DNA from: a virus
Strand: one strand, 5' to 3'
IMG/VR virus record: IMGVR_UViG_3300034284_001116
Coordinates: 1-46,057 of that record
DNA length: 46,057 bases
Both the position numbers and the translations under genes were made by a program. The notes below the pieces were generated by a model that worked only from the letters and a program-made list of their open reading frames with translations, was not told the origin of the DNA and did not search any database. Positions 1-46,057 of the stretch are shown here, one piece after another (positions within the stretch are counted from its first letter, which is position 1; each line of letters starts with the position of its first letter).

Positions 1-356
1 GTGAAGAAATCAGCTTCGTCTAGAATAACAATCTTTAATGATTGAAATCCGGTAGATCCAGCAAATCCTTTGATTTTAGTACGTACCATTTCGATGCCGT
101 TAGTATCACTAGCATTGATGTAAATCACATCTGATGGAATATTCTTAGTTAGAATCTTAGCAAGAGTAGTCTTACCAGTACCAGCTCCGCCATGAAACAA
201 CAAATGAGGAATATCATTTCTTTTGATAAAGTCATTCAAAATATCTTTCAAATGACTGTCACAAATATAACCATCTACATTATTTGGACGATACTTTTCA
301 GCCCAAAGAGTATGAGATGACGACTGTGTTTCTGTTTCTTCTGAAAAGAAGCTCAT
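1..356 (-). CDS. 44: Clamp loader large subunit (T4 gp44-like), 3' part outside window
   Basis: AAA+ ATPase that opens the sliding clamp and loads it at primer-template junctions. Reading from the ATG at 356, the visible 118 residues hold LWAEKYRP (residues 17-24), typical of RFC/gp44 proteins, a Walker A motif GGAGTGKTT (56-64) and a Walker B motif VILDEAD (110-116) just before the window edge. The remaining two-thirds lies outside the window. It starts 6 bp after the clamp gene stop, so the two are co-transcribed. Its partner, the gp62-like subunit, is encoded about 26 kb away at 26839-27312. Family assignment is firm; the gene is cut only by the window. Confidence 0.92.
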   Translation of the reverse strand, partial: MSFFSEETETQSSSHTLWAEKYRPNNVDGYICDSHLKDILNDFIKRNDIPHLLFHGGAGTGKTTLAKILTKNIPSDVIYINASDTNGIEMVRTKIKGFAGSTGFQSLKIVILDEADFF

Positions 357-362
357 ATAATA

Positions 363-1100
363 TTAGTCAACGTTCTTGATTTCAACCAAGTAATAGCTAC
401 TGTTAAATAGATCGTTATTAAACTCAACGTGTGCAATACCAGCATCACTGATCTTTAGTACAGCATTTTCACAATCACTATTGCTAGTCAGAATCTCTTT
501 TAGATACTTGGCACTGAAATGAATAGTCTTGCCAAGACTATCTTTACCTTCAGTTGGCTTAAAATCAATACTAATACGATTACTATTCACACTGCTAAAA
601 CCAATAACCAACTTAAGTTTATCCTTCTTATCTTTGGTAAAAGTCAAAGTATCTACATCACTCAAAGCATTCTTAGCTTTTACGAATGTAGTAACAAATT
701 CTTTAGTAAGAGGAATCTCCAAATTAAATGGAGGCAACTTCTTAAGTTCTGGTACTTTAGGAATTACACTTAGATCAGCTGTAACATACTGTACATCAGT
801 ACTTTCCCCGGTTAGAGAAATTGATACGATCTTATCTTCACGCGTATTAAATGAGATATTTACTTCGTCATTCAAAACACTAAGAAGCTTCTTTAACTTA
901 GCAGTATCATTGATGCCAATCTCAGCATCATTCAAACCAGCACTGTCTTTAATAACCACGAATGAAAGTACGTTCTTATCATCACTGATAGAAGCGGTTT
1001 TGATTTGTTTATTTGCACTGTCAACTACCCACTTTACACTTTCAATGGTTCCGTTGAGTGAATACTTGTCGATAAATGTATTAATTGTTTGTTTCTTCAT
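363..1100 (-). CDS. 45: DNA polymerase sliding clamp (T4 gp45-like)
   Basis: Ring-forming processivity factor for the phage polymerase; in T4 it also couples late transcription to replication. The 245-residue product is slightly longer than T4 gp45 (228). The central stretch with SFNTREDKIVSISLTGES and the C-terminal SYYLVEIKN, together with position directly upstream of the clamp loader, support the call. The ATG at 1100 lies 8 bp after a sigma70-like -10 box, so the transcript would have almost no 5' leader. Upstream is a small unknown gene and then DNA polymerase, so the order 43-orf-45-44 differs from T4 (45-44-62-regA-43). Confidence 0.88.
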   Translation of the reverse strand: MKKQTINTFIDKYSLNGTIESVKWVVDSANKQIKTASISDDKNVLSFVVIKDSAGLNDAEIGINDTAKLKKLLSVLNDEVNISFNTREDKIVSISLTGESTDVQYVTADLSVIPKVPELKKLPPFNLEIPLTKEFVTTFVKAKNALSDVDTLTFTKDKKDKLKLVIGFSSVNSNRISIDFKPTEGKDSLGKTIHFSAKYLKEILTSNSDCENAVLKISDAGIAHVEFNNDLFNSSYYLVEIKNVD

Positions 1101-1108
1101 ACTCTACA

Positions 1109-1137
1109 ATCTTATTCTAAGTTTAATGTTTTGTCAA
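1109..1137 (-). promoter_or_regulatory. Sigma70-like promoter of the clamp gene
   Basis: On the minus strand, a perfect -35 TTGACA (1132-1137) is followed by a 17-bp spacer and a -10 TAAGAT (1109-1114). Only 8 bp separate the -10 from the ATG at 1100, predicting a leader of about 2 nt. Confidence 0.65.
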
Positions 1138-1139
1138 TT

Positions 1140-1547
1140 TTAAAATGTGAAATCGAAGAATTCTTCAGAAGCTTTACACAAGTCTTCTACGGAACTCAAG
1201 CATTTAATGCCGTTTACATACAAATCGTTCGGGGATACATAAAAGTAACCAATTTTATAATCAGCATATGCCACGGTTCTCATTTGATAGTATACTTTTA
1301 CATTGCTACTATCATTGGTTCTAAACTCAATATAATAGATTTTAGGATCGCTTAACCTATACAACTGATTCCTTGGAACAAACAATTTATCACACAATAT
1401 TTGATTTGGCGTAAATTCCACGTATGGTCCACGTTGACCAATAACTACACGTTCGTATTTACGTGCAATAACAGTATCATAACTTGTTTTTAACTCTAAT
1501 GACGATCCCTCTTCGGATATTTTTAATAAATCTTTATACTTCTTCAT
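1140..1547 (-). CDS. Hypothetical protein between polymerase and clamp
   Basis: A 135-residue soluble protein of unknown function, with no signal peptide or membrane segment. It starts 6 bp after the polymerase stop and sits where T4 keeps regA and 62. It resembles neither: RegA and gp62 signatures are absent, and a gp62-like gene is found elsewhere in the window. Aromatic-rich segments such as YYIEFRTN and KIGYFYVSPNDLYVNG suggest a compact beta-rich fold. Co-transcription with replisome genes suggests a replication-linked role, but that is inference from position only. Confidence 0.75.
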   Translation of the reverse strand: MKKYKDLLKISEEGSSLELKTSYDTVIARKYERVVIGQRGPYVEFTPNQILCDKLFVPRNQLYRLSDPKIYYIEFRTNDSSNVKVYYQMRTVAYADYKIGYFYVSPNDLYVNGIKCLSSVEDLCKASEEFFDFTF

Positions 1548-1553
1548 AACAAT

Positions 1554-4205
1554 TTAAAAACTAAAAAACTCTTCCAATTTAACATCCGTCTCATTTGGAT
1601 AACTCCAATTCAACACATTATAAAAGTCTAACAACTTACCTCTGAGTTCTTGTTCATACATAGCGTTTCTATCTACATATTGTTCAATGAACTCCATAAT
1701 ACGATCAGGATCAGTACCATCAGCTTTCATAGCAATACCCTCAATACCATATTGGTTTTGTTTTAGATATACCCACTTGATCTTTTGACCGTGGAAAATC
1801 TCAGGTACATCTTTGTCTAACTTCCAAGTCTTCAACAAATCATTATAAGCCAAAGCAGCTTTAGCTTGTGCTGGAGTGCCATCCATAAACTGAAATGGAT
1901 GTCTAGTCTTTGGATTGTAATCATTATCTCCATTTTGACTCTTAAATTTTACACTAGTATTCTTTGCAATCTCAATAACTGGATAAGTAGACATCTTATC
2001 CTTAAATTCAAGAATACTAGCATCGATTTGATCTTTTGGAAGTTTACGCAACATATCATCCAAGAACTTTTGCATAAACTTACGAAATCGAATTGGAAAG
2101 CTAGTACGAACTACGTCAATACCCTTTACTTCCATCTCATCACACTCAATACCAGCTTTATTAATGATAAACTGAGCATAACGTTTCTTAGCCAACCAAA
2201 AACTAGTCTTGGCAATAACTTCTTGTTTCGCATCAAAACGATGTTTCTCAATGTTGAAGTAACGTTTTGCCATTACATCATAAAACTTATTGACAAACGA
2301 TTGTACATCGCCAGTTACTTTCAAAATAGCCTCAGTCATTGCCTTTTCATCATTTAGATCGATATCAGGCATATTCTTTTTAATGATAGGTAATGCACTA
2401 GCAAAACAACTATCTGTATCTGTATAGATAACCCAATCTCCTTCTTTCTCATTCAATGAACGTTTGAAACATTCATTAATAGCCTTACCAGTAGATTTGA
2501 TAATATCTTGACCAGTTATGGTAACAGCGCTCGCATTATCCTTGTCATAAAATCTAAAGATCGGTAAACCCAATACACCATAGATTGAATTAAGTAATAC
2601 TTTTTGTACTTTTTGACGACCATCATAAAATTCATATTTTTCCCATTCTTTTAAATCCGCATGCTTTTTAGCAAGTTTACGAAGATCTTTACGTTCATCG
2701 AACCACTTTACTAGAATTTCTGGAATAACCCCCGTCTTGTCTTTCTTACACATTACACCATTACTAGCCACACTCAAATTGCTTTGGGTAACCAATTGTT
2801 TAAATTCATCATTGGTATAAATTGTAGATCCAACGTGATACTTACCAATTTTGTCTTGAGCAAACAATCTAGCATTAAATGCGTACAATCGTTGTTCAAG
2901 ATATTGAGCAAATGGAGTCTTCTTTTGAGCACCATCACTTAGATTCTCATAATCCTCACGAATTTCTTTGGTACGATCTTCTACATAAGAATTATCATAT
3001 TCGATCTTATTAATTACTGCTACTTTAGTTTCAGGCGATAAGTTAAGACTGATGATGATATTCGGATACATTGATGTAAGGTCCAAGTCAAAGACCCAAT
3101 CATAACGACCGGGAGTAGGAGCTTTAACATAAGCACCTTCAAAACCTTGTTCATTATCTTCCATTTGAGTTTCATATTCATCACGACCATCCAATGATTT
3201 ATTTTTAGCGACTTGTCCTTTACGACGTAGATACATAAGAATAGCACCTTCAATGAAACGAGAACTCATTTCATACCATTCATATGGAACGTGACCTTTG
3301 TGACAAATAGCCCTTGCCAATTCAATAAACTGTAACTTTTTTTCTAGTGCTACAATGATTTGTACGTCGTTCAAGTTATATTCAATATACTTGTTGATAT
3401 CAGCTTTGTACAAATCATCCAAACTACCTTTATAGGCAATCTTCTCCATACCCACGATCTTTTTACCAATAGCTCCAAGAGCATAACTAGCTTCTTGTTT
3501 GATATTAAGCTTCTTATAAAGAGTCATATAATCCAAATGAGTTACCCCAGCTACAATAACTTTCTTATTCCAGTCATTGATATAAGCAACTTGAATTGGA
3601 CTCAACCGTTTTGCATTGTTTGGACCAACGATATTTTTCATACGACGAAACAGATAAGGCATGTCGAAGTTATCACTGTTCCAACCAGTACTAATAGTAG
3701 GTTGAATTTCTTCCCATTTGGTAAGAAAGTGCATCAATAGACTGTCTTCATCTGTAAAACTACGTACTTCTACATTTTCTTTAACGAAGTCCTGTAGCTT
3801 ATGTTCTTTATCCAAAATGAAAGCTGTATATTTAGATGTACAACTATCATAAATAGCAATAGCTGTAATTTCTTTATCAGCTTCTTCTACGTTTGGAAAG
3901 CCACCTTCGGTACTAACTTCAATGTCAAGATACACAACACGGTGACCTTCGGATGGTTCGTCACTATCCTCGTAAGCATCAATCAAGATGCGAGTTTCTG
4001 CTGGAACATCACTTTCAAATAGACTTGGGTCTTTTGGATTAAATTTGTATACCTTTTCTAATTCGTCTCCATAAATACTACGATACATTCCACCTTCACG
4101 CTTTCGATAAGCATATGGACGATAAGGTACCGTTACATATCCTTTTTTATCATCCCACAAGTGAATAATGTTATCTTTCTTTGAAACAAATATATTTTGA
4201 TACAT
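1554..4205 (-). CDS. 43: Family B DNA polymerase (T4 gp43-like)
   Basis: Replicative polymerase with 3'-5' proofreading. At 883 residues it is close to T4 gp43 (898). Exo I YLDIEVS has acidic residues D94 and E96; Exo II GWNSDNFD lies at about 174-181; Exo III YNLND ends at D280. Polymerase motif A DLTSMYPN starts at D375, motif B KVLLNSIYG is at about 535-543, and motif C YTDTDS is at 594-599. All catalytic acidic residues are present, so it should be active. The ATG at 4205 lies exactly 6 bp after a -10-like box, suggesting a leaderless mRNA. No intein or split is present. Confidence 0.97.
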   Translation of the reverse strand: MYQNIFVSKKDNIIHLWDDKKGYVTVPYRPYAYRKREGGMYRSIYGDELEKVYKFNPKDPSLFESDVPAETRILIDAYEDSDEPSEGHRVVYLDIEVSTEGGFPNVEEADKEITAIAIYDSCTSKYTAFILDKEHKLQDFVKENVEVRSFTDEDSLLMHFLTKWEEIQPTISTGWNSDNFDMPYLFRRMKNIVGPNNAKRLSPIQVAYINDWNKKVIVAGVTHLDYMTLYKKLNIKQEASYALGAIGKKIVGMEKIAYKGSLDDLYKADINKYIEYNLNDVQIIVALEKKLQFIELARAICHKGHVPYEWYEMSSRFIEGAILMYLRRKGQVAKNKSLDGRDEYETQMEDNEQGFEGAYVKAPTPGRYDWVFDLDLTSMYPNIIISLNLSPETKVAVINKIEYDNSYVEDRTKEIREDYENLSDGAQKKTPFAQYLEQRLYAFNARLFAQDKIGKYHVGSTIYTNDEFKQLVTQSNLSVASNGVMCKKDKTGVIPEILVKWFDERKDLRKLAKKHADLKEWEKYEFYDGRQKVQKVLLNSIYGVLGLPIFRFYDKDNASAVTITGQDIIKSTGKAINECFKRSLNEKEGDWVIYTDTDSCFASALPIIKKNMPDIDLNDEKAMTEAILKVTGDVQSFVNKFYDVMAKRYFNIEKHRFDAKQEVIAKTSFWLAKKRYAQFIINKAGIECDEMEVKGIDVVRTSFPIRFRKFMQKFLDDMLRKLPKDQIDASILEFKDKMSTYPVIEIAKNTSVKFKSQNGDNDYNPKTRHPFQFMDGTPAQAKAALAYNDLLKTWKLDKDVPEIFHGQKIKWVYLKQNQYGIEGIAMKADGTDPDRIMEFIEQYVDRNAMYEQELRGKLLDFYNVLNWSYPNETDVKLEEFFSF

Positions 4206-4211
4206 ATAACC

Positions 4212-4240
4212 ACTATACCCTCAACTTAGGAAAAAGTCCA
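4212..4240 (-). promoter_or_regulatory. Sigma70-like promoter of DNA polymerase, leaderless architecture
   Basis: Minus strand: -35-like TGGACT (4235-4240), 17-bp spacer, -10 TATAGT (4212-4217) preceded by GGG. Exactly 6 bp separate the -10 from the ATG at 4205, which puts the expected +1 on the A of the start codon. The -35 is imperfect (4 of 6 bases). Confidence 0.5.
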
Positions 4241-4246
4241 GCGAAA

Positions 4247-5866
4247 TCATTTTGTTATATAATATTTATCAAGAATTACTCCGTCTAATTCCGATGAATC
4301 TAGATTTTGAAGAGCCGCTTGATAGTGAGTTAGAATTGGTTTTCCTTTAATGTTAAACGAGGTATTTATTAATATAGGCATACCACTTAGTTTTTCAAAT
4401 TCTTTCAAAAGTTCATAAACATAAGGATTTTGATTATAATTTATAGTTTGCAACCTTGAAGTTCCATCAACATGCGTAATAGACGGCAATAAATTTCTAA
4501 AGTCATTTTTTACCTTGGGACTAAATGACATATATTTGTAATTTGCATTATTACTAGTTTCAAAGTATTTATTAGCATTTTCTTCACAACAAATAGGAGC
4601 AAATGGTCTAAACCATTCTCTGAATTTAACCTTCTTATTTATTGTGTCTTTCATATTATGGTGCCTTGGATCTGCTAAAATGGTTCTATTCCCCAATGCA
4701 CGTGGACCAACTTCACTCTGACCCCGACACAAACCTATAATCTTTCCATTGTATATATCTTCTGCTACTTTTTTAATATCAGTAGATTTCCAAGATCTAT
4801 ACATTAGTATGTTTGGTAATATTTCTTCATCCAACACAGGACAACCAGAATACATAGTTTCATTTACAACCGAAGAATTTAACATCAAACACATTGCTCC
4901 ATATGATAATCCACAATCACTTGGCGCCGGTGGAATAAAAAAGTTAGTTGTAGGATATAATTTTGAGAGTCTTTCATTGAGAAGCACATTTAAAGCGCCT
5001 CCTCCCGATAAACAAACATTTTTATGAATATCTTGATTAAAATATTGTTTAAAATAATCGATAAAAAAGTTTTCAAATGCTAATTGTGTATTATATGCTA
5101 TATTAACACTGTCTATATTAGAATATTCCGTTGTTTTTTTGTTTATAATATTTCCGAGATGTTTATTTCTAAAATAAAAAGCAGAATTATGATCACCGTC
5201 AAAACCTATCTTAATAGAATTTTGAAATAGACTATAAATAGAATCATAAATATTTTTATCAAATGATCCATATGCACTTAATCCCATTAGTTTGCCGGAA
5301 TTAGCCAACATATTAACTATAGAGTCGCCGCTTTTCTTTTCTATTTCAGAAATAAAATTTCCTACATATGCATAAAATTCTGTTAATCCTGTTAGAGTAA
5401 ATGGATTTATTTTTTTCAAACCATTTTTATCTGCCTCAAATACACAGAGATTACCATCATTTCCATATCCATCAAACGAAACTATTAATGAAGAATCAAA
5501 ATTGCTTGAATAAAAAGCACTAGCAGCATGACATTCGTGATGGTTATAATACACGAAATCGGATATTTGAAAAATTGATTTATATAAAGATTTTTCTTTA
5601 TCTAATCCCTCATCAGTACCATAATATGGTCTTAATAAAGAAGCGACATCAAACTTTTCTTCAAATCCCAAATTAATAATAATATTCTTTATGTAATTTA
5701 AGATGTATACCTTTTGATCATCACTAAAAGAATCTATATAAAAGTATCTAATTCCGAATATTCTTTCCAATTCAAAGTGATAAAATTTGTTTAACTTTTC
5801 AGAATAAACGCAAATATTTGAATCGTGTCCGTTAAAATAAAACGAAATGTATTGCTTACTATTCAT
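4247..5866 (-). CDS. NodU/CmcH/TobZ-family O-carbamoyltransferase
   Basis: Family members transfer a carbamoyl group from carbamoyl phosphate, via carbamoyl-AMP, to a hydroxyl on a sugar, antibiotic or other acceptor. The 539-residue protein has the full two-domain layout. An N-terminal Kae1-like half starts with FYFNGHDSNICVY and has metal-site HHECHAA, DGYGNDG and SGGGALN. A C-terminal YrdC-like half has SEVGPRALGNRTILADPR, FREWFRPFAP and LINTSFNIKGKP. Nothing essential looks missing. It overlaps the preceding gene by 8 bp and is last of a four-gene coupled set (6466-7197, 6242-6469, 5859-6245). Likely acceptors are a sugar from the cluster at 8401-25557 or a hydroxymethyl base; the sequence cannot decide. 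Confidence 0.93.
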   Translation of the reverse strand: MNSKQYISFYFNGHDSNICVYSEKLNKFYHFELERIFGIRYFYIDSFSDDQKVYILNYIKNIIINLGFEEKFDVASLLRPYYGTDEGLDKEKSLYKSIFQISDFVYYNHHECHAASAFYSSNFDSSLIVSFDGYGNDGNLCVFEADKNGLKKINPFTLTGLTEFYAYVGNFISEIEKKSGDSIVNMLANSGKLMGLSAYGSFDKNIYDSIYSLFQNSIKIGFDGDHNSAFYFRNKHLGNIINKKTTEYSNIDSVNIAYNTQLAFENFFIDYFKQYFNQDIHKNVCLSGGGALNVLLNERLSKLYPTTNFFIPPAPSDCGLSYGAMCLMLNSSVVNETMYSGCPVLDEEILPNILMYRSWKSTDIKKVAEDIYNGKIIGLCRGQSEVGPRALGNRTILADPRHHNMKDTINKKVKFREWFRPFAPICCEENANKYFETSNNANYKYMSFSPKVKNDFRNLLPSITHVDGTSRLQTINYNQNPYVYELLKEFEKLSGMPILINTSFNIKGKPILTHYQAALQNLDSSELDGVILDKYYITK

Positions 5867-6245
5867 AGATTTCTATATAAACTTTTTTGTCAGCTGTAAT
5901 GTGCGGATTCCAATGAGACAGATGATAAAACTGAGAATTAAGTATAATAAAATACATACTCATTATAGTCATTTTTTCGACTTTTTTGTCAACGTCATTG
6001 CATATTTTATACGTAACTTTACAAAAATCACTTATTCCGTTTGATTTTTCACTACCATATATACGCAATGAACTATCATCACTAAATGTAACTAGTGAAA
6101 TTTTTGAATCATCTGAAATTTTATTTGATACACATTGTTTGTTTTCATAATTCACAACCCAAGATAACTTTTTATATAATTTATTTGAATTAATTACATT
6201 ATACAAATGTGTTGATTTTTCCAAAAAGTCTTCGTTTATTTTCAT
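5859..6245 (-). CDS. Hypothetical protein coupled to the carbamoyltransferase
   Basis: A 128-residue soluble protein, not recognised. It overlaps the upstream gene by 4 bp and the carbamoyltransferase gene by 8 bp, so translation is probably coupled. The last third (FYHLSHWNPHITADKKVYIEIYE) is rich in aromatic and histidine residues, but no known metal-binding pattern can be assigned. AT-rich codon use matches the carbamoyltransferase gene and contrasts with the polymerase gene, suggesting the pair arrived together. Confidence 0.7.
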   Translation of the reverse strand: MKINEDFLEKSTHLYNVINSNKLYKKLSWVVNYENKQCVSNKISDDSKISLVTFSDDSSLRIYGSEKSNGISDFCKVTYKICNDVDKKVEKMTIMSMYFIILNSQFYHLSHWNPHITADKKVYIEIYE

Positions 6246-6469
6246 TGTTTTAATTTATTAACAAGTCCAGTAAAAACCGAATGATGTTCTTCTTTTACAT
6301 GTTGAGCGCATTGTAATATTCTATCCATCAATCTTTTATGTTTAATAGCAACAAATAAACACGGTTCAAGTTCTTCGCCTGATAATACAGGTGGAGTAAT
6401 TTTATTAATACAAAACCACAACATGGCCAATTCGTCTTCTGTAAGAGACTGTAAATGATCTAATTTCAT
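6242..6469 (-). CDS. Small hypothetical protein (75 aa)
   Basis: A 75-residue protein with a largely helical look (LQSLTEDELAMLWFCINKI at the N-terminus, HVKEEHHSVFTGLVNKLKQ at the C-terminus), not recognised. Four-base overlaps (ATGA) with genes on both sides place it in the translationally coupled set that ends with the carbamoyltransferase. No signal peptide or transmembrane segment. Confidence 0.7.
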   Translation of the reverse strand: MKLDHLQSLTEDELAMLWFCINKITPPVLSGEELEPCLFVAIKHKRLMDRILQCAQHVKEEHHSVFTGLVNKLKQ

Positions 6470-7197
6470 TGTAGTTTAATTCCAAAGATGTTTTGTCCGT
6501 AATTTACAAATAGTGTGTTATCCAACTTAGATTTTAATGTGGACAATTCTTTAGAGTGTACTTCTTTTTCTTCATCCTCTACTTCTTTAACACTAAAACT
6601 ATTACCCAACTTAGTAACACTAGCTTCTCTAGCACTCATAACAATCTGTGGAGTAACTACCAAATAGTCGCCTGATTTTAATTCTTTCTTCTTCTTAGAC
6701 TTATTATCCAATACGGTTACATTACCACTCACCACATATACGTGAGTAAACTTTTCATTAGATTTAACAAAGAATGTGGATTGACTAAATGTTACACTAC
6801 ATAACGTAGTGAGTAATGTATTTAGATTGGTACTTTCACTAACACAATATAGTTCTCCGTTGAGAGTAAAGTTAAACATTGCGTCCTTTACTTTAACCAC
6901 TTCAGGTAATTTAAAATCATTTACATATTCAGTACTTGTTTGATTAAAGTATGTGGAAGTGTTTTCTTTCTGAAACACTGCAATACGATATGGTATTATA
7001 TATGATACACTAGAGTTGGTTGTGTTTATATTAAGACTATTAGTAATAGTATATGTTTTACCAATAGTAGTAGGTAATACATTTAGTTTGTTGTTAATTA
7101 CCTCAGTTAATTCTACGTCATTATTCTTATCATATAGATAAAGATCATTAGCGTGTAGATTAAGTGCGGTCAATAGAATAGTTAGAAATTTCTTCAT
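6466..7197 (-). CDS. Putative exported protein with signal peptide
   Basis: From the ATG at 7197 the protein begins MKKFLTILLTALNLHA-ND, a short Sec signal peptide with a plausible cleavage site after HA. A TTG 6 bp upstream (7203) would also be in frame but is less likely. The mature part is rich in beta-branched residues and contains VYVVSGNVTVLDN...LKSGDYLVV, which resembles the turn-rich core of FecR or cupin-like beta-sandwiches; this is a weak analogy. It is first in the operon leading to the carbamoyltransferase, divergent from the Cas4-like nuclease. Exact function unknown. Confidence 0.7.
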   Translation of the reverse strand: MKKFLTILLTALNLHANDLYLYDKNNDVELTEVINNKLNVLPTTIGKTYTITNSLNINTTNSSVSYIIPYRIAVFQKENTSTYFNQTSTEYVNDFKLPEVVKVKDAMFNFTLNGELYCVSESTNLNTLLTTLCSVTFSQSTFFVKSNEKFTHVYVVSGNVTVLDNKSKKKKELKSGDYLVVTPQIVMSAREASVTKLGNSFSVKEVEDEEKEVHSKELSTLKSKLDNTLFVNYGQNIFGIKLQ

Positions 7198-7220
7198 ATA
7201 CAATATATAGTTTTTATAGA

Positions 7221-7248
7221 TTGACTTTTATTAATTATACATTAGGAT
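7221..7248 (+). promoter_or_regulatory. Sigma70-like promoter of the Cas4-like nuclease, leaderless architecture
   Basis: Plus strand: -35 TTGACT (7221-7226), 16-bp spacer, -10 TAGGAT (7243-7248), then exactly 6 bp to the ATG at 7255. The same bases also read as a Shine-Dalgarno-like AGGA (7244-7247), so either reading is possible. It lies in the 57-bp gap between divergent genes. Confidence 0.45.
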
Positions 7249-7254
7249 GATAGA

Positions 7255-8145
7255 ATGTCAATTGAAGAAACTAAAGAAATAAAAAAGAAACGAGTCAGTT
7301 TTAGCCAATATTCTACATTTCTGAAATGTCCGCAAAAGTGGTATTTGGATTATGTCAAGAATCTTCGGGTTAAAGATGATAATATTAATACTACGTTTGG
7401 AACTGCCATTCATCATGCATTTCAAACATATCTTACCGCGTTATATAAGGAAGGCGTCGGTATTGCCGACTCATTAGATGTAAAGAAGCTATTCTTAGAT
7501 AAGTTTAATGAGGAAATCAAAAAGGTAAAAGATGTAAAAGAAGAAGAATTTACCGACTTTATTTTCGACGGAAATGATATCGTTGATACATTTTGTAAAT
7601 CTGCAAATAGGGTAAAATACTTTCCTACCAAAGACTATGAACTAATTGGCATTGAAATTCCACTTGAGATTCCAATCAAAAATAATGTGGAGTTTGTAGG
7701 CTTCATCGATATCGTCCTAAAAGAACGAAACAAAGAATATTATCGTATTATTGACTTCAAAACATCTAGCAGTGGTTGGAATAGTTATATGAAAGAAGAT
7801 GTAAGTAAACTTGCACAGTTACATCTATACAAATCTGTATACAGCAAAAAGTTTAATGTACCACTCAATAACATCGAAGTAGAGTTCTTTATCGTAAAAC
7901 GTAAACTTTATGAAAATGTAAGCTTCCCACAAAGCAGAATTCAGTTATTTAAACCGGCCGCTGGTCCTACTATTATTAAAGAATCAATCAAATCATTCGT
8001 TGAGTTCTTAGACTACGGATTTACTTCAGATGGAAATTATAACGAAACTAATCAATATATAAAAGTTCCTGGTAATGGTAAAAAGAATTGTAAATATTGT
8101 ACCCATTACAAAAAAATATGTGATGGTAAAGCTACAAAATTATAA
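7255..8145 (+). CDS. Cas4/RecB-like PD-(D/E)XK nuclease with Fe-S cysteines
   Basis: A 296-residue nuclease of the Cas4/AddB-C type, expected to act on DNA ends. N-terminal FSQYSTFLKCPQKWYLDY supplies the first cluster cysteine (C25), and GTAIHHAF the conserved histidine. The nuclease core has D152 in GFIDIVLK and D167-x-K169 in IIDFKTS. The C-terminal KNCKYCTHYKKIC gives C279, C282 and C289, completing a four-cysteine Fe-S site. Similar proteins occur in many large phages without any CRISPR system, and no array is seen here. First gene of the plus-strand block; likely repair or recombination, though interference with host defence cannot be excluded. Confidence 0.88.
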   Translation: MSIEETKEIKKKRVSFSQYSTFLKCPQKWYLDYVKNLRVKDDNINTTFGTAIHHAFQTYLTALYKEGVGIADSLDVKKLFLDKFNEEIKKVKDVKEEEFTDFIFDGNDIVDTFCKSANRVKYFPTKDYELIGIEIPLEIPIKNNVEFVGFIDIVLKERNKEYYRIIDFKTSSSGWNSYMKEDVSKLAQLHLYKSVYSKKFNVPLNNIEVEFFIVKRKLYENVSFPQSRIQLFKPAAGPTIIKESIKSFVEFLDYGFTSDGNYNETNQYIKVPGNGKKNCKYCTHYKKICDGKATKL

Positions 8146-8155
8146 TTAATACTTT

Positions 8156-8187
8156 ACATATGTGTATATCTATATATGTACATATGT
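8156..8187. promoter_or_regulatory. Twin palindromic boxes (putative operator)
   Basis: Two copies of the perfect 8-bp palindrome ACATATGT occur at 8156-8163 and 8180-8187, 24 bp centre to centre, ending 1 bp before the start codon of a ribbon-helix-helix protein gene. Repeated 8-bp palindromes are the classic site layout for this fold (MetJ boxes). Autoregulation is inferred. Confidence 0.5.
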
Positions 8188-8188
8188 T

Positions 8189-8404
8189 ATGGATCAATTT
8201 GTTACAACAGTAAAACTTAATCAAGAATTATATAATCAGTTTAAAGAACTGAATATACGAGGAAAAATATCTTTTCAAGACTTTGTAAATAAGTGTCTTG
8301 AAAAGTATTTGATAGACGCTAAATTTCAAACAGAAATTAGCGAAAGTATTTCTACAAAGTTAAGTTTTAATGCTCCATTTTCATTATCAAAGGAATCTAA
8401 ATGA
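8189..8404 (+). CDS. Ribbon-helix-helix (Arc/CopG/MetJ-type) DNA-binding protein
   Basis: A 71-residue protein starting at the ATG at 8189; a GTG at 8162 would add nine residues but lies inside the palindromic boxes. The sequence fits the fold: strand FVTTVKLNQ, helix ELYNQFKELNI, turn RGKIS, helix FQDFVNKCLEKYL, then a short polar tail. Such dimers insert a beta-ribbon into the major groove and often repress their own gene. The stop overlaps the next start (ATGA at 8401), so it is coupled to the first glycosyltransferase gene and may regulate the whole sugar cluster. Fold assignment is by eye. Confidence 0.7.
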   Translation: MDQFVTTVKLNQELYNQFKELNIRGKISFQDFVNKCLEKYLIDAKFQTEISESISTKLSFNAPFSLSKESK

Positions 8405-8952
8405 AAAAGAAAAAGATACTATTATTGAGTGATGATTTAAGAATGCATAGTGGTGTGGCTACAATGAGTCGAGAACTCGTATTAGGCACTCTTCATCACT
8501 ATGACTGGGTACAAATTGCAGGAGCGATTAAACATCCAGAAGCCGGCAAAGTTGTAGACATGAAAGAAGCTTGTGATAAATTAAACGGTAGATCCGATAA
8601 TTATCTTAGATTATATCCTGTTGATGGTTATGGCGATGAAGAAGTGTTGTATCAAATCATTGCTCTAGAAAAACCCGATGCAATTATGCACTTTACTGAT
8701 CCACGGTTTTGGGGTTGGTTGTATAATATCGAACATCAGATCCGTAGCAAGATTCCTCTAACCTATCTAGACATTTGGGATGATTTACCATATCCAATGT
8801 GGAATAAACCATTCTACAAGAGTTGTGATGCGTTATTTGCTATTAGCAAACAAACAGATAACATTAATAAATGGGTACTAGGACCAGAAAATTGTACCAG
8901 TATCTATGGTGATTTTGATAAAGAAGGAAACGTTATAAAGGAGAACATTTAA
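8401..8952 (+). CDS. GT-B glycosyltransferase, N-terminal half (split gene)
   Basis: The 183-residue product looks like only the acceptor-binding Rossmann half of a GT4-type enzyme: KILLLSDDLRMHSGVATMSREL at the start (glycine loop), then PDAIMHFTDPRFW and IPLTYLDIWDDLPYP, ending soon after CDALFAISKQT. It lacks the donor-binding half. That half is supplied by the next ORF, which begins 1 bp after this stop (TAATATG), so the two probably form one enzyme from two chains. Alg13/Alg14 is a known precedent for a split GT-B enzyme. Confidence 0.8.
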   Translation: MKKKKILLLSDDLRMHSGVATMSRELVLGTLHHYDWVQIAGAIKHPEAGKVVDMKEACDKLNGRSDNYLRLYPVDGYGDEEVLYQIIALEKPDAIMHFTDPRFWGWLYNIEHQIRSKIPLTYLDIWDDLPYPMWNKPFYKSCDALFAISKQTDNINKWVLGPENCTSIYGDFDKEGNVIKENI

Positions 8953-8953
8953 T

Positions 8954-9919
8954 ATGCCAATAAAAGGAAAACATCTATTGCACTTGGTGCCACATGGTAT
9001 CAATAGTGATGAATTTAAACCACTTCCAAAAAGAGATTCGTCAGTTGAAAAGTTAAAGAAGAGTTTATTAGGAGATGGAGAATACAATTTCATAGTAGCA
9101 TTTAACAGTAGAAATGCTCATCGTAAACATCCAGCAAATCTGATTATGGCATTTAAATCATTTTGCGCTTCTATAAATCAAGAAGAAGCAAAGAAATGTG
9201 CTTTGATTATGCATACAGATAAGGTATGTGAGGCCGGTACAGATCTCGTAGCTACAGTTCAAGCTGTTTGTCCAGAGTATAAAGTGGTATTGGATGAATC
9301 TCGTAGAAGTCCAGAAGAAATGGTTGCATTTTATAATTTGGCGGATGTGGTTGCTAATGTTAGTTCCAATGAAGGATTTGGTTTAAGCATCGCTGAAAGT
9401 ATTATGTGTGGTACTCCTGTCATCGCTACGGTCACAGGTGGTTTACAAGATCAACTAGGAATTGTTACAGATGATGGTAAGCCGGTAGAATTCAAGCTTG
9501 AATTTGGTACCAATAGTACAGGAAGATACACAAAACATGGCATTTGGGCTAAGCCTATTTGGACTAAAGTGCAAAATCTTCAAGGCAGTCCTCCCACTCC
9601 ATATATCATGGACGATTTGACAAATTATACCGATATTGCTGATGCAATTGCATATTGGTATTTAGTTGGAAGTGATAAACGTGAACAATATGGATTAGAA
9701 GGTCGTAGATGGGCAATGAATGAAGGTGGAATTAATAGTAAAAACATGTGTGATCAGTTTATCAAAGCCATGGACTTTACATTGAATAACTTTAGGCCTG
9801 TTAAATCATTTGACATCTTTACTAATAATGGTTATGATATTAAATCATTACCTAACGATAAGTTGGGATTTGATTTACACGTTGTAAATTTAGAAACTAT
9901 TAAGCAGACTATTTCATGA
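8954..9919 (+). CDS. GT-B glycosyltransferase, C-terminal half (split gene)
   Basis: The 321-residue product opens at the interdomain junction (LHLVPHGINSDEFKP) and contains the GT4 donor-binding core: NFIVAFNSRNAHRKHP, and EGFGLSIAESIMCGTPVIAT with the E-x7-E motif that contacts the nucleotide-sugar. It has its own Shine-Dalgarno AAGGAG (8938-8943) inside the end of the upstream ORF, and the start follows its stop after one base. The reading frames differ, so this is a true split rather than a single readthrough stop. The 3' end overlaps the dUTPase start by 4 bp. Confidence 0.85.
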   Translation: MPIKGKHLLHLVPHGINSDEFKPLPKRDSSVEKLKKSLLGDGEYNFIVAFNSRNAHRKHPANLIMAFKSFCASINQEEAKKCALIMHTDKVCEAGTDLVATVQAVCPEYKVVLDESRRSPEEMVAFYNLADVVANVSSNEGFGLSIAESIMCGTPVIATVTGGLQDQLGIVTDDGKPVEFKLEFGTNSTGRYTKHGIWAKPIWTKVQNLQGSPPTPYIMDDLTNYTDIADAIAYWYLVGSDKREQYGLEGRRWAMNEGGINSKNMCDQFIKAMDFTLNNFRPVKSFDIFTNNGYDIKSLPNDKLGFDLHVVNLETIKQTIS

Positions 9920-10608
9920 AGATTCAAGTATTAAAAAACGAAGATTATCAAGACGTAGAAAATCTACCTAAGAAAGGCACAGAACGTGCTACTGGTTATG
10001 ATGTAATCGTTACAAGTGGACCAGAAATCATCGGGGAAACATACGATAACGGTACATATAAAAGAATCGATTATATTCAGTATAAAACAAATCTTAAACT
10101 AGCTGTACAACAAGAAAGACAGTATAGTGGATTTGGTCATACCGATATTGATTATGATATCCTAGCATTTCCTCGTAGTAGTGTTAGCAAGTACAATTTA
10201 GTATTAGCTAATTGTATTGGGTTGATTGATGCTGATTATCGTGGTGAAGTATTACTTCGTTTTAAATATCAATGGCAACCGGAAGACTATAAAATTAGAA
10301 CCGATAATCTATTGGAAGGAACTGTAAATTTCAGTAAACTTTACAACAAAGGTGATAAAGTCTGTCAACTCAAAGTGACCAAAGTAGAAAATGTAGAATT
10401 CGTATTAGTAAATGAATTGGATTCTACAAATAGAGGCGAAGGTGGATTTGGTAGTACCGATGTTAAAAAAGGAGAAAAAGCTGAAGTAGCTCAAATTCAA
10501 ATGAGTAAAATGGAATCACTCTATAATAGTTTAGGTGGAATTCCTACTCCAAATAAAAAGTATAGTCAGTTAGTTAGTGAAAGAGATACAAAACAATTTA
10601 ATCAATAA
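9916..10608 (+). CDS. dut: dUTPase (trimeric type) with extra C-terminal segment
   Basis: Hydrolyses dUTP to dUMP, keeping uracil out of DNA and feeding dTMP synthesis. All five motifs are visible: ATGYDV (1), PRSSVSKY (2), GLIDADYRGEV (3), GDKVCQL (4) and NRGEGGFGST (5). At 230 residues it is much longer than typical trimeric dUTPases (about 140-150). The excess is an insert before motif 2 and about 50 residues after motif 5, where the enzyme normally ends. It sits between two glycosyltransferase genes, overlapping the first by 4 bp and joined to the second by TAATATG, so it is co-expressed with the sugar cluster. Confidence 0.92.
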   Translation: MKIQVLKNEDYQDVENLPKKGTERATGYDVIVTSGPEIIGETYDNGTYKRIDYIQYKTNLKLAVQQERQYSGFGHTDIDYDILAFPRSSVSKYNLVLANCIGLIDADYRGEVLLRFKYQWQPEDYKIRTDNLLEGTVNFSKLYNKGDKVCQLKVTKVENVEFVLVNELDSTNRGEGGFGSTDVKKGEKAEVAQIQMSKMESLYNSLGGIPTPNKKYSQLVSERDTKQFNQ

Positions 10609-10609
10609 T

Positions 10610-11941
10610 ATGAACAAACCATTATGTCTAATTTCAGGGCCAGTATTTAACCGAAGCGGATATGGCGACTGGGCCACAGCTGTTGCTAAAAGCATCATTC
10701 GTTATGATAAGTATGATGTTAAAATTGCACCCACTAGATGGGGAAATTGTCAAAGTAAACGTTTTCTAGAAGATCTTACTGATCCGGAAGATAAACTTTT
10801 AGCTAGTAAGTTTTTGCAAGGAAATCTAAATAAGCAACCTGAGTTATTTGTTCAGTTAACTATTCCGGAAGAATTTCAATCAATTGGTAAATACAATATT
10901 GGAATGACAGCTGGTATTGAAACTACTATTCCGCCAGGCAGTTGGATTGAAGGTGTTAATAGGATGAATCTTACTATCGGCTTGTCTAATCATGTTAAAA
11001 AGACATTTACCGAGACAAAGTTAGCAAAACAATTGGAAAACGGCCAACAAATTCCAATCCAAGTTGAAAAACCAATCGAAGTGTGTTTTTGGGGAGCAGA
11101 TACTAATATCTTTAAAAAGACAGATGAAAAACTTGAAACTGTTGAAAATGCTCTGTCAAACATTAAAGAATCTTCCGCATTCCTATTTGTAGGTCAATGG
11201 ACACATGGTGGCCTTTATAATGATCGTAAAGACATTGGAAATCTTATTAAGACATTCTGTTCAGCATTTAAGAATCAGTCTCTAAATGATCGTCCGTGTC
11301 TTATTGTAAAAACAAGCGGAGCTTCATATTCGACCGTAGATCGTTTTGAGATTCTATCTAAGATTAATAAAGTTCGTGATGAAATCGGTGAAAATGTACC
11401 TAATGTATATCTTTTACACGGGGAATTATCCGAACCAGAAATGAATGCGTTGTTAAATCATGAAAAGATTATAGCACACGTTTCATTTACTCACGGTGAA
11501 GGATATGGACATCCACTTCTTCTATCAACGTTAAGTGGAAAACCACTATTGGCGCCTAATTGGAGCGGTCATTTGGATTATTTGAATCCAAGCTTGTCAA
11601 ATTTATTGCCTGGAAATCTGGTAGATGTAGATAAAAAATCGGTAAATCAGTGGATTATTAAAGAAAGTAAATGGTTCAAAGTATCATATTCATTGGCAGA
11701 AGATAAAATGAAACAAGTGTACTTCGCTCGAAAGAGTGATAAGTTTACTAAAAACTCAGAACTTCTACGAAAAGAAAATATGGAGAACTTCAGCATGTCT
11801 GCGATGGATACGAGATTGTGGTCTATCTTAGATAAATATGTTCCTCGGTTTGCTGTCGAAAATGCATTTGTATTGCCAAAATTAAAACCAATTAATAATA
11901 CTTCAACTGAAATTACACTTCCAAAATTAAAGATAGCTTAA
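10610..11941 (+). CDS. GT-B (GT4-like) glycosyltransferase
   Basis: A 443-residue protein from the ATG at 10610; a longer in-frame start at 10577 would run into the dUTPase gene and is less likely. N-terminal GPVFNRSGYGDWATAVAK matches the glycine loop of GT-B enzymes. The C-terminal half has FLFVGQWTHGG and HGEGYGHPLLLSTLSGKPLLAPNWSGHLDY, equivalent to the GT4 E-x7-E region, but the second glutamate is not at the expected place. Junctions on both sides are TAATATG. Donor and acceptor unknown. Confidence 0.85.
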   Translation: MNKPLCLISGPVFNRSGYGDWATAVAKSIIRYDKYDVKIAPTRWGNCQSKRFLEDLTDPEDKLLASKFLQGNLNKQPELFVQLTIPEEFQSIGKYNIGMTAGIETTIPPGSWIEGVNRMNLTIGLSNHVKKTFTETKLAKQLENGQQIPIQVEKPIEVCFWGADTNIFKKTDEKLETVENALSNIKESSAFLFVGQWTHGGLYNDRKDIGNLIKTFCSAFKNQSLNDRPCLIVKTSGASYSTVDRFEILSKINKVRDEIGENVPNVYLLHGELSEPEMNALLNHEKIIAHVSFTHGEGYGHPLLLSTLSGKPLLAPNWSGHLDYLNPSLSNLLPGNLVDVDKKSVNQWIIKESKWFKVSYSLAEDKMKQVYFARKSDKFTKNSELLRKENMENFSMSAMDTRLWSILDKYVPRFAVENAFVLPKLKPINNTSTEITLPKLKIA

Positions 11942-11942
11942 T

Positions 11943-12590
11943 ATGTTTTTATCTTATTTAGTAACATGTCACAATGAAACTGATAGTTTAGAAAAACTAT
12001 TAAACAAGTTAATCTCTAACATAAAGAACAGCCATGAAATTGTTCTGCTTGACGATTATTCGGATAATCCAAAAACTTTGGAGATTATACAAAAATATAA
12101 AGAAAAGATAAATTTATATCAACATAAATTAGCTAAAAATTATGGAGCGCATAAAAACTATGGTATAGAATTATGTAAAGGTGAATGGATCTTTCAACTA
12201 GATGCTGATGAAGTTCCAACTGATGGATTATTGGAAAACATTGACTTGATTATTGAATCAAATAGTAATAATGAAGTATTATGGTTGCCACGATTAAATT
12301 ATTTCATTGGAGTAACCGAACAAGACATCAATACGTGGGGATGGAAAATGTACGACGGTATGATTAATTTTCCAGACTACCAATCAAGAATATACAGAAA
12401 CAATCCACACATTAGATACGAACGAAGACTCCACGAAAAAGTTGAAGGATTCAAAAGTTATGTCTTTATACCTCCACAAAAAGATTATGCTATTATTCAT
12501 GAGAAAACAATAGAAAAACAAAGACAGACTAATGTAAATTACAATAAACTATTTACGGAAGATGAAAATAAAGGATACGCAGTTAAATGA
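11943..12590 (+). CDS. GT2-family glycosyltransferase
   Basis: A 215-residue GT-A enzyme. SYLVTCHNETDSLEKLL at the N-terminus and EIVLLDDYSDNPKT form the nucleotide-binding site. WIFQLDADEVPT supplies the DxD metal motif. RLHEKVEGF lies in the acceptor-side region, as in the SunS/WaaE-like LPS glycosyltransferases (RxHE motif). It starts 1 bp after the preceding stop (TAATATG) and overlaps the next gene by 4 bp. No membrane segment, so probably a cytosolic transferase. Confidence 0.88.
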   Translation: MFLSYLVTCHNETDSLEKLLNKLISNIKNSHEIVLLDDYSDNPKTLEIIQKYKEKINLYQHKLAKNYGAHKNYGIELCKGEWIFQLDADEVPTDGLLENIDLIIESNSNNEVLWLPRLNYFIGVTEQDINTWGWKMYDGMINFPDYQSRIYRNNPHIRYERRLHEKVEGFKSYVFIPPQKDYAIIHEKTIEKQRQTNVNYNKLFTEDENKGYAVK

Positions 12591-13222
12591 AACATATAAA
12601 TTATATTGATCTTGGTTTGTGGAAACGTGCCGATGAATTGGAATACATGGTTAAATATGTGTTACCTAATTTTAAAGATATTACATATACGGCATATGGA
12701 GTAGAAGCGTGCCCGGAATATGCGGAATTGATCAAAAATAAATATATAAATAATAAAAACGTTATTATTCATAATAAAGCTATATCCAACTTTGTTGGAA
12801 AAACTGATTTATTTTTTGCTACGAACAACGATGGTCTGGGCAATTCAATTTTTAAAACAAAAAATAACGTTGATATAAGGTCAAAAGTTGAAGTTGAAAC
12901 AACTACATTTTCACATTGGTTAAACGAAAACAAAATAGATCTATATAATAGTATTAATATACTAAAAGTTAATATAGAGGGTGCAGAATTATTTCTCTGG
13001 GATGATATTAAAAAAAATAATTTAAGAGATTATTTTCATATATTGTGTGGACATCCGTCACACGATATATATAAAGTTTCCGAGTTGGCCAATCAAATAG
13101 ATTATTATAAGTCGCTCTTAGTAGAATTAAATGTCGATTTACTGTTATTCTGTCACACAGATGGACGGTCTTCTATTAACAATATGACATCCGAATTATC
13201 AAACATTTTGAAACAGCAATGA
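12587..13222 (+). CDS. FkbM-family SAM-dependent methyltransferase
   Basis: A 211-residue protein with the FkbM pattern: YGVEACPEYAELIKNKY (SAM-binding acidic strand end), VIIHNKAISNFVGKTDLFF, VETTTFSHWLNEN and ILKVNIEGAELFLWDDI. Members O-methylate sugars and polyketide hydroxyls, so methyl-capping of a glycan is the likely role here. The N-terminal glycine loop is degenerate (INYIDLGLWKRAD). Very AT-rich with many AAA and ATA codons compared with the genes at 8401-11941. ATGA overlaps on both sides. Confidence 0.8.
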   Translation: MKHINYIDLGLWKRADELEYMVKYVLPNFKDITYTAYGVEACPEYAELIKNKYINNKNVIIHNKAISNFVGKTDLFFATNNDGLGNSIFKTKNNVDIRSKVEVETTTFSHWLNENKIDLYNSINILKVNIEGAELFLWDDIKKNNLRDYFHILCGHPSHDIYKVSELANQIDYYKSLLVELNVDLLLFCHTDGRSSINNMTSELSNILKQQ

Positions 13223-13788
13223 ACGAAATAGAACATATATTATCATTGGTACCTACAAAACTGGAATATAAATCCACAACTTCCAAACAGTTTAAATTGG
13301 ATGTGTATGAATATTTTAATAAACCCGAGTTTAAAACATTGAATTGTCTGGAAATAGGTTGTGCAAAAGGTCATACCACTTTAATATTGAGTAAGTTGTT
13401 TAATAAAGTATACGGAGTCAATGAAGATTCGTGTGATATTGCGTCTGAATTTTGCAAATCTAATGGGAGTCTAAATGCGGAATTTTTTGTACAAGATGTA
13501 TATAGATTTGGCTTTCCTAATGTCGAAGCGGATATAATAATGATCGATGCAATTCATACATACGAACATGTATACACCGATATTAAAAATTCATTAAAAT
13601 TGAAATCTAAAAATAAGAAATATTTTATTTTTGATGACATGGGACTGTTCCCCGAGGTTAATAAAGTAGTAAAAGACATGTGTGATCAAAATGTTCTCCG
13701 GTTTATAAAAGATATTGGCGTTAGCCCTGACGGTCAGTTTCATAAGCCTTTGAATAGATACGAAGGGGCTATTTGCGTAGAAATTTAA
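13219..13788 (+). CDS. Class I SAM-dependent methyltransferase
   Basis: A 189-residue Rossmann methyltransferase. Motif I is CLEIGCAKGHTTLILSKLF, motif II VYGVNEDS, and ADIIMIDAIHTYEHVYTDI resembles the Methyltransf_24 O-methyltransferase group, where Asp and His residues at this place bind a metal. KYFIFDDMG follows as the next strand. It overlaps the FkbM gene by 4 bp, suggesting that the two act on the same glycan. Substrate unknown. Confidence 0.8.
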   Translation: MNEIEHILSLVPTKLEYKSTTSKQFKLDVYEYFNKPEFKTLNCLEIGCAKGHTTLILSKLFNKVYGVNEDSCDIASEFCKSNGSLNAEFFVQDVYRFGFPNVEADIIMIDAIHTYEHVYTDIKNSLKLKSKNKKYFIFDDMGLFPEVNKVVKDMCDQNVLRFIKDIGVSPDGQFHKPLNRYEGAICVEI

Positions 13789-13792
13789 TAAT

Positions 13793-14218
13793 ATGAAATA
13801 TATCACCAACATAGATACATTATCAGCTTTGTTTGATAGATTGATAACAGAAAACATCAAACTTTATTTCTTTAATAAGGATAATCTTGTAGAAAAAGTA
13901 AATCATCAAAATATCGTAATCGCTGAAATTAAAAATAGAATCAGAGAATTACTACGTGATACATATGATAAGAAACAATATGATTATCTTTCTGAAAAAA
14001 GAACATTTAATGAAAATGTAATTGTAGAATCCTTAGAAGAACTTATCATTAATGATATCAACATAGGCGAATCTGATAGAGAAAGATTAAAACAAGTTCA
14101 AAGCGACAATCCATCTATAGAAAAATTTTTAATCAATGAAAAAAGATTAAGAAAAGCTAATGAAGGTAGATCTCGTAATAAAAATGAAATAGACGAACAA
14201 TATAAAAAAATATTATGA
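13793..14218 (+). CDS. Hypothetical helical protein
   Basis: A 141-residue, highly charged, mostly helical protein, not recognised. Stretches such as NIVIAEIKNRIRELLRDTYDKK and a basic C-terminus (KRLRKANEGRSRNKNEIDEQYKK) suggest a coiled coil and possible nucleic acid or protein binding. It sits inside the sugar operon 4 bp after a methyltransferase and overlaps the epimerase gene by 4 bp, but nothing in it looks enzymatic. Confidence 0.65.
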   Translation: MKYITNIDTLSALFDRLITENIKLYFFNKDNLVEKVNHQNIVIAEIKNRIRELLRDTYDKKQYDYLSEKRTFNENVIVESLEELIINDINIGESDRERLKQVQSDNPSIEKFLINEKRLRKANEGRSRNKNEIDEQYKKIL

Positions 14219-15207
14219 ATGTGTTAATTACAGGAGTAGCTGGTTTGCTTGGGTCTAATTTAGCCGATTTTCTTATTAAAAAAGATATCAACGTTGTCGG
14301 TATTGACGATCTAAGCGGCGGATATATAGAAAACGTGAATGATAAAGTTAAGTTCAACAAATTAAATTTAATAACCGACGTAGATGAACTTAAAAATTTA
14401 TTCTCTAATTATAAATTCGATTATGTTTATCATTTCGCCGCATATGCAGCGGAAGGTTTAAGTCCTTTTATTAGAAATTATAATTATAATAACAATCTAG
14501 TGTCCACTGCTAATATAGTCAACTGTTGCATAAATAACAATGTTAAAAGATTAGTGTTTACATCTACAATGGCAGTATATGGAGAAAATAAAACTCCATT
14601 TGACGAATCTTATATTCCTAATCCAGTTGATCCATATGGAGTTGCAAAATACGCATGTGAAATGGATATTAGAGTCGCTGGAGAACAACATGGTTTAGAT
14701 TGGTGTATTATTAGACCACACAATGTATATGGGAAAAATCAAAACATCTGGGATAAATATAGAAATGTTCTTGGTATTTGGATGAATTTACATTTAAATA
14801 ATAAACCGTTATCAATATATGGAGATGGAGAACAAACCAGAGCTTTTTCTTATATAAATGACAGTATAGAGCCACTGTGGAATGCGGCAATTTTTCCAGA
14901 AGCTTCAAAACAAATTATCAATCTAGGCGGAATTTACGAAACATCTATTAATTCAGCGTGTGATACTTTAATTAAAGTGATGGGAGGCGGAACTAAAATT
15001 TATCTTGAGAAGAGACATGAAGTTAAACACGCGTATTCAACTTATCAAAAATCTATTGATATTTTAAAATTCAAACATAAAACGAATTTAGAAGAAGGAT
15101 TGATAGATATGTGGAGTTGGGCAATAAAACAACCGAAAAGATCTCAGTTTATTTGGGATAAGTATGAGGTTGAAAAAGGAATTTACAATTATTGGAAAAC
15201 AAATTAA
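14215..15207 (+). CDS. NAD-dependent nucleotide-sugar epimerase/dehydratase (extended SDR)
   Basis: A 330-residue extended SDR. The NAD loop is VLITGVAGLLGSNLADFL (GxxGxxG), IDDLSGG closes the dinucleotide site, HFAAYAAEGLSP and TSTMAVYGE follow, and the catalytic pair is Y-GVA-K in DPYGVAKYACEMD. RPHNVYGKNQNIWDKY matches the substrate region of GalE-like enzymes. It probably interconverts UDP- or GDP-sugars to supply the neighbouring transferases. Overlaps the upstream gene by 4 bp. Confidence 0.9.
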   Translation: MNVLITGVAGLLGSNLADFLIKKDINVVGIDDLSGGYIENVNDKVKFNKLNLITDVDELKNLFSNYKFDYVYHFAAYAAEGLSPFIRNYNYNNNLVSTANIVNCCINNNVKRLVFTSTMAVYGENKTPFDESYIPNPVDPYGVAKYACEMDIRVAGEQHGLDWCIIRPHNVYGKNQNIWDKYRNVLGIWMNLHLNNKPLSIYGDGEQTRAFSYINDSIEPLWNAAIFPEASKQIINLGGIYETSINSACDTLIKVMGGGTKIYLEKRHEVKHAYSTYQKSIDILKFKHKTNLEEGLIDMWSWAIKQPKRSQFIWDKYEVEKGIYNYWKTN

Positions 15208-15209
15208 AA

Positions 15210-16160
15210 ATGAATAAAAAAATTGTTATAGTACCTGTATTCTGTGAATCTCATTTAATTAAATTGCAAATAGATAATATATTCGAAACGATTGATCCGG
15301 ATATATTGGTTTATAATGAAGGAATGTTTCCACATGGTCCAGAAGGATGCACTGACATGTCGGGATTCAATTCAAAGTATACTTTAAACGGAGAAGGAAA
15401 AAGAGGATTTGATTTTCCAGAGTTACAAGAAATAATATTTGAAGCTCAGAAAAAATATAAAGATAAGAGAATCATTTTAAACGAAATGATTTATGACCCA
15501 AGTGTAAAATCTGCAACGAAACACTATGCAGCAGCATGTACTAATTTTAAAGCTTTAAATATTAACATTGAAGAAGGCGATTATTTATTTCCATATGAAG
15601 GAGATGTTTTTCATTTAGAATCCACTAAAAATGACATTCAGAATTATATGGCACAGTTACAGCCAGATCAAGGATTTAAAAGTATATGGGTTGATTTTGT
15701 GCAAAATCAATATTATGCTGAATTATGTACATTAAAACCGTTCTTTAAAAATCAAGAAGGCAGAACCAGAAAGATCTGCGTTAGATATGGAACGATGGAT
15801 TATTATAAATCAATTCTTCATAGTTTTGAATCACAAAAATACCCAAGTTTATTTCCAACCGATTTAATTACTTATCACTATTGTTGGTTTAGAAAAGACA
15901 AATATAAACAGCTAAGATACGATCAATTAAATAGACCTGATTATTATTGGAAATTTTTTGAGGCTGGTTTACAAGAGATTGATTCATTGAAATATGCAAA
16001 AATTTGTATGCGCCCCGATAAAGAAGGAACATATAGATACACACATGCTATAAATCTGCCACATCCTAATGCTATTAAAGAACATCAGAATTATATAAAA
16101 CCTCATGTAGACATCGACAAAATCATTGAAAGGGGTTTAATTGCAAAAGACGATATATGA
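15210..16160 (+). CDS. Putative glycosyltransferase-like protein, family uncertain
   Basis: A 316-residue protein from the ATG at 15210; an in-frame TTG at 15192 would overlap the epimerase. It opens with KIVIVPVFCESHLIKLQIDN, like a GT-A start, and has DYLFPYEGDVFHLE, which could hold the metal-binding acidic residues. TYHYCWFRKDKYKQLRYDQL is a distinctive aromatic-basic stretch. No standard family could be assigned. It overlaps the next GT2 gene by 4 bp, so a sugar-transfer role is inferred mainly from context. Confidence 0.6.
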   Translation: MNKKIVIVPVFCESHLIKLQIDNIFETIDPDILVYNEGMFPHGPEGCTDMSGFNSKYTLNGEGKRGFDFPELQEIIFEAQKKYKDKRIILNEMIYDPSVKSATKHYAAACTNFKALNINIEEGDYLFPYEGDVFHLESTKNDIQNYMAQLQPDQGFKSIWVDFVQNQYYAELCTLKPFFKNQEGRTRKICVRYGTMDYYKSILHSFESQKYPSLFPTDLITYHYCWFRKDKYKQLRYDQLNRPDYYWKFFEAGLQEIDSLKYAKICMRPDKEGTYRYTHAINLPHPNAIKEHQNYIKPHVDIDKIIERGLIAKDDI

Positions 16161-16825
16161 AAAAAATATTTGTTATAACCACACACTGTTCAAACGAATA
16201 TTGTGAATATGGAAACTATTATTTATATAATTGCCTGGATAGTTTACGTGAAATAAAACCAGACAAGATCATAATAGTGGATAATCAGTCAACTATAAAA
16301 CCTGATTTGAACAAGTTCAAATATTTGAATATAGACTATATTTACGTACAAAATCAGAAAGAAAGAGGATTAACAGGCGCCTGGAATATCGGAATACATG
16401 CAGCTGCACAATATGGCCCGGCATTAATATGTAATACAAATAATGACGTTGAATTTGATCTTAGTTATATGAATTTATATAATCATATAGTACAAGATAA
16501 AAATTCATCTACTACGATTTATGGTGCCAAAACAAACAATCCTGGTTGGCAAACAGCACAGTACGTTTTAGATCGGGGAGCATACATTTTATCGGGAAAA
16601 AAACCAAACGTATTAAATGGATTTTGTTTATTCTTTACAAATGACTTTTATCATAAATATCAAGAAAACGGATTGTTGTTTTACAATGAAAAAGAGTATC
16701 CGTGGGGAGGACAAGAAGAAATAATGTCACGTTGGGTAGAAACAAAAAATGTATGTATAAAAGTATTAAATAACTGTTTTGTGTATCACAAAAAAGAAGC
16801 TAGTTGGAGAAATGTATTAAAATGA
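16157..16825 (+). CDS. GT2-like glycosyltransferase
   Basis: A 222-residue GT-A enzyme. FVITTHCSNEYCEYGNYYLYN and DKIIIVDNQST form the nucleotide site, GLTGAWNIGIHAA is the helix typical of rhamnosyl-type GT2 enzymes, and LICNTNNDVEF holds the acidic metal site. WGGQEEIMSRWVE corresponds to the ED/acceptor region. ATGA overlaps on both sides tie it to its neighbours. Specificity unknown. Confidence 0.8.
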   Translation: MKKIFVITTHCSNEYCEYGNYYLYNCLDSLREIKPDKIIIVDNQSTIKPDLNKFKYLNIDYIYVQNQKERGLTGAWNIGIHAAAQYGPALICNTNNDVEFDLSYMNLYNHIVQDKNSSTTIYGAKTNNPGWQTAQYVLDRGAYILSGKKPNVLNGFCLFFTNDFYHKYQENGLLFYNEKEYPWGGQEEIMSRWVETKNVCIKVLNNCFVYHKKEASWRNVLK

Positions 16826-17808
16826 AAACTCAATATAAATACGCAATTGGCATACATGTGATGTTCTATGAAATCGAAATGTTTAAAGATTACATCGATG
16901 CACTGATAAATCTTTTATCAACAATAGACAACAAAGAAAATATATATTTAGATTTTTCTTTTAATACATCTCAATTCTTTGAAAAAATTGATACAACAAA
17001 GACGACAAAGGATGATTTAGTCGATAGATTTGAAAACGAATTATCTAGAATAAATGAATTGCCTAACTTACATTATAAAATCATAGATAATGATTTTGAA
17101 TTCTATACACAAACAAACTATCGTAGAGAATTCAATACAAAATATTGTGAGAAAGTTGATTATTTAATATGGGGAGAAACAGATAGTTTAATTCCAAAAG
17201 AAGCAATAATCGGATTAGAAACTCTGACTCCTGTTATAAGATCACAAGGAATATACAGATTTATAGCATGTTTTGCGGATCGAAAAATGTGGGATAATAG
17301 TTGGGACGTAACGGTTCATCCTAAATTCCTAAATCATGTATATGATGACAAAGATGTTGATAACATTAATCAAGCAAAGTCACTTATGACCATAGATCAA
17401 ATGAATACTATCAATTCAGAGATCAAAGAACTTGACATACAAACGATAAATTATCCAAAAATAGATGGCTCTTGTTTGGTATTAAGTAGTGATTTAATTA
17501 AAAATGGCGTTAATATACCGCCTTGCTTTATTCATAATGACGATGAAAGTTTATCAATGATGGCACAAAAAATACTAGGGGACAAATACATACAAATTAT
17601 ATTCAAAAATATTTTAAAGGTACACGTTAGAAGACATCCAAATAAACGTATGTATATTGCGAATGAAAATAATCCAAGGGGATTTTGTGGAAAAGAAAAA
17701 GGAGATTGGTGGAATATATTCAAAGAGATGTCACAACACAATTTAAATAGTTTGTTCAAAAATACAGGAAACTTTTATACTTACGAAGATTTTAAAAAAC
17801 GTTTATGA
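16822..17808 (+). CDS. Putative GT-A glycosyltransferase
   Basis: A 328-residue protein starting at the ATG at 16822, which overlaps the previous stop as ATGA; the longer frame from 16804 is not needed. YAIGIHVMFYEIEMFKDYIDAL resembles a GT-A N-terminus and DYLIWGETDSLIPKE carries an acidic pair at the place of a DxD motif. Late histidine and arginine residues in LKVHVRRHPNKRMY could bind phosphate. Assignment is by layout and neighbours; no strong family signature was recognised. Confidence 0.6.
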   Translation: MKTQYKYAIGIHVMFYEIEMFKDYIDALINLLSTIDNKENIYLDFSFNTSQFFEKIDTTKTTKDDLVDRFENELSRINELPNLHYKIIDNDFEFYTQTNYRREFNTKYCEKVDYLIWGETDSLIPKEAIIGLETLTPVIRSQGIYRFIACFADRKMWDNSWDVTVHPKFLNHVYDDKDVDNINQAKSLMTIDQMNTINSEIKELDIQTINYPKIDGSCLVLSSDLIKNGVNIPPCFIHNDDESLSMMAQKILGDKYIQIIFKNILKVHVRRHPNKRMYIANENNPRGFCGKEKGDWWNIFKEMSQHNLNSLFKNTGNFYTYEDFKKRL

Positions 17809-18761
17809 AAATTTGTTTTGTTAGTCAAAATAGTCACATTGGTAAACTACCTAGAGATTTTGTAAATTGTCGTACTGAATTTGCTTGGCAAATTGCAATT
17901 AATGCCAATCATTATCCAATAGACTACGTTTTAAGTAAATCGTCAATTGGTATACCACGACATGATTTGGTTATAGTAATATTGCCAAAAAAGTTAGAAA
18001 ACTTTGATACTGTCCGATTGTTAGATGTGGTCAAATCTATTGGTAAAAAAGTAACAGTAATGCAAGAAGGTCCGGCTTGGTATTATCAAGATTATAATTA
18101 TACAAATCAAGTTAATTATATCAATTTCCTAAGTTCCATGGATTTTCTGTTAACCCACAATAAAAGTGACATTCCATACTTTAAAGGTATATTTAAAAAA
18201 CCTACATTTAATCTTCAATCGTTAATGATAGAAGATACAGTTAAAAATGTACTACATGAAAATAATGGCATGCCTATTATAGGTGGCAACTTTTGCAGTT
18301 GGTATGGCGGTGTAGACAGTTACTTTGTATCACAAAACTTTAATAAACCTATCTTTATTCCAAGTATGGGGCGCAAGATAGAAAATGAAGATCAATTTCC
18401 AAGTTTACATCACCTACCATATATGATGTGGAATGAGTGGATTAAAACACTCGCCAATTTTAATGTGGGTATACACTTAATGCGCACACATGCGGCAGGT
18501 ACATTCGCTCTCAATTGTGCATATCTAGGTATACCGTGTATAGGATATAAAGGTTTAGATACACAAGAAACTCTACATCCCGATCTGAGTATTAATATAG
18601 GAGATATAGACACAGCAAACAAACTAGCAATAAAACTCCGAGATGACAAAGAGTTTTATAATTACTGTTCAGAAATCGCCAAAGATAATTATAAGTTATT
18701 ATACACAGAAGAAATCTGGTTACAAAAGTGGAATATAATTTATGAACAAATTAAAGACTAA
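17805..18761 (+). CDS. Putative GT-B-like glycosyltransferase
   Basis: A 318-residue protein. FVSQNSHIGKLPRDFVNCRTEFAWQIA at the start and GIHLMRTHAAGTFALNCAYLGIPCIGYKGLDTQETLHPDL late in the chain resemble the two Rossmann halves of GT-B enzymes, the latter standing where the donor-binding loop should be. No E-x7-E motif is present, so the family is uncertain. It overlaps the previous gene by 4 bp and the dehydrogenase by 20 bp. Confidence 0.55.
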   Translation: MKICFVSQNSHIGKLPRDFVNCRTEFAWQIAINANHYPIDYVLSKSSIGIPRHDLVIVILPKKLENFDTVRLLDVVKSIGKKVTVMQEGPAWYYQDYNYTNQVNYINFLSSMDFLLTHNKSDIPYFKGIFKKPTFNLQSLMIEDTVKNVLHENNGMPIIGGNFCSWYGGVDSYFVSQNFNKPIFIPSMGRKIENEDQFPSLHHLPYMMWNEWIKTLANFNVGIHLMRTHAAGTFALNCAYLGIPCIGYKGLDTQETLHPDLSINIGDIDTANKLAIKLRDDKEFYNYCSEIAKDNYKLLYTEEIWLQKWNIIYEQIKD

Positions 18762-19545
18762 AGTAGGCATCGTTGGTTATGGTTATGTAGGCAAAGCATT
18801 TCATAATTTCTTTAAAAGTCATTATGAAGTATTGATATACGATCCGTCGTATATAATGTCATGTACAAAAGAAGAAATCAATAAATGTGATTTAGGCGTA
18901 ATCTGTGTACCTACGCCTGAAAATGCAGACGGTAGTTGTAATACTAGTATTGTGGAAGAAACTGTTAGTTGGCTAACTGCTCCATTGATACTTCTTAAAA
19001 GTACGGTAGAAATTGGTACAACCGATAGGTTAATTAAAACATACAACAAAGAAATTGTATTTAGTCCAGAATTTGCCGGAGAGTCAAAGTATTGGACTCC
19101 TGATGGATTTACAACTGATGTTAAACAGACTCCATTCTTTATTTTTGGCGGTAAAAAAGAATTGTGTTATAAACTGATTGAAATTTATACTCCAATTACA
19201 GGTCCAAGTAAAACATATAGAGTAACCGAACCAATTACCGCTGAAGTTACAAAATATGTTACCAATACTCAGTTAGCTATGAAAGTAGCATATTGTAACG
19301 AAATATACGATCTGTGTGAAAATTTAGGTACCAGTTACTATGAAGTAAGAGATTTATGGTTATTGGATCCACGTACAACTAAATCTCATACAGCTGTATT
19401 TACGGGAGAACGTGGATTTGGCGGAAAATGTTTTCCAAAAGATACCAAAGCAATGGTTAAATTAGGTGAAAAGGTTGGTGTGGATCTTTCAATACTAAAG
19501 ACAGTACTCGACAGCAATGAAAAAATGTTGAAGAAAAATGAATAA
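18742..19545 (+). CDS. UDP-glucose/GDP-mannose dehydrogenase-like protein lacking the C-terminal domain
   Basis: The family oxidises a nucleotide-sugar to its uronic acid with two NAD+. This 267-residue copy has the NAD domain (VGIVGYGYVGKAF, CDLGVICVPTP, LLKSTVEIGTT), the central dimer domain with the conserved lysine and NE pair (EVTKYVTN, KVAYCNEI), and the catalytic cysteine in FGGKCFPKDTKAM. It then stops. The UDP-binding third domain of full enzymes (usually about 390-450 residues) is absent, and no other ORF nearby supplies it. The start at 18742 overlaps the previous gene by 20 bp. Confidence 0.85.
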   Translation: MNKLKTKVGIVGYGYVGKAFHNFFKSHYEVLIYDPSYIMSCTKEEINKCDLGVICVPTPENADGSCNTSIVEETVSWLTAPLILLKSTVEIGTTDRLIKTYNKEIVFSPEFAGESKYWTPDGFTTDVKQTPFFIFGGKKELCYKLIEIYTPITGPSKTYRVTEPITAEVTKYVTNTQLAMKVAYCNEIYDLCENLGTSYYEVRDLWLLDPRTTKSHTAVFTGERGFGGKCFPKDTKAMVKLGEKVGVDLSILKTVLDSNEKMLKKNE

Positions 19546-20302
19546 AAATTGCATAGTAATGGTTGCTATTCAGGACGAAGCTTCTAAATATGATCATCAA
19601 AAATACTTTGAGGTTTCAAAACAATGTTGGCAGTCTTATTGTAAAAAGCATAACATAGATTTTATAGTAGTTGATAAAAAATTACCGAACGTAAAATTTT
19701 GTGTTTGGCACAAAGAATTTGTTTTTGATTTTATAGGAGATAAATATGAAAAAATTGCATTAGTAGATTTTGATACAATGGTTAATTGGAACGCTCCTAA
19801 TTTTTTCGAATTATATGATGACGAATTCTGCGGAGTTTTGGAAAATGAAAGTTTATTCTGGATTCAGAATAGTTTAAATGCGTTCAAAAACAGTTTTGAT
19901 GAATTAAAGAATGTAGATATAACTTTATCGGAATATATAAACGGAGGCATTTTATTCTTTAACAAATCTCACAAAAATTTCTTCGAAAAATTAAAGGAAT
20001 TTTATATAACAAATAAATCTACATTTGATAACTGGAACATTCCTAACACAGGAAAAGAACAAACTATATTGAATCTATATCTTAAAAAAGAAGGAATTAA
20101 AAAGAAATATTTGGATTTTAGGTTTAATACGATGCGATTGATTAAGAATGATTGGTTACATCATAACTGGCAGATAAATGAAGATAAAACTCCATTTTTT
20201 ATTAAATACTCATATATTTGGCACTTCACGGGATGTTCTATAGAAGAACGTACAAATCTAATGACAAGTATATGGCAACAAACCAAACATCTATATGCAT
20301 AA
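19538..20302 (+). CDS. GT8-like GT-A glycosyltransferase, tandem copy 1
   Basis: A 254-residue enzyme. The DxD motif is in KIALVDFDTMVNWNAPNFFEL, and EYINGGILFFNKSHKNFFEKLKEFY and GKEQTILNLYLKKE match the acceptor and conserved acidic segments of glycogenin-like transferases. A late WHFTGCS supplies the usual histidine. It resembles the next gene product along its whole length, so the two arose by duplication. Overlaps of 8 bp on both sides. Confidence 0.8.
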   Translation: MNKNCIVMVAIQDEASKYDHQKYFEVSKQCWQSYCKKHNIDFIVVDKKLPNVKFCVWHKEFVFDFIGDKYEKIALVDFDTMVNWNAPNFFELYDDEFCGVLENESLFWIQNSLNAFKNSFDELKNVDITLSEYINGGILFFNKSHKNFFEKLKEFYITNKSTFDNWNIPNTGKEQTILNLYLKKEGIKKKYLDFRFNTMRLIKNDWLHHNWQINEDKTPFFIKYSYIWHFTGCSIEERTNLMTSIWQQTKHLYA

Positions 20303-21044
20303 TGTAGTATATATAATCAACATAGAAACAGATAGAAAACCGGGTAGAACAACTCCATATAAGTATGGAATCGAATCATGGAGAAGGTGGTGCCAAAAAA
20401 ATAATGCTAAATTAGTTGTTCTTGATCAAGCCATTCTTCCATATGAAGATCTTAGACCAAATTGGCACAAAGTGTTTATATTCGATTTATTGGAACAGTC
20501 AAACATTGAAGTTAACAAAATAATTATAGTTGATGCTGATACAATTGTACATCCAGACTCTCCTAATTTTTTTGAAATGGACGATGGTAAATTCTGTGTA
20601 GTTCCTAATATAGGATCATACGATTGGATTTTTAGAAGCGTGGAGAACTATAAAAAACACATATTCAACGATTATAATTTTGATGTTACTAAATATTTTA
20701 ACTCTGGATTTATGATTTTGAATAAAAATCACAAAGGGTTTTTCGAAAAAGTTAAACGATTCTACTTTTCAAATAAAGACAATCTGGTAAAGATGCAAGA
20801 AACATTTTTTACAGGTACAGATCAACCCGTATTAAATTTCATGTGTCAAATCGAAAATATAAACATGAAGTTTCTACCATATGAATTTAATATGCAAGAC
20901 CTTCATAGAAGAGAAGGACTAACATCGGATATGCCCTATATTAACTTAGGTTATATTTATCATTTCAACGCAATTCCCAATAACAAAGATAACAACCAAA
21001 CAATTTATTGGATGGAGAAAACGTTTAAATCTTTGTATGAGTAA
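20295..21044 (+). CDS. GT8-like GT-A glycosyltransferase, tandem copy 2
   Basis: A 249-residue paralogue of the preceding gene product. Shared blocks are the DxD segment (KIIIVDADTIVHPDSPNFFEM), YFNSGFMILNKNHKGFFEKVKRFY, GTDQPVLNFMC and YIYHFNA. Divergence is large outside these blocks, so the two probably differ in donor or acceptor. It overlaps both neighbours by 8 bp and was retained in the operon, which argues for function. Confidence 0.8.
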   Translation: MHNVVYIINIETDRKPGRTTPYKYGIESWRRWCQKNNAKLVVLDQAILPYEDLRPNWHKVFIFDLLEQSNIEVNKIIIVDADTIVHPDSPNFFEMDDGKFCVVPNIGSYDWIFRSVENYKKHIFNDYNFDVTKYFNSGFMILNKNHKGFFEKVKRFYFSNKDNLVKMQETFFTGTDQPVLNFMCQIENINMKFLPYEFNMQDLHRREGLTSDMPYINLGYIYHFNAIPNNKDNNQTIYWMEKTFKSLYE

Positions 21045-22011
21045 TTATCTTAAAAACATAGACGGTAACCCAGAATTTGGATGTGAATTAGCATGCACTC
21101 TTCCATATACATACTATTTACATAAACATGGAAAACTAGGATCTATCAATACCGTCGTTGGAATGAAACCGTTTTATTTTTTTACAGATAAAGTATATGA
21201 AGTATATAAAAATAGATCGGTTGATAATTTGAAATCTCTTAAAGATATACCCAATAAATGGATACATCATAATGCACTAGCCATTACTGGAAAAGATTAT
21301 AATGAACTTAATCATGAAGAACAATTGAAAGTAAACGGAGTATTAGATTATAGAGAATGGATTGCTCCTCCTATTAAATCTTATTATTCTACTAATAACG
21401 ATATAGATCTAAACAAAAAGTTTATTGTTATTTGTAATAGATTTAATATGGAACATGGAAGATTTCCATTTGGATACTTTGACATAAATTTATTACAAGA
21501 TACATTTGACTATTTAAGATCTAAAGGATATGTTGTAATTTATAAACGACCAGACAACAAAGAGTTTCCATTAGATTTGAATGAACAAATGGGAATCGAT
21601 AAAGATATAATAAATAAATATGGAATCAAAGCATTAGACTCAAATGGTAATGTAATCGACGATAAACAATTATGTAAATTATATGATGATGTATATCTAT
21701 TTGAAGACATTCACGCTTTATATCCTCATCTTAGTTATAATGAATTTCAATTAAAATTATTTTCTAAATCAGATGGATTTATATCTATGGGCGGGGGCAA
21801 TACGATTCTGAGTTGTTATTTTGAAGTACCTGTTATTTCTTACATAACCACTAGTAAAGAATTAAGAGATAATTACTTTAATGAAAATTCTTATTATAGA
21901 AAACTATCAAATTGTGACGTATATCCTATAAGAGATCCTGAAAAAGAAATTGAAAAAAGAGGTTTTAGAAATTATAATCAATTAGTTGACACAATACAAA
22001 AGGTATTCTAA
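21037..22011 (+). CDS. Unassigned protein of the sugar cluster, possibly GT-B-like
   Basis: A 324-residue protein with no firm family. Features that recall a GT-B enzyme are the mid-chain FIVICNRFNMEHGRFPFGYFD, LRSKGYVVIYKRPDN (start of a second Rossmann half) and FSKSDGFISMGGGNTILSCYFEVPVISYIT, which looks like a donor-binding glycine loop. It overlaps its neighbours by 8 bp and 1 bp (TAATG). A glycosyl- or fucosyltransferase role is possible but unproven. Confidence 0.5.
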   Translation: MSNYLKNIDGNPEFGCELACTLPYTYYLHKHGKLGSINTVVGMKPFYFFTDKVYEVYKNRSVDNLKSLKDIPNKWIHHNALAITGKDYNELNHEEQLKVNGVLDYREWIAPPIKSYYSTNNDIDLNKKFIVICNRFNMEHGRFPFGYFDINLLQDTFDYLRSKGYVVIYKRPDNKEFPLDLNEQMGIDKDIINKYGIKALDSNGNVIDDKQLCKLYDDVYLFEDIHALYPHLSYNEFQLKLFSKSDGFISMGGGNTILSCYFEVPVISYITTSKELRDNYFNENSYYRKLSNCDVYPIRDPEKEIEKRGFRNYNQLVDTIQKVF

Positions 22012-22940
22012 TGAAAGATAAAAAAATATTTATAACAGGAGGCGCCGGTTTTCTAGGAAAATATATAGTTAAACGTTATTACAATGACAATGAAATCACT
22101 ATATTCAGTAGAGATGAGGCCAAACATTATTATCTCAAAAAACAGTTTCCAAAAATTAACTGCATCATAGGAGATGTGCGCAATTATGATTTGTTAAAAA
22201 GATCCAGTAAAAATCATAACATCGGAATATTTGCGGCTAGTTTAAAACAAATTGAAGCTGTCGATCAAAATGTTGAAGAAGGTCTAAACGTAATTGTACA
22301 CGGCGCAATTAATAGTAGAAGAATATCCGAAGAGAACAATTTTGAAGCATCTTGTTTCGTTTCGTCAGACAAAAGTAGATCAGCAACTACATTGTATGGA
22401 TCTATGAAATTTGTAGCTGGAGAAAGTTTCATAGTAAACGCGGATAAAAGTCACATTAGATTGAGTACAGCAATATATGGAAACGTTTTAAACTCAACTG
22501 GAAGTATTATTCCTTTGATATGGAATGCTATACATAACAATTATAGTTTGAAGTTGTATTCCAAAGAAATGACAAGATTCATGATTACAGTTGATCAAGC
22601 TATAGATCTAATAGAAGAAGGACTAAAAGTAAGTGGATATAATATAATTCCTAATGTAAACAGTTTTAAAATTGAAGATCTATTTGAACTTTATAAAGAA
22701 CTATTTGGATTACAGTATACAATAGATGTTCCTAGAATATCTGAAAAGATACACGAAATTATGGTTTCCAATGAGGAACAATCTAGAATAAAGCAAGTAG
22801 ATGATTACTACTATATGCATTATAAGAACACATTTAATGAAGTTTCATTTGTTAATAATGAATATTCTAGTAAAGACGTATGTGCTACCCGTGAAGAATT
22901 GAACACGATGTTACAAAAATTTAATTATTTCAAATCATGA
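22011..22940 (+). CDS. UDP-sugar 4,6-dehydratase (PseB/CapE/FnlA-like SDR)
   Basis: A 309-residue SDR of the polysaccharide-biosynthesis type. FITGGAGFLGKYIVKRY binds the cofactor, and GDVRNYDLL, AASLKQIEA, SSDKSRSATTLYGSMKFVAGE (catalytic Y-x3-K) and MTRFMITVDQA match PseB/CapE/FnlA enzymes. These remove water from UDP-GlcNAc or a related sugar to give a 4-keto-6-deoxy intermediate, some with C5 epimerisation. The next gene encodes a matching reductase, overlapping by 4 bp. The likely product is a 6-deoxy amino sugar; substrate inferred from the family. Confidence 0.88.
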   Translation: MKDKKIFITGGAGFLGKYIVKRYYNDNEITIFSRDEAKHYYLKKQFPKINCIIGDVRNYDLLKRSSKNHNIGIFAASLKQIEAVDQNVEEGLNVIVHGAINSRRISEENNFEASCFVSSDKSRSATTLYGSMKFVAGESFIVNADKSHIRLSTAIYGNVLNSTGSIIPLIWNAIHNNYSLKLYSKEMTRFMITVDQAIDLIEEGLKVSGYNIIPNVNSFKIEDLFELYKELFGLQYTIDVPRISEKIHEIMVSNEEQSRIKQVDDYYYMHYKNTFNEVSFVNNEYSSKDVCATREELNTMLQKFNYFKS

Positions 22941-23716
22941 AAATATTAGTACTAGGTCATAATGGAATGTTGGGTCATATGGTTGTAAAATATCTTAAGA
23001 CTCAAAATGAAGATGTTGTTACTACCGATTTAAAGTGGGAAACAGAAGAATTTAAGCAGTTTATTACGGACTCAAAGTGTGAATATTTAATAAATTGCAT
23101 CGGAAGTATTCCACAAAAAAAACCAACTTGGGATCAATATAAGTCTATCAATATATTACTTCCAAATTTCTTGGCAGATAATTTTAGTGGAAAAATAATT
23201 CACCCTACCACAGATTGTGAGTTTGATGGTAAAATATCAGAATATTCTTTCTATTCATCACAAGAACCCGCTACGGCATTAGACGATTATGGCATATCAA
23301 AAGCATACACATCTGTGTTTTTAAAAACAAAAAATAATGTAAAACAAATACGCACTTCTATCATAGGACCAGAATTATATAATAAAGTATCATTGATGGA
23401 GTGGTTCTTTAAACAAAATGAAAATGTAAATGGGTATGCAAATCATTTTTGGAATGGAATAACAACTTTAGAATGGACAAAACAAGCTCGTAAAATTATT
23501 AATAATTGGAATGAGTATAATCAAGTAACTCAACTAGGCACAGATAAAACAAACAAATATGAATTGCTGTGTTTAATAAATAAAATATTTGAAACTAAGA
23601 AAAATATAATATCTATTAATGTAGATACAGTAAATAAATGTCTGAAGACCGATTACGCTATACAATCCTTAGAAAATCAACTCATAGAATTAAAAAAGTT
23701 TTATTATGAAAATTAG
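22937..23716 (+). CDS. RmlD/CapF-like NAD(P)H-dependent sugar reductase
   Basis: A 259-residue SDR of the dTDP-4-dehydrorhamnose reductase type. VLGHNGMLGHMVVKYL is the cofactor loop, LINCIGSIPQKKP is the family segment with the conserved asparagine, HPTTDCEFDG contains the catalytic threonine region, and the Y-x3-K pair is in DDYGISKAY. RTSIIGPEL follows. It lacks the cupin domain of staphylococcal CapF. Coupled to the 4,6-dehydratase gene, it should reduce the 4-keto-6-deoxy intermediate. The 3' end overlaps the next gene by 11 bp. Confidence 0.85.
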   Translation: MKILVLGHNGMLGHMVVKYLKTQNEDVVTTDLKWETEEFKQFITDSKCEYLINCIGSIPQKKPTWDQYKSINILLPNFLADNFSGKIIHPTTDCEFDGKISEYSFYSSQEPATALDDYGISKAYTSVFLKTKNNVKQIRTSIIGPELYNKVSLMEWFFKQNENVNGYANHFWNGITTLEWTKQARKIINNWNEYNQVTQLGTDKTNKYELLCLINKIFETKKNIISINVDTVNKCLKTDYAIQSLENQLIELKKFYYEN

Positions 23717-24908
23717 TTTTATCCAACCAAGCAGAAACAACCTAAAATATCTTAAATGGAGTTACGATGCTATTCGTAAAAATTTAAGTCACAAAGAACA
23801 TGAAATCTGTATTGCGGATGACTTTAGTAATGACGGTACATTGGAATGGTGTAAAGAAATATCACAAAAGGATCCGTACTTTAAATTCATCCGCAATGAA
23901 GGTCCGACCAGATTGGGACACACAATTCTATATGATCGTCTTATAAATGAAGTAGCTACTAACGATGTGGTAATGATCTATCACGCTGACATGTATGCTT
24001 GTCCTAACTTCGATAAATACGTAGAAAAGTATATTCAACCAGGTACTATTGTTAGTCTTACCCGCATCGAACCACCGTTGCACCCTCCAGGTCCAGAAAA
24101 GATTGTACAAGCCTTCGGTACCGAGCCAGAAGAGTTTAATGAAGCTGCTTTATTGAAATGGTTTAATGATACCCGTCTGACAAGAAAAGATAAAACTACA
24201 GAAGGAATCTTTGCGCCATGGGCACTTTATAAGAGCGATTTCCAATCCATAGGTGGTCACGACGACCTATATGCTCCTCAAAGTAAAGAAGATAGCGATA
24301 TATTCAATCGTTTTCTATTGAAAGGTTACAAGTTTGTACAAACATGGGAAGGATGTGTATATCATATGACCTGTAGAGGCAGTAGATACAATCCAACACT
24401 AACAACAGTTGGTAAAGAAAGCGACGAATGGTTAACACAAAATAATCGTAGTGCTAGAAATTTTATTCGTAAATGGGGACATTTCGTTAAGCACAATGAC
24501 ACAATGAAACCAATTGTGCCAAGTAGATATGATGTTGGATTTGTTGTACGTAACTGTGATGAATATAAACTTGCTCTATTAGAACCATGGTGTGATACGA
24601 TTTACACAGATGTTCCGTATGACAGATATATTCAAGCTGAACAAAAGAACACAAAATTTGATATAAAGAAGAAATTAAAAAGATACGAAGATCGAAAAAC
24701 TAATGATATTGTCATTGAATTCGATGCTGGTAAATTAACCAATCAAAGCTTTGAGTTCTTCAACATGTTACAGTTAATGTTGGAAGATAGCGGCGTTGTA
24801 GGTGAATTAGAATATGACATTTTCAAAGTAAAAATAAATAATCTGAATAATTATAGCAAAGATTTAATTGATATTAATACCATTTGGTATAAAAATAAAT
24901 TATCATAA
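23706..24908 (+). CDS. GT2-family glycosyltransferase with C-terminal extension
   Basis: A 400-residue protein. The GT-A domain shows FIQPSRNNLKYLKWSYDAI, EICIADDFSNDGTLEW (nucleotide-binding acidic residues), MIYHADMYACPNF (metal site) and QSKEDSDIFNRFLLKGY (ED catalytic region). After about residue 270 comes an extra domain (RYDVGFVVRNCDEYKLALLEPWCD, EFDAGKLTNQSFEFFNML) that is not part of a standard GT2 enzyme. Codon use is less AT-rich than in the preceding genes, like the genes at 8401-11941. Followed by a TAATATG junction. Confidence 0.87.
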   Translation: MKISFIQPSRNNLKYLKWSYDAIRKNLSHKEHEICIADDFSNDGTLEWCKEISQKDPYFKFIRNEGPTRLGHTILYDRLINEVATNDVVMIYHADMYACPNFDKYVEKYIQPGTIVSLTRIEPPLHPPGPEKIVQAFGTEPEEFNEAALLKWFNDTRLTRKDKTTEGIFAPWALYKSDFQSIGGHDDLYAPQSKEDSDIFNRFLLKGYKFVQTWEGCVYHMTCRGSRYNPTLTTVGKESDEWLTQNNRSARNFIRKWGHFVKHNDTMKPIVPSRYDVGFVVRNCDEYKLALLEPWCDTIYTDVPYDRYIQAEQKNTKFDIKKKLKRYEDRKTNDIVIEFDAGKLTNQSFEFFNMLQLMLEDSGVVGELEYDIFKVKINNLNNYSKDLIDINTIWYKNKLS

Positions 24909-24909
24909 T

Positions 24910-25557
24910 ATGACTGAATTTAATTGGAATTGGGACATTTACAATACTGATAAAAATATGTCAGGACATGGATACAATCTGGCATATGATCGATTTCTAT
25001 TATTAAATCGTATGAATATACAAAAAGTAATGGAGATCGGTACCAGAAAAGGTAGTATAGATCTTTGGTTGGAATATTTTCCTAATTGCAAATTGTTTGG
25101 GATTGACATTATTGATCCAAATTATATTTCCGACAGATTTATTTATGAAAATATAAATCAAGGAAATATATCACATTGGGAATCTTTTATAAAAAAGCAC
25201 GGATCTAATTTCGATGTAATAATTGATGACGGACCACATACAACTCCGGAACAACTAATATCATTTAATGTGATGTTTAGTGCATTAAAATCAGGAGGGA
25301 TGTATATAGTCGAAGATTTACATTGTACAGAACCGTATGATAAAAATTATATGAAATTTAGAAATGGATGTGATTATTCGTTTTTAGATATATTAAAAGA
25401 ATTTAAAGAAAATAAGTACGCAAAAAATAGTTATATCTCTAATTTAGAATCTTTAAAAACAATGATTTCGGAAATCGTCATACTCAAGTCTGAGAGAAAT
25501 CGGTGGCCTTCATTTATGGGCGAACCATCTGAAATAGTATTTATAATAAAAAAATGA
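24910..25557 (+). CDS. Class I SAM-dependent methyltransferase (sugar O-methyltransferase-like)
   Basis: A 215-residue enzyme starting at the ATG at 24910 just after the previous stop; an upstream in-frame start at 24868 would overlap the previous gene. MEIGTRKGSIDLWLEYF is motif I, LFGIDIIDPN motif II, VIIDDGPHTTPEQLISF the metal/substrate strand and GGMYIVEDLHCTE the next. This matches macrocin/rhamnosyl O-methyltransferase-like proteins that act on sugars. It overlaps the following membrane protein gene by 4 bp. Confidence 0.82.
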   Translation: MTEFNWNWDIYNTDKNMSGHGYNLAYDRFLLLNRMNIQKVMEIGTRKGSIDLWLEYFPNCKLFGIDIIDPNYISDRFIYENINQGNISHWESFIKKHGSNFDVIIDDGPHTTPEQLISFNVMFSALKSGGMYIVEDLHCTEPYDKNYMKFRNGCDYSFLDILKEFKENKYAKNSYISNLESLKTMISEIVILKSERNRWPSFMGEPSEIVFIIKK

Positions 25558-25931
25558 ACTTGACCGATTTTAACATACCTCTTATTTTTTATACCACATT
25601 TATAATGGTAGTTTGGTTTGAAAGTGATATAGTTCAAACCATCTCAAAACTAATCAATATACGTGGTTTATTAAAAATACCAGAGTTTGAGAAGTACAAA
25701 TTAGAAGTAGATATCATGTCTACTTATCCTAACTTTTTATATGAAAATTACCCGGGTTATTTAACTAAGTTACTTAGTTGTCCAATATGTTTGTGTTTTT
25801 GGACAACTTTAATTGGGGTAAATATACTAACATTTTTATTTGGATACCAACAATGGTTTTCTCTATTAATGTTGCCAATTAATTATATTTGTTCTCTTAC
25901 TATTTATTTGGTAATAAGAAAATTGTTATGA
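25554..25931 (+). CDS. Small membrane protein with CPICLCFW motif (DUF1360-like)
   Basis: A 125-residue protein with an N-terminal hydrophobic segment (IPLIFYTTFIMVVWF) and two more near the C-terminus (FWTTLIGVNILTFLFG and LLMLPINYICSLTIYLVI). A CPICLCFW motif stands just before the second, as in small phage membrane proteins of the DUF1360 type. Function unknown. ATGA overlaps on both sides make it part of the end of the plus-strand operon. Confidence 0.7.
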   Translation: MNLTDFNIPLIFYTTFIMVVWFESDIVQTISKLINIRGLLKIPEFEKYKLEVDIMSTYPNFLYENYPGYLTKLLSCPICLCFWTTLIGVNILTFLFGYQQWFSLLMLPINYICSLTIYLVIRKLL

Positions 25932-26209
25932 ATATAGGAAGTTATCAAGCGCTTATAAATTTATTAGGATCTGACAACATTGTTTCAATAGACAGATTAA
26001 AAGACTGTCTAACAGGATTAAATAAAATCTGCAATTGCCAGAAACAAAGAAAAAATCAGAAGCAAGAAGAGTGTAATACATTATACATCAATTTTGTGTC
26101 TTCTCATGCTTCTGATTTAGTTAGCTATTTTAGAACAAAAACTGCCGATGATGAAATCATATTCTCCTACGGTAGCAATCATGTAATAAAAACAATTAAA
26201 TTACGTTAA
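25928..26209 (+). CDS. Hypothetical protein at the end of the sugar operon
   Basis: A 93-residue protein from the ATG at 25928, which overlaps the previous stop. It contains CLTGLNKICNCQKQRKNQKQEEC, a cysteine- and lysine-rich stretch that could bind metal, but the spacing fits no known motif. Last plus-strand gene of the block: its 3' end overlaps the convergent dNMP kinase gene by 14 bp. Function not recognised. Confidence 0.65.
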   Translation: MNIGSYQALINLLGSDNIVSIDRLKDCLTGLNKICNCQKQRKNQKQEECNTLYINFVSSHASDLVSYFRTKTADDEIIFSYGSNHVIKTIKLR

Positions 26210-26837
26210 TAGATTTTAGTGACTCTATTACTTCCCCCCTAATATAAGGATGATCTTCTAATAAAGCACCATTTAATTTGTCGCTACAATCTTCCCATTC
26301 AAATGCATAATTAGCTTTTAATTTTACTTTGGGGTTATTTATCATCTCATGATCATTCGGAGCAGCATCATATATCTTAACAATTTTATTTTTACTAAAT
26401 CTTTTTCCTTGTGGTACTGTTCCCTGTTTAAACTTGGTTATATGAATTAGTTTACCATTCATTTTATGTTGTAACCAAGTACATTCGTCGTCTGGATAAA
26501 CATCATATCGAATATCAGTAATAAACACAACATCAGCTTTACTTTTAACCATACGCTGTGCAACTTTATTAGTCCAGTATGTACCTTCACTGGTTTTACG
26601 CATTACATCACCATAAGCTACTAATAATGGCCTAATAATATTCTTCTCCTCCGTTTTTTCTGTAAAAACATCTATACCCGTCTTGTCTTTAATAAGACTT
26701 TTTAAATCGTTTTTAAGTTCATAAGCAAGAGCAAACTTTTCAGATTTAAGTCCATGTTCTTTTAACACTTTTTGAGCAACTGATGTAAATAAATCTTTAC
26801 CACTACGAGCATATCCTGATATTCCAATTATAGTCAT
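26196..26837 (-). CDS. 1: Deoxynucleoside monophosphate kinase (T4 gp1-like)
   Basis: Phosphorylates dNMPs to dNDPs for phage DNA synthesis. The 213-residue protein starts with IIGISGYARSGKD, a P-loop with G13-K14. LLVAYGDVMRKTSEGTYWTNKVAQRMV and VVFITDIRYD match the T4 gp1 layout (LMQALGTDL...YWVKLFALD, then YYIVPDTRQD). It follows the gp62-like gene by a TAATATG junction and converges on the sugar operon with a 14-bp overlap. Substrate range cannot be told from sequence. Confidence 0.82.
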   Translation of the reverse strand: MTIIGISGYARSGKDLFTSVAQKVLKEHGLKSEKFALAYELKNDLKSLIKDKTGIDVFTEKTEEKNIIRPLLVAYGDVMRKTSEGTYWTNKVAQRMVKSKADVVFITDIRYDVYPDDECTWLQHKMNGKLIHITKFKQGTVPQGKRFSKNKIVKIYDAAPNDHEMINNPKVKLKANYAFEWEDCSDKLNGALLEDHPYIRGEVIESLKSINVI

Positions 26838-26838
26838 A

Positions 26839-27312
26839 TTATGAAAACATCTTTTCTATTTCTTTTTCCGCAAATCCAAATCCTTCAATTAGACTTACTA
26901 AGTCTTTGGTCCCTTGTTCATTTGCCATAAAAACATTATAATAATCAATTGCATCTTTTTGACCGATCTTAAATTTATCACAAATACATGTTAAAATTGT
27001 TTCATTGACATTACCAGTCGATTTTTTAATATATTTAGAAAATCTTCTTCCTTTTGGAACAATTTCAATCAACACTTTGTAGAACTGATCGTTGGGTATA
27101 TTTTGAAAGTATTTGGATAAAAATGCCATTTCTTCAATTACATCAGAATCCATACTCAATACACGTAACAACATATATTTGTTAAATGTAGTCTTTTCCG
27201 AATCAGTAAGAGAACGATAATAATCGGCACTCTTCACTTCCCGAATATGATTGACATGATCAAACAATCCACGGGACTTATTCTTTTCTTCTGTTGTTTT
27301 CTTTTGATTCAT
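26839..27312 (-). CDS. 62: Clamp loader small subunit (T4 gp62-like)
   Basis: The gp62 subunit joins four gp44 subunits to make the T4 clamp loader. Recognition rests on two blocks that line up with T4 gp62: IVPKGRRFSKYIKK (T4 VPRGKRYGKWAK) and KFKIGQKDAIDYYNVF (T4 RYQVNTNDAINYKSIL), at comparable positions, plus TFNKYMLLRVLS near T4 YSKFMVENALS. The protein is 157 residues, somewhat shorter than T4's 187. In T4 the gene is next to 44; here it is about 26 kb away beside dNMP kinase. The 5' end overlaps a small membrane-protein gene. Confidence 0.75.
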   Translation of the reverse strand: MNQKKTTEEKNKSRGLFDHVNHIREVKSADYYRSLTDSEKTTFNKYMLLRVLSMDSDVIEEMAFLSKYFQNIPNDQFYKVLIEIVPKGRRFSKYIKKSTGNVNETILTCICDKFKIGQKDAIDYYNVFMANEQGTKDLVSLIEGFGFAEKEIEKMFS

Positions 27313-27529
27313 TACTTATCATTCTACTACGTCTTTGTAAGATTTCAATTTCTTTTAATTGTCTAGCTCGGTCATTATTCAATAATTCGAAGGCTTCATA
27401 AGTAGCAATTTGAAAATCGTCGAATTTTTTGATTATTTTATAAGACACGAACAAACTTATAAAAGAAAAAGTGGCTGCTAGCAATCCTAGCAGCCACAAC
27501 ATTGTATGATTATGTGATAACGAATCCAT
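27278..27529 (-). CDS. Small single-pass membrane protein
   Basis: An 83-residue protein with one strong transmembrane segment (MLWLLGLLAATFSFISLFV, about residues 10-28), then a charged, helical cytoplasmic tail (AFELLNNDRARQLKEIEILQRR) likely to form a coiled coil. The codons for the membrane segment also form a perfect 11-bp hairpin followed by a T-tract (27461-27497), so transcripts entering from upstream may end here. A weaker inverted repeat covers its start codon. Function unknown. Its 3' end overlaps the gp62-like gene by 35 bp. Confidence 0.65.
   Translation of the reverse strand: MDSLSHNHTMLWLLGLLAATFSFISLFVSYKIIKKFDDFQIATYEAFELLNNDRARQLKEIEILQRRSRMISNESKENNRRKE
27461..27497 (-). 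terminator. Strong intrinsic terminator inside a coding sequence
   Basis: On the minus strand, stem GTGGCTGCTAG / CTAGCAGCCAC (11 perfect pairs, 27471-27481 and 27487-27497) with a 5-nt loop is followed by TTTTTCTTTT (27461-27470). It lies in the 5' third of the small membrane-protein gene and would end transcripts from the promoter at 27845-27873. Confidence 0.75.
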
Positions 27530-27552
27530 ATAAATATATATTTTTTATATGG
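27526..27552 (-). promoter_or_regulatory. Inverted repeat covering a start codon
   Basis: Arms CCATATAAA (27526-27534) and TTTATATGG (27544-27552) are complementary over 9 bp around a 9-nt loop. In the minus-strand mRNA the second arm contains the AUG at 27529, so the hairpin could hide the start codon. It is mostly A-U pairs and therefore weak. Confidence 0.35.
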
Positions 27553-27569
27553 ACTCTATCATCAAAAAA

Positions 27570-27779
27570 TCAAGCTTTGGAATTAAAGCCAGCATTCAAG
27601 ACTTCACGAAGAGCCTTGATCTGACGGCCATCAAGATCAACACGGGTCTTACCACTACGGAGTGTCAAACGTGAAGCCTTCTTGGCCTTCGCTAGCGGAG
27701 TGGATAGATAAATCTCAACGCCAGTGGTATTATGGCCTACGAAGTTAGTCTTGTTACGAGCATTTGTACGTGTATACAT
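27570..27779 (-). CDS. Small basic protein, probably highly expressed
   Basis: A 69-residue basic protein, not recognised. The N-terminal half is polar (TRTNARNKTNFVGHNTTG) and the C-terminal half reads RSGKTRVDLDGRQIKALREVL, ending in a likely helix. Codon use differs sharply from the surroundings: all seven arginines are CGT and six of seven lysines are AAG. It has its own extended -10 promoter, a long A-rich leader with a GAAAG ribosome site, and a strong terminator 73 bp downstream. This fits an abundant early or structural protein; DNA or RNA binding is a guess from charge. Confidence 0.75.
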   Translation of the reverse strand: MYTRTNARNKTNFVGHNTTGVEIYLSTPLAKAKKASRLTLRSGKTRVDLDGRQIKALREVLNAGFNSKA

Positions 27780-27844
27780 ATTATTTTATTACTTTCTTTT
27801 TTGTTTGTTTTTTGTTTCGTTAGCTTCATCACTAACTTAAATTT

Positions 27845-27873
27845 ATCCTACCATCTAATCATTAATCCGTCAA
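27845..27873 (-). promoter_or_regulatory. Extended -10 sigma70-like promoter of the small basic protein
   Basis: Minus strand: -35 TTGACG (27868-27873), 17-bp spacer ending in TGG, -10 TAGGAT (27845-27850). The leader to the ATG at 27779 is about 60 nt, A-rich, and contains a short GTTAG/CTAAC stem. The promoter lies just before the UvdE stop codon region. Confidence 0.6.
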
Positions 27874-27884
27874 CAACTTTTTCA

Positions 27885-28796
27885 TCAAATTTTGAATTCT
27901 TTTTCAAACCGTTCAATAGCATAATCTTTAGCTTTGAACTCAAACTCTACATCAACATCATTTTCAAACAATTCTTTGTGTAAAGTATAAACATAATCTG
28001 AATGTGCTCTATCTGTTGGCCCTGTTTTACCATTGCTATAGTGAAATAACGGTTTATATTTGCCCCAAGTTTCCATACACATTAAGATGGCTTTTTCAGG
28101 AGAAATATTTTCCGGATTATTCAATCTAAAATGATGTGAGTCATAAGTAATAGGGATTCCTGTTTTTTGATAGATCAGATCATAAAGCTTAATTAATCCC
28201 CAACTATTGGGTTTATCTTCTAATTCAAGTACCAAACGAGATTTTACATTGATTGGTAAATTATTGTAGACGTTGATAAAGCGCAAGGCGATATCATTTA
28301 GATTACCCTTATAACAGTTCATATGAATGTTGATCGGAGCTTCATATGTCTGAGGCAATCCCATAGCATCCATCATTTTACCATGAGCTTCCAGTTCAAT
28401 GATTGATTTTTCAACTACAGATTTAGTTGCACTAGCCGGTACAACAAATTGATCAGGATGCGTACTACACCTAATTTTGTTTTTCTTGATAACAGTGTTA
28501 CACAAATCAAATTCTTGTTTGATTGTTGTGTAATTGTAAGTGGTTTCAATAGACAAATTAGCTTCTGGAAGTGTTTCCAATGGCATCATACCGCTGCTAA
28601 TTCGATAATTCCATTTGTTTAAAGCACAATACTCCAACGTTTTACGTGTAACAACCACGTTATTGAGAGTGCGATCAGCTACGATTCGTTCTGCATTTTT
28701 ACGTTCCAACGCAAGAAAACGAGTCTTCGTCATTGTCGAAGCTCGAATTTCTTGTTCTTGAAGTTTGAGTGAAATACAACATAGAGATTTAGTCAT
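27885..28796 (-). CDS. uvdE: UV damage endonuclease (UvdE/UVDE)
   Basis: TIM-barrel endonuclease that nicks DNA 5' to UV photoproducts. From the ATG at 28796 the protein is 303 residues. A GTG 18 bp upstream lies inside the promoter and is rejected. Motifs are NYRISSGMMP, RCSTHPDQFVV (metal histidine), INIHMNCYKGN, LVLELEDKP (metal glutamates), ITYDSHHF (Asp and His ligands), and FHYSNGKTGPTDRAHSDYV near the C-terminus. All expected metal ligands appear present. T4 itself uses the unrelated DenV glycosylase. Own promoter, leaderless by spacing. Confidence 0.92.
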   Translation of the reverse strand: MTKSLCCISLKLQEQEIRASTMTKTRFLALERKNAERIVADRTLNNVVVTRKTLEYCALNKWNYRISSGMMPLETLPEANLSIETTYNYTTIKQEFDLCNTVIKKNKIRCSTHPDQFVVPASATKSVVEKSIIELEAHGKMMDAMGLPQTYEAPINIHMNCYKGNLNDIALRFINVYNNLPINVKSRLVLELEDKPNSWGLIKLYDLIYQKTGIPITYDSHHFRLNNPENISPEKAILMCMETWGKYKPLFHYSNGKTGPTDRAHSDYVYTLHKELFENDVDVEFEFKAKDYAIERFEKEFKI

Positions 28797-28802
28797 TCTA
28801 TG

Positions 28803-28831
28803 TTTATACCACACTTTTTATATTATGTCAA
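28803..28831 (-). promoter_or_regulatory. Extended -10 promoter of uvdE, leaderless architecture
   Basis: Minus strand: perfect -35 TTGACA (28826-28831), 17-bp spacer ending in TGG, -10 TATAAA (28803-28808). Exactly 6 bp separate the -10 from the ATG at 28796, so +1 should fall on the start codon. The -35 overlaps the 3' end of the tail-fibre-like gene. Confidence 0.7.
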
Positions 28832-30177
28832 GTTTCTTCTTTTTTAATTCTATTGTAGAATCGTATATTACCCGGTTCAAAATATTCATTTCCTTTACTA
28901 TCCCAGTAATCTTTAGCTATTTTATCTTTTCTGGTACCAATTACAAGTACATTATAATTTCCAGCAATATTCGTATTAATTGTTACTTGAGTCAACTCTT
29001 CATTAACTGTGCCATATCCAATTCCAAAACAGTTAGTTGGACTTACCCACACTTGATTGTTTTCATTTAAATGCTTATAATAATCTGGTAGATCAATTAT
29101 AGATTGAAGATTTTCGGATGTGGTAGTTATATTATATCTATAAACGTTATCGCCCCTAGTTGGAGATTCTACGAAGCTGTGTCTTAACATCCATCCCATT
29201 TCTTTAGTTGGATCAGGATGTTCAATATCAAAACTACCTCCACCTTTACTTATAGTCCCGACAACCTGTAAGTTTCCTCTCACATAAGTGTTTCCACTCG
29301 CAGATACATAAAATGTAGGGGTCATGCCAGTATTAGCACTGCCCGAACCATAATTAACTAATATTGCGGTAGATCTATTTTCCACAGTTGCTTGAGGACT
29401 CCATGGACCTTCACCACTACCACTAAACATATTTATCTGCAATTTAGCTCTTAAATACTTGTTAAACGATCCGGTTGGTTCATTTGGCGGCTGTACACCT
29501 ATACCAATAGCACCATCTCTAGCTGGCGTATTACCAGCCATATATGGCCAAAAATAAAAACCATTTCTTCTTTGTACCATACCATAAATAATGATATCAT
29601 TAGCTGCCGCGCGAGCTATAACGCCTGAACTAGAAATTTCGTATGATCCAATTGGCATTGTAAATGTTAAACTACCACTTCTATTAGAATAAATAATCCA
29701 TCCGTCACGATTTGGGAAAGCTTCAGAACTATTTAAATTAAACAGACTAATTGCGGCCTGATTATATTGAACGCCTCCACTAGTTGATCCACGACTTGCG
29801 ACGTTTAAATAATTAAACGATAAAGATGATGAAATACTAAGAGATTTTACACCAGAAGTATTGTTATCGAATAATAATCCATCTGCACTTTTTAATCCAG
29901 TTGCATCAAAATAACCCAAACCATTTGTTGTATTTTGTGTAGTTTTTGCTAAAAATGAAGCGGTTGTCGATGTACCTTTAACACTTCCGGTAAACTGTGA
30001 AGCAAATACAGCTCCTTCTTTAGTTATATAAAAGATTGGATTTTTATACCGCTGTAGTTCAAAATATTTTGTTCCAGCCGCAGATGAATCGTTTCCGATT
30101 GGAATGTCCATTTTAATGGCCGGTTTATTATCAGCTTCCAATGATCCCGTTAATGTATCTATATAAGTAAATCCCAT
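28828..30177 (-). CDS. Tail-fibre or other virion structural protein
   Basis: A 449-residue Ser/Gly/Asn-rich protein, the only clear virion-type gene in the window. It has the repeat-like, beta-rich look of trimeric fibres (YITKEGAVFASQFTGSVKG, FYVSASGNTYVRGNLQVVGTISKG). The C-terminal block SFDIEHPDPTKEMGWMLRHSFVESP resembles the conserved tip segment of many phage and bacterial fibre-like proteins (HPxDP...LxHxFVESP). It may bind the host surface. Promoter unclear: TATATATAG lies just upstream of the start. It stands between UvdE and a DUF4338-like gene. Confidence 0.75.
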   Translation of the reverse strand: MGFTYIDTLTGSLEADNKPAIKMDIPIGNDSSAAGTKYFELQRYKNPIFYITKEGAVFASQFTGSVKGTSTTASFLAKTTQNTTNGLGYFDATGLKSADGLLFDNNTSGVKSLSISSSLSFNYLNVASRGSTSGGVQYNQAAISLFNLNSSEAFPNRDGWIIYSNRSGSLTFTMPIGSYEISSSGVIARAAANDIIIYGMVQRRNGFYFWPYMAGNTPARDGAIGIGVQPPNEPTGSFNKYLRAKLQINMFSGSGEGPWSPQATVENRSTAILVNYGSGSANTGMTPTFYVSASGNTYVRGNLQVVGTISKGGGSFDIEHPDPTKEMGWMLRHSFVESPTRGDNVYRYNITTTSENLQSIIDLPDYYKHLNENNQVWVSPTNCFGIGYGTVNEELTQVTINTNIAGNYNVLVIGTRKDKIAKDYWDSKGNEYFEPGNIRFYNRIKKEET

Positions 30178-30218
30178 AATTAACTATATATATCAACCAC
30201 GGGTATTAATTATAATAA

Positions 30219-31403
30219 TTATCTACCAACTTCTTTAAAATATACACTCTTGGCCTCCTCATATGACATTCCAATCATATTGTTGTAAAAATGTATGTTA
30301 GTCTTTAAATTTGATTCACTCTTTAGCTTTTTATATCGTTCTATAGCCTTGGGTACCCACCACTCACAAACAGCTTGAGTGTCACGTTTAAACAAGTCCT
30401 TCATGACTAACTTATCGTCCGTAATCTTGTTTTGTAGATAATCTTTGGTATTTTCATAAAAACAGCTATAATATACCCCGCGTTCATATCCATGTTGATA
30501 ATGACTCTGTTTGATATCACATTTACTAAAAATCATTCCTATTACCCTGCTCTTTGCTCCAGTAACAGGTCCAGACACACCTTCACGTTGGGTCATAGCT
30601 TTATCATATTTCTCCGCACAATTATCTTTTACCCATTCATGCCATACTTTGTAGATATCTTCATCTGGTTTAATAGAAATTTTACCAGCACTACTACCAC
30701 ATTTGTGCCACCATTTCAAACTATTATACATACTATAACTACCATACAACGATGTAGTAGTCATACCAACAAGAGTTTGATTATATAGCTTTTTCCAAAG
30801 ATCACGTACAGTTGATGTTGTAATCATTGCAGCTACTAGTTTACCGCCTAGAAAGTTATAACCGATAGGTTGCGTACTCATAATACAACTTCCAATAGCA
30901 CTATGAGCCAATTTCTTGTCGGAGATTTTATTATCAGTTGTCCAACCCAAATAAGAATCACGATCACTAATAGCAATTACATCGCTGGATACACTAATCG
31001 CACCAATATAACGAGGATTATCTTTGTTTCCATCTGTTACTAGAAATTTAATAAATCTACCGGGAGTTTGATCAAATGACATAGTATGGCCAAAAACACG
31101 AATCAATGTCCAATCTTCATTATCACGTTTTGAATCAACATGAACCAAAGTTGGCTTACATTGTTCTATTTCAGAAATTGTAAGCTTTTCATCATTGAAA
31201 TCAGTAGGAGTCCAAATTTTAGCTTTTACTTCATTCAACTTATTTACAGATCCATCATAAGATTGTACTTCTTGCCATTTCTTATAAAACGTCTGTTCTT
31301 CCACAGACATAGATTTTAGAAAATTAAGATTATCAATTAATTTCTTTTTGTTTGTTTCAAAGTCAAAAGCCTCAATTCCAAAATATTCTTGTAATGCGTC
31401 CAT
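30219..31403 (-). CDS. Possible DUF4338/DruA-like protein
   Basis: A 394-residue protein. The core reads RYIGAISVSSD, SYLGWTTDNK, IGSCIMSTQPIGYNFLGGKLVAAMI, DLWKKLYNQTLVGMTTTSLYG and SLKWWHKCGSSAGKI. This order (GW, a strand with P and G, W..Y, a threonine-rich strand, W..G.S.G) resembles DUF4338, the domain of DruA in the Druantia anti-phage system, which also has phage members. The match is by pattern memory and needs a profile search. The C-terminal part has basic and aromatic residues (RGVYYSCFYENTKDYL). Its promoter lies within the 5' end of the divergent small gene. Confidence 0.55.
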   Translation of the reverse strand: MDALQEYFGIEAFDFETNKKKLIDNLNFLKSMSVEEQTFYKKWQEVQSYDGSVNKLNEVKAKIWTPTDFNDEKLTISEIEQCKPTLVHVDSKRDNEDWTLIRVFGHTMSFDQTPGRFIKFLVTDGNKDNPRYIGAISVSSDVIAISDRDSYLGWTTDNKISDKKLAHSAIGSCIMSTQPIGYNFLGGKLVAAMITTSTVRDLWKKLYNQTLVGMTTTSLYGSYSMYNSLKWWHKCGSSAGKISIKPDEDIYKVWHEWVKDNCAEKYDKAMTQREGVSGPVTGAKSRVIGMIFSKCDIKQSHYQHGYERGVYYSCFYENTKDYLQNKITDDKLVMKDLFKRDTQAVCEWWVPKAIERYKKLKSESNLKTNIHFYNNMIGMSYEEAKSVYFKEVGR

Positions 31404-31413
31404 ATTTATAATT

Positions 31414-31441
31414 AGTATACCATGGCATTTAAAAAAATCAA
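31414..31441 (-). promoter_or_regulatory. Extended -10 promoter of the DUF4338-like gene
   Basis: Minus strand: -35 TTGATT (31436-31441), 16-bp spacer ending in TGG, -10 TATACT (31414-31419). Ten bases separate it from the ATG at 31403. It overlaps the start of the divergent plus-strand gene at 31422. Confidence 0.5.
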
Positions 31442-31667
31442 TCTAAAAGATAAAACATTTTATATATTTGAAATATCCTCTACTAAATTTTTAGTTTTAG
31501 ATAGTGAGATGGATCAACCACTTTATTATGGCAGTTGGAATATGACCTCGGCATACATACGCACTATAAAAGAAAAAGCACCAAAAGCTATTATCAATTA
31601 TTATACAAAAGAAAAAAGCGGATTGCTTAAATACAATCCGCTTTGGTCATATGTACCTAAACCTTAG
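31422..31667 (+). CDS. Small hypothetical protein on the plus strand
   Basis: An 81-residue protein, lone plus-strand gene among minus-strand neighbours. FKKINLKDKTFYIFEISSTKFLVLDSEMDQPLYYGSWNM looks like a small beta-rich domain; not recognised. A TATAAT (31407-31412) lies 9 bp before its ATG but no -35 is visible. Its 3' end carries a perfect 11-bp hairpin that serves as terminator for the convergent gene, with which it overlaps by 4 bp. The coding call is reasonable from sequence character but not secure. Confidence 0.55.
   Translation: MAFKKINLKDKTFYIFEISSTKFLVLDSEMDQPLYYGSWNMTSAYIRTIKEKAPKAIINYYTKEKSGLLKYNPLWSYVPKP
31607..31644 (-). terminator. Strong intrinsic terminator inside the convergent gene
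   Basis: Minus strand: stem AAAGCGGATTG / CAATCCGCTTT (11 perfect pairs, 31615-31625 and 31634-31644), 8-nt loop, followed by TTTTTTCTTTT (31607-31617, partly in the stem). It lies 20 bp beyond the stop of the gene at 31664-32047. In the plus direction there is no useful T-tract. Confidence 0.75.
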
Positions 31668-32047
31668 GCTCCAACAACATTATTTGATACATTAATCTTT
31701 GTCTCTGTACTCTTTCGATCAAAGATATCAACAGTAGTTGGCATATTTGTGATTTTAATTATATTAACAGTTGAAGCATCCTTCAAGATAACTTGACGAC
31801 TCTTTGCTTCCTCAATGTGTTCCTTAGTAGGAGTACCATACACAAATACCAACGTTGGACGACCTTTGCCATTATGTAGAACACCAATCTCAGTGATTTC
31901 TCCACTTTCCATTGCTTTCTTCATACGAACTCGTAGTGTAATTTCTACGAATTCTGGATTATTAGCATTCAACTCTTTAATAGTAAAGACGTTTGAAGGC
32001 CATGTTACTGTTAGGTTTGTCTTATTCTTACGATCTGTCTTTTTCAT
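31664..32047 (-). CDS. Putative winged-helix DNA-binding protein
   Basis: A 127-residue protein. The middle reads FTIKELNANNPEFVEITLRVRMKKAMESGEITEIG...RPTLVFVYG, which fits helix, recognition helix, then two wing strands of a winged helix-turn-helix. The C-terminal tail is Thr/Val rich. It has the best promoter in the window (perfect -35 and -10), a GAAAGGA ribosome site before the ATG, and its own strong terminator, so it is a stand-alone, strongly expressed unit. A transcription-regulator role is inferred from fold and expression signals. Confidence 0.65.
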   Translation of the reverse strand: MKKTDRKNKTNLTVTWPSNVFTIKELNANNPEFVEITLRVRMKKAMESGEITEIGVLHNGKGRPTLVFVYGTPTKEHIEEAKSRQVILKDASTVNIIKITNMPTTVDIFDRKSTETKINVSNNVVGA

Positions 32048-32094
32048 ATTTTATCCTTTCTTGTTTATGTTGTTATAAATTTAACCGTTTATAT

Positions 32095-32122
32095 ATTATA
32101 CCATCTTTATATTATATGTCAA
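32095..32122 (-). promoter_or_regulatory. Consensus promoter of the putative winged-helix gene
   Basis: Minus strand: perfect -35 TTGACA (32117-32122), 16-bp spacer ending in TGG (extended -10), perfect -10 TATAAT (32095-32100). Its -35 overlaps the last codons of the upstream VWA gene. The leader is about 40 nt with a GAAAGGA ribosome-binding site. Confidence 0.8.
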
Positions 32123-34190
32123 TAGCTTCCATCATCTTACCATTGACCGTTTTAACAATCTGATTTAGATTCTCCACATTAATAAAATGTGAGTCACTAC
32201 CATACATTGTTTTAAAGTTCTGACGCAGTACTTCCATACCGAAGCTATCATAGTCAGATACGAAATAGGAAATAATATTATAACCAGATTCCTTAATCTT
32301 TCTTACTTGTGTACGTGTATGTTCACAAGCCGATTTGTCCCGATAAGAAAATGCAATACCAGATGAAGTGTTGTTGTAATAAAAACACGGTTCACCATCA
32401 CTAATATTAACAAAATAACTATTTGTATTAGTATCAGCCTTAGGCAGAAACTTCATTAGTGCTTCAAAACACAATCCTTCTGGAGTGGTATTCACCGGAA
32501 TTAAATAAGAAAACAAATTCTTAATCTTTGAGAACTTATCTACCTTAGAATTATAAGCAACCACAATGTATGGATTGTAGCTCATAGTAGTACGAAAACT
32601 AATAGTAAGATCAACATTATCAATCATAGATGTAGCCTTTGCTAGTGCTACACATAGCTTGATTGTACGATTCCACTTTGGTCCACGCATACTAGCACTA
32701 GCATCTACACTAATATGGAAGTTTACCTTCTTATATTTATTAGTAAATGTGTTGTAAAAGATATTGGTATCAGTCTCAAATCCCAATTCGTGCATCAAAC
32801 GCTTATCGATCTTACCCAAATTACGACGGGTAAACTTATCAATATTAATTTCATTACGAATTTGAAGACGACGACCTAACTTTGTACCCAAAACAATACC
32901 AGCATCCACATTCTTTTGTAGTTCAGTACGGCTACTTTCATTGTTAGCACCAATGCTCATTGGAAATTCTTCAGATAGAATAAGTTCCTTGGTCATATTC
33001 TTAACCAAGATACATTCTACACTTCCAACAAATCCACTAGCCTTCATCATCTCTTGAGCTACAGGCACAAGATCGATCTGACTCTTTTCAAGAACATCCA
33101 ACATCGTCTTTTCACGTTTTGAAACCTTCTTCTTTTTGATCTTACCAGCAAGAAAGTCTTTCTGTTTCTCAAAACTCTTAGCAATCTTGCTCTGTTTGGT
33201 CTTGCTGACATTTGCATCTGTACCAACATCACTTGTTACAGCCGCGTTATCACTTGTTACAGTAGACTCAGTACCACCAAGTACATCATCAGTTGATTTA
33301 CCAGATTCGCCATCACCAGGCATTCCATTAGAATTGTCAGGTACACCACTATCATTTTGATCGAATCCAGGCCCAGTTTGCTTTTGATTGTGTTCATTGA
33401 TATTTTTAAATACAATTTCCGCAATCTTATAAGCAACATTCAACCGATGCTTTGGAGTAGTCAAACGACTAATATTGGTAAGATCCAATTCTTTGGCAAT
33501 GTCATACAAACCAGGCAACGCCTTAAGATTAGTATTAGGATTTGTAAGATTGATAATACGGTACATATAAGAATCAATGCTTAGTGTACGATACATATCG
33601 CTATCCAAAGCATCACTAATTACCTTGTTATTAAAGTATTCGTCGTACAAAGCATCGTAGTATCCACGATAGCCAGGAGCATTACGATGTACAGTATAAT
33701 CGATAAAACGATCCTCTACATAGTTTAGAATAGTCTGACAAGTCTTACCCACTTCATCTTTTGAAATGCTTAGCTTTTCAGTATAGTTATAAATGTCACG
33801 GGGAACATTCATCCATACAGTCTTAAACAATTCAAAATCGGAATATTTGATGTGGCTGCCTTCGTGTAAGGCTAGTCCGACAGCCACATCAAAATTATCC
33901 TTCTTGGTAATATCGCTACTGATATAGACTAGCTTACCATCAGTACAATTTACAGCACTATCATTGAATACTACAGGAATATTCTGGTTCGTCAGAATAC
34001 TAACATAGTTAGCAACAGCACGACGAGCTGAAGATAGACGAATCAACCTAGCAGTAGTATCACTGAGACGATCCTCAGCATCAACTGTAGCATCTGTACC
34101 TGATTCTTCTTCAATAGCCGCATCTAGCTCATCTTCCCAATCCCATTCATAATGGTTGTCTTTAAGCCAGAAATCACTGTAGTTACTCAT
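32112..34190 (-). CDS. Metallopeptidase-like/VWA protein (CobT-like), partner of the AAA+ ATPase
   Basis: A 692-residue protein of the MoxR-associated VWA type. The N-terminal part has a zinc-peptidase-like signature, HEGSH (109-113) followed by NYVEDRF (156-162) as possible third ligand, as in DUF2201-type proteins. A low-complexity, Asp/Ser/Gly-rich linker spans about 270-330, then a basic coiled segment (KIKKKKVSKREK). The C-terminal VWA domain has the MIDAS motif D496-A-S498-A-S500. MoxR/VWA pairs act as chaperone or metal-insertion machines (CobS-CobT in cobaltochelatase). It starts 21 bp after the ATPase gene. Its target is unknown. Confidence 0.82.
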   Translation of the reverse strand: MSNYSDFWLKDNHYEWDWEDELDAAIEEESGTDATVDAEDRLSDTTARLIRLSSARRAVANYVSILTNQNIPVVFNDSAVNCTDGKLVYISSDITKKDNFDVAVGLALHEGSHIKYSDFELFKTVWMNVPRDIYNYTEKLSISKDEVGKTCQTILNYVEDRFIDYTVHRNAPGYRGYYDALYDEYFNNKVISDALDSDMYRTLSIDSYMYRIINLTNPNTNLKALPGLYDIAKELDLTNISRLTTPKHRLNVAYKIAEIVFKNINEHNQKQTGPGFDQNDSGVPDNSNGMPGDGESGKSTDDVLGGTESTVTSDNAAVTSDVGTDANVSKTKQSKIAKSFEKQKDFLAGKIKKKKVSKREKTMLDVLEKSQIDLVPVAQEMMKASGFVGSVECILVKNMTKELILSEEFPMSIGANNESSRTELQKNVDAGIVLGTKLGRRLQIRNEINIDKFTRRNLGKIDKRLMHELGFETDTNIFYNTFTNKYKKVNFHISVDASASMRGPKWNRTIKLCVALAKATSMIDNVDLTISFRTTMSYNPYIVVAYNSKVDKFSKIKNLFSYLIPVNTTPEGLCFEALMKFLPKADTNTNSYFVNISDGEPCFYYNNTSSGIAFSYRDKSACEHTRTQVRKIKESGYNIISYFVSDYDSFGMEVLRQNFKTMYGSDSHFINVENLNQIVKTVNGKMMEAIDI

Positions 34191-34211
34191 AATAGTTTGT
34201 TTAGTTAGTTA

Positions 34212-35183
34212 TTAGAAAGGAGGCTGATCACTCTTTAGTGGATCATTAAATAGCTTTTCCTTAGATTCAACCTTGATGTACTTCTGTACAAGCTGACGAA
34301 TATAAGTACGTTCACTATCTACACCTCCATCATCACTGAAGTTAGGATAAATGGTTGACTCCGCAATTTCAAGCAAATTAAATCCGTCAACAATAAGTTC
34401 AGCAATTTCAACTGTACTACGTGTAGGAATAAAATTGGTTAGCTTACTATCATCTTGCTTAACTTGCTTGCGTGTATGTTCAGCAATTTCACAAATTGCC
34501 TTGAGCATATCAAGCTGATTTTCAGTTGAAATGTCGAAACGGTTCTTTAGTAGATTAAACTCACTATCCTTGTCAAGGGGAGTTACTTCAATCTTGACTG
34601 GAAAACGTGAAAGTAGAGCACGATCCATAACACGGGTAGCGGTATATTCGTTACCTACGTTAGCGGTAGCGATAAAGGTAACACCTTCAGCAACCTTAAC
34701 GACTTCACAATCATCCTTTTCATCCAAACGAAGATACCGCTGGAGATCATCTAGAACAGTCATTAGAATATTAACACCATCATGATGACTGCGTGAAATT
34801 TCATCAAGAAGAATGATGGCATTAGGAGTGCGAATAGCCTTGATAAAACTAGACTCCTTGAATAGAGTACCAGTCTTCTTATCAAAGTGAGTATTACCAA
34901 TCAAAGCACTACGAGCATCTTGTGTAGCACCCAGATTAAAATAGAAGAAGTTATCTTCACGACCAATAGCCTTAGCAACAGTTTGCGCTGCTAGAGTCTT
35001 ACCACAACCAGTTGGACCAAGAAGCAGAATGTTCTTGCCACGAATAGCACTGCGCACCATATACTTCCACTTGAGATCATCCATAATCAAAGAAGATGGA
35101 CGTAGATTTACACAAGTGTCAAGATAAGCCTTGATATTGAAGTCCTTGTCAGTAACCAGATTTAGTGAGTTTTTATTTTTCAT
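34212..35183 (-). CDS. cobS: MoxR/CobS-like AAA+ ATPase
   Basis: A 323-residue AAA+ protein. Walker A is GPTGCGKT (56-63), Walker B ILLDEISRS with D127 and E128, and sensor 1 lies in VTFIATANVGNEYT. RVMDRALLSRFPVKIEV provides the arginine finger region. Similar genes are common in T4-like cyanophages under the name cobS, though no cobaltochelatase role has been shown there. It pairs with the downstream VWA protein gene (21-bp gap). Own promoter at 35206-35233. Confidence 0.87.
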   Translation of the reverse strand: MKNKNSLNLVTDKDFNIKAYLDTCVNLRPSSLIMDDLKWKYMVRSAIRGKNILLLGPTGCGKTLAAQTVAKAIGREDNFFYFNLGATQDARSALIGNTHFDKKTGTLFKESSFIKAIRTPNAIILLDEISRSHHDGVNILMTVLDDLQRYLRLDEKDDCEVVKVAEGVTFIATANVGNEYTATRVMDRALLSRFPVKIEVTPLDKDSEFNLLKNRFDISTENQLDMLKAICEIAEHTRKQVKQDDSKLTNFIPTRSTVEIAELIVDGFNLLEIAESTIYPNFSDDGGVDSERTYIRQLVQKYIKVESKEKLFNDPLKSDQPPF

Positions 35184-35205
35184 ATGTGTTTCTTACCGTA
35201 AAACC

Positions 35206-35233
35206 ATCTTACCACGGATATATAAGAAGTCAA
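35206..35233 (-). promoter_or_regulatory. Extended -10 promoter of the cobS-like operon
   Basis: Minus strand: -35 TTGACT (35228-35233), 16-bp spacer ending in TGG, -10 TAAGAT (35206-35211). The leader to the ATG at 35183 is about 16 nt. It begins just after a terminator. Confidence 0.6.
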
Positions 35234-35240
35234 CCGGAAA

Positions 35241-35269
35241 AATAAAAAAACCACCAGTTACGGTGGTTT
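35241..35269 (-). terminator. Intrinsic terminator after the secreted repeat protein gene
   Basis: Minus strand: stem AAACCACC / GGTGGTTT (8 pairs, 35248-35255 and 35262-35269), 6-nt loop, followed by a T-rich tract (35241-35250). It separates the gene at 35292-35603 from the cobS-like operon. Confidence 0.8.
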
Positions 35270-35291
35270 GGGTTATTTTAAAATGATATTA

Positions 35292-35603
35292 TCAATGATG
35301 ATGGTAGTGATATACTGGACGGCCCCATGATCCATGTACAACTACTGCTGGTTGTACATAAACAACAGGAACAGGTTGATAATATACTACAGGAGCAGGT
35401 TGTACTACTACAGGTTGTGCATAAACCACTGGTTGTGGCTGTACATATACAACTTGTGTTGGGGGATTTACAATTCGATCAATAACGTGAATTACTGCGA
35501 CTCCGGTTAATACTTTACCAACCGTAGCCCATTCTCTATCGCCAGCAAATGTTTGAGAGACTAACGTTGCACTCAATGCTGTGATAGTAATCAATTTTTT
35601 CAT
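35292..35603 (-). CDS. Exported Val/Pro/Tyr repeat protein
   Basis: A 103-residue protein from the ATG at 35603, which has an AAAGGAT ribosome site; a longer in-frame start would lie upstream of the -10 box. It begins with a clear Sec signal peptide (MKKLITITALSATLVSQTFA). After a short hydrophobic stretch it becomes low-complexity repeats of the type VVYVQPQPVVYAQP and PVVYYQPVP, ending in a His/Tyr-rich tail (YHYHHH). Such repeats occur in bacterial envelope-associated proteins; the function here is unknown. Own TTGACA promoter and own terminator. Confidence 0.72.
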   Translation of the reverse strand: MKKLITITALSATLVSQTFAGDREWATVGKVLTGVAVIHVIDRIVNPPTQVVYVQPQPVVYAQPVVVQPAPVVYYQPVPVVYVQPAVVVHGSWGRPVYHYHHH

Positions 35604-35630
35604 ATGTATCCTTTTTTTAGATATACTTTT

Positions 35631-35659
35631 ATAGTACATCAAAATCTAGAAATTGTCAA
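35631..35659 (-). promoter_or_regulatory. Sigma70-like promoter of the exported repeat protein
   Basis: Minus strand: perfect -35 TTGACA (35654-35659), 17-bp spacer, -10 TACTAT (35631-35636). The leader of about 20 nt includes the AAAGGAT ribosome site. Confidence 0.65.
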
Positions 35660-36304
35660 TTACTTCTTTTTAGCTTTACCGCCCTTGGTATATTTAACAA
35701 CTAATTTTTGTAGAGCTTTTGGTAAAGTAGGAGGAGTATATTTTGGATTAACACTCTTATATTCAGATGATTTAAGAAACTTTCCAACTACTTGCATAGG
35801 TTCAGTTGGATTATCAATTTCCTTGTTCATTGGTTCAGCTTTAACATTCTTTATCACTTTATAGTTGTCTTTAAAATCAACCATATGTTCCGTGTCTTCT
35901 TTTTTATCGGCTGAAGTACCGCCTTGTTTATCCTTACTGTTATCCACTGGTTTAGATAAAGCACTATCTACATAATTTAAGTCTTTTGATGCTAAATATT
36001 CTTTAACGAACTTCTTTACATCATCAAACTTCATGAAAAGCTTCTTGGTTCTATCACTATAGTCTTTGAATGCTTGAACGTCACAAATACCGTGTACAAT
36101 TGGTCTAATACTAATATGATATGGTTCACATTCACATACATTGTAGTTACCAGCGTCGTCTAGTTCAATAGGCTTCTTGATTTCTTTAGATAATTCACCG
36201 ATTAAATCGCTCCAAGAAGCTGAAGCATTAGTGTATTTTTGTTCTAGTGTTTCTTTTACAAGTTTATTGACTAATTGTTTGGAAGACTTCATATTAATAT
36301 ACAT
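35660..36304 (-). CDS. Hypothetical protein with charged linker
   Basis: A 214-residue soluble protein, or 210 if it starts at the second ATG (36292, giving MKSSKQLVNKLVK); neither start has a visible ribosome site. The N-terminal half is folded-looking (SWSDLIGELSKEIKKPIELDD, CECEPYHISIRPIVHG). A charged, Lys/Asp-rich linker lies at about 120-145, and the C-terminus is strongly basic (KALQKLVVKYTKGGKAKKK), suggesting nucleic-acid contact. Not recognised. Upstream lies a 152-bp gap with a terminator and a second hairpin. Confidence 0.65.
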   Translation of the reverse strand: MYINMKSSKQLVNKLVKETLEQKYTNASASWSDLIGELSKEIKKPIELDDAGNYNVCECEPYHISIRPIVHGICDVQAFKDYSDRTKKLFMKFDDVKKFVKEYLASKDLNYVDSALSKPVDNSKDKQGGTSADKKEDTEHMVDFKDNYKVIKNVKAEPMNKEIDNPTEPMQVVGKFLKSSEYKSVNPKYTPPTLPKALQKLVVKYTKGGKAKKK

Positions 36305-36360
36305 ATAAATAGTGTTGGGTATCTAATTATTAATCTTTTTTATCGTCTAATACTTCAATG

Positions 36361-36386
36361 TGTCCTATATATCCATAATAAGGACA
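36361..36386. other. Inverted repeat in the 36305-36456 gap
   Basis: TGTCCT (36361-36366) and AGGACA (36381-36386) can form a 6-bp stem with a 14-nt loop. It lies between the nrdB terminator and the next gene and has no T-tract, so it may be a leader structure. Weak evidence. Confidence 0.25.
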
Positions 36387-36398
36387 AATATAAATATA

Positions 36399-36428
36399 AT
36401 AAAAACGAGTACTAATTAAAGTACCCGT
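36399..36428 (-). terminator. Intrinsic terminator after nrdB
   Basis: Minus strand: arms at 36420-36428 and 36405-36413 pair over 9 positions with one mismatch, with a 6-nt loop, followed by TTTTTATT (36397-36404). It lies about 30 bp after the nrdB stop and fits the end of the nrdA-nrdB unit. Confidence 0.65.
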
Positions 36429-36456
36429 TACATTTTTAATCGTTTATAATTGTAAA

Positions 36457-37515
36457 CTATAGTTTAAAGTCATCAAAAGCACCTTCACTAATGGTATTAT
36501 CGACTCCTTTAACATAACTACTCAATTCAGTTTCTTGAGGAGCTACTTGTAGTTTCTTACTATCATAGTAACTATCTAACCATCCAGCCAATGGATTAAC
36601 CTTGGCAGTAGGATACAACTTCTTATATCCCATACTTGATAGTCTGTTATTGGCCAACCATTCAATATAGTGTTTCAAACTTTCTGCGGTCAAACCAACC
36701 AAACTACCCTTGCTAAACAAATAATCTGCCCAATCCTTTTCAGCATTAACCGCCATTTCATAAGCAGCATAGATCTTGTCTTCATTCTTCTTAACAACAT
36801 CTTGGAATCCTTCATCTGGGTTATTAATCCAGTTCTTCATAATGTTCTGGGTAATAGCAACGTGAAGATTTTCATCTCTACTGATAAACTTAATAATCTT
36901 ACTGTTACCCTCCATCTTTCCACGATATCCAAAGTAGAAACTACAAGCAAATGATACATAGAAAATTAACCCCTCAGTAATCTGAGTTGCCAATACCGCA
37001 TCAAACAATTGTTGTTTAACATCATCTGATGGTGCTAGTAGTTCATCATACTTCTTACTGATTGCATTCGCCCTCTTAACAATTTCTTGATCTTCCAAAA
37101 CACTATCAAAGAACTTGGTAGCATCTGGATAAACATTGTTAAGAATGTATGTATAACTGTTACTATGGATGGTTTCAAAGAAACTCCACGCATTCATACA
37201 AATTTCCAATTCACTGTTGGTGCAATGTTTCATCAGTTCGTGAATACTACGACTCAACATACTGTCAGTCATAGTTTGAAACTTCAAATTACTATCAAAA
37301 ACAAATCGTTCTTCGGGAGAAAGATTCTTGTAATCACTGATATCTTTTACCAGTGACACTTCTTGTGGCCGCCAAAAGAAGTTTAGCTGTTGATCATACA
37401 GATCGTAAAACTTGGGATACTTGATTTGATCATATCGTTGTAGCGATAGATCTTCTCCCAAGAACATTGGATTTCGTAACTGATCTATGTTTTTCTTATT
37501 TAATACTGTCTTCAT
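36457..37515 (-). CDS. nrdB: Ribonucleotide reductase class Ia, beta subunit
   Basis: Carries the diiron-tyrosyl radical cofactor for dNTP synthesis. From the ATG at 37515, with a perfect AGGAGG ribosome site 4 bp upstream, it is 352 residues. Diiron and radical residues align with E. coli: FQTMTDSM (Asp), FFETIHSNSYTYI (Glu, His and the radical Tyr), TEGLIFYVSFACSF (Glu) and ISRDENLHVAITQ (Glu, His). The C-terminal tail that docks to NrdA is present (GVDNTISEGAFDDFKL). It begins 11 bp after the nrdA stop, so translation should be near-stoichiometric. Confidence 0.96.
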   Translation of the reverse strand: MKTVLNKKNIDQLRNPMFLGEDLSLQRYDQIKYPKFYDLYDQQLNFFWRPQEVSLVKDISDYKNLSPEERFVFDSNLKFQTMTDSMLSRSIHELMKHCTNSELEICMNAWSFFETIHSNSYTYILNNVYPDATKFFDSVLEDQEIVKRANAISKKYDELLAPSDDVKQQLFDAVLATQITEGLIFYVSFACSFYFGYRGKMEGNSKIIKFISRDENLHVAITQNIMKNWINNPDEGFQDVVKKNEDKIYAAYEMAVNAEKDWADYLFSKGSLVGLTAESLKHYIEWLANNRLSSMGYKKLYPTAKVNPLAGWLDSYYDSKKLQVAPQETELSSYVKGVDNTISEGAFDDFKL

Positions 37516-37526
37516 ATGTCCTCCTA

Positions 37527-39812
37527 TTATAGAGCACAAGCGCCGCTTTCACAACCGGATTCTTGTACTACTGGGTTTACTTCAACAGTTTTTGTTTCCA
37601 TAGCTGTTTGCTTATCACCGTCATCTGTATTGGCATAATATAGATTCTTCAATCCATACTTGTATGCCAACAAAATATCTTTAATAACAACCTCTACGGG
37701 TACTTTATTCTTCTCATAACGTGAAGGAATATAGTAAGTGTTAGTGCTGATACTCATATCTGTGAATTTCTGAATAGCAGCGGCTACCTTTAAATATCCT
37801 TCATTACTTGGCATATCAAAAGCAAAGGTATAATTATCCTTGTACTTATCAATATTTGGAACTACCACAGGCAAAATGTTACTCTTGCTTCCTTTGAAAC
37901 TAATAGCACTACGAGGTGGTTCAATACCATTGGTGCTACTTTGAATTACACTACTTGATTCTACAGGCATACAAGCAGTAAGTGTACTATGTCTCATACC
38001 ATACTTCTTGATTTCTTCTCTTAGAGCTTCCCAATCCATATGTAGAGGTTCGGTGATAAATTCATCAACGTCCCTCTTATAAGTATCAATTGGAAGAATA
38101 CCTTGACTAAATTTTGTACGATCAAACTTCTCGCAGCAACCCAACTCTTTTGCCATTTCAACACTAGCCTTGATTAGATAGTAACTGGTCTTTTCCATCC
38201 ACTGAGCTACGAAGTTTGGAGCTTTAGTATCCCAATACTTCAATCCTTCTTTAGCCAATAGAGCAGCCAAATTACTCACACCTACACCTAGACTACGACG
38301 TTTGGTAGCAAAGTTTTTTGCACCTGGTACGAAATATTCTTGATGATCAATCAAAGCATCCAACATTCTAACAATGATATCACAAACGTTTTCCATTTCA
38401 TTGTCATCTTTAATTTCTAACCAATTTAGTGCTGCCAAGACACAAACACCAATTTCTCCAGTTGGATCATTAACGTCATAAATAGGAATCAACGGATGAT
38501 TGACTTCAAGACATAGATTGCTTGTATCTACTTGATCCAACCAACTACCGTGTTCATTTGCGTGATCAACGAACATTGTATAAATACGACCTGTCTCAAG
38601 ACGTTCTTTAGCAAGTAGTCCCATCAATTCACGAGCAGGAACTTTCTTCTTGAACTTAATGTTCTTGTTAGCTTCAGCCTTTTCATACTTTTCCTTGAAT
38701 CCTTCCAAACCAAAGGTATTCCAAAGACTTGGACATTCGTGATAGCTAAACAATGTTACATCTTGATTCTTCAAGAAACGTTCAAAGATTAGTTTATCTA
38801 ACCCAACACAATAATCTAGTTTACGTACACGATTATCATCGGTACCTTGATTGTTCTTTAATACAAGAATATCTAGAATATCATAATGGAACCAAGCGAA
38901 GTTTACAGTTGCACTACCACCACGAATACCATTTTGATGGCAGCTCTTTACAGTAGATTCAAATGCTTTAGCAAATGGAATTGGACCAGTATGTACTACT
39001 TCACCATTGCGAATAGGAGCATTAGTAGCACGTAGTCTTGATAGATTCAATCCGATACCATAACGACTAGCTGTAGCAAATCCAACAGCACTATTGTTGC
39101 TGAAAATACTACGAAGATCATCATCTACAGTGAACAGAGAACAACTAGCATAACTCTTCATAGGAGTTCTTACACCCGCCATAATTGGCGTAGGTAGGTT
39201 AATCTTATGTTTACTAAAGTAGTTATATGCTTTCTTTACATACTCAATTCTATTTTCTTTATAGTCCTTAAAGAATGTCATTGCAATAAGCATATAAGCA
39301 AACTGTGGAGTTTCATAAATTACTTTGGTAACTCTGTTTTGTACCAAGTACTTATCACACAACTGTTTGATACCAGCATACGTGAAATTAAAATCACGGT
39401 CATGCTTTAGATATTCATCCAGCTTATCAAACTCTTGTTTACTATACCAATCAAGAATAGATGAGTCGTAGACCAATGCATCGATATTAGTTTTAACTAG
39501 ATCATATAGTTTAGGAGGATTCTTGCCTCCCCAAACATTCTTACGTAGTTGATAATTCAACAAACGTGATGCTACAAATTGATAATTTGGTTTATCTTCT
39601 GTAATAAGATTTGCAGAAGCTTCAATTAACATTGCGTGAATGTCTTTGGATGTCATTCCATCAAAGAATGACAAATGTGCATTCATTGCTACTTCTTCAA
39701 AACCAACACCTTTTATGTCTTCCGTAGCCCATTGTAAAATCTTATTGATTTTGTCTGCGTTGAACTTTTCAGTGTTACCATTTCTTTTCTTTATAAAAAT
39801 TTCTTTATTCAT
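37527..39812 (-). CDS. nrdA: Ribonucleotide reductase class Ia, alpha subunit
   Basis: Catalytic subunit, 761 residues, the same length as E. coli NrdA. The N-terminus has an ATP-cone (IKKRNGNTEKFNADKINK) for allosteric activity control. Active-site residues are SYASCSLF (redox Cys), SNLCLEVN (Asn, radical Cys, Glu) and GVCVLAALNW (second redox Cys). The radical-transfer tyrosines are in NLYYANTDDGD, and the C-terminal CESGAC pair reloads the active site with electrons. No intein, intron or split. The leader holds a hairpin with a T-tract and no visible ribosome site. Confidence 0.97.
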   Translation of the reverse strand: MNKEIFIKKRNGNTEKFNADKINKILQWATEDIKGVGFEEVAMNAHLSFFDGMTSKDIHAMLIEASANLITEDKPNYQFVASRLLNYQLRKNVWGGKNPPKLYDLVKTNIDALVYDSSILDWYSKQEFDKLDEYLKHDRDFNFTYAGIKQLCDKYLVQNRVTKVIYETPQFAYMLIAMTFFKDYKENRIEYVKKAYNYFSKHKINLPTPIMAGVRTPMKSYASCSLFTVDDDLRSIFSNNSAVGFATASRYGIGLNLSRLRATNAPIRNGEVVHTGPIPFAKAFESTVKSCHQNGIRGGSATVNFAWFHYDILDILVLKNNQGTDDNRVRKLDYCVGLDKLIFERFLKNQDVTLFSYHECPSLWNTFGLEGFKEKYEKAEANKNIKFKKKVPARELMGLLAKERLETGRIYTMFVDHANEHGSWLDQVDTSNLCLEVNHPLIPIYDVNDPTGEIGVCVLAALNWLEIKDDNEMENVCDIIVRMLDALIDHQEYFVPGAKNFATKRRSLGVGVSNLAALLAKEGLKYWDTKAPNFVAQWMEKTSYYLIKASVEMAKELGCCEKFDRTKFSQGILPIDTYKRDVDEFITEPLHMDWEALREEIKKYGMRHSTLTACMPVESSSVIQSSTNGIEPPRSAISFKGSKSNILPVVVPNIDKYKDNYTFAFDMPSNEGYLKVAAAIQKFTDMSISTNTYYIPSRYEKNKVPVEVVIKDILLAYKYGLKNLYYANTDDGDKQTAMETKTVEVNPVVQESGCESGACAL

Positions 39813-39818
39813 ATGGGT

Positions 39819-39844
39819 AAAAAATAACTATCTTTAGGATAGTT
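39819..39844 (-). terminator. Hairpin with T-tract between the helicase gene and nrdA
   Basis: Minus strand: stem AACTATC / GATAGTT (7 pairs, 39826-39832 and 39838-39844), 5-nt loop, then ATTTTTT (39819-39825). It ends only 7 bp before the nrdA start. It could terminate the helicase transcript or act as an attenuator in the nrdA leader. Confidence 0.55.
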
Positions 39845-39858
39845 CATTTTGTGTTTAG

Positions 39859-39864
39859 ATTATA
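39859..39864 (-). promoter_or_regulatory. Possible -10 box upstream of nrdA
   Basis: A perfect TATAAT on the minus strand about 46 bp before the nrdA ATG, in the gap after the helicase gene. No good -35 at 16-18 bp. If used, the transcript would pass through the hairpin at 39826-39844. Confidence 0.3.
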
Positions 39865-39914
39865 ACTTTTTTAATAATTTATTTGTACGCTTTTTGTGTG
39901 TTACATACTATAAA

Positions 39915-41297
39915 TTATTCTTCGTCATCGTTGTTATGAACGTTCCACTTGGATTTTAGAGCCTTTTTGACTTGATTTTCACCATCCATCATTTCATTCA
40001 AGATACTCATACCCTCACGGCTATTCTCCCCATAAATCTCAATATGACCACAACCAGCGTTCATCTTACTTGGGAATGTCAAACCATCTGGTCCGAAACG
40101 ATTCTTAATTACGTGGAATCGTGCAGTGTTCGCTTGTTTATCGTTAACTTTACGACTTAGACTCATAACGAAGTCAGCAGTCATAATTTTACGATAACTA
40201 TCAGCGATGTTGTTAGCCTGAATAATATCTTCATCCATAGCAGCACGATTACTCTGTGAAGCACTCCAAATAGGAACTTGTAATTCACCAGCTACACCAC
40301 GAAGCTCTTCATAAATACCTCCAGCTTCACTATAACTGTTACTATTACGTTCACTCTGCGATGGACGTAGAATATCTGCATAGTCAACAATAATCATATC
40401 GACTTTGGTACCTAGTACTGCCAATCGTTCACAATGAGCCTTAAGGCTATAAGCACTTACAGTTTTAATTGGGAAGTACTTGATCTTCAACTTACCAGGC
40501 ACATCAGCAATCTTCTGCTTTACGATGTCTACGTTGTTGCGAATGTTTTGGAAATCAATTCCAGTAAAACAAGCATCATATCGAAGACCCACATAGTTTT
40601 CATTCAATTCTAGAGTGAAGTGGACTACGTTCTTGCCTTGTTTCATAGCTTCAGCACCTAGCTTAGATAGTACCCAGCTCTTACCACTACCAGCACAAGC
40701 TGTAATAATACCCAATTCGCCAGCTGCCAATCCGCCATCCATAATGGTATCAACTTCTGCCCAATTGGTCTTGACACAATTACGACTCATTACACTCATA
40801 CGTTTTTCAACGTCTTCGGTATAATCGTGGCCGATATTACGTTCCATACCAGCTTTCATTGCGTGATCAACTACATTCTTGATCTTTTCGTATTGACCAA
40901 GTGCCAATAGGTCTGCACTTTCAATAATAGCATTCTTTAGTTTCTGATTTTTGCAGAATTCCAAGAACTGTTCTTTAACAAATTTCAAATCATTGTCGCT
41001 TACCTTTTGGTAAACTAACTTTAGATTGTCTACAATACTTCGTTTGAGAAGTTCATCATTTACTTCATCAACTTTAATTTTAAATACGGTTAAGGTTGGT
41101 AGATCTTTATATTCGTTAAAGTATTTAATACTTTCTTTTACAACCCACTTGTTTGCATCACTTTCAAAGAAGTCTACTTCGATAATATCGTTAATACGTT
41201 CAATAAATGAACGATCAGATATTAAGCACGAAATACACTTGATTTGAAAGTCACGGCCGTATTTTGTTAATGAATCAATTGCTTTTTTGTTTTCCAT
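39915..41297 (-). CDS. 41: Replicative DNA helicase (T4 gp41/DnaB-like)
   Basis: Hexameric 5'-3' helicase of superfamily 4 that opens the fork and works with primase. The 460-residue protein has an N-terminal helical domain, then the RecA-like core: Walker A ITACAGSGKSWV (198-209), VVHFTLELNENYVGLRYDA (motif 1a), VDMIIVDYADILRP (Walker B), QVPIWSASQSNRAA (motif 3) and ARFHVIKNRFGPDGLTF (motif 4 with arginine finger). The acidic tail ends in NNDDEE. Own promoter with a palindrome in its spacer. No primase gene (gp61) is seen in the window. Confidence 0.93.
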   Translation of the reverse strand: MENKKAIDSLTKYGRDFQIKCISCLISDRSFIERINDIIEVDFFESDANKWVVKESIKYFNEYKDLPTLTVFKIKVDEVNDELLKRSIVDNLKLVYQKVSDNDLKFVKEQFLEFCKNQKLKNAIIESADLLALGQYEKIKNVVDHAMKAGMERNIGHDYTEDVEKRMSVMSRNCVKTNWAEVDTIMDGGLAAGELGIITACAGSGKSWVLSKLGAEAMKQGKNVVHFTLELNENYVGLRYDACFTGIDFQNIRNNVDIVKQKIADVPGKLKIKYFPIKTVSAYSLKAHCERLAVLGTKVDMIIVDYADILRPSQSERNSNSYSEAGGIYEELRGVAGELQVPIWSASQSNRAAMDEDIIQANNIADSYRKIMTADFVMSLSRKVNDKQANTARFHVIKNRFGPDGLTFPSKMNAGCGHIEIYGENSREGMSILNEMMDGENQVKKALKSKWNVHNNDDEE

Positions 41298-41308
41298 AAG
41301 ATAACTCT

Positions 41309-41337
41309 ACTATACCACTGAATTCAGTAGTCTTCAA
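41309..41337 (-). promoter_or_regulatory. Promoter of the helicase gene with palindromic spacer
   Basis: Minus strand: -35 TTGAAG (41332-41337), 17-bp spacer ending in TGG, -10 TATAGT (41309-41314). The spacer contains the perfect 12-bp palindrome ACTGAATTCAGT (41317-41328), a possible operator. Eleven bases separate the -10 from the ATG at 41297. Confidence 0.6.
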
Positions 41338-41357
41338 CTTTTATTAACCGACATTTT

Positions 41358-42425
41358 TTATTCTACGAAACTATTTAATTTACCGAAACATTCATTGAGC
41401 CAAATGTGATAATTGGGGATATTATTCCACATTTTGTCTTCTGTAATTAGTTTAGAGAAACTAATTTTATCAATCTTCTTGACAGGAGTATTGATAATCT
41501 CTTCTACACGAAGTTGTGTAAAAGATTGAATTTGTGTATTATGTAACTGCATCAATTCATAATTACGTGCGAGTAATAACTTATTGTTTAATACAGTCTC
41601 ATAAATCTTGTATTTGTTTTTATTATTTTCTGAATAGTTGTATATCTGCTGTAAACACGATTGATCTTCGTTAGCAAGAAAAGGAAATGCTTTAACAACT
41701 CTTTTCAATCCAACTCCATCCAATCCAGGAATATTATCGCTGACATCACCTTCCATTACTCTGTATAAAATGAAGTTGTTACAAGTGATACCATATTCAT
41801 CCAATATTTCTTTGCATCCAAAAACTTTCTTCTTGGTAGGACTCCAGATTTTAATCTTGTCACTTGCCAACTGTAGGAAATCTTTATCTGTAGACATAAT
41901 GGTTACATTGCTGTCTTTAAAAGTATCTTTAGCCAGATAAGCAATTGTATCGTCTGCTTCTATTTGATCAATTGCCATAACTGTTACAGGCAATGTATCC
42001 AAATAATTTACAGTACGAATCAATTCTTTCTTAAAATTAACCGATTCAATTTGTGAAGAAGATAATTCTTCATAATTACGATTAAGTTTAATATCTGTCT
42101 TTCTGCCATTTTTGTAATCTGGATAAATCTTTCTACGTTTCTGACTACCACCTTTACCATCAAATACAATAATAACTCGGGTAGGAGAAAGCAATTTAAT
42201 TGCATATCCAATACTCTTCAGAAATCCAGCAATACCGCCGGTATGTAGTCCATCTTCGTTGAGTGAAGGAATAGCCATAAAACTTCTAATGTAAGTATTA
42301 AGGCCATCAACAAGGAGGATGTCAGAATTGGTAGACTTTTTAAGTCCTTCATTTCCAACACCCTCCTTGATGTTTTCAAACAAGGAGAACAGTTTTTTCT
42401 TTTCAGATGAACTGAATCCACTCAT
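41358..42425 (-). CDS. rnh: 5'-3' exonuclease / RNase H (T4 rnh, FEN family)
   Basis: Removes RNA primers and flaps from lagging-strand fragments. The 355-residue protein has the FEN acidic residues: LLVDGLNTYIR (Asp), IIVFDGKGGSQKRR (Asp), QIEADDTIA (Glu, Asp, Asp), MSTDKDFLQL (two Asp) and EGDVSDNIPGLDGVG (Asp residues plus the helix-hairpin-helix). It starts 4 bp after the uvsX stop and belongs to a uvsX-rnh unit. T4 rnh is shorter (305 residues); the extra length is mostly C-terminal. Confidence 0.92.
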   Translation of the reverse strand: MSGFSSSEKKKLFSLFENIKEGVGNEGLKKSTNSDILLVDGLNTYIRSFMAIPSLNEDGLHTGGIAGFLKSIGYAIKLLSPTRVIIVFDGKGGSQKRRKIYPDYKNGRKTDIKLNRNYEELSSSQIESVNFKKELIRTVNYLDTLPVTVMAIDQIEADDTIAYLAKDTFKDSNVTIMSTDKDFLQLASDKIKIWSPTKKKVFGCKEILDEYGITCNNFILYRVMEGDVSDNIPGLDGVGLKRVVKAFPFLANEDQSCLQQIYNYSENNKNKYKIYETVLNNKLLLARNYELMQLHNTQIQSFTQLRVEEIINTPVKKIDKISFSKLITEDKMWNNIPNYHIWLNECFGKLNSFVE

Positions 42426-42429
42426 GTTG

Positions 42430-43569
42430 TTATTCGTTGCCAGCAGTTTCTTCTTCTGTATCTACTACAGCATCCTCAACGATTTGACTATTAGGATCTT
42501 TGTACTTCATAATTACAGCATCACAAATCTTCAAGTAAATTTCTTCACCCAAAGCTTTGTCAGTCTGCATTGTGGTTACAAAGTCTTTGGATTGAAACTT
42601 CCATTCTGATCCATCGTCCTTCTTGTATGTGTAATAAGCACCACCTTGTTTAATTAGACCTTGTTCTTTTAGAACTTTAACCCAACTACCATAATCAGCA
42701 ATACCGCTATCAAAATAGATATCGAAATTTGCTTGACGTTGTGGCGGACCCATACGATTCTTCACAACAACAGCCTTACACTCATTACCGATGATTTCCT
42801 CACCCCTCTTGAGTTTGCCAGTGTTGTTAAGACGAACACGTACACTACAATGATAAGCAAGTGCTTTACCACCACTTACTACATACTTGTCACCAAATGC
42901 CATAGCATTTAGATTCTGACGCAATTGATTAGTGAATACAGTAAGAACCTTCTGACGACCAATCATAGTAGTAATCTTACGCATTGCTTTACTGATAATA
43001 ATTGATTTACCAGTAGCATAACCATCCTTACCATGATCACTCTCAAGTTCTGCCTTTGTTGATGCTGCTGCTACAGAATCAACAATGATTGTTAGAATAC
43101 GATCTTTGTTGCTCTTACGAACAATTGCGATCATCTTCTCCATCTGAGCAAAAATATCTTCAACGGTTTCACATTGAACATATAGTAACTTAGATAGATC
43201 TACTCCTAAACTCTTCCAGAATTCAGGTGCAGCTGCGTTTTCAGTATCAATTACTACCGCAACTCCACCTTTTCTTTGAGTGTCAGCAACAACGTGTGCA
43301 GAAACTAGACTTTTACCAGTTCCTTCCAATCCGTTGAATTCAATCATCTTACCAACAGGCAAACCTCCATGAGGACGGTTACTAATTGCTAGATCCAGAA
43401 TAGAAGAACCTGTACTAATCCAATCGCTGATTTCGGCAGGATTTTCTTGCTCATCTAAGAAATAAGCAATCTTACCGCCATCTTTGTTTGCTTTGTTTAG
43501 TTCATTTGCCAACAACTCAACTAATTCGTCTCGTTGTCCAGACTCTTTTGTAACATTCTTTTTTGCCAT
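42430..43569 (-). CDS. uvsX: RecA-like recombinase (T4 UvsX)
   Basis: Strand-exchange ATPase for recombination-dependent replication and repair. The 379-residue product has MIEFNGLEGTGKSLVSAHV as Walker A (G80-S87), a conserved glutamate in VVIDTENAA, Walker B ILTIIVDSVAA, and loop 2-like KVLTVFTNQLRQNL with the DNA-contacting QLR. The acidic C-terminus (VEDAVVDTEEETAGNE) is typical. It follows gp32 with a 59-bp gap that holds a strong hairpin. Confidence 0.95.
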   Translation of the reverse strand: MAKKNVTKESGQRDELVELLANELNKANKDGGKIAYFLDEQENPAEISDWISTGSSILDLAISNRPHGGLPVGKMIEFNGLEGTGKSLVSAHVVADTQRKGGVAVVIDTENAAAPEFWKSLGVDLSKLLYVQCETVEDIFAQMEKMIAIVRKSNKDRILTIIVDSVAAASTKAELESDHGKDGYATGKSIIISKAMRKITTMIGRQKVLTVFTNQLRQNLNAMAFGDKYVVSGGKALAYHCSVRVRLNNTGKLKRGEEIIGNECKAVVVKNRMGPPQRQANFDIYFDSGIADYGSWVKVLKEQGLIKQGGAYYTYKKDDGSEWKFQSKDFVTTMQTDKALGEEIYLKICDAVIMKYKDPNSQIVEDAVVDTEEETAGNE

Positions 43570-43585
43570 AACGTATATAACTAGA

Positions 43586-43617
43586 AAGCCGGTAGGGTAT
43601 AAAAACTCTACCGGCTT
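43586..43617. terminator. Perfect 10-bp hairpin between gp32 and uvsX
   Basis: AAGCCGGTAG (43586-43595) and CTACCGGCTT (43608-43617) pair perfectly around a 12-nt loop. The plus strand is followed by a T-rich run (ATTTTTATTTTTT). In the minus direction, that of the genes, only a short TTTC follows, so here it may act as a partial terminator or mRNA stabiliser. Confidence 0.6.
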
Positions 43618-43628
43618 ATTTTTATTTT

Positions 43629-44456
43629 TTAAGAGTTAAACAAATCATCAAATGCTTGTTCTACACTATCCTTACCTTTTGCTTTAGCAGCAGTTGGTGA
43701 AGACGGAGCTGGAACAGCCTTTGCTGGAACAGCAAATGGAGCGTCATCATCTCCGTCAGATGGTGCAGCTGCGGTTGGTACAGTTGCATCAGCTGATTCA
43801 GTATCTGGATTCAACCACTTATCCATAACTTCCTTAAGTTCTTCGTAAGAAAGTTCTGGGAATAGATCCAGAATATTTACTTGCGTCTTTAGTGCCTCAA
43901 GCAACTGTGAGTTCTTGGGATCAACAGCAACACTAACATTTGGTTTAACACGAATGCTGGTTTCTGGGAAACTAGCTCCGCCTTCAGCGGTCTTGAACTC
44001 CACAACGATATCACGACCATTGGTTAGATCGGTAATATCACCGAAGTCAGGATCACTGATGATGCTTAGAAGTTCTTGATAAACTTGCTTGCCAAATCCC
44101 CAGAACTTAACTCCTTCATGTTCTTCGCCACGTACAATTACAGGAGCAAATGTACGCATCTTTGGTTCCATCTTACGACCCATCTGCCAATCTTCCTTAG
44201 AACCAGTCTTCTTCAAACGGTTACTAAACTCAACGATTGGATCTGGACGACCAAAACTATCAGGAGACAGATAGGTCTTATTGTTGATGTTATAATGGAA
44301 CTTTAGTTCGATGAACGGGTTATCTGGTTCGTACTTATAAGGAACGATACGAACTACTTGTTTACCGGGCTTTGGTTTCCAAATCAAGTTAGATTTTTGA
44401 TTTGTGTTTGAAAGGGAGTTCAAACGACTCTTTAGCTTACTAATGTCTAATGCCAT
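43629..44456 (-). CDS. 32: ssDNA-binding protein (T4 gp32-like)
   Basis: Coats single-stranded DNA and recruits replication and recombination partners. The 275-residue protein keeps the gp32 signature: N-terminal KLKSRLNSLSN (cooperativity region), KPGKQVVRIVPYKYEPDNPFIELKFHYN, and TYLSPDSFGRPDPIVEF. The acidic C-terminal tail ends in VEQAFDDLFNS. Unlike T4 gp32, it has no cysteine at all, so the structural zinc site is absent. An Ala/Pro-rich linker precedes the tail. The G-free leader suggests that the protein controls its own translation, as in T4. Confidence 0.94.
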   Translation of the reverse strand: MALDISKLKSRLNSLSNTNQKSNLIWKPKPGKQVVRIVPYKYEPDNPFIELKFHYNINNKTYLSPDSFGRPDPIVEFSNRLKKTGSKEDWQMGRKMEPKMRTFAPVIVRGEEHEGVKFWGFGKQVYQELLSIISDPDFGDITDLTNGRDIVVEFKTAEGGASFPETSIRVKPNVSVAVDPKNSQLLEALKTQVNILDLFPELSYEELKEVMDKWLNPDTESADATVPTAAAPSDGDDDAPFAVPAKAVPAPSSPTAAKAKGKDSVEQAFDDLFNS

Positions 44457-44519
44457 AATTTATTTAATTGTTTAATTGTTAATTAGTTAATTATTTTAAC
44501 CGAATCACTCGACTCGGTT
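44457..44519 (-). promoter_or_regulatory. gp32 mRNA leader: stem-loop plus G-free tract (putative autoregulatory site)
   Basis: In the minus-strand mRNA, stem AACCGA / TCGGTT (44514-44519 and 44498-44503) with a 10-nt loop is followed by about 40 nt that contain no G and almost only A and U, down to the AUG at 44456. No Shine-Dalgarno is visible. T4 gp32 represses its own mRNA by nucleating on a folded element and coating the unstructured leader; this layout fits, but a pseudoknot could not be proven. Confidence 0.5.
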
Positions 44520-44530
44520 TATAACCAACC

Positions 44531-44560
44531 TAAAATCAGTGTACACTCGGTACAAACTGA
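44531..44560 (-). terminator. Possible terminator upstream of gp32
   Basis: Minus strand: arms TCAGT..GTAC (44550-44560, with a 2-nt bulge) and GTACACTGA (44536-44544) form a 9-pair stem with a 5-nt loop, then TTTTA (44531-44535). It lies about 20 bp after the stop of the gene at 44581-44973. Confidence 0.45.
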
Positions 44561-44580
44561 AATCAAGTCAAAAATATATA

Positions 44581-44973
44581 TCAAACTTCGGAGATAGAAA
44601 ACAGTTTTAATGGAACTATTTTTACACCAATTTCATTGGTCAAAATAATACTGTTTTTATATAAATCCCAATTTAATTGAAAACTTTTATCAAATGTGCC
44701 GTCATTTTCATCAGCAATTAACTTATTCATTGCGTTTAATGTATACAATGTATTTGTTTGCTTTTTACGATGTATGCTTATTGTTCCTTTATATCGATTA
44801 ACTTGTTCACGTTTTTCTACATTGAACGTTAGATATAATTCCCGAAGATTATTTTCGTTAGCAAATATAAAGATCTTATTATCAATCAATTTATATTGTT
44901 GTGGTATTTCATTCAATACGTCTGTATATTGACTACTATTGGAGAATGTACAAAGCAGTTGTTTTTGTATCAT
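44581..44973 (-). CDS. Hypothetical protein (130 aa)
   Basis: A 130-residue soluble protein, not recognised. The pattern of alternating hydrophobic residues (LLCTFSNSSQYTDVL, KIFIFANENNLRELYLTFNV, TISIHRKKQTNTLYTL) suggests a beta-rich fold. It overlaps the upstream gene by 4 bp, so the two are co-translated. Likely the last gene of an operon that enters from beyond the window edge. Confidence 0.65.
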   Translation of the reverse strand: MIQKQLLCTFSNSSQYTDVLNEIPQQYKLIDNKIFIFANENNLRELYLTFNVEKREQVNRYKGTISIHRKKQTNTLYTLNAMNKLIADENDGTFDKSFQLNWDLYKNSIILTNEIGVKIVPLKLFSISEV

Positions 44974-46057
44974 GGTATTTCAAATTCAAATTTACCGTCA
45001 ATTTCAGGTTCCATATCAAAATAATTTGCAAAATGTTCAAATCCCTTGTCTAAAATTTGTTTAACGGTAATTGATATTTTTATAACCATTCGTTTGAAAA
45101 ATTCTTTTATTTTGTTATAGAATACATTTAATGCACTCTTAGCGGACGCAGATAGATTTTTTACAAACTCTAAACTGTTTTGTACTACGTTTTTAAATTC
45201 GGCGCCTAAATTATTAATAAATGACATCAAACTTTCTTCTATTATTTGATTTTCCAATAGAAGATAATCAGTTTCGTCATATTGTTCTTTTAGGATGCCA
45301 ATTCTAAGTGATCCGCCACGTTCATTTCCTCTGTCACGTACACCGAATTTAATTTTATTATAGTTATCGTCGATGAATTCATCTACTGTGTAAACCAAAC
45401 AATCTCCTTGACAATCCCAAGTCATAATATGATCCGCTACACATTTTTCGCCAGCAGCAAATCTTTTTTCGCCGGTAGAAAATTCTCTCAACAATGCTTT
45501 TTTGTATTTATCTTCGGTAAAAATCTTATTTAATTCACCCAACATCTGTTGCATTTCTTTTTCTTCTATGTTGATGTCATTAACTGCATCTGGACTTTTA
45601 ATCAACGATATTAAGTTATTTACAGCTTCTTTGGTTTTCTTTTGATCACTAGTGGTTGATAGTGTAGTCAAATTTTTATTAATAACAGCTGCATGTTCAT
45701 AGTAAAATGACTTTTCCATTAAATGAGCAAGTGTCTCTGTAATATTTGCAACCATCTTGTTTTTAATATCTGGAAAGTCTTTCAATACTGCGGAAATTAC
45801 GGTTGTTAATTCTTTATGTTGTGAAGATGCTATTTGTGCTCCACCAGCTTTCTTTGCACTACATTTTATGTTACCATTAATAATTAAATCTGTTTTAGAT
45901 ATCTTTGATATACCCGCAAACTCTTCAGACAATTTACATCCAGATGATCCCAATATTTCTACAGCTTTAACCGGAGCACTAATTTCTTTGTATTTACCAC
46001 TTTTTAATTTATCAGCTATCTTTTTAGCAACTGTATTTTTTGATCCTTGTGGAGTAT
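44970..46057 (-). CDS. Unknown protein with possible PD-(D/E)XK-like block, 5' end outside window
   Basis: The frame is open to the window edge; the TTG at 45953 is probably not the true start, because the frame continues upstream with protein-like sequence (VAKKIADKLKSGKYKEISAPV). At least 362 residues are visible. The block ISKTDLIINGNIKCSAKKAGGAQIASS shows an Asp, then Lys and Gln spaced somewhat like a PD-(D/E)XK nuclease core, but the usual acidic residue before the Lys is missing. The C-terminal third is helical and basic (FYNKIKEFFKRMVIKISITVKQ). Function uncertain. Confidence 0.6.
   Translation of the reverse strand, partial: TPQGSKNTVAKKIADKLKSGKYKEISAPVKAVEILGSSGCKLSEEFAGISKISKTDLIINGNIKCSAKKAGGAQIASSQHKELTTVISAVLKDFPDIKNKMVANITETLAHLMEKSFYYEHAAVINKNLTTLSTTSDQKKTKEAVNNLISLIKSPDAVNDINIEEKEMQQMLGELNKIFTEDKYKKALLREFSTGEKRFAAGEKCVADHIMTWDCQGDCLVYTVDEFIDDNYNKIKFGVRDRGNERGGSLRIGILKEQYDETDYLLLENQIIEESLMSFINNLGAEFKNVVQNSLEFVKNLSASAKSALNVFYNKIKEFFKRMVIKISITVKQILDKGFEHFANYFDMEPEIDGKFEFEIP

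Follow-up and report, generated by a model that had tools for sequence, protein, structure and literature searches.

Carbamoyltransferases of the NodU/CmcH family are well known in phages, and solved relatives of the enzyme described here include TobZ, GdmN and other carbamoyltransferases. A phage enzyme of the family has been proven to carbamoylate 5-hydroxymethylcytosine (5hmC) (MetaGPA, eLife 2021, PMC8670742). That gene is found together with genes of the thymidylate synthase family, PRA-PH and dCMP deaminase; on unmodified contigs NodU adjoins glycosyltransferases, and W408, G421 and R423 were named as discriminating residues (PMC8670742). Our literature search found no paper on phage NodU in glycan contexts. 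T4-like phages gather homing endonucleases near core replication genes (PMC2988022, PMC2993671).

The NodU gene analyzed here lies next to a DNA polymerase gene in the window, which is the whole stretch of viral DNA that was analyzed (46,057 nucleotides from an IMG/VR record). A T4-like phage gained a cassette of two genes, s128 and NodU, at the junction between the gene s75 and the polymerase gene (s75|pol), and with it an enzyme that probably carbamoylates sugars.

Gene organization and promoter-like elements

NodU is the last of four ORFs in a row on the minus strand. The features of the region are:

7261-7234, minus strand: promoter-like element TTGACA-16-TATAAT, upstream of cup243, 12/12 match
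7197-6466, minus strand: cup243, 243 aa from ATG
6469-6242, minus strand: s75, 75 aa
6245-5859, minus strand: s128, 128 aa
5866-4247, minus strand: NodU, 539 aa, NodU/CmcH-family O-carbamoyltransferase
4206..4246, minus strand: insertion scar downstream of NodU, about 40 nt, holding what remains of the original s75 3' end together with the leader of the polymerase gene
1554..4205, minus strand: DNA polymerase, family B, the next gene after the insertion site, 99% identical to that of the relative L005
8401..25557, plus strand: glycan gene cluster, from Pfam matches

The positions of the four ORFs agree with the overlaps of 4, 4 and 8 bp on which the original prediction of a coupled operon was built; an alternative in-frame TTG at 7203 would extend cup243 to 245 aa. 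These overlaps are the usual gene packing for this genome. The window has 42 consecutive same-strand gene pairs; the overlap is 4 bp long in 11 of them and 8 bp in four, and 12 of these 15 pairs are outside the row.

The element upstream of cup243 is a perfect -35/-10 promoter-like match and is kept in eight relatives (L005, L006, L007, L009, L014, L016, L020 and L197), while the frequency of other promoter-like matches in the window was not above that in shuffled sequence. Co-transcription of the row is supported because this conserved element precedes cup243, and it likely drives all four genes. A further block, GTCAA-n-TATAAAAACTATATATT, was observed upstream of cup243 at 7197-7235 (minus strand) and is kept in most relatives besides the -35/-10 element; it may serve as an additional promoter or operator that is specific to the phage. 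Elsewhere in the window (30219-31403, minus strand) the phage encodes a 394-aa protein with a DruA domain (PF14236; Druantia defence component).

The carbamoyltransferase

Based on its domains and motifs, NodU is classed as an intact member of the O-carbamoyltransferase family, with catalysis predicted. Both Pfam domains scored far over their cut-offs, PF16861 at 7.8e-62 (208.2 bits, cut-off 27) and PF02543 at 6e-23 (82.3 bits, cut-off 24), and the protein matched phrog_1601 'Nol-like carbamoyltransferase' at 9e-119. Family motifs (HHxxHAA, GPRALG[NQ]R and NTSFN) were present as HHECHAA (residues 109-115), GPRALGNR (387-394) and NTSFN (501-505), together with D132-G133 and D317. The earlier description of a full-length enzyme with its family motifs was thus confirmed.

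Scanning IMG/VR with the single NodU sequence returned no relatives, and an alignment-based scan returned hundreds. Phage carbamoyltransferases are very common, with at least 561 viral stretches in the latter scan, and few of them have a known acceptor; the window NodU is an additional case of this known phage family. NodU forms a clade with the enzymes of two other viral loci, L111 and L191 (support 100/100), and is 47% identical to both.

Insertion of s128 and NodU

Relatives were gathered via the adjacent DNA polymerase, giving 17 IMG/VR loci at 43-99% identity. The nearest isolate by this protein is Microcystis phage Mel-JY01 (42%). Fourteen of the 17 loci, and L197 in addition, possess cup243 and s75 and have neither NodU nor s128, which makes 15 of 15 relatives; cup243 is 53-94% identical across them. 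In 12 of the 15, s75 lies directly before the polymerase gene, and in the other three (L007, L020 and L197) the two are separated by a homing endonuclease gene. PF16861 was absent from the 17 relative records, from that of L197 and from the 190-kb Mel-JY01, and was present in the window's own record only. Conversely, cup243, s75 and s128 were found beside NodU in none of 160 other NodU loci.

Because the relatives keep cup243-s75 without NodU and s128, and other NodU loci do without cup243 and s75, s128 and NodU are a two-gene insertion, and the row is a chimera of this insert with two native genes. On their distribution, cup243 and s75 are taken to be old genes of the phage group, outside the NodU cassette. 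The proposal that the four genes form a functional unit, with the small genes accompanying NodU in other genomes, was therefore not borne out. The window and L005 provide a clean with/without pair, namely near-identical genomes (polymerase 99%) with NodU present in one and absent from the other at a defined junction.

The junction itself carries a scar. In relatives, s75 ends a few nt ahead of the start codon of the polymerase gene. About 40 nt separate the NodU stop from the polymerase start in the window, and 34 of 39 positions here are identical to the L005 sequence that covers the end of s75 and the leader (alignment score 53; no score above 22 in 1000 shuffles). Because of this match to the s75 tail and polymerase leader, the insertion point was placed inside the s75 3' end. 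The full tail of s75 is found on one side of the insert and the polymerase has its own leader on the other, so the last ~13 codons of s75 either arrived with the cassette or were duplicated. Since the insert is within the s75 3' end, s128 and NodU come under the promoter-like element of cup243.

ORF, Pfam and PHROGs checks revealed s128 and NodU alone in the insert, and no endonuclease, recombinase or transposase gene. The G+C contents of s128 (0.25) and NodU (0.29) are low relative to the polymerase gene (0.34) and would fit acquisition, but this argument is weak because the variable glycan genes, which are native, have a similarly low value (0.30).

Homing endonucleases and other junction cargo

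Several relatives carry cargo of their own in this region, including:

L007:7220-7966, L020:9280-10026 and L197:8045-8788, s75|pol junction: homing endonuclease with NUMOD3 motif; Vsr-like match below cut-off
L005:8873-9769, between cup243 and s75: glycosyltransferase-like gene, Glyco_trans_1_2 (PF13524), 298 aa

The endonuclease has 248 aa. In L007 and L020 its gene runs with the 3' end into the polymerase start, and the first polymerase codons there are unlike those of the other relatives, which suggests that the polymerase start was co-converted with the endonuclease. In L005, the relative closest to the window, the PF13524 gene overlaps each of its neighbours by 4 bp and carries the direct repeat ATGAAATTAG (10 bp) at each end. 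Other junction cargo comprises a nucleotidyltransferase gene (L009), a Sulfotransfer_2 match (L011), DNA methylase, HAD/nucleotidyltransferase and methyltransferase genes (L017), and two unassigned ORFs which may be glycosyltransferase-like (L006). These data suggest that, in this phage group, genes for glycan decoration tend to land around the polymerase gene, beside homing endonuclease sites.

The polymerase gene of L017 is also split by a mini-intein-like insert (4932-5450, HNS junction), downstream of which there are duplicated fragments of the polymerase C-terminus and a chimeric fragment of the clamp.

The cassette might alternatively be recent, non-adaptive cargo of homing-endonuclease-driven recombination, with no selected role. 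The s75|pol junction is a homing endonuclease site, and of the 16 genomes that have it just one contains the cassette; both facts speak for such an origin. This explanation is nevertheless improbable, given a 539-aa frame that is open and retains all family motifs, the conserved promoter-like element ahead of it, and the fact that glycan-type genes have been gained more than once around here.

The small genes

No family was assigned to cup243, s75 or s128 in Pfam or PHROGs, and phage-genome searches with the three yielded nothing usable. The sole Pfam hint for cup243 was a cupin match that, at 22.7 bits, fell short of the cut-off (23.5); with its N-terminal hydrophobic stretch ending in ANDL, this protein is plausibly an exported cupin/FecR-like protein. 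The small genes had been proposed as partners of NodU which select its acceptor or location. For s75 and cup243 such a role is unlikely, judging from their occurrence without NodU in every relative.

The case of s128 is different. It had no match in Pfam, PHROGs, phage genomes or IMG/VR and was absent from all relatives at this site. A small ORF is also located directly upstream of NodU in L111 and L191, again with an 8-bp overlap, and the two ORFs are 45% identical to each other; an IMG/VR scan for them revealed no further copy. One explanation is that s128 and these ORFs serve the NodU enzymes of this clade as dedicated partners, presenting or selecting the acceptor. All three clade members have an ORF of 110-137 aa in the same position with the same overlap, the L111 and L191 ORFs are homologous, and s128 was inserted together with NodU. 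Yet s128 showed no significant similarity to these ORFs in pairwise shuffles, hhalign or a C-terminally anchored profile alignment (6/150 shuffles), by which homology was not established, and an 8-bp overlap is frequent upstream of NodU in general. AlphaFold models (pLDDT 36 for s128 and 54 for the L191/L111 ORF) were too poor for fold comparison. A partner role for s128 is accordingly possible but doubtful, and it is somewhat less likely still that s128 and the L111/L191 ORFs constitute one fast-evolving family of accessory subunits of the phage NodU clade. If they did, the pair would be a two-gene glycan-carbamoylation module moving between phages. An accessory subunit of this kind is not known to us from any NodU system. 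The small ORF upstream of NodU in another locus, L174, looks unrelated by eye.

Predicted acceptor

The sequences used as DNA-type references were the enzymes of Acinetobacter phage Effie and Bacteroides phage BF486P2, which are likely isolate counterparts of the MetaGPA enzyme and not that enzyme itself. Effie has PRA-PH, PF00303 (thymidylate synthase / dCMP hydroxymethylase) and dCMP deaminase genes beside NodU, and in BF486P2 NodU is near two annotated dCMP hydroxymethyltransferases. Their enzymes form a clade apart from the window NodU (100/100). The residues at the W408/G421/R423 positions are L/G/R in the window, V/G/T in Effie and I/C/T in BF486P2. Thr at the TobZ R423 position was found in two of 124 sequences, only those of Effie and BF486P2; the window NodU retains the canonical Arg.

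Within the broad window-side group of NodU-bearing viral records, a sugar epimerase was present in 24 of 47 and thymidylate synthase in four of 47, while Effie and BF486P2 both have thymidylate synthase and no epimerase. Neighbours of NodU in L111 and L191 encode GT9 heptosyltransferases, FkbM and other methyltransferases, an epimerase and a cytidylyltransferase, and the NodU genes of the cyanophages Bellamy and SynMITS9220M01 are located in heptose/LPS-type clusters. The glycan cluster of the window, 17 kb on the strand opposite to NodU, starts 1.2 kb beyond cup243 and contains genes for glycosyltransferases, FkbM and other methyltransferases, epimerases, a nucleotide-sugar dehydrogenase and an RmlD-like protein. 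The acceptor sugar probably comes from this cluster, whose first five genes (two GTs, dUTPase, GT454 and GT2) are conserved in relatives. The dUTPase gene thus sits among glycosyltransferase genes, and the distal part of the cluster (12587-25557) is highly variable among relatives.

A sugar is the better candidate acceptor because clade, the residue at R423, the absence of PF00303, the epimerase counts, the glycan neighbours and the cluster in the window all point to it; carbamoylation of a sugar, judged from these neighbours, is likely and is favoured over that of a base, which is unlikely. Of the two acceptors originally proposed, a sugar or a hypermodified base, only the former is in keeping with the context. 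The proven activity of a phage NodU-family enzyme on 5hmC (PMC8670742), and the position of the window gene next to a DNA polymerase gene, would be consistent with carbamoylation of a hydroxymethylated base in phage DNA. We consider this highly improbable for the window enzyme, which stands outside the Effie/BF486P2 clade with Arg in place of Thr. PF00303 was also absent from the window, the 17 relative records and the complete 190-kb Mel-JY01, although the window is a 46-kb fragment and a hydroxymethylase gene may lie elsewhere in the genome.

Proposed history and function

The preferred reading, with a sugar as acceptor, would proceed as follows. A T4-like phage related to the freshwater cyanophage Mel-JY01 acquired the s128 and NodU cassette, which entered the s75 3' end immediately ahead of the DNA polymerase gene, where related phages have a homing endonuclease gene. 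Duplication of the ~40-nt s75 tail would have left s75 whole and the polymerase with its leader; since both were kept, the new genes would have joined the existing cup243-s75 transcript. NodU would use carbamoyl phosphate and ATP to form carbamoyl adenylate, and would move the carbamoyl group to a sugar hydroxyl of a glycan or nucleotide-sugar made with the help of the adjacent glycan cluster. Such carbamoylation may alter the surface glycan of the host or of the virion. The enzyme family, the insertion, the scar and the glycan context are direct findings; that NodU is active, has a sugar as acceptor and benefits the phage is inferred.

Comparison with known systems

The window NodU has PF02543, PF16861 and the metal- and nucleotide-site motifs in common with TobZ, CmcH and GdmN, which act on antibiotics, whereas its own acceptor is presumably a sugar. 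The cyanophage Nol-like carbamoyltransferases (phrog_1601; Synechococcus phage Bellamy gp223 and SynMITS9220M01) resemble it in family, length and glycan-cluster context at 37% identity; their genes lie within the glycan cluster, while that of the window lies in a row of replication genes with a small gene upstream. The free-standing homing endonuclease sites of T4-like phages (PMC2988022, PMC2993671) are comparable to the s75|pol junction of L007, L020 and L197 with its NUMOD3 endonuclease, but in the window the cargo is s128 and NodU and no endonuclease is left. Lastly, the 5hmC carbamoyltransferase (PMC8670742) and the Effie and BF486P2 enzymes are like the window NodU in family, phage origin and predicted chemistry, from which it differs by its separate clade, the absence of a hydroxymethylase neighbour and a residue other than Thr at R423. 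Sugar-type and DNA-type enzymes could be told apart by clade, neighbour and one residue.
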